DNA from: Onthophagus taurus
Lineage: Eukaryota > Arthropoda > Insecta > Coleoptera > Scarabaeidae
Direction: 5' to 3'
Assembly (NCBI RefSeq): GCF_036711975.1
Contig: NC_091970.1
Location: forward strand, 7,943,501-8,007,500
DNA: 64,000 nucleotides
The notes beneath the pieces were generated by a model. It did not search any database, had not been told where the DNA came from, and worked only from the letters and a program-made list of their open reading frames with translations. Positions within the stretch are counted from its first letter, which is position 1; each line of letters opens with the position of its first letter. This document shows positions 1-64,000 of the stretch, one piece after another. Made by a program: the position numbers and the translations under genes.

Positions 1-480
1 TAATTTAAATATTAAATTGTTAAATTTCAATAAAAATTATACGTAACCTACAAGAACTGTCAAAACAATTTCAATGATACCAACCCTAAATCATAAATGT
101 GACTTTTAACCCTAAAGAAATTAAAATGTTTTTTTTAATATAAAATTAAAATATAAATTAAAACGTTTTTGTTAATTTTAATTATTTTAATTTTTATAAA
201 CGATCTAGAGGATAGTTACCATGGTTACGGCCGATTTAAGCGCCCCCAATGAAAGTTGGTAATGGCGGATCTAAAAAGTGCATTCTTTTTAACTTGGTGA
301 GGGTTGCTAAGCTTAAACCTATTTATTCAACGTCAAATTAAAACATGCGTTTGATATATTCGAATTTTTCTAGGTTAGAACAGTTATTTGATTTACTTTT
401 CTTTAATTTTCACGGTAATAATTTATTTCAATAAAACCTTCACGAAAACCGTTTAAACGTGCTTTTCTTAAAGCCGTTTT
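1..480. other. Gene-free stretch, intron of the iRhom gene
   Basis: AT-rich sequence with no convincing coding exon on either strand. A short block near 218-275 (gttaccatggttac, then gtaatggcggatc) resembles repeat sequence at 2700-2740 and 4380-4420, so it may be a repeat remnant. Confidence 0.5.
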
Positions 481-483
481 AAG

Positions 484-517
484 TATAAAAGATGCAGTTT
501 TCTTTGCATACTTCAGT
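484..517 (+). promoter_or_regulatory. TATA box and arthropod initiator of the pacifastin gene
   Basis: TATAAAA lies at 484-490 and an arthropod-type initiator TCAGT at 513-517. The spacing of about 31 bp from the TATA box to the initiator A is the canonical value. The signal-peptide ATG follows at 548, so the 5' leader would be only about 33 nt. The TATA plus initiator layout suits a highly inducible secreted-protein gene. Confidence 0.75.
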
Positions 518-547
518 CTTATTAATCAACTTCTTCACCAAGAAAAA

Positions 548-1058
548 ATGAAATACTTAACCGTTTTTTTGATTGTAGCTGTTGCTATTGCAGTGGTTTT
601 TGCTGGTAAGATAAATTAAAATTATCTTTATTCTTTAATTATTTCGTTTCTAGATGAGTGCTTGGAGGGGGAAGTAAAAACTGTGGATTGTAATACTTGT
701 ATATGCAATGATGGACTATGGGGTTGCACTAAAATGGCTTGTGGACCATGTAAATTTCTTAATTTCTTTGTAAATGATTACTTAATTTTGTTTATTTTAG
801 CCGGTTGCACCCCAGGACAAAGTTATTTAAAGGATTGTAACACCTGCTTTTGTGGTGATAATGGAGAAGAAGTGGGTTGTACTAAAATGGCTTGTGGACC
901 ATGTAAATTTTTTAATTTCTTTGTAAATATGTTTATGTAATTAATTTATTTTAGCTGGTTGCACCCCAGGGGAAAGTTATCTAAAGGATTGTAACACCTG
1001 CTTTTGTGGTGATAATGGAGAAGAAGTTGGTTGTACTAAAATGATATGTCCACCATGA
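548..1058 (+). CDS. Secreted pacifastin-type serine protease inhibitor with three domains
   Basis: Four exons (548-605, 654-749, 801-902, 955-1058) give 119 residues. Exon 1 encodes a signal peptide ending near VVFA. Exons 2-4 each encode one pacifastin light-chain domain with the family pattern C-x9-C-N-x-C-x-C ... C-T-x3-C. Each domain reads CTKMAC or CTKMIC at the reactive loop. By family knowledge, a Lys at P1 suggests a trypsin-like target. All introns are phase-compatible, and the two inter-domain introns are nearly identical to each other, so domains 2 and 3 arose by recent exon duplication. A polyadenylation signal lies near 1074. The gene sits, in opposite orientation, inside an intron of the iRhom gene. 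Likely extracellular in haemolymph, acting on prophenoloxidase-type or digestive proteases (inference). Confidence 0.88.
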
Positions 1059-1116
1059 TTTTGAACAAAATATAATAAAAAATTGATATAGCATGCATAA
1101 AATAATTAATTCTTAC

Positions 1117-4100
1117 TGTAACAACGTAAGCTAATCCATCCCATGTCATCCTAGCCACAGAATCTTTTCTCCGTATCTTCCCAGGTTCTCGAATTTGCTC
1201 AGATGGTAAATCTGTAACATCTGATGGTCCTGGTAAAACATCCGGGCGATCACTTCTTTGTTGCACATCATTTTCAGTCAAAGTATCCCGATTTTGTAAA
1301 TAATCCTCTTTTAATGGTCCATAAGTCCTAGAAGCTAACCGTTTCCTTCGATCCAACCACCGTTGTTGTTGTTCATTTTCATTCTCTTCATCGACCCCAA
1401 AAAAATTTGCAGTCTCCTTTTTAATAAAATTCCTTATAACTTCTTTCCTCGACGTTGACCTGACAATTCTGGGTCTACGCTCGCTTTGGCTATAATTCAC
1501 TCTGGGTTGTGGTTGTTGTTGAGAATATCTTTCATTAACACTCTGTGCTGGCATTGACACAGCCCTTTGAAGTTGCTTTTGTGCCACATTTTGTTGTTGT
1601 GGTTGTTCGTTTTGTTGATTTTTCGTGGGCGTTTTTAATTGTTGCGTTTGAATTGAAGATGTAGTCGTCGCTGTTGTTTGTGGTTGAATTTGTTGTAGTT
1701 CTTGTAATTGTTGCTGTTGAGGAGGTGACGTTCTCCTAAAATAAAATTAAAAAAATCGTTTTCTATTTTCAATCAATCAATCATTGTCTGGATGAAAGAA
1801 AATTAATAGGGGAAGTGAAAATTTGTACGAAAGGGGACACGTTAAAATGGGGCGCAGATTGCATTGACAGATGACGTCGGTTTTATAAATGATCTTCCGG
1901 TTCAATCTTTTATCAAAAAGATTATTAAGTAGGTGAAGAGAAAATTGAAAGTTGAGAGGCTAAATTGAAAAAAAAAGTTTTGATTTCTTTTTTAAGAAGT
2001 CAATTAAATAATTGTTGTTTTTATAAACATTAAAGATGACTAATAACTTTTTAAACACCAAACCTAAGAAAATCTAGGTTAGATTTTTTTGTTACTAATT
2101 ATTTCTTACTTTTCACTTAATTCCATCTCATTTTTGTATTAACCATACATATTTTCATTAATAAATAAATAAATCTTTATTGCACCATCCGAATTGCACT
2201 GAATTTTTAACACAAAAAACGATTAACTAAAAAAAAAATACATTGAGGTTAGATGACCCAATTTGCAACTTTCAAGGTTATGTGTCACCGTGAATTTTAT
2301 TTCTCTTCAAAACGTGGCATAAAAAGAGACGGATTCTTTTTTAATCATAAATTTTACCTGCGTTTAAACCTGTTTTTGCCTCATTGTTAGTTTATTTTCT
2401 TCATTAACATTTCCATCATAAAAAAAGAAATTTTCATTTTAAGAGGATGGTAACACTGTCAATTTTTCGACAAAAAATTTCAATTTAAGTAATATGTAGT
2501 ATACGATTTAATTAGTTTCGTATTAATTAAATATATTTGTTAATGTTTGAAAATAAATGACTCCAAGCAAGGGGGGACTTGCTGTGACGTCATTGGAAGA
2601 ATTGACATTTAAGAAGCTACTTAAGAAGCAATACACAAAAATATATAAAAAAAAATTAAAATATAAAGCGAAATATTAACGGTTATAATTTTATTATTGT
2701 TAGGTTATCCAACTTGACTCGGTTACCATGGCGATTAAGATCCAAATATTACAAGTGTTTATCAAAATTGACGTTGAATTCAGTTGTCATTTTATTATTA
2801 TATTCGTAATCTTCATAAAATAACTTTTAAGGTAAGTCCAAACTTGACGCATTTATCTCAAAAAACCAAAAAGTTCGAACTTTCAACTTTTAATTTTGAC
2901 ATATTTGTCATCTTCATTAAAAAACCTTTAAAATGAGTCCAAACATGACGCATTTATGTTAAAAAACAAAAAAATTTTAATAAAAAAACGTTAACCCCGA
3001 AGTTAGCAACAATGAAGATAGCAATTTAATTATTAAATATTAATACCAACCTTAATTTTTAATTTTTTTTATTGTTTTTATAATAAATTTTAAGACATTT
3101 CATAAAAATTAAGAATTTGTCAAAATGACATTGACATTTCAAACCGGAAGTTGCTTATATCTCGACTAATATTGGAATTAAACGTATCATGTTTGGGCTC
3201 ATTTTAAAGGATTTTCCACGACAATTGCAAATATGTCAAAGTTGACGTTGACATTTCTAACCGGAAGTTGACCGTAACTTCATTAATATTGAAGATAAAT
3301 ATGTCGTGTTTGTACTCATTTTAAAGGATTTTTAATGAAGATTACAAATATGTCAAAATTGAGGTTGACATTTTAAATCTGGTTAGTTATCAGTTATCAT
3401 ATAATAGACAAGTGGACAACTTCATGGTGTTCTTTCATGATGTATTCTTCATTAAAAAAACCTTTAAAATGAGTCCAAACATGACGCATTTATCTCAAAA
3501 AACAAAAAAGTTTGAATAAAAAAACGATAAACCCGAAGTTAGCAACAATGAAGATAGCAATTTAATTATTAAATATTAATACCAACCTTAATTTTTATTT
3601 TTTTTTATTGTTTTTATGATAAATTTTAAGACATTTCATAAAAATTAAGAATTTGTCAAAATGACATTAACATTTCAAACCGGAAGTTGCTTATATCTCG
3701 ACTAATATTGGAATTAAACGTATCATGTTTGGGCTCCTTTTAAAGGATTTTTCACGACGATTACAAATATGTCAAAATTGACGTTGACATTCTTAACCGG
3801 AAGTTGGCCATAACTTCATTAATATTGAAGATAAATGTGTCGTGTTTGTACTCATTTTAAAGGATTTTTAATGAAGATAACAAATATGTCAAAATTGAGA
3901 TTGACATTTTAAATCTAAATCATATAATAGACAAATGGACAACTTCATGGTATTCTTTTATTATGTATTCTTCATTAAACAAAAACTATCATTATGTTGT
4001 ATATTTTTATTGCACTAAAACTAGAACTAGTTCTAGTTTTAATTGTTACTAAGTGTTAAATTGTTGTCTATTTTTACTGAAATAAAACTAACATTAGACC

Positions 4101-7100
4101 TAGAGTCGCACGTCTTTAAAGACGGATAAACCCGAATGTTTCTAGTTCTATAGCTAGAGTACTAAAATTTTACGTCATTGTAAAGAGAAAATAATTCTTA
4201 ATTGAATGCCTTATTATGGCAAACAATATATTAAACAACTTTTGTATAAAATGTTTTTTCATAAAGTTGATACTTACCAAGATATATACTATATTCCATA
4301 CATGATGGGCACCTGTATATTATACTTTTCCTCCAATGACGTCACCCCGTCAACGTCAATTTTTATTCGAGTTGGATAACCTTGGGTAACCGCAATTAAA
4401 ACTGGTAATGGCGGAATTAGTGAGGTTAATAATTTAGAATTGGTGGTAGTTTCTCATAATTTTTATGTGAAGCCACGAAGTGGCTATGATTTGATGTCTT
4501 TTCTTCTGGGCAAGTTGCAACGTGCTAACAAAACCTGCTGTAGAGGTCGTTTAACCCGGATAATATTGAATTCATTTTTATTAAAATTAAATTACTTAAA
4601 GTAATTGAGTGTAAACCTAGATTCTACTACCATTAACTTACCATACTGTTAACGCCAAAGAAGTATTTTGACCCCTTTTAACACAACACTGATCACTGCA
4701 AACGGTCACTTCGCCGGAACTAACACTACCCCGTGGAGGTGGAGTGGCGCACACGTGTCTACCGCCGCTTTGGCCCACATACTCCACCCCGACACCGATC
4801 CCACCAACACCATTATTAGTACAACAAATCCCGTGTCTACACTGTTGCTGTTGTTGTTGTCCCTTTCGATGGTGATGGTGATGACCATTCCCGGAAACCG
4901 ATTGTTGCGTCGTCCCGGTTTGATAACCGCCGTTGCATTGCACGGCCTTTTCCTGCTGGTGGAAGTAACTTTGGCACTGAATCTCCACACTACCACTTCC
5001 GGACTCTAAAGTTGCGTTGTTGATGTTGCTTTGACTGGTAACGGAGCTGCTCGAGCTAGATCCGGGGCTAGATTTTTGAAAGTGATGCTCGTTGAATTGG
5101 CAACATTTGGGTCGGGGCGCCGGAACGTATCGGACCCTTTGGAATTGGCCCTGATATTGCGGTACCGGAAGTCGGTAGTGATAGGGAAGGTCCCTTCGCA
5201 TATACGGATCGCCGTTCGAAGAGGGCGTCGAAGATGATGAGGTAAATTTGTAACGATCGAACGTTTGATAAGCGGCACCGTAATAACTCTCCGGTTGTTG
5301 CGGTTGCGGTACATATCGTTCAACCGGAATATGAGCGTGAGGCGGTACGTAACGTTCGGAGGTGTTATTATAATTTTGAAGGTTATGGTACCTGTTGTCG
5401 TAGTACCGCGTGGTATCTTTTATTCTATCGTAACTCGGTGATGAAGATGAGGAGTAATATCGTTTTTCGTACCTTTCGAGTTTCTTGGGTGAAAAATTTT
5501 CTGTTGGTGATGGGGATAGAGGTGGTGGTGGGATGAACCTTTCTGGTGTTGGGTTTGTTGCGGTTGGTGATGGGAAAGCGTTCGCCGAATAACATTCGGG
5601 ACTCGGTGTGTTTGCCGGTGATAAAGGAGGTGGTGGGATAAATCGGTCGCTTGCTGGAGCGGGGGAAGGTGGTTCCAAATATGGCACCCTTTGTTCCGGG
5701 CAAGGGATTGGTAAAAATCGTTCGGATGGGTACCTTTCGTACTCGGAAAATCTTTGGTACCTCCTCTCCTTAATTTTATACACCTCCGGAGGTAACGTTT
5801 TGATAACATCACTAGAATAGCGATCCAAAATGTGGTAGGAACCTCTCCCTCCGAACCTTTCCACGTAATGACACCTCTCCGGTTGAAAAATTTGTTGCTG
5901 TTGGGTGCCGCAACTTTGAATTTGGAGCCGATCCGAAGAAACTGAAACCATCGTGTTTCTTTCGCCCAAAGGGTACCGCTCTGAAACACCTTGGTACCGC
6001 TCCCCGGAAGGGAGTCGATCCGAATTGCTTCGTTCGGAACCGAAACGATCTTGTTGGTTTCTTGGCGTATGCTCAAGAGTCGAAGTATTACAACCAGCTG
6101 GACATTGGAGGGACGCCGGGGACGTCGCCTGATGATGGATTTGCCTTCTTCCATATCCGTCTTCGTCAGTAGGCATTGTGTTGGCCCTAGGCCCGAAATT
6201 AAGACATCTACAAAGAAAAAAAAACAATTAATTCAAAAAATTTATTTCTTTCAAATAAGAACATCATCTAATGCTGATTCGAGGGACGATTCATCGGAAG
6301 AAGACGCGGATGGTATCGATTTATAATCGGCTTTACTCCCATTTGTCCATTTTTCGTACAAATCCGGTCTATAACCAACGGGTTCATCCCAAGCTTTCCT
6401 GCAATACCTTTTGATCCATTTTTCTTCGTTCAACGAAGGTATTTTAAGGGTTTTTGTTGGGTCGTGTACGCTAAAAACGCAACGTACATTGGGATCATAA
6501 AAGCCATACCCGCAATCGTAACAACCCGGTGGAATTTTCCTTGGAACATCTTCGTTTGTTAATCTTTCTTTTCGAGCAGGATTAAACCCGTTTTCTATGG
6601 TTGAGGAAAATCGGCGATCTTTAGCTTTGCAATATTTGAAGGGGTAAACGTATTCTAATCCATCGGGGTAAACAATTGCGCCTTTTATTAAATGGGATTT
6701 ACACCAAAAACCGTCCACTTTATATCCGGATGGATAAATTAACGATCCAGCGCCGTGGAAATCGCCGTCCATCAATCGGCCTTCGTATTTAACGTTATGC
6801 AGCATCGTGTAGGTCCCAGATCCCCACATTTGCATCCCCATCCATTCGCCGGTGTATTTACTTCCGGTGACGAATACCTTCTCGGGTTTTGTGATTTTTA
6901 TGTATTTTCGACTTGGACGCCGAAATCGCTTTATATTTATCAACCAATCCGAACGCACTTCCGGGTCGGGATTTAATGATGGCGCACTTGGTTCTTCGGG
7001 GGGATCGGAAATTTTTTGTCTTATCCCAAACATTTTTGTATTAAAAAAAAAATATGACGTGACGTTTAAGATTACATTACCAACTTAAATTTTATCAAAA

Positions 7101-9870
7101 AATTAACATACCTGTATTGGTCGCCGTGTTGATCCTCAATGGTGGCGCCAGGATTGTAGGGGGCGCTACCCCCTACCCCCTCGCCTACCACATTTCTTCT
7201 AATCCAATACTAAAACGAAAACAAATTAATATTAAAATTATTAGAAATGGTACAATTCCGTGACAGGTGGCAGATGTCAATAGATTAGATTATTAATCCC
7301 TGATGTGGAAGAGTGAATACTTAGAGGATGACCACTATTATTAGTTAGCCATATGCAAGGCGATTCAACGAAAGCAAGGATTGGTGATGGAAGTTGAAGA
7401 GAAAATATTTCATTCATGTCCAAGTGGTAAAAGATCACGTGGGGCAGATACGAGACGAGAAAAGGTTCTCTTTCACCTTCCAGTACAACCATAGAAAAAT
7501 TGCAAAGCAAATTTGAGGAATATAAGTAAGAGATATTGAGGAGGGAAGAGGATGGGAGAGAAGGATCTTAGTCGGTGGGCGATACCAGAAGATTTGAGAC
7601 TTAATTCTTCATTATGTTGCTTTGGAGTTAGATTCGTTGCTTTGATATAGGTTGGGTTACTTTCAAGTGAGATTGGGTTGGATTGCTTTGAAGCAGAATT
7701 GGATTACTATCAAGCTGGATATGTTGCTTGGATATGAGTTGGGTTGTTTTAGAATGAGATAATTTTAAGTTAATATCCTTTGAGACTAAATTAGCTTGTT
7801 TTGGAGTTAAATTGCATTGTATTAGGCTTGGATTCGTTCCTTTGGCGCTGATCTAACTTGCTTTGGCTTTGGCTCGATTGTATTAAGCTAGGATTCGTTA
7901 ATTTCGGTGGGATTAGTTCGCTTTGAGGTTGGATTGAATTACTTTGATATAGGTTGGATTGCTTTTAAGTGAGATTGGGTTGCTTTGGAGTTGAATTCGT
8001 TGCTTTGAGATGGATTGGGTTGCTTTGAAGTAGGCTTGGATTACTATCAGGCTGGATATGTTGCTTGGAGATGAATTGGGTTGTTTTGGAATTAGATAAT
8101 TTTAAGTTGAGACTAAATTAGCTTGTTTTGTAGTTAAATTGCATTGTATTAGGCTTGGATTCGTTCCTTTGGCGCTGATCTAACTTGCTTTGGCTTTGGC
8201 TCGATTGTATTAAGCTAGGATTCGTTAATTTCGGTTGGATTAGTTCGCTTTGAGGTTAGATTGAATTGCTTTGATATAGGTTGGGTTGCTTTCAAGTGAG
8301 ATTAGGTTACTTTGGAGTTGAATTCGTTGCTTTGAGATGGATTGGGTTGCTTTGAAGTAGGCTTGGATTACTATCAGGCTGGATATGTTGCTTGGAGATG
8401 AATTGGGTTGTTTTGGAATTAGATAATTTTAAGTTGAGACTAAATTAGCTTGTTTTGGAGTTAAATTGCATTGTATTAGGCTTGGATTCGTTCCTTTGGC
8501 GCTGATCTAACTTGCTTTGGCTTTGGCTCGATTGTATTAAGCTAGGATTCGTTAATTTCGGTTGGATTAGTTCGCTTTGAGGTTGGATTGAATAACTTTG
8601 ATATAGGTTGGATTGCTTTCAAGTGAGATTGGGTTGCTTTGGAGTTGAATTCGTTGCTTTGAGATGGATTGGGTTGCTTTGAAGTAGGCTTGGATTACTA
8701 TCAGGCTGGATATGTTGCTTGGAGATGAATTGGGTTGTTTTGGAATTAGATAATTTTAAGTTGAGATTAAATTAGCTTGTTTTGGAGTTAAATTGCATTG
8801 TATTAGGCTTGGATTCGGTCCTTTAGCGCTGATCTAATTTGCTTTAGCTTCAGCTCGATTGTATTAAGTTAATTTCGGTTGGATTAGTTTGCTTTGAAGT
8901 TGGATTGTATTGCTTTCGGCTTGGATTCGTTCCTTTGGGTTGGATTACTTTACTTTTGAGGCTTATTTATTAAAAAGCATTTTTGAGCAATAATTCATAC
9001 CTATAAAGCCAACTAAAAATCACATCCAGAAGGATTTTGGGGGTATCTTCCGGGTTCCATGAGTTCCGGGGCCTCAAACGCATCTAAAATTAAAAAAAAA
9101 GTATTTTAGAAATTCCCCGACTTTTTTGAATCTTAAAAATATTATTTAAAGAGGTATTTTTTCTCCCCTAGAAGTAAAGACGCAATAAACGGGGTCCAAA
9201 AGTGACCCAGATCGCATCTAGCGTCGCGACGCCAACTTTACGACGGCATAACTCACACATACAGAGAGGCATTGTCAAAATTTTATTGGAACGTGTGCGA
9301 CTTGTAAAATAAAAAAAGTATAACCGTGTAAAACGGGCTTAAACGTCAAAGTCTTGCGATTTCAATAAATTAATTAATCTCAAACAAAGATAATAAATAA
9401 TAACGATAATAAACGATAATAATCCTAATAATAATAATAAACGTAACCTAGTTACCAATTTATAACACGTAAAAGAAAGATTTACGAAAAGTCGAAAAGG
9501 GGGTAATAAAAATTGAAAAAGGATTTAATTTTGATGATCGTAAAATAATCTAGTAGGTGAAACAAGTGAACGCCTTAACGTCAAAATGGCGTTGGTATAC
9601 GTTGAAGGGGAAAAACAAGATTAATCGCCCGGAAATCGGTTTAACCCCATCAAAAATAATTACCTATTTTCGATTGATGTCGTTTTCATAAAACATTACG
9701 TTCGAAAACGTTTCGAAATCGCCGAAAAATAATCGAAACATCCCCTCAAACATGGAGTCAAACTGTCACCACCACGACACCCACACACCGAGGAACGAGG
9801 CCGAGGTTTCCTTCTCATCACCCCTCGAACCGGAAGTTCACTTTTAACGAAATTTAACGCGTCTTACCAT
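1117..9870 (-). CDS. Inactive rhomboid protein (iRhom / rhomboid-5), N-terminal cytosolic part; gene continues past the left edge
   Basis: Coding exons in transcript order: 9024-9083, 7112-7209, 4642-6207 and 1117-1735, all phase-matched (the last large junction rebuilds a Trp codon). A likely 5' exon ends at 9868 with ATG directly before its donor, in frame with the ATG at 9083. About 780 residues are visible. The large exon encodes a low-complexity region with recurring ERY/DRY-x-P motifs, and the 1117-1735 exon holds a Gln-rich stretch followed by a conserved basic region with FFGVDEE, RKRLASRTYGPL and RRKDSVARMTW. This matches my memory of the insect iRhom N-terminus. The membrane-spanning iRhom-homology and pseudo-rhomboid domains are not in the window. 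iRhoms act in the ER, controlling traffic of EGF-family ligands and ADAM17 (vertebrates) or ligand degradation (fly). The donor of exon 9024-9083 (GTGATT) is weak, so the extreme N-terminus is less certain. Confidence 0.72.
2560..4420. repeat. Composite repeat block in an iRhom intron
   Basis: The block begins and ends with inverted matches: a tgacgtcattgga segment at 2584 recurs inverted at about 4333, and ggttatccaact at 2703 recurs inverted near 4372. Inside are two direct copies of a roughly 536-bp unit (about 2875-3410 and 3411-3950) rich in the words cggaagttg and attttaaaggattttt. The same satellite family occurs inverted at 21605-22830 and near 30210-31350. A 24-bp perfect palindrome lies at 4017-4040. 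It looks like a non-autonomous DNA element carrying satellite sequence. No transposase reading frame is visible. Confidence 0.6.
6251..7033 (-). CDS. MORN5: MORN repeat-containing protein 5
   Basis: Single-exon reading frame of 260 residues. It contains three MORN-type repeats around residues 57-120 (for example YTGEWMGMQMWG, YEGRLMDGDFHGAG, YPSGYKVDGFW). These are followed by the conserved MORN5 tail with DRRF, PPRKIPPGCYDCG and GFYDP, and a CRKAWDEP motif near the end. The human protein is about 161 residues. This one has an extra basic N-terminal region (about 50 residues) and a Ser/Asp/Glu-rich C-terminus. MORN5 is associated with cilia and sperm flagella in animals. An AATAAA polyadenylation signal follows the stop immediately (about 6240-6245). 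The gene lies entirely within the iRhom intron 6208-7111, on the same strand as its host. Confidence 0.9.
   Translation of the reverse strand: MFGIRQKISDPPEEPSAPSLNPDPEVRSDWLINIKRFRRPSRKYIKITKPEKVFVTGSKYTGEWMGMQMWGSGTYTMLHNVKYEGRLMDGDFHGAGSLIYPSGYKVDGFWCKSHLIKGAIVYPDGLEYVYPFKYCKAKDRRFSSTIENGFNPARKERLTNEDVPRKIPPGCYDCGYGFYDPNVRCVFSVHDPTKTLKIPSLNEEKWIKRYCRKAWDEPVGYRPDLYEKWTNGSKADYKSIPSASSSDESSLESALDDVLI
7610..8985. repeat. Higher-order tandem repeat, about 327-bp period, in an iRhom intron
   Basis: The landmark ggcgctgatc occurs at 7844, 8171 and 8499 with a variant at 8825, giving periods of 327, 328 and 326 bp. Within each unit there is a second, shorter periodicity built from variants of tggattgctttgaggt (roughly 20-35 bp). 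This is a minisatellite that was secondarily amplified in blocks, with about four blocks. No reading frame persists through it. Confidence 0.85.
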
Positions 9871-11464
9871 AGCGCACTCAACTCTCACAGCGTTAAATGT
9901 ACCCTTAAAAAAGGTGAAATAAAAAAATAGTTTCAGTGCCGTATTTTGTGGTGGTAATAACGGGGACGCGGAAACTTGCGATTTCTACAAACTCTGGGGG
10001 TTGTCGCGACTTGCGTCGTAGCGCGGATGCGAAAATTTCGGTAGGGTGGGGTACGTTTCAGGGGTAGTTTCCCCTACAACTTGGAAATTTTCAAACAAAA
10101 TCGAATAGAAACTAAATCTAAATAAAACTAAACCCGAAATGTTTCGGTTCCCGTCTAATCGTGAAATGATTATTTTTAGAACTTAAAACAAGAAGAGGTT
10201 GTCGACCTAAAACCCTTTAAATCACACTTCACTTCCTAAAACAAAAAAAAAATAACACTTAAACGATTTAGAAGATAATACTCAAAAATTAATTTCAAAA
10301 AGTAATTGGAAATTAAAAAAATTTAAATTTAATAATTCGCTATACTAACGCTCTCTATACGAAAGACAACGAACGATGCTACAATGGAAAACGCAGCCCC
10401 CCAAATACAACACAGTCAATATGGGCCGAGTTTGCGCACTCCAAAGGGTACATTCCCCTTTTTTTCGCGCGGTGACGTTTGTTGTTGTTGTGGTACATTC
10501 TCAAGGGAAGAACATTATTTCAAACATGCGGTTCTTCTTCAACCTAAAAAAAACACAACATAATTAATACAAAATATATTAAAAAAAAAAAATTTTAGGT
10601 TATGTTTCTAAATTGAATCATTTAAGGCACAATTTTTAACGAGTTAAAAGAAAATTATTGTTTTCAACAAATTAAATGTGTTAACTTACTTTTTTTATCC
10701 AAATTACAACTTATTTATAACGTATTTAATAATAAATTTGATTTTAATTTCGAATTGGAATTGTGGTTATATTTAAACGTCAAAGATTAGTTATTTCAGA
10801 GATACCAACTTAATTTTTTTTAAATTTGGTTAGATTTTTGAATTGTTACGGAAATTGCTTAATTTTCTTTTATCGCCTTCTTCTTCACTCTAAAAAAGTA
10901 AAAATGATTATAAATTATGTTATAGAAGTAAAAATCAAAAATGTTGGTAAAAAAATAATTTTTTGATTGAATCATTTATGTATCAAAAGAAAATTGGTAT
11001 TTATAAGAAGCTAAATGTACGTACTTACGTGTAACATTCAAATCATAAATCGTCTATTTAAGTTAAATTTTGCTTTGGGATCATCACGGTATTTAAACGT
11101 CAAATTAGACACTTCAATGATACCAACTTATTTTTTTTTTTTTTAATTTGGATATGAATTAATTATTATAACCATGTCGTTATTTATTAATTAAAATCAT
11201 TAAAAAGAAATTAATTGGACGAGTTCAAATTATAACTTATTCATCAATAAATAATAAATTAAAAGATTTTTATGTTGACGTTTCAAATGTCAAAACTTAT
11301 TTTTCATCTCCCTCCTAATGAGATTAAATATTGGGATTAAATATTTAAGTTGTACTCTTTTTATTTAAACATAATTAATCAAAAAGCTTAATTATTAAAA
11401 ATAAAATTATTGCAATTTGTATTGTTTAATTTATTACTTTGTTACCAAAGCTTTGTAGATATCA
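9871..11464. other. 5' region of the iRhom gene and intergenic DNA
   Basis: The part from about 9871 to 10370 is relatively GC- and CpG-richer than its surroundings (GCGTAGCGCGG near 10015). It probably contains the 5' untranslated exon and promoter of the iRhom gene on the minus strand. From about 10560 to 11464 I see only AT-rich sequence with no gene. The exact transcription start is not visible. The intron 9084-9867 likewise shows no other gene. Confidence 0.4.
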
Positions 11465-11546
11465 GCTGCGGTGTCCGAGTGGTTAAGGAGATGGACTTGA
11501 AATCCATTGGGTTCTACCCGCACAGGTTCGAATCCTGTCCGCAGCG
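11465..11546 (+). tRNA. tRNA-Ser (anticodon TGA)
   Basis: An 82-nt sequence folds as a class II tRNA. The acceptor stem is GCTGCGG (11465-11471) paired with CCGCAGC (11539-11545), with discriminator G at 11546. The anticodon stem ATGGA/TCCAT encloses loop CTTGAAA, with anticodon TGA at 11498-11500. There is a long variable arm typical of tRNA-Ser and a GGTTCGAATCC B box. A run of T downstream serves as the RNA polymerase III terminator. There is no intron. Confidence 0.96.
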
Positions 11547-11685
11547 AATTTTTTTTTATTGATTAATCTAGGTTAAAAATTCAAAATTACGCTTATTAAG
11601 GCAAATTTTTTTACGCTGACTTTTATTTTATTCATTCCTTTCATTCTTTTGAATCAAAATTGCTTTAGAAACAAAATAAATTAAA

Positions 11686-13771
11686 ATGGGAAGGAAGAAA
11701 TACATTTTTATTTTAATTTTGTTAATTTGGATTAAAAGTTTTCAAGCGAAAGGAAGCCCAAATAATGTTGGATTAAAAAGCAAAACGATGTTGGAGCAAT
11801 TTTATGAGTACATCCAAGGAGAAAGAGACGCCATGGAGAAGGAAATGGAAAATAAGCGGTTCCATTTGGATAAGGTTATCATGAAAATTCCGAAAAAATC
11901 AGGTAAGTTGACATAAATAAGTGATTTTGGGAGGTTATTTAAACAAATTTTAGATAAAACAAGAATGAAACGTTCAATTCAAAAGAAAGATTACAATGTT
12001 AATAAGATTAAAAAGGAAATTGAGAAATTAAAGGATTTAATAACGATTCTAAATGATCAAAAAACCGTGATTGATGGCTTAAATAGTGTTAATCCTAAGT
12101 TTAATTTAACGATTACTCAAAAAGAATTGAATGACTTGAGAGGTTATGTTAAAAATTTGGTTGGTAAGCTTGAAAAGGAAATTGTTGATAGAAAAAGCGT
12201 TGATAAAGAAATTCTTAATGAGTTAGATAATCAAAAAGAAATTGTTGCAATGCTTCAAAATAAAAAAGAAAATGATCAAATCAATGAAAAAGATGAAATT
12301 ATAAACGATGTTTTTGAGGAATTAAAAAATTTGGAGACTCACCTTTCCGGTTTGAGAGATAAATCCAAATCCAATGAAAATGTATCTGAAAAAATGAGAA
12401 AATCAAATTTAGAGGAGATATTAGAAAATGAGGGAAAAGAAATGAATCAAAGTAAATTGTTACAAAAACTTGTTAAAATGGTTGAAGATAACAACAAAAT
12501 GAAGAAAGAAAAGACTTTTTTAGATATATTATTTAATAAAATCAACGAAAACGCAAATAAGTTAGAAAATAGGGAAGAAAATACAAATTTAAATGATCGT
12601 TTGGACGAATTAAAAGAAAAAATCGATGATATGCAGAACCCCGATGAGATAGAATCAAAAAACCTTGACGATATACTCAAAAAGTTGATAAAACCAACCG
12701 AAGAAAAAATTAACCTAAAAAAAGACACAAAATTGGAAGATTTAATCAAAAAATTAATCCAAAAATTAGACCAAAAATCGAAAAATGACGAAAAAAAATT
12801 CAATTTGTATAATTGCAAACACATTCAACCGTTTAATTACGATTTATACCCCAATTTTGGGTTTAACTCGGAAAATTATCAACATCCTAACCTCAATTAT
12901 CAATCAAACGTCAATTATAAACATCCCAACCTCAATTATCAAAATTCTAACCTTAATTATCTAAATAATAATCTTAATGAGCAAAATTTGAATTTATTTC
13001 ATGATCAATTTGAAAATAATTTTAATCAACAAACAATTAATGGATATAATACACAAGAAAATCGGCGTTATTCACCAAAAAATTTCGTCCCTACAAAATT
13101 AAATTTAACAAGTACAGAAAATAAAGAAGATGATAACGTTTTGAGGAAATCAAAACGTTCTTTGAGTTTGGAAGAGAATTTGGTTGAAATTCTCAAAGAT
13201 GAATTGAAGAATGAAGATGATAATGAAGATATAAATGAGGATTTAAATGCAAATGAGTTAGGTAAATTCGATTATTTTTCTTTAAGTTATAAATAAATTT
13301 CTTAATTTTTTAGAATCCCAAGAAATTTTTGATAAAAACGATAAAGAAAGAAGTTATAAAAATTTTTCATCGAAAAAAGTGACACTTTTTGATAAATTTT
13401 TCAACAAAATATTAAATAAGATCATTGATAAAGCTCAAATTGCAATTCCGAAGATAATTAGAGCCATTTTCGATATAAAAACGATTTTCGGAATCGATTT
13501 AAATAATTATGAAAGTTTTAAAAATTTTGGTTTATTGGGGATTTTACCCACGTTTATGATTAAGTTGGCGACAATGTTTAATTCTTTTATGTACCAAATC
13601 CAAGGATTTCCTTTTATTAAAAACTTTTTAGTACCCGGATTAATACTTTTAGCGGTTTCCGGGATGGTTGTATTTTTAATTTGGTGGTTACAACCAAATT
13701 ATAATAATTATTACCAACCCGATTCTTATAATTATTACAACAATTATAATCAGTTCAAAAAATATAAATGA
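11686..13771 (+). CDS. Unrecognised secreted/membrane protein: coiled coil, Asn/Tyr-rich repeats, C-terminal hydrophobic segment
   Basis: Three exons (11686-11902, 11954-13261, 13314-13771), all phase 1, give 660 residues. Residues 1-22 form a signal peptide (basic start, FILILLIW core). Residues about 75-360 are a highly charged Lys/Glu-rich probable coiled coil. Residues about 370-430 are Asn/Tyr-rich with short repeats of the type NLNY-Q/L-N. A dibasic KSKRS site follows, then an acidic stretch. The last exon has an amphipathic region and a hydrophobic segment at about 613-634 (VPGLILLAVSGMVVFLIWW), ending in a Tyr/Asn-rich tail. I do not recognise the family. The Asn/Tyr-rich composition and signal peptide suggest a structural, glue-like or cell-surface protein (inference). 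A short decayed duplicate of its 3' end lies at 14545-14640. Confidence 0.72.
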
Positions 13772-13844
13772 GTAATGAAACAATCCATCGGGATTATAAA
13801 AAAAATACAAGAAATTAACAAAACTTTATTTTTTATTGCTATTC

Positions 13845-14193
13845 TCAAGATTTTCGTGATTTCCAGACAAAATCTTCTCTAAATTATTATTTGAAGGTTA
13901 GAAAAAATTACGTTTTAAATGTCACTTAAAATAATCGAGATGAGTGAAGTTTGATGTAAACGTCAGCTAACTTCATGTTAGTGTCAAATTTAAATAAAAT
14001 TATAAAAATGCTTAATTTAATCATTTTTGAATCCAATTTGATTAAAAATTTGTTAATTAATGTGGAAGAAATGATTTTAAGGACTTACTTGGTTATGTTT
14101 TTCGGGAAACTTGATATTGAATCTTTTTGGTGGATCAGATTTGATTTGCAGCCTCCCACGACGCATTTAAACTCATTGTGGGGTTCTTTTCTT
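13845..14193 (-). CDS. Possible small gene or fragment with the first half of a THAP zinc finger
   Basis: Two minus-strand pieces join in frame: about 14089-14193 (GTAAGT donor) and 13845-13878 (acceptor in AATTTAG). The first encodes CVVGGCKSN followed about 15 residues later by SSFPKN, the usual start of a THAP domain (C-x2-4-C, then F-P). The second adds a dozen residues and a stop, with AATAAA signals just after it. The second half of the C2CH motif is missing, and I could not fix the first exon, so this may be a broken fragment of a host or transposon-derived THAP gene. It lies between the coiled-coil gene and the duplicate of that gene's 3' end. Confidence 0.35.
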
Positions 14194-14544
14194 CTTCAGG
14201 ATCTAGAATAGAAAGGAAAATAACGTAAGTTAGTAAAAATAAGGTTCCTAATAATTTGGTACTTAATAATAACAATAAAAAGGTAATAATAATCAATTAA
14301 ACATAAAAAGGATCAACATACACCACTAATGAAGCATAAATCGCCCCAAAATTTGAAAATAAACCACTTTTTAATCAAATTTTAGAATTAAACGAAATCA
14401 AAACAAACTGATTACAGCGCTACCTGACGCTAACGGAGGTACTTTGAACTCGTTTATTTTTGAGTTTACTCCATTAAACGCTAGATGTCGCCCTATTTTT
14501 ATTTATTAATTATTTTTAAAACATGCTTTTCCATTATTTATGAT

Positions 14545-14640
14545 TCCCAACCAAACAATAATAATTATTACCAATCCGATTTTTATAATTATTTCAACAA
14601 TTATAATCAATTCAAAAAATATAAATAAATAATGAAACAA
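14545..14640 (+). pseudogene. Duplicate fragment of the 3' end of the 11686-13771 gene
   Basis: This stretch closely matches about 13685-13785, covering the Tyr/Asn-rich tail codons, the stop region and the start of the 3' UTR (shared ttcaaaaaatataaat and aatgaaacaa). It is isolated from the rest of the gene and has no upstream exons, so it is a remnant of a local duplication. Confidence 0.75.
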
Positions 14641-14958
14641 AAAATGATTCATTCATATCCCCATCCTTTTCTAACCTCACCGAATTGATACAATCCATCT
14701 CTTTTTATTCCACGTTTTACAAACTGTCAGATTTTAAGTTCTAAGAAACAACATAACCTGTTGATTCATTCTCAATTTAAAAAAAAGAAATAAATTTGAA
14801 ACTCCGGAAAGGTAAATACTAAAACGTTTTTATTATCTCTAGATAATAAAACAGAATGTGTTTTCCTATCTGATAAGCCCCCCGATTTAAAAAATATTAA
14901 AATAACCATGATAAAATATTCCATATAAAACTTAATTTTATTGTTTTAGTGAAACAAA

Positions 14959-15561
<603 letters not shown>

Positions 15562-15734
15562 GATGGGGAAAAAAGCATTTTTAAAGAAGCATTTATGTAT
15601 TAATGAGAATTATTTTTGATATAAGTGTATATAAGTATTAATTGGTGTATTTACTAATTATTTATGTGTGTTAAGAAAGAGCCAAAAGATATTTAAATAA
15701 ATTTTTAAAAACTTTATTGATTAATTTTTTGAGG

Positions 15735-18244
15735 TTAGATGTTATCAAGGTCTAAAGGTTCCTGTAAAACGTGATTACTACAAAAATTTCTCGCAAAATC
15801 GTAAGTTCCAAAGAAAATATAACCACCTAAAGTTATCCACAAAACTCTAGGAACAAACCCGGCGAATAACCCTGCAACACCTTTTTCTTTATAAACTAAT
15901 TTGAACATATTATTAACAGTTAAACTCTTATCAGCTAGCATTATTCGAGTTTTTACAACATCTAACGGGGTTGTAATCGCAGCGGAAACTCCACCTAATG
16001 AGATAAATAAATAAATAATCCCTGTAAGATTTTTTAAATAATTAATCACCTGCAATCGCGCCACAACTAGCAACTTCAAAACTACTCAACATTTCATTAT
16101 TTTTAAATTTAATTCGATACGTGCGTTTCAAAAACTCCAAAATTGGGAATTGCACGAAAGAAAACGGGACTTCCCGTATAATCGTAGACCCAAACCCGCG
16201 ATACAACCCCTTTAAAAGCCCCTCCGATCTCCAAGCATCCAACGCGATCGCCATAGAAGTCGAATTTTTAGGACAAGTTTGTCGCCGTTGCTTAACAACT
16301 TCCATTGGAACCCTAACCAAGCAAGCGACCTTAAAAAATTAATTATAAAAATTTAGTTCTAAATGTTGGGTTAATTTTTATACAGACAACTTCAGCTAGC
16401 GATGCCCCTGCCATATAAACGATCGGTAAAGCTTGTTGAGGCACTAAGGGGGTCATAAAATATTTGCAACTTTCGTATGTGCAAAAAAATAAGGCAGCTT
16501 GTGGGGCACTACCGATTGCTTGGGGACCAATTCCTTTATAAATTCCGGAAAATCCTCCGGAGTTTCGAAAACCTTGGGAAAAATTCAAGAATCATCGTGT
16601 GGCTTAAAAATCGACGATTTTTTTTTAATCATTGTGAAATTACCCAAAAAACACGTTAAAAATAAAAAGAAAATGCGGAAAAGTGTAGAATATACCGAAA
16701 AATCACATCAAATCACACTCATTAAAAATAATCGAAATACGGGGTACTTCCGGTTTGAAATGTCAACCTTAATTTCGTTATATTTATAATCTTTACAAAA
16801 AATCCTTTAAAATGAGCCCAAACACGATGGGATTATCTCAAAAATTAACATTTCGTTGCCAACTTCACTTTGTTAACTTTAAATTTATCAACTTTTTTGG
16901 TACCTTTCTTATTTTTTGAGATACAATAGTCGAGTTTGAACTCATTTTAAAAGATTTTTCGTAAAAATTAAGAATTTAATAAAATTAAAATTGATATTTA
17001 TAACCGGAAATCGACCATTTAAGGTTATTTTTAAGTTAATCATGCTATATTTGTATTTATTTCAATGAATGTTTGATGAATATTACAAAAAAAAAACATT
17101 CAACATTAAAAATAATCGAAATACGGGGTACTTCCGGTTTGAAATATCAACCTTAATTTTGTTATATTTATAATCTTTACGAAAAATCCTTTAAAATGAG
17201 CCCAAACACGATGGGATTATCTCAAAAATTAACATTTCGTTGCCAACTTCACTTTGTTAACTTTAAATTTATCAACTTTTTTGGTATCTTTCTTATTTTT
17301 TGAGATAAAATAGTCGAGTTTGAACTCATTTTAAAGGATTTTTCCTAAAGATTAAGAATTTATAAAATTTAACTTGATATTTATAACCGGAAGTCGACCA
17401 TTAAAGTTATTTTTAAGTTAATCAATACCAATATAGTATTGGTATTTATTTTAATGAATGTTTGATGAATATTACAAAAAAAACAGTATCTCAGACAATA
17501 GTTTCTCCCAACAATAGTCTTCTCCAAGCAGATTGTAATCTTTTCCACCAGTACCTAGCATTTTGGAAGCAGTAGGTACCTTTTTTGGAGAGCATATCTC
17601 TTCTTTCCATAGTTATTAGTCTTTTCCAATAGCATTTAGCATTCTGGCAGCATTAGATAGCTTTTTGGAAAGCATATCTCTTTTCCAAACAATTAAAGTC
17701 TTTGAAAGCTTTTTATTAAAGTCTTTTTCTGCAGCATCTAGCATTTTAGAAGCAGGAGGTAACTTTTTAAAATAGTATTTCCTCTTTCCAAGCAGTTTTT
17801 AGTCTTTTACTAGCAGTATTTAATCTTCTGACAGCAATAATAGTCTTTTACCAATAGCATTGAGCACTCAGGAACATAGATTTTAGGTTATATTTAGTTT
17901 ATAGATGGAGAACGACATTTTAGTCAATGACGTCACAAAAAGTGACGTCACGTCGAAACATTAAAGTGATTTTTCGGTAAATTTTACACTTTTACGACTT
18001 ACTTGAGTGATTTCCCGTCGATTAAAAAAGAAATTGTCGATTTTTAAGCGATATGATGCTTCTTGAATTAACCAAACCTTGTGCTGATTGCAAACGGGTT
18101 TTTATGGTATCTAAAGGAAAAAGAATCATATCTACGGATAAACCAGCTGCTGCTCCACCCTAAAATTACCCACAATCAATATGATATCAATATCTTAATA
18201 TAACTTACGAAAAGTGAAGAGATATACAAATTCTTCTCACTCAT
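15735..18244 (-). CDS. SLC25A26: Mitochondrial S-adenosylmethionine carrier
   Basis: Five exons in transcript order (18209-18244, 18078-18159, 16388-16572, 16050-16329, 15735-15994) give 280 residues, close to the 274 of human SAMC. Three mitochondrial-carrier repeats carry the signatures PLDTIK, PMEVVK and PLDVVK. Family-specific matches include [20 protein letters not shown] and [14 protein letters not shown]. It exchanges cytosolic SAM for mitochondrial S-adenosylhomocysteine across the inner membrane. Most introns are ordinary, but the intron 16573-18077 is 1.5 kb with a poor GTTTGG donor and an AAG acceptor, and is almost entirely one transposon-like element. The intron 16330-16387 also has an unusual GTCTGT donor and AAG acceptor. 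Confidence 0.94.
16577..18073 (-). mobile_element. TIR element filling the SLC25A26 intron (possible intron-creating insertion)
   Basis: The ends are inverted: GGAAAAATTCAAGAATCATC at 16577 against GGTTAATTCAAGAAGCATC read inward from 18073, with similarity continuing about 20 bp (gcttaaaaatcgac). The identical octamer AAACCTTG flanks it at 16569-16576 and 18074-18081 and looks like an 8-bp target-site duplication. Inside are about two copies of a 385-bp satellite (16735-17480), a short-period minisatellite (17485-17880) and cAMP-response-like TGACGTCA words near 17930-17960. No transposase is visible, so it is non-autonomous. A relative starts at about 61650. Confidence 0.75.
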
Positions 18245-19226
18245 TATCCTGGGATTATATTTAAGTGAGGTTATGTTCATAAAAAATAGCGCATATTTAT
18301 TGAACGCATATGGCGCCATCTGTTGAGGATATTTTGGAATTATTCAGCTAAGAACCGAACCACTAGAATACAGGTTGGATTGGGTTTACATATAAAAGCT
18401 CCAACCACAGAATAACTGTATGGAAAGTGTTTGAATTAATGTTCCCACTGGTTGGGAATTCCTCAAATGCAATTACCTATACCCATCAAATAATGAGGCT
18501 ACATTTGAATATCACGCATCATATAACATGTGAGATTGCATCTGACGAGCTTCCAACCAGTTATAACGTTAGCTGAAATAAGGCTATAATGCCAATTATA
18601 ATCTAATTAATTAATCATACCATTATTACTTTATTATACTTTTACCGAAAAATCACTTTAAAATGACGTTTTCATCTGTCATTCTGATCAAACTTCAACT
18701 TTTAAAATTCGTAGCGGCAAATTTAAAAATATAACACGAATTGGAATCTATACTTTTTAAATAAAAAGATTGATACTGGTAATAATTGTTATTGCTGTCT
18801 CTCATCATTCTAACTATTAAAAATAAAATTGTTAGTTTAATTAAATTATTTCAATATAGACGCTAATGCCATCTTACGGTGGGATTTCGAGTCTCAAAAA
18901 ATTAATTATTTCATATTAAATAAAGTAAATTGTGCTATGGGTTGTTTTAATTTCAATTTTTATTCTTAAATAATACTAATGTATTAATAAAAAGAAATAA
19001 ATTAAGAATAAAAATTAAAAATATTAATAAAAAAAAGTGAGGTTAGTTTTAAAATTTTAAGGTTATGTTAATATGTCATCATCGACGTCTTCTTTAATTT
19101 TCGTTCAAATTTCAACGGAAATAACGCATATTTATCGATGACAAGTTGCAAAAATTACGTAATTATTACCTAAAAGAACAAACGCGTCGAATCCTGCACG
19201 AAAATCTTGCAAAATATAAAATAACA
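18245..19226. other. Divergent intergenic region between SLC25A26 and RFT1
   Basis: No coding exon or RNA gene is recognisable. The region must hold the two divergent promoters. A tggcgccatctg word lies at 18311 and an atgccatctta variant near 18866. Confidence 0.5.
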
Positions 19227-22200
19227 ATGAGTAGAAACGTTTTAAAAAGTAGCCTCCAAAACGCATCGTTTAACATTATTTTTCAGGTAATTAATTAATT
19301 AATTTCCCTTTAATTTATTATGAATAAGGTTTTTTAGATCCTTTTTAGATGTGTTACGTTCGTCTTAAACGCTTTTATAATACGATACGTAGGCCAAGAT
19401 GTTTTGGGGATAATGAACGTTCGATTACTACTTTTGGAGTCTACGATTTTATTTTTATCGCGCGAACCACTTTTAAAAGCTTGCTTAACGGATACTAAAT
19501 CGCATAATTGGGCACAAGTTATTAATCAGATTTGGTTATCGTAAGAGTTAAATTAGAAATAAAATGAAAGTTTGAATCTTTCTTTTTAGGGTTCCTTTAT
19601 CTGGTTTATTAAGTATTTGCTTGGTTTATGTTTGGATTAACGTTTTATCATCAACAGATGATCAATATTTGATGCAGTACCAAATTGGTTGTTATGCGGT
19701 TGCCTTTTCGTGCGTAATTGACCAAATAGCACAACCAGTTCAGTTAGTTGCGCAAAGTTATTGTTTTGTGAAATTAAAGGTTATTTTTGAAACGATTTAT
19801 ATAACGGCGAGAACAATTACTTTTGTTATTCTGGTTATAAATAACCCGGAAAATGCGATACATGCGTTTTCGATAGCTCAAGTTTCGTCGTCTTTGTTAC
19901 TTTGTTTGTTGTATTACGAATTTTTTTATTATTACATTAAGAAATTCAACAATGTTAAAGTCAAAGACGATTTTAAAAGTGATATGGAGAAACGATTGTT
20001 TGGTGATATGCAAGATTTTAAATTTAAATCCATTTTGGATTTTATCCCTGGATTTATGTCGAATAATGTAAGCTTTTTTTATTGTTTTTGTAATTCGCGA
20101 CTACTTTTGTATATACATCTTTGTATTCATGGGACTTCTCTGGAAGTAGTCAAATTGCAAAAAGTAAAGTTATTCATAAGCCTTGAAAACAGATAAATCT
20201 AAACTTGTAAAAATATACAGGGTATTCCATTTAAAGAACGCCATTGGACCGCGTTATGCATCACTTGACTAAGCTACAAATGATTAATGTTGAGAAAAAC
20301 GAGATTTTCGTTTTCATCTCCCTAAAAATATAAGACTTCTCAGAATAGAGAGGCACAAACTATTAAAAATTGTTTGGTGCCTGTCCATTTTTATCACAGA
20401 ACACTGATGACACCTATCACAAGCACAGAGGGCATACAGGGTGTTTCTGTAAATCATGGCATAAATTTAATCACTAAAATTAGGGACAAAATGATGACGA
20501 ATAATCACGTCTGTCGAGTTGGCACTACATCTTGCGATTTGAATAAAAAACTATTGCATTAATTGTCGCTTGATTTGTTGCGTCCTTTTTTATGAATAAT
20601 TTTTGAGGTATTGCACTTTAAAGGCATACTAAACGTACGTTAAATTTTCGCCTACGTCATCAAACGTTACTAAAGATTGGTATGACGTCATATTAAAGCC
20701 ACAATTGACCAATTACAGTTTCAATAGTAGCGTATTAATGACGTACGGCTCAAAGGTGAAAAACCAACATTACCATACTAAAATCATGAGCAAAACTGTT
20801 GTACAACATCAAACGTGACGAGGATCTATCAATTCTGAAAGCATACACCCTTTTATTTTATGGCAGCCGTACGTTTCTACCTTTATATTGTCATCTTCTT
20901 CTAAGGCCCACTTTTGCCACCTCTTAATAAATTTAACCGATAGATAAATTGGCGCTCTTAGCCAATGAGAGCGCTTACAACCATTGTAACCATGGTAATT
21001 ATCTATCGGATAAATTTATCGAGAGGTGGTAAAAGTGAGCCTAATTGATGTATGCTGCACAGCCTTAGATCTACTTCCTGCATCACGCGATTGACGCGAC
21101 AAATTTGTAAACTTTACGACAAATTACAACAGTTTATTGTTATCTCCACTCTTTACCATAGATTCCCACTGTCAAGTTAGCACTACCTCAAAAATGCACT
21201 ACCTCAACATTTCAAATATTGTCAAGAGTTTGATTTTGTACTTTTAAACTGGTTTTTATTTTGTATAGAATTTAAGTCTAACCAGTTTCGGCCCTTGACA
21301 ATCTTCAGAGACTCTACAAATAGATTAACATCTCTCATCTTATCCATTTTACAAACAAGTTTCTTAATATCTCTTTTTGTTTTGTTAAAAAAGACCACAG
21401 ATTATTAGTTACTAATTAACAAAATTAAAGTTTAAAAAGTTGTAAAATGGAATTAAGGACGAAAAAATGTTTAATAAAAAAAATATTAAGACACTTGGGA
21501 AAAATTCAAAAATCATCATGTGGCTTAAAAATCGACGATTCTTTTTAATCAATGTGAAATGACCCATAAAACACATTAAAAATAAAAAGAAAGTGACTAA
21601 CACTAGATTAACTCAGTTATAAAACTTCAATTATATGATAACTAACTTCAGGTTTAAAATGTCAACCTCAATTTTTACATATTTGTAACTTTCATTAAAA
21701 ATGCTTTAAAATGTGTACAAACATGACATATTTATCTCCAATATTAATGAAGTTATGGTCAATTTCCGGTTAATGTCAACGTCAATTTTGACATATTTGT
21801 AATCGTCGTGAAAAATCCTTTAAAATGAGTCCAAACATGATACGTTTAATTCCAATATTACTCGAGATATAAGCAACTTCCGGTTTGAAATGTCAATGTC
21901 ATTCTGACACATTCTTAATTTTTATAAAATGTCTTAATATTTGTCACAAAAATATAATAAAAAAAAATAAAAAATTAAGGTTGGTATTAATATTTTAAAT
22001 TAAATTGCTATCTTCATTGTTGCTAACTTCGGGTTTAATGGTTTTATTCTAACTTTTTTGTTTTTTGAGATAAGTGCGTCTTATTTAGACTCATTTTAAA
22101 GGTTTTTTTAATAAACAATACATCATGAAAGAACACCATGAAGTTGTCCATTTGTCTATTATACGATAACTAACTTCAGGTTTAAAATGTCAACCTCAAT

Positions 22201-24357
22201 TTTGACATATTTGTAATTTTCATTAAAAATGCTTTAAAATGAGTACAAACATGACATATTTAGCTCCAATATTAATGAAGTTATGGTCAACTTCCGGTTA
22301 ATGTCAACGTCAATTTTGCCATATTTGTAATCGTGAAAAATCCTTTAAAATGAGTCCAAACATGATACGTTTAATTCCAATATTTCTCGAGATATAAGCA
22401 GCTTCCGGTTTGAAATGTCAATGTCATTTTGACATATTCTTAATTTTTATAAAATGTCTTAATATTAGTCACAAAAACAAAAATATAATTAAAATTAAGG
22501 TTGGTATTAATACTTAAAAATTAAATTGCTATCTTCATTGCTGTTAACTTCGGGTTTAATGTTTTTTGTTCTAACTTTTTATCTTTGGACTCATTTTAAA
22601 GGTTTTTTAATGAAGTTGACAAATATGTCAAAATTGACGTTTCAAACCGGAAGTAATTAAGTTTCCATTAATATTAAAGTTAAATATGTCGAATTTGAAC
22701 TCATTTTAAAGGATTTTTTATGAAGTTGACAAATATGTCAAAATTAAAACTTGAAAGTTCGAACTTTTTAGTTTTTTGAGATAAATGCGTCAAGTTTGGA
22801 CTCACTTTAATAGTATTTTAGGTATTTCGGTATTTTTTCTAACAATAAGATAAGTTATACCTTTTTATTATCTAAAAACGATAAAATGTCGCTTAGTCAA
22901 GTGATGTATAACGCGGTCGAATTGAACTCTGACCAATTTCTCTTATTTCGGGGGTGTAGATGAAACATTTTTTTCAGGTTAGGTGTTGGAATTGACAATT
23001 AGAATTGTCAATTCAAATTTCTATTATCAAGTGTTACCAACTGCTACATATCTATTTCCCTACATTGTCAAAATTTATTTTATTTTTGTTAAAAAAAAGG
23101 ATAAAAACGCGAATTACAAACAATAGCATAAAAAGCACGTTCAAAAAGCACTCATTCATTAAAAAACTTGTGTTTCAACTTGAATTCGTGCATTTCAAGC
23201 GTGTCTTACAAAACTTTTTTTGTTTTTTAATATACTATTAAGCGCTAACTACATGATGATTTTAGGATAAACCTTTGAATAAAAAGTTGACAATTTTAAC
23301 GATAAGTTTTGCGAAACAAAGTGTGATAAAACAAGTTTTAACGGAGGGTGAAAAATATGTTATGACGATTTCACCCGTTTTAACGTTTAGCCAACAGTCG
23401 ATGTACGATATTGTAAATAATTTAGGTAGCTTAGCTGCCAGGTAAGTTTTTTTTTAAACAAATTAAGTTGATATTAACCAAACAAAAATTTAATTTAGAT
23501 TTATTTTCCGCCCAATAGAAGATAGTGCTTATTTTTACTTCACCCAAATGATTAAAAGAGATTCGACACTAACACAACAAGATCAGGTAATTAAATTTTA
23601 ATATCATTATTTTTAATAAATCTTTTCGTTTACAGAAATCTGTATCACAAGCAACCATAGTTTTAAGCCACTTATGTAAAGTTGTCACATCAATTGGATT
23701 AATTGCGGTGTTTTTTGGGAACTCTTACAGTTACACTTTATTATTTCTTTATGGAGGCACAAGTTTAACAGAAACGAACCTTCCAACAGTTCTCTTAAAG
23801 TGTCATTGCATTGCTGTTCTTCTTCTTGCTGTAAATGGAGTTACTGAATGTTATGTATTCGCTACGATGAATAACAAGCAATTGGATCGATATAATTACC
23901 TTATGGTGTTATTCTCAATCTCGTTTTTGTTGCTTTCTTACATCTTAACGATGTTTTTGGGCCCTGTTGGGTTTATATTTGCGAATTGCTTAAATATGGC
24001 GGCTCGAATAATGCATAGGTAAACAATACGCTTATTAAACAATGCTGTTTAATGATTCAATTCTTTTTTAGCGTTTATTACATATCCCACAAATACAAAG
24101 ATACAAATTACAAACCTTTAGACGGTTTAATTCCAGGAAAATTCTTTATTTTTTCGTTGATCTTATCATTATTTGTAACAAAATGGTCAGAGCACTTTTA
24201 TTTAGAAAATGTCACCATGAAATCAACCTTAATTCACATATTAATAGGAGCCATATGCTTTTTAATAACAATTTCAATTTGGGTTTACGAAAATAAGCAC
24301 TTGGCAACAATCGGATTTAACAAATACAAAAGGAGGTTATCCTTTAAAAGTGATTAA
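19227..24357 (+). CDS. RFT1: RFT1 homologue (dolichol-linked oligosaccharide translocation protein)
   Basis: Seven exons (19227-19286, 19338-19540, 19590-20067, 23266-23441, 23499-23586, 23636-24018, 24072-24357), with all phases consistent, give 557 residues (human about 541). Family matches include the N-terminal [18 protein letters not shown] and [25 protein letters not shown], and the central [18 protein letters not shown]. The rest are hydrophobic segments typical of this multi-pass (MOP-like) ER protein. RFT1 is needed for N-glycan precursor assembly at the ER membrane. Its exact flippase activity is debated. The fourth exon follows a 3.2-kb intron full of repeats, while the other introns are about 50 bp. 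The gene converges on LAMTOR5, with stops 28 bp apart. Confidence 0.95.
20905..21041. mobile_element. MITE, about 137 bp, Harbinger-like
   Basis: A nearly palindromic element. The terminal GGCCCACTTTTGCCACCTC pairs with the inverted complement of the right end (GAGGTGGTAAAAGTGAGCC). Inner segments (ataaatttaaccgatagata and its partner) and a central ggcgctcttagccaat / gagagcgct core extend the hairpin. It is flanked on both sides by TAA, consistent with a 3-bp TWA duplication as used by PIF/Harbinger elements. Family assignment is inference. Confidence 0.75.
21484..22830. repeat. Element end plus inverted copies of the 2.8-4.0 kb satellite
   Basis: 21484-21600 matches one end of the 16577-18073 element (ttgggaaaaattcaa, then atcatcatgtggcttaaaaa). 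From about 21605 the sequence changes to the satellite seen inverted at 2800-3950, with two units of about 525 bp (landmark ttcgggtttaat at about 22029 and 22551). No gene is visible. Confidence 0.7.
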
Positions 24358-24385
24358 ATAAAAATTAAAAAGAAATTTTGTTTGT

Positions 24386-24706
24386 TTAAATGTTCTTATA
24401 ATAAGCAGCCGTGATCGTTCCTTGCCGATGAATGATACATTTCTTTGAATTATTTTCAAAAACAATGATTGGATCTTTATTTCTCGGCTCTAATTTAGCG
24501 GCTTGTTCAGCAATCGCCGTTATAATCCCAGCACTTTCATTAGAAGCTTCTCCTTTCGCTTAAAAAACAATAATTTGACATAACCAAAAAACATTAAGGA
24601 TTTAATTACTTCCTAAACACAATCCTTGCCCCTCCGCGAAAACACACCCAAAAGTATTTGGCTCCGAAATAATCGCTTCCATAACACGATCTAAACGCGT
24701 TTCCAT
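24386..24706 (-). CDS. LAMTOR5: Ragulator complex protein LAMTOR5 (HBXIP)
   Basis: Two exons (24610-24706 and 24386-24558) give 89 residues, against 91 in human. The N-terminal METRLDRVMEAI and CVFAEGQGLCLG, then NESAGIITAIAEQAAKL and HRQGTITAAYYKN, follow the family closely. The fold is a single roadblock/LC7 domain. In the Ragulator complex on the lysosome it helps recruit Rag GTPases and activate TORC1. The ATG lies 239 bp from the first ZAD mini-gene ATG in a divergent arrangement. The duplication unit of the ZAD array starts only about 2 bp upstream of this ATG, so the unit carries LAMTOR5 leader sequence. Confidence 0.94.
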
Positions 24707-24945
24707 GATTATTAACTCAAAAAACTACTTTAAACTTCTTCTTCTTCTTCACAATGATAAGGCTTGGCAATGGGATTTGGATACTTGTCCCTATTATCTC
24801 CCAGTCACTGCGTACTTTAAACTTAATAATTTACTCAATAAAGAGAAACGTCAAAAAATGACAGCTAAAAAAACGGGATCTATTTTATCCACTTCGTCTA
24901 CACGAACAATAACAATAATTTTTATTCAAAAATTAAATAATAAAC

Positions 24946-25457
24946 ATGGAAATATGTCGATTATGTTTCAATTCAACATCAAATTCATATACACCTTCAA
25001 ATTTAAACGACGGAAGCGCCCACCGTAAGCAATTACAAATAATTCTCCCAGAAATAGTGAGGTTATGTCTCCTAAATAATACCCTTATTAATATTAATTT
25101 TTTAAGGATTTAAAGGCGATTTTATCGCCGATGTTGTGTTCAAACTGCTCAACAACCTTCGAAGACGTTTTTATTCTAAGAAAAACTTGGCTACAATGCG
25201 AGAAAAAGTTAAAAAACTACTTGGAAAACACACATAACCTCAACAATCCTTGTTTATTTGATGTAATTAACGAAGATCATAAATTGGTGATTTTAAACGC
25301 TTCCATTGATTTAAACGAAGAAGAGGAAATAAAAAATGAGCTTGAATTAGATGATTTTAATTTGGATGAGGATATAAAAATCGAAGAAAATCAAATTTGT
25401 GATATTTGCACGAAAAATGAGTGTGATTGTCAATATTCTTGTTTGATAAGCCCCTAA
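24946..25457 (+). CDS. ZAD-only mini-gene, copy 1
   Basis: Exons 24946-25056 and 25107-25457 encode 153 residues. The zinc-finger-associated domain (ZAD) is present with both metal-binding pairs, CRLC at residues 4-7 and CSNC near the start of exon 2. An acidic linker follows. The frame stops where the first C2H2 finger of the parent would begin (CLIS-P-stop instead of CLIC). ZAD domains dimerise, so a ZAD-only product could compete with the full protein (inference). This is the most divergent copy (Phe, Gln and Asp substitutions). Confidence 0.7.
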
Positions 25458-25616
25458 AAGTTTAAATTATTAACTTAAAAAACTACTTTAAACTTAATAA
25501 TTTACTTATTAAAGAGAAACGTCAAAAAATGACAGCTAAAAAAACGGGATCTATTTTACCCACTTCATCCTAATGAACAATAACAATAATTTTTATTCAA
25601 AAATTAAATAATTAAC

Positions 25617-26128
25617 ATGGAAATATGTCGATTATGTTTCAATTCAACATCAAATTCATATACACCTTTAAATTTAACCGACGGAAGCGCCCAACGTAAG
25701 CAATTACAAATAATTCTCCCAGAAATAGTGAGGTTATGTCTCCTAAATAATGCCCTTATTAATATTAATTTTTTAAGGATTTAAAGGCGATTTTATCGCC
25801 GGTGTTGTGTTCAAATTGCTCAACAACCCTCGAAGACGTTTTTATTCTAAGAAAAACTTGGCTAGAATGCGAGAAAAAGCTAAAAAATTACTTGGAAAAC
25901 ACACATAACCTCAACAATCCTTGTTTATTTGATGTAATTAACGAAGATCATAAATTGGGGATTTTAAACGCTTCCATTAATTTAAACGAAGAAGAGGAAA
26001 TAAAAAATGAGCTTGAATTAGATGATTTTAATTTGAATGAGGATATAAAAATCGAAGAGAATCAAATTTGTGATATTTGCACGAAAAATGAGTGTGATTG
26101 TCAATATTCTTGTTTGATAAGCCCCTAA
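25617..26128 (+). CDS. ZAD-only mini-gene, copy 2
   Basis: Exons 25617-25727 and 25778-26128 give 153 residues. The start, both CxxC pairs, the GTGAGG donor, the intron and the terminal stop are all as in copy 1. Exon 2 encodes the same 108-residue C-terminal segment as copy 3, so divergence is very low. It has its own promoter copy in the repeat unit. Whether it is transcribed cannot be told from the sequence. Confidence 0.68.
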
Positions 26129-26287
26129 AAGTTTAAATTATTAACTTAAAAAACTACTTTAAACTTAATAATTTACTTATTAAAGAGAAACGTCAAAAAA
26201 TGACAGCTAAAAAAACGGGATCTATTTTACCCACTTCATCCTAATGAACAATAACAATAATTTTTATTCAAAAATTAAATAATTAAC

Positions 26288-26799
26288 ATGGAAATATGTC
26301 GATTATGTTTCAATTCAACATCAAATTCATATACACCTTTAAATTTAACCGACGGAAGCGCCCACCGTAAGCAATTACAAATAATTCTCCCAGAAATAGT
26401 GAGGTTATGTCTCCTAAATAATGCCCTTATTAATATTAATTTTTTAAGGATTTAAAGGCGATTTTATCGCCGGTGTTGTGTTCAAATTGCTCAACAACCC
26501 TCGAAGACGTTTTTATTCTAAGAAAAACTTGGTTAGAATGCGAGAAAAAGCTAAAAAATTACTTGGAAAACACACATAACCTCAACAATCCTTGTTTATT
26601 TGATGTAATTAACGAAGATCATAAATTGGGGATTTTAAACGCTTCCATTAATTTAAACGAAGAAGAGGAAATAAAAAATGAGCTTGAATTAGATGATTTT
26701 AATTTGAATGAGGATATAAAAATCGAAGAGAATCAAATTTGTGATATTTGCACAAAAAATGAGTGTGATTGTCAATATTCTTGTTTGATAAGCCCCTAA
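26288..26799 (+). CDS. ZAD-only mini-gene, copy 3
   Basis: Exons 26288-26398 and 26449-26799 give 153 residues. The exon-2 protein segment is identical to that of copy 2, with only silent differences seen, as expected after recent duplication or gene conversion. ZAD cysteines and splice sites are intact, and the stop is the shared one. Confidence 0.68.
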
Positions 26800-26956
26800 A
26801 AGTTTAAATTATTAACTTAAAAACTACTTTAAACTTAATAATTTACTTATTAAAGAGAAACGTCAAAAAATGACAGTTAAAAAAAGGGATCTATTTTATC
26901 CACTTTGTCTACACGAACAATAACAATAATTTTTATTTAAAAATTAAATGATTAAC

Positions 26957-27468
26957 ATGGAAATATGTCGATTATGTTTCAATTCAACATCAAATTCATA
27001 TACACCTTTAAATTTAACCGACGGAAGCGCCCACCGTAAGCAATTACAAATAATTCTCCCAGAAATAGTGAGGTTATGTCTCCTAAATAATGCCCTTATT
27101 AATATTAATTTTTTAAGGATTTAAAGGCGATTTTATCGCCGGTGTTGTGTTCAAATTGCTCAACAATCCTCGAAGACGTTTTTATTCTAAGAAAAACTTG
27201 GTTAGAATGCGAGAAAAAGCTAAAAAATTACTTGGAAAACACACATAACCTCAACAATCCTTGTTTATTTGATGTAATTAACGAAGATCATAAATTGGGG
27301 ATTTTAAACGCTTCCATTAATTTAAACGAAGAAGAGGAAATAAAAAATGAGCTTGAATTAGATGATTTTAATTTGAATGAGGATATAAAAATCGAAGAGA
27401 ATCAAATTAGTGATATTTGCACGAAAAATGAGTGTGATTGTCAATATTCTTGTTTGATAAGCCCCTAA
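26957..27468 (+). CDS. ZAD-only mini-gene, copy 4
   Basis: Exons 26957-27067 and 27118-27468. ZAD cysteines are intact. A Cys in the linker after the ZAD (ICDIC in the others) is Ser here (ISDIC), and a Thr is Ile near the second CxxC. The promoter stretch differs from copies 2-3 (tgacagttaaaaaaaggg type), grouping copies 4-6. Confidence 0.66.
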
Positions 27469-27626
27469 AAGTTTAAATTATTAACTTAGAAAACTACTTT
27501 AAACTTAATAATTTACTTATTAAAGAGAAACGTCAAAAAATGACAGTTAAAAAAAGGGATCTATTTTATCCACTTCGACTACAGGAACAATAACAATCAT
27601 TTTTATTTAAAAATTAAATGATTAAC

Positions 27627-28138
27627 ATGGAAATATGTCGATTATGTTTCAATTCAACATCAAATTCATATACACCTTTAAATTTAACCGACGGAAGCGC
27701 CCACCGTAAGCAATTACAAATAATTCTCCCAGAAATAGTGAGGTTATGTCACCTAAATAATGCCCTTATTAATATTAATTTTTTAAGGATTTAAAGGCGA
27801 TTTTATCGCCGGTGTTGTGTTCAAATTGCTCAACAACCCTCGAAGACGTTTTTATTCTAAGAAAAACTTGGCTAGAATGCGAGAAAAAGCTAAAAAACTA
27901 CTTGGAAAACACACATAACCTCAACAATCCTTGTTTATTTGATGTAATTAAGGAAGATAGTAAATTGGGGATTTCAAACGCTCCCATTAATTTAAACGAA
28001 GAAGAGGAAATAAAAAATGAGCTTGAATTAGATGATTTTAATTTGGATGAGGATATAAAAATCGAAAAAAATGAAATTTGTGATATTTGCACGAAAAATG
28101 AGTGTGATTGTCAATATTCTTGTTTGATAAGCCCCTAA
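27627..28138 (+). CDS. ZAD-only mini-gene, copy 5
   Basis: Exons 27627-27737 and 27788-28138. Several amino-acid changes lie in the linker (KEDSKLGISNAP, EKNEIC). It shares the Ala-Pro variant with the full-length copy 6, suggesting exchange between neighbours. The shared stop is retained. Confidence 0.66.
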
Positions 28139-28296
28139 AAGTTTAAATTATTAACTTAAAAAACTACTTTAAACTTAATAATTTATTTATTAAAGAGAAA
28201 CGTCAAAAAATGACAGTTAAAAAAAGGGATCTATTTTATCCACTTCGTCTACACGAATAATAACAATAATTTTTATTCAAAAATTAAATAATAAAC

Positions 28297-29972
28297 ATGG
28301 AAATATGTCGATTATGTTTCAATTCAACATCAAATTCATACACACCTTTAAATTTAAACGACGGAAGCGCCCACCGTAAGCAATTACAAATAATTCTCCC
28401 AGAAATAGTGAGGTTATGTCTCCTAAATAATGCCCTTATTAATATTAATTTTTTAAGGATTTAAAGGCGATTTTATCGCCGGTGTTGTGTTCAAATTGCT
28501 CAACAACCCTCGAAGACGTTTTTATTCTAAGAAAAACTTGGCTAGAATGCGAGAAAAAGCTAAAAAATTACTTGAAAAACACACATAACCTCAACAATCC
28601 TTGTTTATTTGATGTAATTAACGAAGATCATAAATTGGGGATTTTAAACGCTCCCATTAATTTAAACGAAGAAGAGGAAATAAAAAATGAGCTTGAATTA
28701 GATGATTTTAATTTGAATGAGGATATAAAAATCGAAGAGAATCAAATTTGTGATATTTGCACGAAAAATGAGTGTGATTGTCAATATTCTTGTTTGATAT
28801 GCTCCAAAAAGTTTAAAACGTCGCTTAAATTACAACGACACAGCGTAACACACAACTCTAATAGACCACGGCCTTATTCATGTGATATTTGCCAAAAATG
28901 TTTTTATGTAAAATCCTCTTTAATTAATCATCAAGCAACTCATTCTGAGTCACGAAAATTCTCATGTGATCAATGTGAAGGATCTCAATTTGCTTGTAAA
29001 AAATATTTAAGTGACCACATAAGACGAGTGCATATAAAAAGGGAAGAAAAGTTATTCATTGGGGAATTCCGCTGCGATGTTTGTTTAAAAGTTTTTAGTA
29101 CTTTATTAAAAATGAAACGGCATAAAGCAACATTGCATAAAACGAGGTCAAGGAAGCACATTTGTGAAGATTGTGGCCAAAGCTTTTATACAAAATCAAC
29201 GCTAAATAATCATAAAGCAACGCATGTAATATCAAAAGAATTTTCTTGCGAAAAATGCGGATTGTGTTTTGCATCGAAAAAGTATTTAATGGATCATTCA
29301 AGACGGTTACATGAGACTTTAAAAAAAGTACAATCTGAAGTTGGCGTTTTTGAATGCGACATGTGTAATAAAAAATTTACACAAAAACGCTACCTCACTC
29401 AACATATATCAAACATACACATGGGAATAAAAAAAAAACGACCCCCAAAAAATTTAAAATGCGAATATTGTGGGAGAATTTTTACAAGCGATAACTTATT
29501 AACCCTACATTTACGCACTCACACCGGTGAGCGTCCCTACAAATGCGACGAGTGCGAAAAAAGTTTTGCTCAAGCAAGTTCGTTAAGAACACACAAACAA
29601 GCGATACACAGCAACGAAAAACCTTACGCTTGCGAGTATTGCGGTAAAAAATTCTCAACGAAGGGAATGTTATTAAAACATATTCAAAGTGTTCATATCG
29701 CCGATTCGATCCCAAAAAATCATAAATGCACCTTTTGTGGGAAAGCGTTTCGAACGCAAAGCCAAATGCTATCTCACATGAAATGGCACACAAACGATCG
29801 GCAATTTAGTTGCGACTTATGCGAAAAAAGTTTCGTTAATAACGGCGGTTTAAGAAAACATCGAAAAATTCATTTCGACGAAAAAGAACATAAATGCGAA
29901 TTTTGTGGGAAAGGATTTCATCAAAAATTTAATTTAAAAATACATATGAAAGTACATATAAGAATTGAGTAA
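28297..29972 (+). CDS. ZAD plus C2H2 zinc-finger transcription factor (full-length copy 6)
   Basis: Exons 28297-28407 and 28458-29972 encode 541 residues. The order is an N-terminal ZAD (CRLC at 4-7, CSNC about 46-49), an acidic linker to about residue 140, then 13 C2H2 fingers to the C-terminus. The first begins YSCLICSKKF and the last ends HQKFNLKIHMKVH. One TGERPYKC linker (HTGERPYKCDEC) is present, and most other linkers are non-canonical. ZAD-C2H2 proteins are a large, lineage-expanded insect family of DNA-binding regulators and chromatin organisers that dimerise through the ZAD. The target is unknown. This is the only copy in the array with the finger exon intact. Confidence 0.9.
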
Positions 29973-29979
29973 ATAAAAT

Positions 29980-32435
29980 ATATATTTAAATTATTTTTTT
30001 TTGTTTTAAACGGTTTTATTTTAGACATTATCTATATTTTAATTCGGAGGAGTTTTTTCAAATTGAAGCGCCAGAAAGAGGGTCAGTTTTAACCAAAAAT
30101 TACACTAGGAAAATTCGAGATGTTGCACGTCTCTCAGTCTAGGTCTTATGTTAGTGATAGTGCCAGTTTTAGTTCAATAAAAATATACAACATAGTGCGG
30201 AAAAGTAACTAACATTAGATTAACTTTAGTTATAAAACTTCTATTATATGATAACTAATCTCAATTTCAAATGTCAACCTCAATTTTTACTTATTTGTAA
30301 TCTTCATTAAAAATCCTTTAAAATGAGTACAAACACGACATATTTATCTTCAATATTAATGAAGTTATGGTCAACTTCGATTCGTGGTTTTCTATTATTT
30401 CGGGGGGATACAATTTAATTTCTTTCTGTCAAATTGTAAAGTTGATGACAGTTGGTAACAATAACAGGGAATTTTGTTATATTATGTTTTGAAATCAATT
30501 GGTGACATTATGACGTTTAAACTTCAGTTATTTAAAAAGAAAACCCAATTTTTGGTTTTATTTAATTATTTCTGTAATAATTAGTATAAACATCTTAACC
30601 TCAATTAACTAATGTCTAACAATGTTACTAGAAATTTAAAAAATTATTAAGAGACTAGGCAATACCAACTTAAATCCTGACAAGTATAGATAAAGAGCCA
30701 ACAAATAATTTTTTAAAAAAATTTGTAACTATCTTTAAATGTATTAAAACTGTTTATATAAATTATTATTATTATTATTAAAGATTTTTAATTTGTTCTT
30801 AGTTATATTTAATTTCAATTTTCGTACAAATGTCAAACAAAAAGGAAAATAAAAAAAGGCTTGTTTTTTTAGGCTTTCGATGCATAACGACTGAATACAT
30901 AAAGCTAAACCTGAATTTTTCTACTTCTAGGTCTAGTGTTAGTTCTAGTTTTAGTGCAATAAAAATATACAACATAGTGATATCTAACAACATCATGTTT
31001 GGACTCATTTTAATGTTTTTTTTATAAAGAATACATCATAAAAGAACACCATGAAGTTGTCCATTTGTTTATTATATGATAACTAACTTCAGATTTAGAT
31101 TATAAACCTAAATTTTGACATATTTGTAATCTTCATTAAAAATCCTTTAAAATGAGTACAAACATGACATATTTATCAATATTAATGAAGTTATGGTCAA
31201 CTTTCGGTTACAAATGTCAACGTCAATTTTGACATATTTGTAATCGTGAAAAATTCTTTAAAATGAACCCAAATATGATACTTTAATTCCAATATTACTC
31301 GAGATATAAGCAACTTCTGATTTGAAATGTCAATGTCATTTCGACATATTCATAATATCTTATGCTAATTAGCGCTACCTATCACTGCTACTAGAACTAA
31401 CACTACACCTAGACCTAGAAACATTCCGATTTAGTCCCCTAAATTCTGTTATTGTTATTTAACCCTAAATTCTTGTACATTTTATTGATCTAAAAAAAAT
31501 TTTTTTTCTTTATTTAATCCACTTACCTTGCTTATAATTTCATCCATTTACCCATGTTGAATTAAATACAACGTTTAAATCCAATTAATTAAGTGTTTTT
31601 CATTAAAAAAACTTAAATTTAATTTTGACAAGCACCTGCAATATTTGGATCTTAATCACCATGGTAACCGAGTCAAGTTGGATAACCTTAAAATAATAAA
31701 ATTTTATTCCGATTTTTTTATCAATTCTAACCTAATTTTTATTGATTTGAAAACAATTCGTAAAGAGATTATCTCGCATTCATAACAAATTCGTTAATTG
31801 TAATTAATTTAAATCGAATTTAAATCTAAATAAGAGAAATAAATTTTTTGATTTAATCCACTTACCTTGTTTATAATTCCCTAGATAAACCAATTTTGAG
31901 TTAAATACAGCCTTTTAAACCAATTAAATAAGACTTTTTTCTTAAAAAAAAAAACAAATTTAATTTTGACAAGCACCTGCAATATTTGGATCTTAATCAC
32001 CATGGTAACCGAGTCAAGTTGGATAACCTAAAAATAATAAAATTTTAACCGTTAATATTTCGCTTTATATTTTAATATTTTTGTTAATTTATTTTATATT
32101 TTTCTTTTTTTAATATTTTTATATTTAATATTTTTGTATATTACTTCTTAAGTAAAATACATTGTATAAATAAAAACATAGAAATGTCAATTCTTCCAAT
32201 GACGTCAGCAAGGCCTTTGCGGGGGGATACGTTCATAAATTCATAACCTATGGAGTTGGATTACCTTATTAGTTTATTTATTACAAAATTTCGTTACTTT
32301 CATTTAAGATGTTTTAAGAATTATAATAATAAGTATATAGTGTAGAAGAATTTAAATAGATGGCGTAATAAATTTATATAATTAATTAATGGTAATAATA
32401 ATAATGTAAATATTAAGATTATTTAAAAAAAATCT
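29980..32435. repeat. Repeat-rich intergenic region
   Basis: It contains further copies of the satellite seen at 2.8-4.0 kb (30210-30390 and 30980-31350) and a family bounded by ctaggtctagtgttagttcta-like words (30130-30200, 30900-30985, 31385-31430). Two direct copies of a block with atttggatcttaatcaccat (about 31635-31690 and 31970-32035) recur inverted at 2700-2760. A tccaatgacgtcagc segment near 32200 matches 2584 inverted. No gene is seen. Confidence 0.6.
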
Positions 32436-32438
32436 ATT

Positions 32439-32921
32439 TTAAACAGTCCATTTTAGACATCGAGTTTCATAATGAGTATCCAAACACTTATTACTACACA
32501 ATTTCGTTCCGCACGCAACACAAATATAGTTTCCATAGAATCCGCACACTGCACAAAAAGATAACGGGGGGAATTGGGAGTCTTCCACGGTGATAGATCC
32601 AAAAGAAATCCTCCCCGTTTCTTCGGCTTCTTTCCGATCATCCTCAATTAATTGTTGAAACGTTTTCCGATACTTTAAAGGATAATACTCGGGGTTACGT
32701 TCCTTCTTTTTACTTCTCGTTCTCGACTCAAGATTATCCTCAAATTTCGGTAACTTTTTACTCATGACTAAATCGGCGTGAGGATCATCGTGAAAATTAT
32801 CCATTTCAAGACTCTCCAAAAACTTTTTATGCCGCCTTTTTCGGGATGTTTCATCGACGATTCTTCGTTTCTCGCCTTCTTTGTAACGTTGCGATCCGCG
32901 CAGAACGGGTTTTGCGGACAT
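32439..32921 (-). CDS. ZNHIT1: Zinc finger HIT domain-containing protein 1
   Basis: Single exon, 160 residues (human 154). The basic N-terminus has QRYKEGEKRRIVDE and the C-terminal HIT zinc finger spans about residues 122-156 (CAVCG, CVACG, LCSNKC, H and C ligands visible). ZNHIT1 is a subunit of the SRCAP/SWR1 chromatin-remodelling complex that deposits H2A.Z. Its ATG is only 25 bp downstream of the GTF2H5 stop on the same strand, leaving no room for a separate promoter outside the GTF2H5 coding region. Confidence 0.94.
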   Translation of the reverse strand: MSAKPVLRGSQRYKEGEKRRIVDETSRKRRHKKFLESLEMDNFHDDPHADLVMSKKLPKFEDNLESRTRSKKKERNPEYYPLKYRKTFQQLIEDDRKEAEETGRISFGSITVEDSQFPPLSFCAVCGFYGNYICVACGTKLCSNKCLDTHYETRCLKWTV

Positions 32922-32946
32922 AATAATAAATTTCTGAGGTTAATTT

Positions 32947-33222
32947 TTATTTGTTATCCTTTTCGCTGATCGGGTAACTAATTTGATCCATTAAATCATC
33001 AATTTTCGTTTGTAAACTATCCAATATATCGGCGGAGATAAATAGGTGCCCTTCGTCCAAGTCTTGAATTATAAATTTTCGCCCCAATTTCATCGTTTCA
33101 TCTAAATGCAACAAGAATTGTTTCATTGCTGGGTCGCTAAAATTCATTTTTATGGGGGAAAGAAAGATTGGTGTTAATTCTACTTACCATTTAACTAAAA
33201 TTCCTTTCATAACGTTCACCAT
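32947..33222 (-). CDS. GTF2H5: General transcription factor IIH subunit 5 (TTDA/Tfb5)
   Basis: Exons 33188-33222 and 32947-33136 give 74 residues (human 71). The junction rebuilds a Cys codon: [11 protein letters not shown] then [21 protein letters not shown]-like ([12 protein letters not shown]) and LMDQ motifs match the family. It is the smallest core subunit of TFIIH, needed for nucleotide excision repair. A methionine visible at 33147 in the intron (MNFSD) is not the start. An AAATAAAA word overlaps the stop codon and could serve as a polyadenylation signal. Confidence 0.94.
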
Positions 33223-33696
33223 GGCTTTTTTATTACTTTAAAAACGACACAAAATAAACTTTTATGGTTATAATATGACATAACCCCTCAAAAAAAGATT
33301 TGGCGATTTCGCCATCTCTCGGATGTTTTAAAAATTATAATTATAAGTGAAAAATAATTTAAATAGATGGCGCAATACTTTGGGAAATAATAAATTTATA
33401 TAAATAATAATTAATTATTATTGGTGATAATAATAAAAATGGCGTATTAATAAGATTATTTTTAAAACGTTTTATTTCGCTTGACCCCATCACCGACTTA
33501 CTTCCCATTTTCCATCCTTTTCCATCGCCTCATTAACGGTTTCTTTGTTCGGCCCTCAAATAGTTCCAATTTTCTCTGATAGTATATGGATTTTCGACAT
33601 AAACTCGTTACCAATCAATTCCCCATGATCTTTTTAACGATCTTTATGCGTTTTTTTATCAAATTTTTTCGTCGTTTTGTTTAAATAAATGAATGT

Positions 33697-33705
33697 TATA
33701 AATAG
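33697..33705 (+). promoter_or_regulatory. TATA box upstream of scylla
   Basis: TATAAATAG at 33697-33705 is followed by a GC-richer stretch (33720-33950) that would be the 5' leader of the gene starting at 34157. Stress-induced REDD genes commonly use TATA promoters, which fits. I see no perfect RCGTG hypoxia element nearby. Confidence 0.5.
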
Positions 33706-34156
33706 AGGTGAACCGGTGTTGGAGAAGGATGGAACGATGAGTAAGCAGCGCCACTCCGTGTTGCCCGGGATCGTTCCAGCTGATTCTCAAGGCTGTTGCC
33801 AGGCGAGCACTTCATAAAATCGCTAGGCGCGTTCCCATTGGCTAAAACGGAAACCAGTACCGTATAGCATCAGCTGATGTTCCGTGTTGTTGCCACTTGG
33901 TTACAGTCGGTGTTGGGACGTCGAGTTGGCTGGGTCTCACAACCAGGCAATTTTCGATTTCACCAACAAAATCATTTAAACAAATAATTAACAATATCAT
34001 TCATAACAATAATCTAATAATTTATATTAAATTAAATCCCACTATTAAATAGTAACACTTTGACTGATTTTTATTCGTGTTGTTTGTTGTCTTTGTTCTT
34101 TTTGGGACGTTCAAATAAGAAAGATAATGGAAAGTTAGACAAAAAAAATTACTAAA

Positions 34157-37100
34157 ATGTTTAAAAACGGTTTTCAAGAAGAACGAGTCGAAGCCGATTC
34201 CAGGCTTCAACACGTCTTCAGCAAATTGACCGGTGTTTTTCCGAAAGCTGGCGACTTGGGAAACGGTCAAAATCAAAAAGTTATGTCTTCAGATATTATT
34301 GAATCAGTTCTCGCCGATTCACCAATTCCAGTTCAAAGTAAGTAAAAAAAATTTTAAAAAAGTAATTTTGACAGTTAATTGTAAGGTTAAGTATAAAATT
34401 AATTCAAAATTAAATAGTACCGGTTAATTCGGATTCTCTTTCACCTCATTTTCGCAAGAATTAACGTTTTATTACACATTCACGATTTTAACATCACTTT
34501 TTAATCATTTTAATTAAATCTTTTTAAACCATTTAGTTGTCACTGTCAACTTTAAACCTTTAATTAATACCAACCTAAAAAAAAATTCTTTTGATCATTT
34601 TAATCTTAAAAAATCGGTCAAAAGTTAACTTAAAAACCATCAAATTAACAAATTCAATTGTTTTTTTTTATAATATTAATTCTCTTTTCAAACAACTTTT
34701 TGATTTTTTACTTAATTTTACCAAAAATTTTTTTTTAATAAAATTTGTTAAAAAGGATAATTTGATGTTAAAGATCGTCAAAAATCCTTTATTTTGATAC
34801 CAAACTCGATATATTTCCGTTAAAACCCAAAAAAGTTAGGTTAAAAACCATCAAACGTCAAATTAAAAAATTCAATTGTTTTTTCATAATTAAAAATTAA
34901 TATCTCCAAAACGATTAAAGATAAATAGGTGGTGTTTGGACTCTTTTCAAATAATTTTTTGATTTTCTACTTAATTTTGTGTTAAGAACCCCGATTTTCT
35001 TTATTTTTATTTATCAATAATTTTTTCAAAAAATTTTTTTTAACAAAATTTATTAAAAACAACAATCTGGGGTTAAGGATGATTAAAAATCCTTCATTTT
35101 GACACCAAACTCGATATATTTCTGTTAAAACCCAAAAAAGTTAGGTTAAAAACCATCAAATGTCAAACTAAAAAATTCAATTGTTTTTTTAATTAAAAAT
35201 TAATATCCCCGAAACGATTAGAGATAAACTCGTCGAGTTTAGACTCTTTTCAAATAACTTTTTGATTTCTTACTTATTTTTTAATAATTTTTCCAAAAAT
35301 TTTTTTGTTAATAAAGTTTATTGAAAAGAACAATTTGGAGTGAAAGATCGTCAAAAATCCTTTATTTTGATACCAAACTCGATATATTTCTGTTAAAACC
35401 CAAAAAAAGTTAGCTTAAAAACCATCAAACGTCAACCTAAAAAAATTCAATTGTTTTTTATAATTAAAAATTAATATCTCCGAAACGATTAAAGATAAAC
35501 ACGTCGAGGTTGGACTCTTTTCAAATAACTTTTTGATTTCTTACTTATTTTTTAATATTTTTTATCCAAAAATTTTTTTGTTAATAAAGTTTATTGAAAA
35601 GAACAATTTGGAGTGAAAGATCGTCAAAAATCCTTTATTTTGATACCAAACTCGATATATTTCCGTTAAAACCCAGAAAAGTTAGGTTAAAAACTATCAA
35701 ACGTCAAATTAAAAAATTCAATTGTTTTTTTATAATTAAAAATTAATATCTCCAAAACGATTAGAGATAAATAGGTGGTGTTTGGACTCTTTTCAAATAA
35801 TTTTTTGATTTCTTACTTAATTTTGTGTTAAAAACCCCGATTTTCTTTATTTTTATTTATCAATAATTTTTTCAAAAAATTTTTTTTAACAAAATTTATT
35901 AAAAACAACAATCTGGGGTTAAGGATGATTAAAAATCCTTCATTTTGACACCAAACTCGATATATTTCTGTTAAAACCCAAAAAAGTTAGGTTAAAAACC
36001 ATCAAATGTCAAACTAAAAAATTCAATTGTTTTTTTAATTAAAAATTAATATCCCCGAAACGATTAGAGATAAACTCGTCGAGTTTAGACTCTTTTCAAA
36101 TAACTTTTTGATTTCTTACTTATTTTTTAATAATTTTTCCAAAAATTTTTTTGTTAATAAAGTTTATTGAAAAGAACAATTTGGAGTGAAAGATCGTCAA
36201 AAATCCTTTATTTTGATACCAAACTCGATATATTTCTGTTAAAACCCAAAAAAAGTTAGCTTAAAAACCATCAAACGTCAACCTAAAAAAATTCAATTGT
36301 TTTTTATAATTAAAAATTAATATCCCCGAAACGATTAAAGATAAACACGTCGAGGTTGGACTCTTTTCAAATAACTTTTTGATTTCTTACTTATTTTTTA
36401 ATATTTTTTATCCAAAAATTTTTTTGTTAATAAAGTTTATTGAAAAGAACAATTTGGAGTGAAAGATCGTCAAAAATCCTTTATTTTGATACCAAACTCG
36501 ATATATTTCCGTTAAAACCCAAAAAAGTTAGGTTAAAAACCATCAAACGTCAAATTAAAAAATTCAATTATTTTTTCATAATTAAAAATTAATATCTCCA
36601 AAACGATTAGAGATAAATAGGTGGTGTTTGGACTCTTTTCAAATAATTTTTTGATTTCTTACTTAATTTTGTGTTAAAAACCCCGATTTTCTTTATTTTT
36701 ATTTATCAATAATTTTAAAAAAAAATTTTTTTTTAACAAAATTTATTAAAAACAACAATCTGGGGTTAAGGATGATTAAAAATCCTTCATTTTGACACCA
36801 AACTCGATATATTTCTGCTAAAACCCAAAAAAGTTAGGTTAAAAACCATCAAATGTCAAACTAAAAAATTCAATTGTTTTTTTATAATTAAAAATTAATA
36901 TCCCCGAAACGATTAGAGATAAACTCGTCGAGTTTGGACTCTTTTCAAATAACTTTTTGATTTCTTACTTATTTTTTAATAATTTTTCCAAAAATTTTTT
37001 TGTTAATAAAATTTATTAAAAAGAACAATTTGAGGTTAAAGATCGTCAAAAATCCTTCATTTTGACACCAAACTCGATATATTTCTGTTAAAACCCAAAA

Positions 37101-38169
37101 AAAGTAAGGTAAAAACCATCAAACATCAAACAAATTCAATTGTTTTTGCTTAATTAAAGAAAAAGTTGTTCGAGGCTTTAGTGTAATGTCAAATAACATT
37201 GATATGTTGCATTTTATGTGTTAAATTTAAGTAAACTGTACTTAAAATCCTCTCTGGTTTTAAAACAATAAGTAAAAATTTTGACAGTTAATTTTCAGGT
37301 TAAGTAAACATTAATTCAAAATTAAACAGTACCTGTTTTCACCCCATTTTCGCAAGAATTAACGTTTTAATACACATTCACAATCTTAACACCACTTAGA
37401 AACACTTTTTAATCATTTTAATTACCAAAATCTTTTTAAACAATTTAGTTGTCACTGTCAAACCTTTAATTAATACCAACCCAAAAAAAATTTCTTTTGA
37501 TCGTTTTGATCTTAAAACATTTTTTAATAATAAAAATTTTAATAAAAAAAACAATCTTAATTTATTGTTTTAAATGTACATTTTTATTTAATTTATATAA
37601 ATTAAATAATAAATTAATTTTAAAAAAAATTAATCCATATAGTAGCGCCATCTATTATCACAAATAAGTACTACATTATTAAGTGACAAATTATAACAAT
37701 TTTAAAATGAATTTCATTTTTAGATTGGAATTTCGATTCATATTCATCCCAAGAAGATTGTAATTCATCATCGATTACTTCATTATCGAATCGTTTGGAA
37801 ATGGAATTAAGAACGGCAAAGCGTACCCATTTATCGTGCGGTGAAGTTTTGTTACCATGCGGGCTTCTTCAACGGATTGCGAGGGATGTGTTGGCTATGG
37901 CCGAATCAGAACCTTGTGGGTTAAGAGGTTGCGTGCTCTATTTGGAGTTTGAAGGTGAAAATGGCAACATGAAGTTATCAACGATTAAATGTGACCCAAT
38001 GACAGCTGCTACGTTTGAGTTGTATTTAACATTGAAGCAGTCTGTTGCTGGATGGAATTCGTTTATACCACAATTTATTAAGAATTTAACTAGAGGAGCT
38101 GGAACGGTTATGATAAGTCCAGCTTATACATTAAGCAAAAATAAATTGTATCGATCTTATATTGATTGA
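34157..38169 (+). CDS. scyl: REDD/scylla-type inhibitor of TORC1
   Basis: Exons 34157-34337 and 37724-38169 (junction codon Asn) give 208 residues. The second exon carries the conserved RTP801 C-terminal domain: CGEVLLPCGLLQRIARDVL, EPCGLRGC, FELYLTLKQSVAGW, PQFIKNLTRG and ISPAYTLSKNKLYRSYI. In flies the paralogues scylla and charybde are hypoxia- and stress-induced and restrain TORC1 upstream of TSC. I cannot say which paralogue this is, so the symbol is provisional. The single 3.4-kb intron is occupied mostly by a higher-order tandem repeat. The gene shares the window with LAMTOR5, an activator of the same pathway, but they are not adjacent. Confidence 0.88.
34355..37520. repeat. Direct repeats flanking the scylla intron array
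   Basis: About 34355-34590 and 37275-37520 are direct copies (shared tcgcaagaattaacgtttta and tttagttgtcactgtcaa), one on each side of the tandem array. The left copy lies just after the exon-1 donor and the right copy about 200 bp before the exon-2 acceptor. Confidence 0.75.
34590..37160. repeat. Three-monomer higher-order repeat in the scylla intron
   Basis: The landmark accaaactcgatatattt occurs near 34798, 35105, 35379, 35645, 35951, 36224, 36493, 36800 and 37070. The spacings are 307, 274, 266, 306, 273, 269, 307 and 270 bp. The pattern 307-274-266 repeats, giving a higher-order unit of about 847 bp made of three diverged monomers, present nearly three times. Corresponding monomers one period apart look almost identical, while neighbours differ. 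Confidence 0.9.
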
Positions 38170-38973
38170 GGATGAGATGGAGGATGGTGAAGAAAAGTGG
38201 TTGTTTTTTTGAAGACTGACGAATCAAGAAAAATAGAAGACGTTGATGAAAACGAAATATTTAAAACATTTTTTTGTAAATATGAGTGGGTCGATTGAAA
38301 ATTCTACGATCTAATTACATGATTATTTCTTTTTTCTTATTGGGTTGATCATAAAATTTTCAGTTGTCCTACGATATAATTATTTAAAAAGATTATCACG
38401 AATTATTAAGGAAAAAAGCTTTTTCAAAGCGAGGTGGTGATAAAGTATTAGTAGTTGTTTAAGGTAATCGACTGAAAAGAAGAAGATTTCGCCCCTGAAT
38501 TTCTTATGTGAGCCTTTTCGGTGGTGATATTAAACAAAAATTGAATGAATTTTCAAGGTGATATACAAAAAAAATTATTTAAAAAGAATATGTAACGATC
38601 TTTATATCCAATGTAATGAGTACCTGCGTAATTTTGCCCCCTTTATTTTTGTATTATTTTTTATTTAAACAAATATCGTACTTATAAGTTAAGAATTAGA
38701 ATTTTTAATCGACAATACCGTTAAAAAACTTAAAAAAAAAATTAATAATTATTAAAAAAAGATAAAAAATAATTTGTAGAATCTCTAGTTTTTTTTTGTG
38801 ATATTAATTTGTATGTATTATCAGTATTTTATAAGTATGTATTATTTCATAAGTATTATTATTATTAAAAAAAAAAAAGAAATTTAACAAAACTTCTCGA
38901 ATTTAACGAAAAAAATAATAAATAAAAACTGCCAAAAATAAAAATAAAAGTAAAAAGCAGGACGAAAAATGCA

Positions 38974-39036
38974 GGGAATCCCAGAGTTGCATCAACTTAA
39001 ACTTAAAAACATCTTGATATCATTCTGGGATACCCC
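38974..39036 (+). ncRNA. Strong hairpin in the scylla 3' region (miRNA-like or 3' UTR structural element)
   Basis: The 5' arm 38974-38995 pairs with the 3' arm 39014-39035: 3 bp, one mismatch, 8 consecutive Watson-Crick pairs (ATCCCAGA with TCTGGGAT), then mixed G-U pairs with two mismatches, then 5 pairs. The loop is about 18 nt and rich in A. In the AT-rich surroundings this GC-richer hairpin stands out. The paired region is only about 22 bp, short for a canonical pri-miRNA with a lower stem, and I do not recognise the sequence as a known miRNA. AATAAA follows at 39037-39042, so it could be a mRNA-end structure. Confidence 0.45.
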
Positions 39037-39042
39037 AATAAA

Positions 39043-41182
39043 TAGTTAAATACAAAAAATAATAAGTCTGTATACGGTAGAAAAAAAAAGATAACTTTTC
39101 GCTGTATGTTCGTATCTATCTCTGTCATAATCATAAAATAAAATAATATATCCTGTATTATACACGATTACACAAAAAGTAACCTAAAAAATTAAAGAAC
39201 AAAAAAAAATATATAACAAACACGTCTTAGAGAGTTTTTAACAAAAATTCATTCTTTGTATTTATCGTCAAATTAAATTTTTCCTACTCCTTTCACTCTT
39301 CATTTTCGTTTCATTTACAACTATTTTTCAACGCGACTATGTGATAGTACGTTTAAAACTCGATTAAAAAAAATCCCTTAAGAAAGCTTTTATAAAATAA
39401 ATACAAATTATCAGTTATAAAATATTTAAGTAAAGATTTAATAAAATATGTCAATAAATACTTATTAGAAAATGACTTTGTTTTTATTTTAATCTTTTTA
39501 TTCAAAATAAAGCTTTTTTAAATCAATTGTCAAAGCATTAAGTTGGTAACACTGCCTTTCAAGTTTTTAACACTTTTTTTATGGATTTTATCAAATTACA
39601 ATCAAAAATTACAACAAATAGCTATTAGAATAAATTATGCGGGGCTTTTATAAAGACTTCCTGAAATAAATATGTTGTTTTTAATTAAAAAAAAATTATT
39701 AAAATGACCGTGAAGTTAGAAACGTTCGTTTTTAATTTTGACAGTTCCTAGCAAAAATTGTTTTAAATATTTTACAACAATAACTCATCTAAAGGAAAGT
39801 TTGGGTATATTAAGATGTTTTGGCAGATTTTGGAAGGCAAAAGATAGATGAGTTTGGGACGAGGGGACGCAGAAAATTGTAAACTTTTAATTATCAAAAG
39901 TTTTTTCTTATTATATTTCTTAAATTAATTAAAGAAGCACATTTATTTCTTTATTAATATCTTTGATTATATATAATATGGATTGGGCCAACGAGAGAGA
40001 TAGCTTGCGCAAGGTGATCGAACCGAGATAGACATAGAAGCGTACTGACATATAATGGGCGTGCGTTCATTTTGGCGGTAAATTTAAAACAAAATTAATA
40101 AATGAAAAAAGAAAAAAAAAATAAAATAAAATTTCCTTATTATTTATAATACTTACAGGTGATGTGAAGCTGTATTATCGCGAACTTTGCACACGAAACA
40201 ATACATTTTTAAACATAACGGTGTGACTGGCTGTGACACAACAAAACGATAAACGTCAGGGTTTGTGCGCATGCGCCCATCTGTTTAGTACAGTTTTATG
40301 TCTATCTTTGTTACACTTTCACATTATCGCTTTCCATCTGCGTCCATTCACCTTGAGCCACATTTTTGTTAGTAGATATATTCAAAGATATAATCAAAGA
40401 TTAATATAGATCAGTATTTATTATTATTAATAAGAACTACAATTTTATTACTATTTAAATTATTGAGTAATATTCTTTAATAATGCAAAGGATAATATTT
40501 CGACAGTTTTAAACTTAATCGATAGATGGCACTGTTTACATTAGTTTATAATTTATTTCTTCATTAATATAAATAAATAATTATTTGTATGGATTAGTAT
40601 TTATTATTACTAATAAGATTTCCTATTTGTATTCCTATTTAAATAATTGAGAAATAGTTTTTAATAATACAAAGAATATTTTGACAGTTCTAAACTTAAT
40701 CGATAGATGGCACTGTTTGTATTATTTTAAAATTTATTTCTTTATTAATATAAATAAATAATTATTTGTATGGATTAGTATTTATGAGTACCATAAGATT
40801 TCTTATTTTTATTACTATTTAAATAATTGAGAAATATTTTTTAATAATGCAAGGAATAATATTTTGACAGTTCCAAATTATTTTTAAATTTATTTCTTTA
40901 TTAATATAAATAAATAATTATTTATATAGATTAGTATTTATTATTACTAATAAGATTTCCTATTTTTATTACTATTTGATTTTTTTTTAATAAAGCAAAT
41001 TTTAATATTTTTTTGACGGTTCCAAACTTCCTCGATAGATGGCGCCATTTGTATTATTTCATTATTTATTTCTTTATTAATATAAATAATTAATTATTTA
41101 TATAGATTAGTTTTTATTATTACTAATAACAATTACTATTTTATTCCACAACTTAATCGATACACCATCATACTTAATCGTT
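39043..41182. other. Probable end of scylla 3' UTR and intergenic DNA with short tandem repeats
   Basis: No gene is recognised. From about 40433 to 41110 there are roughly four degenerate copies of a unit of about 170-180 bp (landmark gatagatggcac at 40521 and 40702, gatagatggcgcc at about 41034). The segment 39960-40390 is less AT-rich (gcgcatgcgccc near 40268). It starts and ends with similar tttgattata / tataatcaaag words in inverse orientation, so it may be an inserted element. Confidence 0.45.
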
Positions 41183-42168
41183 TTATTTGACACGCCTTTT
41201 CGATTTTAACAATTTATAAGCTTCAATAACCTCTTTTTGTTGTAAATCTAATTGCCTTCTCGTTGCGGTGGGGAGATCTTTACGTTTACCTTTCCGATCC
41301 ACACTTAATTTTAAATTTTCTTTAAGTAATAAATTCTTCATTCCAGGCTAAAAATGTTTCAATTATTAAATCAAATTTAATTAATACAAATTAATTAATA
41401 CTCGGTGTGTTTCTTCAGTATTCCCTCCTTTCCTTGGTAAAACCAAACTAGGAGGACCATGCACAACCTCCCCAAACTTCACCTTATCCTCAAAACTTTT
41501 AAACTCATCATAATTAATATTTTCTTTCTTTTCTTTTTTAGCTTTAATCTTAACCGCACGTTTTTGCGATTTACTTAATTTAATAATATCATTTTTTTTC
41601 TTTTTTTTCTTCCCTTTATTATTATTATTCGTTTCTTTTTTAACTTTTTTATGATACTCCTCAATTTCATCTTTTTTTCGCTTAACAACTTCAACTTCCC
41701 CGGTTAAGGTGTTTCGTTTTATGTCAACCCCATATTTATCCTCAAATTTCGACTCCAAAATGATATTGTGACAAACGCGATTTACACGGTGCATAAATCT
41801 TTCATCACTTTCATTCTTATCCTGTTGAAAAACAGGTTCTGGTTTTTCACCTTCTCTCGGAGGCTTCACACCGTGTGGATGACTCGTTATTGGTTTTAAA
41901 CCTTTACTTCGTTTCCGAATTCGCTTTAAACTAATTGCACCACTTTTTACTTTATCTTTTAAGGCAATTATTCGAGATAAACTTTTTGGGATTTGTTGAT
42001 CCTCCGAGTTCGTTGGGGGTGCATTTATTTTGTTTTTAAGACTAAAATAGAAACATTAAATATATTTATTATTTAGATTAAATTATATTACAGCTCGTTT
42101 CTTTGTTGTTGCTGCTTTTCTGGGTCTCTTACACCGTGGTGCTTTCTTCCTGGTATTTTTCTACCCAT
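41183..42168 (-). CDS. CCDC137: CCDC137-like nucleolar protein
   Basis: Exons 42092-42168, 41402-42041 and 41183-41347, phase-consistent, give 293 residues (human 289). It begins MGRKIPGRKHHG with a Gln-rich stretch. The middle has FMHRVNRVCHNIILESKFEDK, a Lys-rich probable coiled coil and FGEVVHGPP. The end has LPTATRRQLDLQQKEVIEAY. Conserved blocks and length identify the CCDC137/RaRF family, nuclear and nucleolar proteins implicated in retinoic-acid-receptor sequestration and chromosome periphery in vertebrates. The insect function is unknown. It is divergent from OXLD1, with ATGs 334 bp apart. Confidence 0.85.
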
Positions 42169-42502
42169 ATTTTAAAACTTTTTTAGGTTATATTAATGTC
42201 AAACGCGTTTTTTCATTTTTTTTAGGTTATGTGTCAAATGATCTAATTTTTTTTTATTATAATTTATATTAATAATTAATTATTAGTTATTTATTAAGTA
42301 TTAACAATAAATAATGTAATAAATTTATAAAATTTCATAACATTTTACTTTATTTTTATTTAAATTAAAAAATATTCATTTAATCTAACTTTGACGTTTT
42401 AACCTCAAATTCCATAAAAAACCTTATAACCTTTGGCAAAGGCAGCCAAAATAAACCCAAATACACGATGATTATAGTTAATAGGTAGTGGTGAGACCCG
42501 AA

Positions 42503-42851
42503 ATGATCCGGGGTATGCGTTGCATTAAAATTTTCCTTTAAATAAATTAACAATTTCTTTTTATCAGGGAAATTAAGTCTAAATTTGCTGTTGTGCACCC
42601 CATTTAGGGGGTTTTGTACCAAATCAAGTAATGAAACGAAAACTTCAACGGGGAAAAAAGCCTTGCCGGAACCACCAACGAATTGTTGCATGAGCGGTTG
42701 TGCGAATTGCGTTTGGTTGGATTACGCGGATGCTTTGACTGAGTATTTCAAAGATGGGGGTAAAAACGCTGTTATTGAGATCGAAAAAACCATTGATGAC
42801 CCGATGATGAAGGCTTTTTTGATGCACGAACTAAGAATGAGGAAGAAATGA
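42503..42851 (+). CDS. OXLD1: Oxidoreductase-like domain-containing protein 1
   Basis: A 10-nt first coding exon (42503-42512, ATG ATC CGG G then GTATGC) joins 42568-42851 for 97 residues. The frame of exon 2 is open upstream of 42585 to the acceptor, so the TTG there is not the start. The N-terminus (MIRGKLSLNLLLCTPFRGF) is a good mitochondrial presequence. The oxidoreductase-like domain follows: PTNCCMSGCANCVW, then YADAL and a C-terminal MKAFLMHELRM. The family is mitochondrial and poorly characterised. The gene converges on galactokinase, with stops 55 bp apart. Confidence 0.88.
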
Positions 42852-42905
42852 AACTAAACAAAGTGAAATAGAGAATTTATTTTTTGTAGCTTATTTTAAA
42901 TAAAA

Positions 42906-44630
42906 TTATAAATAAGGTGCTGAGATTATTTGTGCCCCATTACTCGGTGCACAAACATAAAACGTCGCTTTTCCTTTATATTTATCTCCAATGTTATTAA
43001 TTACTTTATTCACAGCACCTTTTTGCACCTAAAAGAGATTTATTAAAATTAAAACAAATAATCACAAATCAATTAAAATCTTACTAAAGTAACAGTACAC
43101 CCCCCAAATCCACCCCCGGTAATCCTAGAACCATAAACACCATCAACCTCTAAAGCCAATTCAACTAATTCATCAATTTCCGGGCAAGAAACTTCATAAT
43201 CATCTTTAAGGCTATAATGACTCTCGATCATTAATTTTCCAAATCGAACGAAATCTTTATTTCTCAACGCTTCGGCCGCCTCCGTCGTTCTCTTAATTTC
43301 CGAAATAACGTGTTTAGCACGTTTTATTATTACTTCATCAACATTTAAATTAATTAATTCTAAAAAAAATAAATTAATAAAATGTGAGCCATTTTGAATC
43401 GGTTTAGTTTATAATACGACCGCGAGTGGCGCTAGTGAAGAGAATTGTTAGGTTAAGAACGCCAAGAAAAGAACCGTTAAAAGTAGAGTTAAATTATAAA
43501 TTAGAGGAAGAGGAGTGGAGTGTTTTATTATTTAAGAAAAGGTCGAACCGACAAACATAACCCCACAAAAAAATTACCTTCAACATCTTTTTTATCGGCA
43601 TCCCTTAAACTAATCTTTTTTAATAAACTCGCAGCTTCGTAACATTGTTTCCTTCTCGTGGGATACTCAGACCCGGTCAATTCGTGCTTTACATTCGAAT
43701 TAGTGATTAAAACGGCCACTTCATCGCTGACAAACGGAATTAATTTTGAGGTTATGTTTTGACAATCGATTAAAAGTGCTGTGTTTTCTTTACCCATAAC
43801 AGATATGAATTGGTCCATAATTCCACAAGGAACACCCGCGTAATCATGTTCAGCACGTTGGCATGCCAAAGCTTTATCAGTCGGTCTAAAAAAAATATTT
43901 TAATTTTAATACATCGTATTAATTTTTTGATTCTTTTTACAAGACATCGTTTAATCCATTTAAAGCATCCAAAAAAGTGTAAGTTGCCACTTCTAAAGCT
44001 GCGCTACTCGATAATCCGCCTCCTAAAGGAACTGAAGAAATTATTACAGCTTCGAACGAGGAGGTTTTTCCAATGTAATTTGCTATTACACCTTTAATGA
44101 ATTAATTTTTAGATTAATTTTGATTGATAGAGTTGATTTTTAATTTACCGAGAACGTAATTGGCCCATTTCGGTTTTGGATCGCTTTTAATACATTTTTT
44201 GAGGTTATCGATTGAAACTTTTTTATTTTCCTTTATATCTTCGCTTAAAGTTATAATAACGCTTTCGTTATTTTGAGTTTTATTTCCTACTATAATCGTA
44301 ACCAAGGGTAAAGCCTAAAAATAAATTAATTTGTATTAATCAAATTGACAATGACATAACTTAAACGAGGTTATGTGTCAAAAATCAAAACGGCAACTTA
44401 AATCTTATTTTTTGCTTTTTTATTAAAATATTTATTTATTTTATTTATAACGATAAATTAACTCCTCTCACCATCGGTAACACAAATCCATCGTTATAAT
44501 CAGTATGCTCCCCGATTAAATTAACTCTCCCAGGGGCGGCTACAACTATCTCAGCATCCGAATTAAACTCGTTTTTATAAACTTCTTTCGCTTTCCCCAC
44601 CAAGGTTGTTAAATCGGGAATATTTGCCAT
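42906..44630 (-). CDS. GALK1: Galactokinase
   Basis: Six exons (44472-44630, 44149-44314, 43941-44091, 43578-43885, 43085-43359, 42906-43028), all phases consistent, give 393 residues (human GALK1 392). The galactokinase signature [15 protein letters not shown] lies near residue 33, the GHMP ATP-binding motif [13 protein letters not shown] about residue 125, CGIMDQ (catalytic Asp region) about 175, and the C-terminal GHMP motif [11 protein letters not shown] about 345. It phosphorylates galactose to galactose-1-phosphate, the first step of the Leloir pathway, in the cytosol. Copies of its exon 1 and part of exon 2 lie upstream as fragments. Confidence 0.96.
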
Positions 44631-44854
44631 TATTCGGTTAAAAAAATCAATTCCGTATGTATATTACCAGCTGTGTCAAATGTGTCGATTTGTGTTTTAT
44701 GTTATTTAAACTTTTCGACCTCGACGTTTATTTCTATTCCACTGACTTTGAATTGCAAAGGACTTTCTGAGAGCCAGCATAAAATAATCATGTGATAACG
44801 GTTCAGATAAGTTATAAAATAATAACTCAAAAGGATTTTTTCCAATTTAATACA

Positions 44855-45200
44855 ATGTCAGTATCGGATCCCCTTATAAAAGATCTTAAAGGTAATTTTA
44901 GATATCTACAAAAAAAAAGTGATTATTAACTAGCTGATTATAAATAAATACGAAAAGATTATTTTTAAATTTTGAGGTTATGTTATTTTTTTTTTTTATT
45001 ATCTTAATAATGTTGTTTATATTTATTAGTTATGTATAAAACCCTATATGATCAACCTAAATCGTCGTTTTCACTTAATTTCTAATTATTTTTAACTTAT
45101 TTCACCTAAAAAAAGTATTTAAATTTATTTTAAATTTGAGGTTATGTTTACATTTTAGGTTGTATTCTAAATTTTTTCGAAGAAATCAAAGAACTTAAGA
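44855..45200 (+). pseudogene. Duplicate first exon and truncated second exon of the RUN-PDZ-PTB gene
   Basis: An intact first exon (44855-44891, ATG plus 34 nt, GTAATT donor) is followed by an acceptor and a truncated exon 2 (45159 to about 45195). Read together they end after 27 codons. The exon could also act as an alternative first exon spliced to 46672. Which happens cannot be seen from the sequence. Confidence 0.65.
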
Positions 45201-45320
45201 ATTAACTCTCCCAGGGGCGGCTGCAACAATCTCAGCATCCGAATTAAACTCGTTTTTATAAACTTCTTTCGCTTTCCCCAATAAAGTTGTTAAATCGGGA
45301 ATATTTGCCATTATTCGGTT
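45200..45320 (-). pseudogene. GALK exon-1 fragment, copy 2
   Basis: It matches 44519-44640 with few differences, including the GALK start region and part of the GHMP signature, but has no downstream exons. It ends at its left side directly against truncated exon 2 of the adjacent gene, marking the duplication breakpoint. Confidence 0.85.
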
Positions 45321-45832
45321 AAAAAATCAATTCCGTATGAGTATTACCAGCTGTGTCAAAAGTCTCGATTTGTTTTATGTTATTTAACCATTTCGACCTC
45401 GACGGTTATTTCTATTCCACAGACTTTGAATTGCAAAGGATTTTCTGAGAGCTAGCATAAAATAATCATGATAAGTTTTAAAATAATAACTCAAAAAGAT
45501 TTTTTTCCCATTTAATACAATATCAGTATCGGATCCCCTTATAAAAGATCTTAAAGGTAATTTTAAATATCTAAATCACTCGATATCTACAAACTTATTT
45601 GAAGTTTAAATATAAACTTAACATAACCTCAAAATTGTGTTTTGACAATTGACATCTTAAAATTCTACCAATTTAATTCAAATTTATAATCTTTTTTTAA
45701 TCATTTTTATAACGATTATTATTCAAAACAAGACGTTAATTAAACGTATTTTTATAAATGTTTAAAGATTAATTTTAATTTGTAATAAAAAGTGTTACCA
45801 ACTTTTTTGGGTCGTTTTTCATTTTTTGACGT

Positions 45833-46155
45833 TATCGATTACAATTTTTTTATTTTCCTTTATATCTTCGCTTAAAGTTATAATAACGTTTTCGTTATTT
45901 TGAGTTTTATTTCCTGCTATAATCGTAACTAACAGTAAAGCCTAAAAATAAATTAATTTATATTAATCAAATTGACAATGACATAATTTAAAGAGGTTAT
46001 GTGTCAAAAATCAAAACGACAACTTAAAAGTACTTAAATTTTATTTTTTGCGTTTTTATTAAAACATTTTAGTTTATTTATTATATTTATTTATAAACTT
46101 TCGCTTTCCCCACGAAAGGTGTTAAAATCGGGAATATTTTGGCATTATTAGGTTA
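45833..46155 (-). pseudogene. GALK exon-2 and exon-1 fragment, copy 3
   Basis: 45833-45945 matches part of GALK exon 2 (44199-44316), then intron 1 sequence, then a short piece of exon 1 (about 46095-46150). Most of exon 1 is deleted, and the remaining start region reads ttggcattattagg instead of ttgccattattcgg. It cannot encode galactokinase. Confidence 0.82.
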
Positions 46156-46368
46156 AAAAATCAATTCCGTATGATTATTACAAGCTGTGTCAAAAGTCTC
46201 GTTTTGTGTTTTATGTTATTTAAACTTTTCGACCTCGACGATTATTTCTATTCCACTGACTTTGAATTGCAAAGGATTTTCTGAAAGCCAGCATAAAATA
46301 ATCATGTGATAACGGTTCAGATAAGTTTTAAAATAATAACTCAAAAGATTTTTTTTCCATTTAATACA

Positions 46369-48162
46369 ATGTCAGTATCGGATCCCCTTATAAAGGATCT
46401 TAAAGGTAATTTTAGATATCTACAAAAAAGTGGTTATTAACTAGCTGATTATAAATAAATACGAAAAAATTATTTTTAAATTTTGAGGTTATGTTGTTTT
46501 TTTTTTGTTATCTTAATAATGTTGTTTATATTTATTAGTTATGTATTAAACCCTATATGATCAACCTAAATCGTCGTTTTCACTTAATTTCTAATTATTT
46601 TTAACTTATTTCACCTAAAAACAGTATTTATTTAAATTTATTTTAAATTTGAGGTTATGTTTACATTTTAGGTTGCATTCTAAATTTTTTCGAAGAAATC
46701 AAAGAAAACGGCATAAACGATTCGAACCCAGATTTATTGGTGTTTTGTTCAACAACAGAAAAGATCTTCAGCACGGGATTAAATCAAATCCACAATACTT
46801 TGGGTTTTATAAAAAGCATCAATAATCCTTGGTTATGGCTCGATAAAATCGCCTCTGATAAAGCAATTTCTTTCACTTACCTTAATTGCGTTGAAAAAGT
46901 AAGAAAATGCAAAAGCATTCAAACCAACTTAGGGAGATTACGACTTCTCATAAGACTTTGTTTGTCTCAAAAATGTTTACACATTCCGTTGGAATATTTA
47001 GTGAGTTTTTAAAGATTTAAATTAATCAAAATTAATTAATTAATTTTTTAGATAACTTCAAAGAAGTTAAACGTGTATTATAACGAAAATTGCATTATTG
47101 GAGATGAAATTTTAAGCGAAATCTTACTTTCGGTGTTCCGACAAGTTTCAAAAATCCCTTTTCACCTCAACGTTAACAATAATTCTTTCTTGGATACTTC
47201 GTGGAACATGCCGGAAGTTTTACATGTTGAATTTGTACCTTGTGACACTCTCGGAATGACTGTTAGGTACTATTTTAATCAATTAAAATAAAAAATCATC
47301 AATCTTTTTGTATTTATAGCTTCTCTGGAGATAAAGCAGTGATTATGAGCATAAAATCAAACAGTGTAGCTTCAGAAAATGTAAAAGTAGCTTAATAATT
47401 CAATTTTGTTTTAATTCGTTTCAATTTTTAGGGGAACATTGAAATCGGTGATATCCTCGAATCATTAAACGGTTGCCTTATAACTTCATCAACAAAAAAT
47501 CGTCTTCGTCACATTTTTAAAAGCGCAAAAGGACGTCCGGTAACCCTCACGATAATCAAAGCGGTTCGGGGTGATTTAAAACAAATTTATGGCCCAATTT
47601 TAACCGTTTTAAAGGATGTTCGATTAGATCCTGATATTTTAAGGAGTAGATTGTCTGAATGCACTGATTCAAACGATAATTTACGAAGGAAATACACCGG
47701 GAGTGGTTTGCGTGTAACTTACATGGGTTATGTGGTTGTTGGTTCTAAAGGTGATGTTAAACAAATTGATAAAGCCGTTTCAAGCGTTTTTAATCCGTCG
47801 ATGAATAACGAGGCTACGAAATATTTTAAAACTCGCAAAGATGTTTGTTTTGAATTGGGGGAGTTGGGGGTGAAATGTATTGATTTGGCGACGTCGGAAA
47901 TTGTTACGAAACATTCTTATATGGAGATTTCTTCGTGTGGGAGTGTTGCTTCATTACCGAATTATTTTGCTTATATTGCTGGGTAATTAATTATTAAAAA
48001 AGTTGGGTTAATTTCTTTTAAATATTTTTTTTTAGTGATGATTATTGTAACACAGCGAAGATTTTTACGTGCTACATTTTCTTCGGGAGATCAAATGAAA
48101 TGGTTATGACAATTTTGCAGAGTATTGGTCAAGGATTTCATCGGACTCACTTTGCCGTTTAA
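46369..48162 (+). CDS. RUN-PDZ-PTB domain adaptor protein
   Basis: Six exons (46369-46405, 46672-47000, 47052-47266, 47320-47380, 47432-47982, 48036-48162), phases consistent, give 439 residues. Residues about 15-150 resemble a RUN domain (small-GTPase effector module; LWLDKIASDKAISFTYLNCV, GRLRLLIRLCLSQKCL). Residues about 179-257 are PDZ-like (TLGMTVSFSG, IEIGDILESLNG). Residues about 304-436 are a PTB/PID domain (LRVTYMGYVVVG, ending GQGFHRTHFAV). I do not recall a named gene with this order. The modules suggest a membrane-traffic or signalling adaptor linking a Rab/Rap-type GTPase to a receptor tail (inference). Its first exon is duplicated upstream. Confidence 0.78.
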
Positions 48163-48613
48163 GGCTGTGATATTATTATCATTACAAAGAATAGATTCTT
48201 ACATTAATTTATTTTACTTTTAAGATATAAATTTATTGTATTTATTTATTATCTACATTAAATATAACATATCATTAAATTTTTTTTCAATTTTAATCAT
48301 TTTCGTCGTGGTTGGTAACACTTCTTATAACAAATTAAAGTTAATCTTTAAACATTTATAAAAATACGTTTAATTAATGTCTTGTTTTGAATAATAATCG
48401 TTATAAAAATGTTGTAAATTAAATGTTTAAAAAAAGATTATAAATATGAATTAAATTGGTAAAATTTTAAGATTTGTCAAAACACGATTTTGAGGTTATG
48501 CTAAGTTTATATCAAATAAGTTTGTATATATATGAAGTGATCTAGATAAGTAAATAAAACATAACTTAAGTAACATTCAAGAACGAATATTAAAAAAATA
48601 AATAAATAAATAA

Positions 48614-50530
48614 ATTAGCGCCATCTAGGGACAATCCTCCATATTGATAGTATTTTGACATTTCAAAACCACCGTTTGTATTCCTTCTTAAAATCATCGA
48701 ATTTTACAAAAACTAAGTTTAATTGCACCAAATAACCCATCAAAACACATTTTTGAACGCGCATAGTACCTATTCAAAGTGATTTTAGGTCCCACGAAAA
48801 GATTTTTATTCCACAAATGTATCAAAGAAGTTTTTATTGAAACATAACCTCACTTTTTATTAATTGGAATTTGGCGTTATTCATCAAAATAAAGTTGTAA
48901 GTTCATTAATTGTATAATTTATGAATTTGTTGGTTAAAACTTTTACTATTTCTAAGTATTTTTAGGATCAATTTTATTCATTTATTTTTTTAGGAAAAAA
49001 CTTGGAATTTATTAATTTATTAATAAGATGTTCATGTTACATCTCAATTGAATCATCTTTACACCGGGATTTAGTAAAATAAGTAAGTAAAACAACTTAA
49101 GAACGAATATTAAAAAAAAAAATTAAATAAATTAGCGCCATCTAGGGGCAATCCTCCATATTAATAGTATTTTGACATTTCAAAACCACCGTTTGTATTC
49201 CTTCTTAAAATCATCGAATTTTACAAAAAATAAGTTTAATTGCACCAAATAACCCATCAAAACACATTTTTGAACGCGCAAAGAACCTATTCAAAGTGAT
49301 TTTAGGTCCCACGGAAAGATTTTTACTCCACAAATGTATCAGAGAAGTTTTTATCGAAACATAACCCCACTTTTTTTTATTGGGAATTTGGGGCGATTCA
49401 TGAAGATAAAGTTGTAAGTTCATTAATTATACTATTTATGAATTTGTTGGGTAAAACTTTTACTATTTCTACGTATTTTTATTATCAATTTTATTCATTT
49501 ATTTTTTTAGGAAAAAACTTGGAATTTATTAATTTATTAATAAGATGTTCATGTTACATCTCAATTGAATCATCTTTACGCCGGGATTTAGTAAGATAAG
49601 TAAGTAAAACATAACTTAAGAACGAATATTAAAAAAAAAAATAATTAAATTAGCGCCATCTAGGGACAATCCTCCATATTAATAGTATTTTGACATTTCA
49701 AAACCACCGTTTGTATTCCTTCTTAAAATCATCGAATTTTACAAAAAATAAGTTTTATTGCACCAAATAACCCATCAAAACACATTTTTGAACGCGCAAA
49801 GTACCTATTCAAAGTGATTTTAGGTCCCACGGAAAGATTTTTACTCCACAAATGTATCAAAGAAGTTTTTATCGAAACATAACCCCACTTTTTTTTTATT
49901 GGAAATTTGGGGCGATTCATCAAGATAAAGTTGTAAGTTCATTAATTATACTATTTATGAATTTGTTGGGTAAAACTTTTACTATTTCTACGTATTTTTA
50001 TTATCAATTTTATTCATTTACTTTTTTAGGAAAAAATTTGGAGTTAATAAATGCAAAATTGGTTTGTATCGGATATTTTCTTCATGTTACATCTCAATTG
50101 GATCATCTTTACGCCGGGATTTAGTAAAATAAGTAAGTAAAACATAACTTAAGAACGAATATTAAAAAAAAAATAAATAAATTAGCGCCATCTAGGGACA
50201 ATCCTCCATATTAATAGTATTTTGACATTTCAAAACCACCGTTTGTATTCCGTCTTAAAATCATCGAATTTTACAAAAAATAAGTTTAATTGTGCCAAAT
50301 AACCCATCAAAATACATTTTTGAACGTGCAAAGTACCTATTCAAAGTGATTTTAGGTCCCACGAAGAGATTTTACTCCACAAATGTATCAAAGAAGTTTT
50401 TATCGAAACATAACCCCACTTTTTTTTTATTGGGAATTTGCGGCGATTCATCAAAATAAAGTAAGTTCACTAATTATACTATTTATGAATTTGTTGGTTA
50501 AAACTTTTACTATTTCTAAGTATTTTTACA
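48614..50530. repeat. Tandem repeat of about 520 bp, four copies
   Basis: The landmark ttagcgccatctagg occurs at about 48617, 49135, 49653 and 50182, giving periods of 518, 518 and 529 bp. Units share tcaaaaccaccgtttgtatt and aggtcccacg and are interrupted by small indels only. The open frames within are repeat translations without coding features. The array lies between the RUN-PDZ-PTB gene and the 3' end of BLTP2. Confidence 0.88.
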
Positions 50531-51241
50531 AGCAATTATTTTAATGTTTCAAAATTAATTAATCAAATTTAATGAAAGAATTAAAAGTTTACTAAAATTA
50601 ATTACTTACAATGAAACAAGAATTAGAATTTAATTAATTTTCGCATTTCCGCCTGTTCTTTTCTTTGTTTGATTTTGGATCATTACCTAATAGTAACATC
50701 TGGCGCGTATTTCTCTAACATTTACAAAGTCAATTGGGCTTTACCTCTTTCTTTATCGCATTTACATTACTTTACCATGGCTGATAAGCTCGCAAAAACC
50801 TTAGTACGCCATAATATCGAATTGAATCGATCGAAAACGTAGAAGGGCTTCGAACCTTAGGATTTCCTTTGGATTTTTTAGTACTTAATATTTTACTGCA
50901 AAAGATCTCTCTAAAAAAGCTCTTTCGAAATTCCGACGTTTCTTGAAGGGCACGCAAAACATAGAAAACATGTGGAAAATGAAATTTTCTACTTTTAGGT
51001 CTAGTGTTAGTTCTAGTTTTATATCATTAAGACGAAGACTAGACCTAGAACTAGAATTATTCAGCTAAACCTGAATGTTTCTAGTTCTAAATCTATGAAC
51101 TCAACTTACCCTTAAAATGACTTATTATAATATACCCAGGACATATTCAAAATCAAACATGCACCTTATAATAAAGTTATAATAATAAATTAATAATGAA
51201 AATACAATTATATACAAGTATATTTAAAAATTAAACCTTCG
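50531..51241. other. Intergenic stretch downstream of BLTP2
   Basis: No supported gene. 50995-51090 carries the ctagtgttagttctagtttta family also seen at 4000-4160 and 30900-30985, here with both arms of an inverted arrangement. Confidence 0.45.
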
Positions 51242-54200
51242 TCATTTGGTTATTTTAAATATACCAACACCTTTCTTTCCAGTTTTTCCTTCATTTTTCA
51301 CTCCAGGTCCTAATAACATACAAGCTTTATCCTCTTCGTGCGGGGAAGAACTTTCATTTGAAGCACCAATATTTCTTTTAAACTGCAATTTTTGTTTGAT
51401 TGCTTGTGATAAAATAACTTTTCGACTATCGTTATTAATAGCCATTAATAAATCTAACCAAGTCCAAGTGACATTGTGATATTCCAACGTGGGAATGATA
51501 AGGGAAAAATCTCGGATATCCTCAAGATTTTTTTCTTTATTTCCTTTGTAACTAACTCTAACCGGAACTTCGGGAATTTTAATATAAATAAATAACTTAT
51601 TTTTTTCAGCCCGTTCCTTCATTTTCTCAACATCATCAACGGGAATGTAAAAATTCGAATCCCGGCTTCGTTTCGTAGACGATCTTAACTTTTTATTTTT
51701 AGTGAAAGGCTCCGCGGGTTGTTGTTCGATATCTTCCCCACGATCAGCTTCGATATTATCCGGATCCCTTTCGGGAAAACAAAATTTCAACATGGTGTTA
51801 TAAAACTTCTTAGTTAAACCGATCGTTAATGGAACAACGTTTATCTCAAAATGTTCTTTAACGGAAATCCCTCCAACGGGGGGTTTTTCCCTACAAAATA
51901 TTCGCACAACCCTTTTATGCTCAACGGGCATATTGCTTTGAATTTCAGTTGGGCAAAGAACTTCTTTATATATTTGATTAGGTAACAAATTCGTCATGCG
52001 TAAATAACCTAATTCGAGGAGATGTTCAACGGAATCATCACTTTTCGATGTTTTCGTATAAAGAAAATTACTTAGAACTAAATCGGCAATTCCAATTTGC
52101 CCATCAGCCTCGGTTAGTCTCCATTGGGCGTGTTTAAAAAAAATTTCGTTCGCTTTTACGATTATTAAGGGTTTATCACTACGTAAAGTGGCTAAACGAT
52201 TATTTGCAAGCAATTGGGATTCTTTATAACAAGATAACATCATGTCTAATTCCTCACTGTGAGCGTTTAATTGATTTTTGCACTCATAAACTAAGCTTTC
52301 TAACGATTCCATTTCTTTTAAAATTTCTTTGTTTAATGGATCTTCCAATAAAGTTTTATGAACCAAATACGTCTCTTTTTCTAGTCGTCTTAATTTACTC
52401 ATTGTTGATCTTATTTGGGTTTGCAAATTTTGAATGGGACGACGTTGATCTTCAATACTATGTAATTGCAATTGAAATCGCATTCGCGCTAATCGTTCCG
52501 ATGCTTCTTTTCGATGGGGTTCAACGTATAATAATAAATTATTTACTATATCCAATAACATGGTATACTACAACATTTAATTAGTGTTAATGATTCAGTA
52601 AGGTTAAGTTACGAGCGTAGCGAGTTAATTAATAATAATATAATACTTTGTCCACGACTACTATTGATATTGATTCCATAAATTATTATTTTTTTAAATA
52701 AATTTTTGAATAAAGTTTAAACGTCAATGTGACATAAATTCAATGTTACCAACTTCACAATTTGTCAAAATTAAATGTCAATTTTATGAAACGTTTTGTT
52801 TTAAGAAAATTAATTAGTTTTCCGTTGATTATCTTTTCAACAAAATAGAGAATATAAATCATTGAAAAATCACCCAATTCTATCACTGGCAAACTTTAAG
52901 AAAGTCTAATAAAGCAGTCAATTTAATAAATATTCTCGAATGAAATCTGTAATACCGACCCGACCGACCACTATATCTATTCGGTAAGACTACAATATTA
53001 AATTTCGACTTTTGACACATTAAAAGTGAGGTTAGATTTTTATATTAAAATAGGTGTCATTAATGAATGATTTTATATACATTTATAAATCATATAAATA
53101 CACGATCGACGGAAAAAGGATATTGTTTTTGAATAGTTTAAAAAGTCCTAAAAAAATTATTTGACGTTTCAAATAATTATTATTAGTCTGTCAAATTGAT
53201 TTGTCCTTTTGTATTAAAAAACTCATTTATAAAGTATATATTTGCACGGAACTTTTGTAACAAAACAATACGATTTCCCCCCTCCACTCGTACTCAGCAG
53301 AAAATTTCATATAAAAGTTGTTCTAAATTAAATTCTAAAACGATTTTCTCAATAAAAATATGTATAAAAATATACATACACAAATTTTTTTGAGATTATG
53401 TTCCTAATTATTGATCAAATCAAAAAGTTTTATTAACAATATTTGTTTAGAATTACTTCAGGAACAGTGTTTGTTAATACAATTTTTTGCTAACTTGAAA
53501 TTTTAATTTCCCTCTGAATAGTATGCTATCAAAATTAATTATCTCAATAATTATTGTTTCTATCAAAAAATGTTTTAAATAAAATTTGTTTCAATTTCGA
53601 TTTTGAATCAATTATCTTAATAAAAAAAATTTACATTTCTATTAATTAAGCATCCAAGTGTAATTATGTATAAAAACGGAAAAATTATTATTTTGAGGTT
53701 ATCTCCTTAATTATTGATTAAATCAAAAAATTTTGTTAACAATGTTTGTTAAGAATTGCTTCAGGAACAGTCTTTGTTAAAACAATTTTTTTTTAACTTG
53801 AAATTTTAATTTCCCACTGAACAGCATGCTACAAAAATTAATATTTTTGAGGTTATATCCTTATTGTTGATTTAATCAAAAAATGTTGTTAACAAATTTT
53901 GTTTAGAATTACTTCAGGAACAGTGTTTGTTAATACAATTTTTTGCTAACTTGAAATTTTAATTTCCCTCTGAATAGTATGCTATCAAAATTAATTATCT
54001 CAATAATTATTGTTTCTATCAAAAAATGTTTTAAATAAAATTTGTTTCAATTTCGATTTTGAATCAATTATCTTAATAAAAAAAATTTACATTTCTATTA
54101 ATTAAGCATCCAAGTGTAATTATGTATAAAAACGGAAAAATTATTATTTTGAGGTTATCTCCTTAATTATTGATTAAATCAAAAAATTTTGTTAACAATG

Positions 54201-57200
54201 TTTGTTAAGAATTGCTTCAGGAACAATGTTTATTAAAACAATTTTTTTCTAACTTGAAATTTTAATTTCCCACTGAACAGTATGCTACAAAAATTAATAT
54301 TTTTGAGGTTATATCCTTATTGTTGATTTAATCAAAAAATGTTGTTAACAAATTTTGTTTAGAATTACTTCAGGAACAGTGTTTGTTAATACAATTTTTT
54401 GCTATCTTGAAATTTTAATTTCCCTCTGAATAGTATGCTATCAAAATTAATTATCTCAATAATTATTGTTTCTATCAAAAAATGTTTTAAATAAAATTTG
54501 TTTCAATTTCGATTTTGAATCAATTATCTGAATAAAAAAATTTTACATCTCTATTAATTAAGCATCTAAGTATAATTATGTATAAACATGGAAAAATTAT
54601 TATTTTGAGGTTATCTCCTTAATTATTGATTAAATCAAAAAATTTTGTTAACAATGTTTGTTAAGAATTGCTTCAGGAACAATGTTTATTAAAACAATTT
54701 TTTTCTAACTTGAAATTTTAATTTCCCACTGAACAGTATGCTACAAAAATTAATATTTTTGAGGTTATATCCTTATTGTTGATTTAATCAAAAAATGTTG
54801 TTAACAAATTTTGTTTAGAATTACTTCAGGAACAGTGTTTGTTAATACAATTTTTTGCTAACTTGAAATTTTAATTTCCCTCTGAATAGTATGCTATCAA
54901 AATTAATTATCTCAATAATTATTGTTTTTATCAAAAAATGTTTTAAATAAAAGTTGTTTCAATTTCGATTTTGAATCAATTATCTGAATAAAAAAATTTT
55001 ACATCTCTATTAATTAAGCATCTAAGTATAATTATGTATAAACATGGAAAAATTATTATTTTGAGGTTATCTCCTTAATTATTGATTAAATCAAAAAATT
55101 TTGTTAACAATGTTTGTTAAGAATTGCTTCAGGAACAATGTTTATTAAAACAATTTTTTTCTAACTTGAAATTTTAATTTCCCACTGAACAGTATGCTAC
55201 AAAAATTAATATTTTTGAGGTTATATCCTTATTGTTGATTTAATCAAAGAATGTTGTTAACAAATTTTGTTTAGAATTACTTCAGGAACAGTGTTTGTTA
55301 ATACAATTTTTTGCTAACTTGAAATTTTAATTTCCCTCTGAATAGTATTCTATCAAAATTAATTATCTCAATAATTATTGTTTCTATCAAAAAATGTTTT
55401 AAATAAAATTTGTTTCAATTTCGATTATGAATCAATTATCTGAATAAAAAAAATTTACATCTCTATTAATTAAGCATCTAAGTATAATTATGTATAAACA
55501 TGGACAAATTATTATTTTGAGGTTATCTCCTTAATTATTGATTAAATCAAAAAAATTTGTTAACAATGTTTGTTAAGAATTGCTTCAGGAACAATGTTTG
55601 TTAACACAATTTTTTTCTAACTTGAAATTTTAATTTCCCACTGAACAGTATGCTACAAAAATTAATATTTTTGAGGTTATATCCTTATTGTTGATTTAAT
55701 CAAAAAATGTTGTTAACAAAAATTGTTTAGAATTACTTCAGGAACAGTGTTTGTTAATACAATTTTTTGCTAACTTGAAATTTTAATTTCCCTCTGAATA
55801 GTATGCTATCAAAATTAATTATCTCAATAATTATTGTTTTTATCAAAAAATGTTTTAAATAAAATTTGTTTCAATTTCGATTATGAATCAATTATCTTAA
55901 TAAAAAAAATTTACATTTCTATTAATTAAGCATCCAAGTGTAATTATGTATAAAAACGGAAAAATTATTATTTTGAGGTTATCTCCTTAATTATTGATTA
56001 AATCAAAAAATTTTGTTAACAATGTTTGTTAAGAATTGCTTCAGGAACAATGTTTATTAAAACAATTTTTTTCTAACTTGAAATTTTAATTTCCCACTGA
56101 ACAGTATGCTACAAAAATTAATATTTTTGAGGTTATATCCTTATTGTTGATTTAATCAAAAAATGTTGTTAACAAAATTTGTTTAGAATTACTTCAGGAA
56201 CAGTGTTTGTTAATACAATTTTTTGCTAACTTGAAATTTTAATTTCCCTCTGAATAGTATTCTATCAAAATTAATTATCTCAATAATTATTGTTTCTATC
56301 AAAAAATGTTTTAAATAAAATTTGTTTCAATTTCGATTATGAATCAATTATCTGAATAAAAAAAATTTACATCTCTATTAATTAAGCATCTAAGTATAAT
56401 TATGTATAAACATGGACAAATTATTATTTTGAGGTTATCTCCTTAATTATTGATTAAATCAAAAAAATTTGTTAACAATGTTTGTTAAGAATTGCTTCAG
56501 GAACAATGTTTGTTAACACAATTTTTTTCTAACTTGAAATTTTAATTTCCCACTGAACAGTATGCTACAAAAATTAATATTTTTGAGGTTATATCCTTAT
56601 TGTTGATTTAATCAAAAAATGTTGTTAACAAAAATTGTTTAGAATTACTTCAGGAACAGTGTTTGTTAATACAATTTTTTGCTAACTTGAAATTTTAATT
56701 TCCCTCTGAATAGTATGCTATCAAAATTAATTATCTCAATAATTATTGTTTTTATCAAAAAATGTTTTAAATAAAATTTGTTTCAATTTCGATTATGAAT
56801 CAATTATCTTAATAAAAAAAATTTACATTTCTATTAATTAAGCATCCAAGTGTAATTATGTATAAAAACGGAAAAATTATTATTTTGAGGTTATCTCCTT
56901 AATTATTGATTAAATCAAAAAATTTTGTTAACAATGTTTGTTAAGAATTGCTTCAGGAACAATGTTTATTAAAACAATTTTTTTCTAACTTGAAATTTTA
57001 ATTTCCCACTGAACAGTATGCTACAAAAATTAATATTTTTGAGGTTATATCCTTATTGTTGATTTAATCAAAAAATGTTGTTAACAAAATTTGTTTAGAA
57101 TTACTTCAGGAACAGTGTTTGTTAATACAATTTTTTGCTAACTTGAAATTTTAATTTCCCTCTGAATAGTATGCTATCAAAATTAATTATCTCAATAATT

Positions 57201-60200
57201 ATTTATTGTTTCTATCAAAAAATGTTTTAAATAAAATTTGTTTCAATTTCGATTATGAATCAATTATCTGAATAAAAAAATTTTACATCTCTATTAATTA
57301 AGCATCTAAGTATAATTATGTATAAACATGGAAAAATTATTATTTTGAGGTTATCTCCTTAATTATTGATTAAATCAAAAAATTTTGTTAACAATGTTTG
57401 TTAAGAATTGCTTCAGGAACAATGTTTATTAAAACAATTTTTTTCTAACTTGAAATTTTAATTTCCCACTGAACAGTATGCTACAAAAATTAATATTTTT
57501 GAGGTTATATTCTTATTGTTGATTTAATCAAAAAATGTTGTTAACAAAAATTGTTTAGAATTACTTCAGGAACAGTGTTTGTTAATACAATTTTTTGCTA
57601 ACTTGAAATTTTAATTTCCCTGTGAATAGTATGCTATCAAAATTAATTATCTCAAAAATTATTGTTTTTATCAAAAAATGTTTTAAATAAAATTTGTTTC
57701 AATTTCGATTTTGAATCAATTATCTGAATAAAAAAATTTTACATCTCTATTAATTAAGCATCTAAGTATAATTATGTATAAACATGGAAAAATTATTATT
57801 TTGAGGTTATCTCCTTAATTATTGATTAAATCAAAAAATTTTGTTAACAATGTTTGTTAAGAATTGCTTCAGGAACAATGTTTATTAAAACAATTTTTTT
57901 CTAACTTGAAATTTTAATTTCCCACTGAACAGTATGCTACAAAAATTAATATTTTTGAGGTTATATTCTTATTGTTGATTTAATCAAAAAATGTTGTTAA
58001 CAAAAATTGTTTAGAATTACTTCAGGAACAGTGTTTGTTAATACAATTTTTTGCTAACTTGAAATTTTAATTTCCCTGTGAATAGTATGCTATCAAAATT
58101 AATTATCTCAAAAATTATTGTTTTTATCAAAAAATGTTTTAAATAAAATTTGTTTCAATTTCGATTTTGAATCAATTATCTGAATAAAAAAATTTTACAT
58201 CTCTATTAATTAAGCATCTAAGTATAATTATGTATAAACATGGAAAAATTATTATTTTGAGGTTATCTCCTTAATTATTGATTAAATCAAAAAATTTTGT
58301 TAACAATGTTTGTTAAGAATTGCTTCAGGAACAATGTTTATTAAAACAATTTTTTTCTAACTTGAAATTTTAATTTCCCACTGAACAGTATGCTACAAAA
58401 ATTAATATTTTTGAGGTTATATTCTTATTGTTGATTTAATCAAAAAATGTTGTTAACAAAAATTGTTTAGAATTACTTCAGGAACAGTGTTTGTTAATAC
58501 AATTTTTTGCTAACTTGAAATTTTAATTTCCCTGTGAATAGTATGCTATCAAAATTAATTATCTCAAAAATTATTGTTTTTATCAAAAAATGTTTTAAAT
58601 AAAATTTGTTTCAATTTCGATTTTGAATCAATTATCTGAATAAAAAAATTTTACATCTCTATTAATTAAGCATCTAAGTATAATTATGTATAAACATGGA
58701 AAAATTATTATTTTGAGGTTATCTCCTTAATTATTGATTAAATCAAAAAATTTTGTTAACAATGTTTGTTAAGAATTGCTTCAGGAACAATGTTTATTAA
58801 AACAATTTTTTTCTAACTTGAAATTTTAATTTCCCACTGAACAGTATGCTACAAAAATTAATATTTTTGAGGTTATATCCTTATTGTTGATTTAATCAAA
58901 AAATGTTGTTAACAAATTTTGTTTAGAATTACTTCAGGAACAGTGTTTGTTAATACAATTTTTTGCTAACTTGAAATTTTAATTTCCCTCTGAATAGTAT
59001 GCTATCAAAATTAATTATCTCAATAATTATTGTTTCTATCAAAAAATGTTTTAAATAAAATTTGTTTCAATTTCGATTTTGAATCAATTATCTTAATAAA
59101 AAAAATTTACATTTCTATTAATTAAGCATCCAAGTGTAATTATGTATAAAAACGAAAAAATTATTATTTTGAGGTTATCTCCTTAATTATTGATTAAATC
59201 AAAAAATTTTGTTAACAATGTTTGTTAAGAATTGCTTCAGGAACAATGTTTATTAAAACAATTTTTTTCTAACTTGAAATTTTAATTTCCCACTGAACAG
59301 TATGCTACAAAAATTAATATTTTTGAGGTTATATCCTTATTGTTGATTTAATCAAAAAATGTTGTTAACAAAAATTGTTTAGAATTACTTCAGGAACAGT
59401 GTTTGTTAATACAATTTTTTGCTAACTTGAAATTTTAATTTCCCTCTGAATAGTATTCTATCAAAATTAATTATCTCAATAATTATTGTTTCTATCAAAA
59501 AATGTTTTAAATAAAATTTGTTTCAATTTCCATTATGAATCAATTATCTGAATAAAAAAATTTTACATCTCTATTAATTAAGCATCTAAGTATAATTATG
59601 TATAAACATGGAAAAATTATTATTTTGAGGTTATCTCCTTAATTATTGATTAAATCAAAAAATTTTGTTAACAATGTTTGTTAAGAATTGCTTCAGGAAC
59701 AGTCTTTGTTAAAACAATTTTTTTTTAACTTGAAATTTTAATTTCCCACTGAACAGTATGCTACAAAAATTAATATTTTTGAGGTTATATCCTTATTGTT
59801 GATTTAATCAAAAAATGTTGTTAACAAATTTTGTTTAGAATTACTTCAGGAACAGTGTTTGTTAATACAATTTTTTGCTAACTTGAAATTTTAATTTCCC
59901 TCTGAATAGTATTCTATCAAAATTAATTATCTCAATAATTATTGTTTCTATCAAAAAATGTTTTAAATAAAATTTGTTTCAATTTCGATTATGAATCAAT
60001 TATCTGAATAAAAAAATTTTACATCTCTATTAATTAAGCATCTAAGTATAATTATGTATAAACATGGAAAAATTATTATTTTGAGGTTATCTCCTTAATT
60101 ATTGATTAAATCAAAAAATTTTGTTAACAATGTTTGTTAAGAATTGCTTCAGGAACAATGTTTATTAAAACAATTTTTTTCTAACTTGAAATTTTAATTT

Positions 60201-61639
60201 CCCACTGAACAGTATGCTACAAAAATTAATATTTTTGAGGTTATATCCTTATTGTTGATTTAATCAAAAAATGTTGTTAACAAAAATTGTTTAGAATTAC
60301 TTCAGGAACAGTGTTTGTTAATACAATTTTTTGCTAACTTGAAATTTTAATTTCCCTCTGAATAGTATTCTATCAAAATTAATTATCTCAATAATTATTG
60401 TTTCTATCAAAAAATGTTTTAAATAAAATTTGTTTCAATTTCCATTATGAATCAATTATCTGAATAAAAAAATTTTACATCTCTATTAATTAAGCATCTA
60501 AGTATAATTATGTATAAACATGGAAAAATTATTATTTTGAGGTTATCTCCTTAATTATTGATTAAATCAAAAAATTTTGTTAACAATGTTTGTTAAGAAT
60601 TGCTTCAGGAACAGTCTTTGTTAAAACAATTTTTTTTTAACTTGAAATTTTAATTTCCCACTGAACAGTATGCTACAAAAATTAATATTTTTGAGGTTAT
60701 ATCCTTATTGTTGATTTAATCAAAAAATGTTGTTAACAAATTTTGTTTAGAATTACTTCAGGAACAGTGTTTGTTAATACAATTTTTTGCTAACTTGAAA
60801 TTTTAATTTCCCTCTGAATAGTATTCTATCAAAATTAATTATCTCAATAATTATTGTTTTTATCAAAAAATGTTTTAAATAAAATTTGTTTCAATTTCGA
60901 TTTTGAATCAATTATCTTAATAAAAAAATTTAACATTTCTATTAATTAAGCATCCAAGTGTAATTACACGTTTTTATACATAATTATGTATAAAAACGGA
61001 AAAATTATTATTTTGAGGTTATCTCCTTAATTATTGATTAAATCAAAAAATTTTGTTAACAATATTTTTTCAGAATTACACCAGGAACAGTGTTTGTTAA
61101 AACAATTTTTTTCTAACTTGAAATTTTAATTTCCCACTGAACAGTATGCTGTTCTTTTAATCACAACGAGTGGAGGGGGGAAATCGTATCGTTTTGTTAC
61201 AAAAGTTCCGTGCCCTAATTATAAGGTAGTCGTGGATAAATTTATTTATAAGGCGAAAATTAACTTACTTGCAAAGAATTTGTGCAAACATCTAAATCGT
61301 GATGCATTAATGTAAAAGCATCGATTGCAGTTTGGCGTTGATCCCAAGGGCTTACATCTTCTTGTGGGGGTGGGGGAACTTCCCCAACAGCTCCCGGATC
61401 AACGCTAATATCCCCATAACCCACGTAAAAAAATTCGCATTTACACCGAGATACAATTCTTTGTAATTGAATTGGGGAGTTATCGGCTAAACTGCTTGCT
61501 CCAACCGTATCACTAACGACGGCCCCAACTGAAACTCCACTCCCAACCATATTTGGAACCTCCGAAATCATCGCCATTTCGTTTAAACTTGATGAATCTT
61601 TTTCTTGGATGTTATCGACCGTTAACCACATGATGTTTT
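51242..61639 (-). CDS. BLTP2: Bridge-like lipid transfer protein 2 (hobbit/KIAA0100), C-terminal part; gene continues past the right edge
   Basis: Two exons are visible: 61269-61639 and the terminal 51242-52567, joined in phase 0, about 565 residues in all. The junction reads DVCTNSLQ then YTMLLDIVNNLLLYVEPHRK, as in KIAA0100. Other family blocks are [71 protein letters not shown] and RVSYKGNKEKNLEDI. The methionine at 52561 is internal. BLTP2 is a very long RBG/VPS13-like tube protein (over 2,000 residues) bridging ER and plasma membrane. Drosophila hobbit is needed for regulated secretion and body size. The intron 52568-61268 (8.7 kb) is nearly all one repeat element. Confidence 0.93.
53400..61150. 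repeat. 456-bp dimeric satellite array, about 17 units
   Basis: The word ggttatctcc recurs with the following spacing. From 53701 the positions are 54157, 54613, 55069, 55525, 55981, 56437, 56893, 57353, 57809, 58265, 58721, 59177, 59633, 60089, 60545 and 61021. The spacing is 456 bp except for one 460 and one 476. Each unit has two related parts (about 155 and 300 bp), each starting with gaggttat(c/a)tcctta. Variants such as aaacgg versus acatgg are shared in blocks, indicating duplication of multi-unit segments. Confidence 0.93.
60969..60998. repeat. Perfect 30-bp palindrome at the end of the satellite array
   Basis: The 30 bases are their own reverse complement (half-site cgtttttatacataa). 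It arises from a 20-bp insertion that is an inverted copy of the adjacent repeat sequence and occurs only in the last unit, the one 476 bp long. Confidence 0.9.
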
Positions 61640-61649
61640 CTAATAAATG

Positions 61650-64000
61650 AATTCAAGAATCATCATGTCGCTTAATAATCGCAGTTACAAATAAAAATAA
61701 AGTGCGGAAAAGTTTAAAACTTACCGAAAAATCATATATTTAGTTAAAACGCATATTTTCGGGTGAAATACGGTTGTTTCTTAGGTTTTCGACGCACAAC
61801 TTCTATAAATCCCTCAATCCTTAAATTTATTGGTTCCTAAATGCTAGATACAGTTGGCCAAAGACTAGTTATTGCTACCAAAAGATTAAATACTGCTGGT
61901 AAAAGACTAAAAACTGTTTTGAAAGAGGAAATACTATTTCAAAAAGTTAGTAGCTAACTTTTTGAAATAGCTTTTAAAATGCTAGATACCGATAGAAAAA
62001 GATCACAACTTACTTGGAAAAGACTAGATACTGTTTTCAAAATAATACCTATCGCTTCCAGAACGCTAAACACTCCTATTAAAGGTTTCGACCTACTTGG
62101 CCAGGAGAAATACTGCGTCCAAGACTACTTATTGCTTTCAAAGACCTTAATAATTGTTTGGAAAAGAGATATGCTCTCCAAAAAGCTACCTACTGTTTCC
62201 AAAATGCTACATACTGGTGGAAAAGATTACAATCTGCTTGGAGAAGATTATATAGTGCTAACAAACAATTACAAATTGATTGGAAAGACAAGATACTGTT
62301 TCCAAAAGACTATTAACTACATTCAGAATGCTAAATTTTGTTGGAAAGACTATTTAATGCTGCCAAAACACTATTATGTGCTTGGAACTACTCTTCTGTT
62401 GAGTGATATCTTTCTGTGTCCCCTCCTCCTGGTCGACTTCCGGTTATAAATATAAACTTTCATTTTATTAAATTCTTAATCTTTACGAAAAATTCTTTAA
62501 AATGAGTCCAAACTCGACTATTTTATCTCAAAAAATAACAAAGATACAACGATAAATTTAAAGTTAACAAAGTGAAGTTGGCAACGAAATGTTAAAAATG
62601 TTCATTTTTGAGATAATCCCATCGTGTTTGGCATCATTCTAAAGGATTTTTCGCAAAGATTATGAATATAACAAAATTGATGTTGATATTTCAAACCGGA
62701 AGTACCCCGTATTTCGATTATTTTTAATGTTGAATGTTTTTTTTTGTAATATTCATTAAAATAAATACAAATATAGCATGATTAACTTAAAAATAACCTT
62801 TAATGGTCGACTTCCGGTTATAAATATTAACTTTAATTTTATTAAATTCTTAATCTTTACGAAAAATCCTTTAAAATGAGTCCAAACTCGACTATTTTAT
62901 CTCAAAAAATAACAAAGATACAACAAAAAGTTGATAAATTTAAAGTTAACAAAGTGAAGTTGGCAATGAAATGTTAAAAATGTTCATTTTTGAGATAATC
63001 CCATCGTGTTTGGGCTCATTTTAAAGGATTTTTCGCAAAGATTATGAATATAACAAAATTGAAGTTGATATTTCAAACCGGAAGTACCCCGTATTTCGAT
63101 TATTTTTAATGTTGAATGTTTTTTTTGTAATATTCATTAAAATAAATACAAATATAGTATGATTAACTTAAAAATAACCTTTAATGGTCGACTTCCGGTT
63201 ATAAATATTAACTTTAATTTTTTTAAATTTTTAATCTTTATGAAAAATCCTTTAAAATGAGTTCAAACTCGACTATTTTATCTCAAAAAATAAGAAAGAT
63301 ACAACAAAAAGTTGATAAATTTAAAGTTAATAAAGTGAAGTTGGCAACGAAATGTTAAAAATGTTCATTTTTGAGATAATCCCATCGTGTTTGGTCTCAC
63401 TTTAAAGGATTTTTCGTAAAGATTATGAATATAACAAAATTGAAGCTGATATTTAAAACCGGAAGTACCCCGTATTTCGATTATTTTTAAAGTTGAATGT
63501 TTTTTTTTTAATATTCATCAAACATTTATTAAAATAAATGCAAATGTGGCATGATTAATTAAAAATAACCTTTAATGGTCGACTTCCGGTTATAAATATC
63601 AACTTTAATTTTATTAAATTCTTAATGTTGACGAAAAATCATTTAAAATGAGTCCAAACTCGACTATTTTACCTCAAAAAATAACAAAGTTATCACAAAA
63701 AAATGATAAATTTAAAGTCAACAAAGTGAAGTTGGCAATGAAATGTTAAAAATGTTCATTTTTGAGATAATCCCATCGTGTTTGGCCTCATTTTAAAGGA
63801 TTTTTCGCAAAGATTATGAATATAACAAAATTGAAGTTGATATTTCAAACCGGAAGTACCCCGTATTTCGATTATTTTTAATGTTGAATGTTTTTTTTTG
63901 TAATATTCATTAAACAGTCATTAAAATAAATACAAATATAGCATGATTCACTTAAAAATAACCTTTAATGGTCGACTTCCGGTTATAAATATCAATTTTA
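61650..64000. mobile_element. Relative of the SLC25A26-intron element, next to a BLTP2 splice acceptor; continues past the window
   Basis: It begins with aattcaagaatcatcatgtc and follows the internal order of the 16577-18073 element read from its right end: terminus, ccgaaaaatca segment (about 61720), short-period minisatellite (61858-62400), then the satellite from 62431. The terminus lies about 11 bp from the acceptor of BLTP2 exon 61269-61639. The other end is outside the window. Confidence 0.68.
62431..64000. repeat. Tandem satellite, about 380-392-bp period
   Basis: The word ggtcgacttccggttataaat starts at about 62431, 62805, 63187, 63577 and 63969, giving four full units and the start of a fifth at the window edge. 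It is the same family as the two inverted units at 16735-17480. Confidence 0.85.

Follow-up and report, generated by a model that had tools for sequence, protein, structure and literature searches.

How does a gene whose other introns are approximately 50 nt long come to carry one long intron that is filled from end to end by a single repeat element? This question was raised by a carrier gene on the minus strand of a 64-kb stretch of DNA (the whole stretch analyzed, referred to below as the window). Three introns of this gene measure 49, 58, and 55 nt, compared with 1,505 nt for intron 2 (18077-16573), which interrupts the gene in phase 1, within the Gly of SAQ/G (here and below, the slash marks a junction). 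An earlier, sequence-only reading had proposed an introner-like origin for this intron. We consider that intron 2 was probably made by the insertion of a DNA transposon, and we include in this judgment a variant in which the element itself carries the acceptor. Intron birth of this kind is a known mechanism (introner-like intron gain) that is rare in animals.

Joining of the five exons of the gene yields an uninterrupted reading frame, 280 codons long, that ends in ...LDNI and a stop. Indeed, the coding line had been claimed to be restored upon removal of the element and one octamer flanking it, and this open frame confirmed the claim. Exon 1 (18209..18244) is followed by the donor GTAAGT, exon 2 (18078..18159, 82 nt) ends in CAAG, and the frame continues through exon 3 (16388..16572), exon 4 (16050..16329), and exon 5 with the stop codon (15735..15994). 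Three nested in-frame ATGs (18319, 18280, and 18244) have the GTAAGT donor in common and tie for the top donor score in the searched region. Placement of the start is uncertain among these candidates; we took the shortest one, 18244, because the protein length then resembles that of the human protein. We assume that the gene is SLC25A26 (SAM carrier), a name based on sequence motifs. Three Mito_carr stretches were found in the protein (queried from exon 2 on), a trait of the carrier superfamily only. An NCBIfam search with the protein named no family, and a PDB search returned 11 sequences, all of them other carriers. Scans for relatives of the protein yielded 8 pattern stretches in IMG/VR and 27 in GTDB, with no relatives in either. 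Passages of two papers bearing on the SLC25A26 exon structure (PMC6468709 and PMC4704781) contained no usable position data. RFT1 is the head-to-head neighbor of the carrier gene (18244-19227), and approximately 1 kb separates the start codons of the two genes.

Intron 2 consists of an element plus one octamer and of no other sequence. The octamer AAACCTTG was located at 16569..16576 and again at 18074..18081, and thus at both intron boundaries, in agreement with the sequence-only reading. Both copies read CAAG/GTTT in the sense of the gene. As had also been proposed, they supply the two splice sites: the copy at 18074..18081 is the source of the donor, and the copy at 16569..16576 is the source of the acceptor AG (16574-16573). 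Everything between them belongs to one non-coding element with inverted ends, measuring exactly 1,497 bp (16577..18073). Its left terminal inverted repeat (16577..16711, plus strand) has the core AATTCAAGAATCATC from 16582, and its right terminal inverted repeat (17961..18073, minus strand) has the core AATTCAAGAAGCATC, read downward from 18069. The inverted ends are approximately 110 to 135 bp long, with 87% agreement between the blocks 16582-16626 and 18025-18069 and 86% in a second block pair (16676-16711 and 17961-17996). Read in the gene sense, the left inverted end contributes TTTTTCC to the 3′ splice site, and most of the pyrimidine tract that precedes the acceptor AG, TTTTTCCC, comes from this end of the element. 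Inside the element lie two tandem 384-bp units with 93% matches (16720..17483, plus strand), followed in the right half by diverged minisatellite-like repeats (17523..17872, plus strand). No open frame of at least 90 codons lies wholly within the element, which therefore looks non-autonomous. Its three sense frames contain 43, 34, and 30 stops, and retention of intron 2 would end translation 18 codons beyond the junction.

We then asked how exceptional the direct repeat is at this place. An exact 8-bp direct repeat no more than 13 bp from both inverted-repeat cores occurred for 0.36% of 200,000 random position pairs. Donor and acceptor match in register over 8 nt at intron 2, compared with 0 to 5 nt (2, 1, 1, 2, 3, 3, 2, 3, 0, 0, 3, and 5 nt) in all 12 control introns, which come from RFT1, galactokinase, Hobbit, and the carrier gene on models drawn by eye from the DNA sequence, with human proteins as a guide. 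Intron 4 of the carrier gene has an in-register junction match of 5 nt. The target duplication at the junctions of intron 2, seen as the exact AAACCTTG pair, is 8 or 4 bp long. CTTG stands outside the left terminus both at the carrier gene and at a copy within an RFT1 intron at 21498; the latter reads ACACTTG/GGAAAAATTC, and the stretch common to it and the carrier-gene copy is CTTGGGAAAAATTC. Because the RFT1 copy also has CTTG at its outer edge, the duplication is perhaps 4 bp (AAAC) rather than 8 bp, and some of the octamer letters may be the element's own. As to the source superfamily, hAT elements make 8-bp duplications of the form nTnnnnAn, a criterion that is applicable only to a duplication of 8 bp and not of 4 bp. 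On this criterion hAT was rejected at the one site considered, where position 2 of AAACCTTG / CAAGGTTT is A and position 7 is T.

Both splice sites of intron 2 had been described as poor, and of the two the donor was confirmed as weak. AAG/GTTTGG was outscored by 12 of the 13 control donors, and 43% of the 5,874 GT sites in the window equal or exceed it. In a list of the 12 highest-scoring GT sites over exon 2 and the first 158 nt of intron 2, it stood 9th. The top GT site among those listed, CAAGTAAGT at 18002, lies inside the element and has a far higher score; use of this site would leave an in-frame stop in the mRNA. The intron 3 donor of the carrier gene (GTCTGT) is weaker than that of intron 2. 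An AAG acceptor is also present in 2 of the 12 control introns, and we thus rejected it as a sign of novelty. The folding of the RNA was predicted for intron 2 plus 20 nt of flanking exon at either end, giving 91 pairs between the first and the last 180 nt of the intron; 10 sequences shuffled in two-base blocks gave 0 to 38. The predicted stem begins where intron base 2 pairs with the final base of the intron, a position from which the stem would draw donor and acceptor together. The outermost predicted pairs include the splice sites and might hide them.

In a further step, the terminal core ATTCAAGAATCATCATGTGGCTTAA was searched in the window with up to 3 mismatches, which gave 4 matches, whereas 100 shuffles averaged 0. 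The four cores represent three copies: two are the ends of the carrier-gene element, and single cores lie at 21504 and 61651. The element belongs to a real repeat family. The second copy (61650..64000, minus strand) comprises a terminus, the minisatellite, and 4.1 units of 381 bp and extends beyond the window end, and its internal layout is the same as that of the carrier-gene element. Next to it lies an exon of Hobbit/BLTP2 (61269..61639, minus strand; Pfam Hobbit, 1.8e-16) with its acceptor AG at 61641-61640. The Pfam match runs from residue 6 of the open frame, which is the first whole codon past the acceptor TTATTAG, and the donor of the exon is CAA/GTAAGT. A PDB search with this exon gave no match at E values up to 0.1. 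The gap from the core to the acceptor AG is 8 nt at the Hobbit exon versus 7 nt at the carrier gene. By the order of its internal parts, the Hobbit copy turns the opposite arm of the element toward the acceptor, and it carries AATAAATG where the carrier-gene and RFT1 copies have the CTTG-bearing edge.

The third copy (21498..21747, plus strand) aligned to the first 272 bp of the element at 73%. It lies inside an RFT1 intron (20068-23265, approximately 3.2 kb), and its distance to either splice site exceeds 1 kb. Core-like repeats continue past the aligned stretch. A search for a second duplication within 21401-23600 found the flanking octamer once only, at the copy itself. Thus, one copy is flush with splice sites on both sides, the Hobbit copy is flush on its one visible side, and the RFT1 copy is not flush. 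The family accounts for two candidate introns within 64 kb, lying approximately 45 kb apart. The element termini had no matches in IMG/VR or in GTDB genomes.

The window contains further repeats. Those at 2800-3919, 21647-22736, and 30240-31360 are related to the 384-bp core of the element and adjoin different ends (by eye, a common end near 2704 and, inverted, near 31640-31690), an arrangement that looks like an exchange of cores from one family to another. A 456-bp satellite unit is repeated 17 times with 97% matches at 53383-61150, in a Hobbit intron between two coding exons. Tandem units of approximately 670 bp occupy 24813-28817, and five of them hold a 119-codon frame that is almost the same as the beginning of a C2H2 zinc-finger gene at 28449-29972. 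The first coding part of that gene looks as though it had been multiplied; a Pfam scan of one such frame gave no match. Galactokinase has a duplication of its first coding exon, along with flanking DNA, at 44448-46706. The exon copy at 44663-44448 matches the galactokinase signature, and that at 45326-45198 is a shortened copy that falls under the curated cut-off.

What is directly seen at this locus is the anatomy of the element, the open gene, an intron with no sequence beyond the element and one octamer, and another copy of the family adjoining a splice site. The proposed history of intron 2 is as follows. A non-autonomous DNA transposon with inverted ends would have entered the coding sequence CAAGGTTT of the SLC25A26-like gene and duplicated its target, which before insertion would have been part of the uninterrupted exon CAAGGTTTTC. 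Because each target copy contains AG/GT, the upstream copy could give the donor, becoming the 5′ splice site CAAG/GTTTGG, and the downstream copy the acceptor, becoming the 3′ splice site TTTTTCCCAAG/G, with a pyrimidine tract drawn from the element's end. Splicing out of the element and one target copy would regain the original message, and pairing of the inverted ends would help the weak donor to work. We infer three points: the target belonged to an exon before the insertion, the intron is spliced in vivo, and pairing of the ends aids the donor.

An alternative is that the element entered an old intron and that later deletions removed the remaining intron up to the splice sites, the octamer match being in part AG/GT consensus plus chance. 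AG/GT matches are present in the carrier gene (the 5 nt in register at intron 4), and one study describes direct repeats close to the splice sites of 213 of 213 introns (excerpt of PMC11782384), which calls for caution with any lone case. However, such a history requires both flanks to have been lost so precisely that the element ended up flush, with an exact 8-bp repeat. Moreover, the nuclear spliceosomal repeats under length 8 described in the same excerpt (PMC11782384) were 75 to 88% similar and none was 100% similar, and the control introns here match over 0 to 5 nt only. Since intron 2 leaves no room for an older intron, insertion into an exon is the best reading; an older invaded intron would have left its own ends, and the other introns here are approximately 50 nt long, which again favors exon insertion. 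We therefore regard the old-intron history as improbable. A recent insertion that is improperly spliced, and would thus represent a damaged or segregating allele of the sequenced individual, appears to us very improbable. The weak donor, the stronger GT sites close by, and the identity of the two octamer copies are consistent with it, but the remainder of the carrier gene is open, and the same element lies at splice junctions of two genes, so that one disabled allele is a hard explanation.

Insertion into an exon also has a variant: the 3′ splice site would come with the element, whose left terminus would then end in CTTG (in the sense of the gene, ...TTTTTCCCAAG), the duplication would be AAAC only, and the downstream CTTG match would be a coincidence or a target preference. 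The stretch CTTGGGAAAAATTC common to the RFT1 copy and the carrier-gene copy points in this direction, as do Symbiodinium introners with 4-bp duplications that bring their own 3′ site (excerpt of PMC9860276). We nevertheless find this variant unlikely: the matching inverted sequence is absent at the right end, and the Hobbit copy has AATAAATG instead. A 4-base coincidence is required under this variant and under the 8-bp reading alike. Taken as a whole, the introner-like origin proposed by the sequence-only reading stood in part. It is favored by the flush ends, the AG/GT-bearing duplication, the lack of leftover intron, the open gene, and the second copy at a splice site; the third copy away from splice sites, the weak donor, and the ordinary AAG acceptor speak against it.

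A broader proposal, which we make tentatively, is that the element family as such is an introner. Its terminal 40 bp would be a ready-made 3′ splice-site region, repeated insertions into exons would have yielded introns in essential genes (SLC25A26 and Hobbit), and the inverted ends would pair in the pre-mRNA, uniting weak splice sites. This proposal concerns a satellite-cored DNA transposon of 1.5 to 2.5 kb with inverted ends in a probable insect. Introners are reportedly the subject of a study by Huff et al. from 2016. The origins of animal introns are poorly documented, and a survey of 3,325 genomes detected introners in 175 of them and, among animals, in two groups only; family medians were 30 to 654 nt, and some introners, e.g., those of Florenciella, draw both splice sites from the insertion site (excerpt of PMC9860276). 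No insect introner derived from a DNA transposon was found in the titles and abstract openings of the papers listed on intron gain or introners in insects, beetles, or arthropods, a coverage outside which most subscription journals lie. If the proposed origin is true, an intron born from a TIR transposon in a probable insect, together with a candidate from the same family at a distance of 45 kb, would open intron birth in this species to tests that need no more than simple comparisons of genomes and RNA.

Several known systems can be compared with this element. Foldback-like elements (FB and Galileo) have long inverted ends, a tandem-repeat core, and no transposase frame. The element described here resembles them in its inverted ends, tandem core, and missing transposase frame, a likeness by description only. 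With introners as portrayed in the excerpt of PMC9860276, it has in common the TIRs, the target duplication, splice sites taken from the duplicated target, and an unchanged mRNA length, but their family medians of 30 to 654 nt differ from the 1.5 kb seen here. Furthermore, introners are many-copy intron makers, whereas here one case is flush, one is one-sided, and one is not flush. The introner elements of Amoebophrya have inverted repeats at their ends that form a hairpin uniting the exon boundaries (excerpt of PMC7789003). They are similar in their inverted repeats at intron ends and direct repeats over the junctions; in contrast to our element, their inverted repeats are of 8 to 20 nt and their direct repeats of 3 to 5 nt, and they were defined among introns with non-canonical splice sites (same excerpt). 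In Drosophila sechellia, GM26034 gained one intron from the transposon Doc1053 (excerpt of PMC3296678). Although Doc1053 is a retrotransposon and five amino acids were added in that case, whereas the present element is a DNA-type TIR element and would leave the message unchanged, both are lone insect intron gains via transposon insertion with target duplication.
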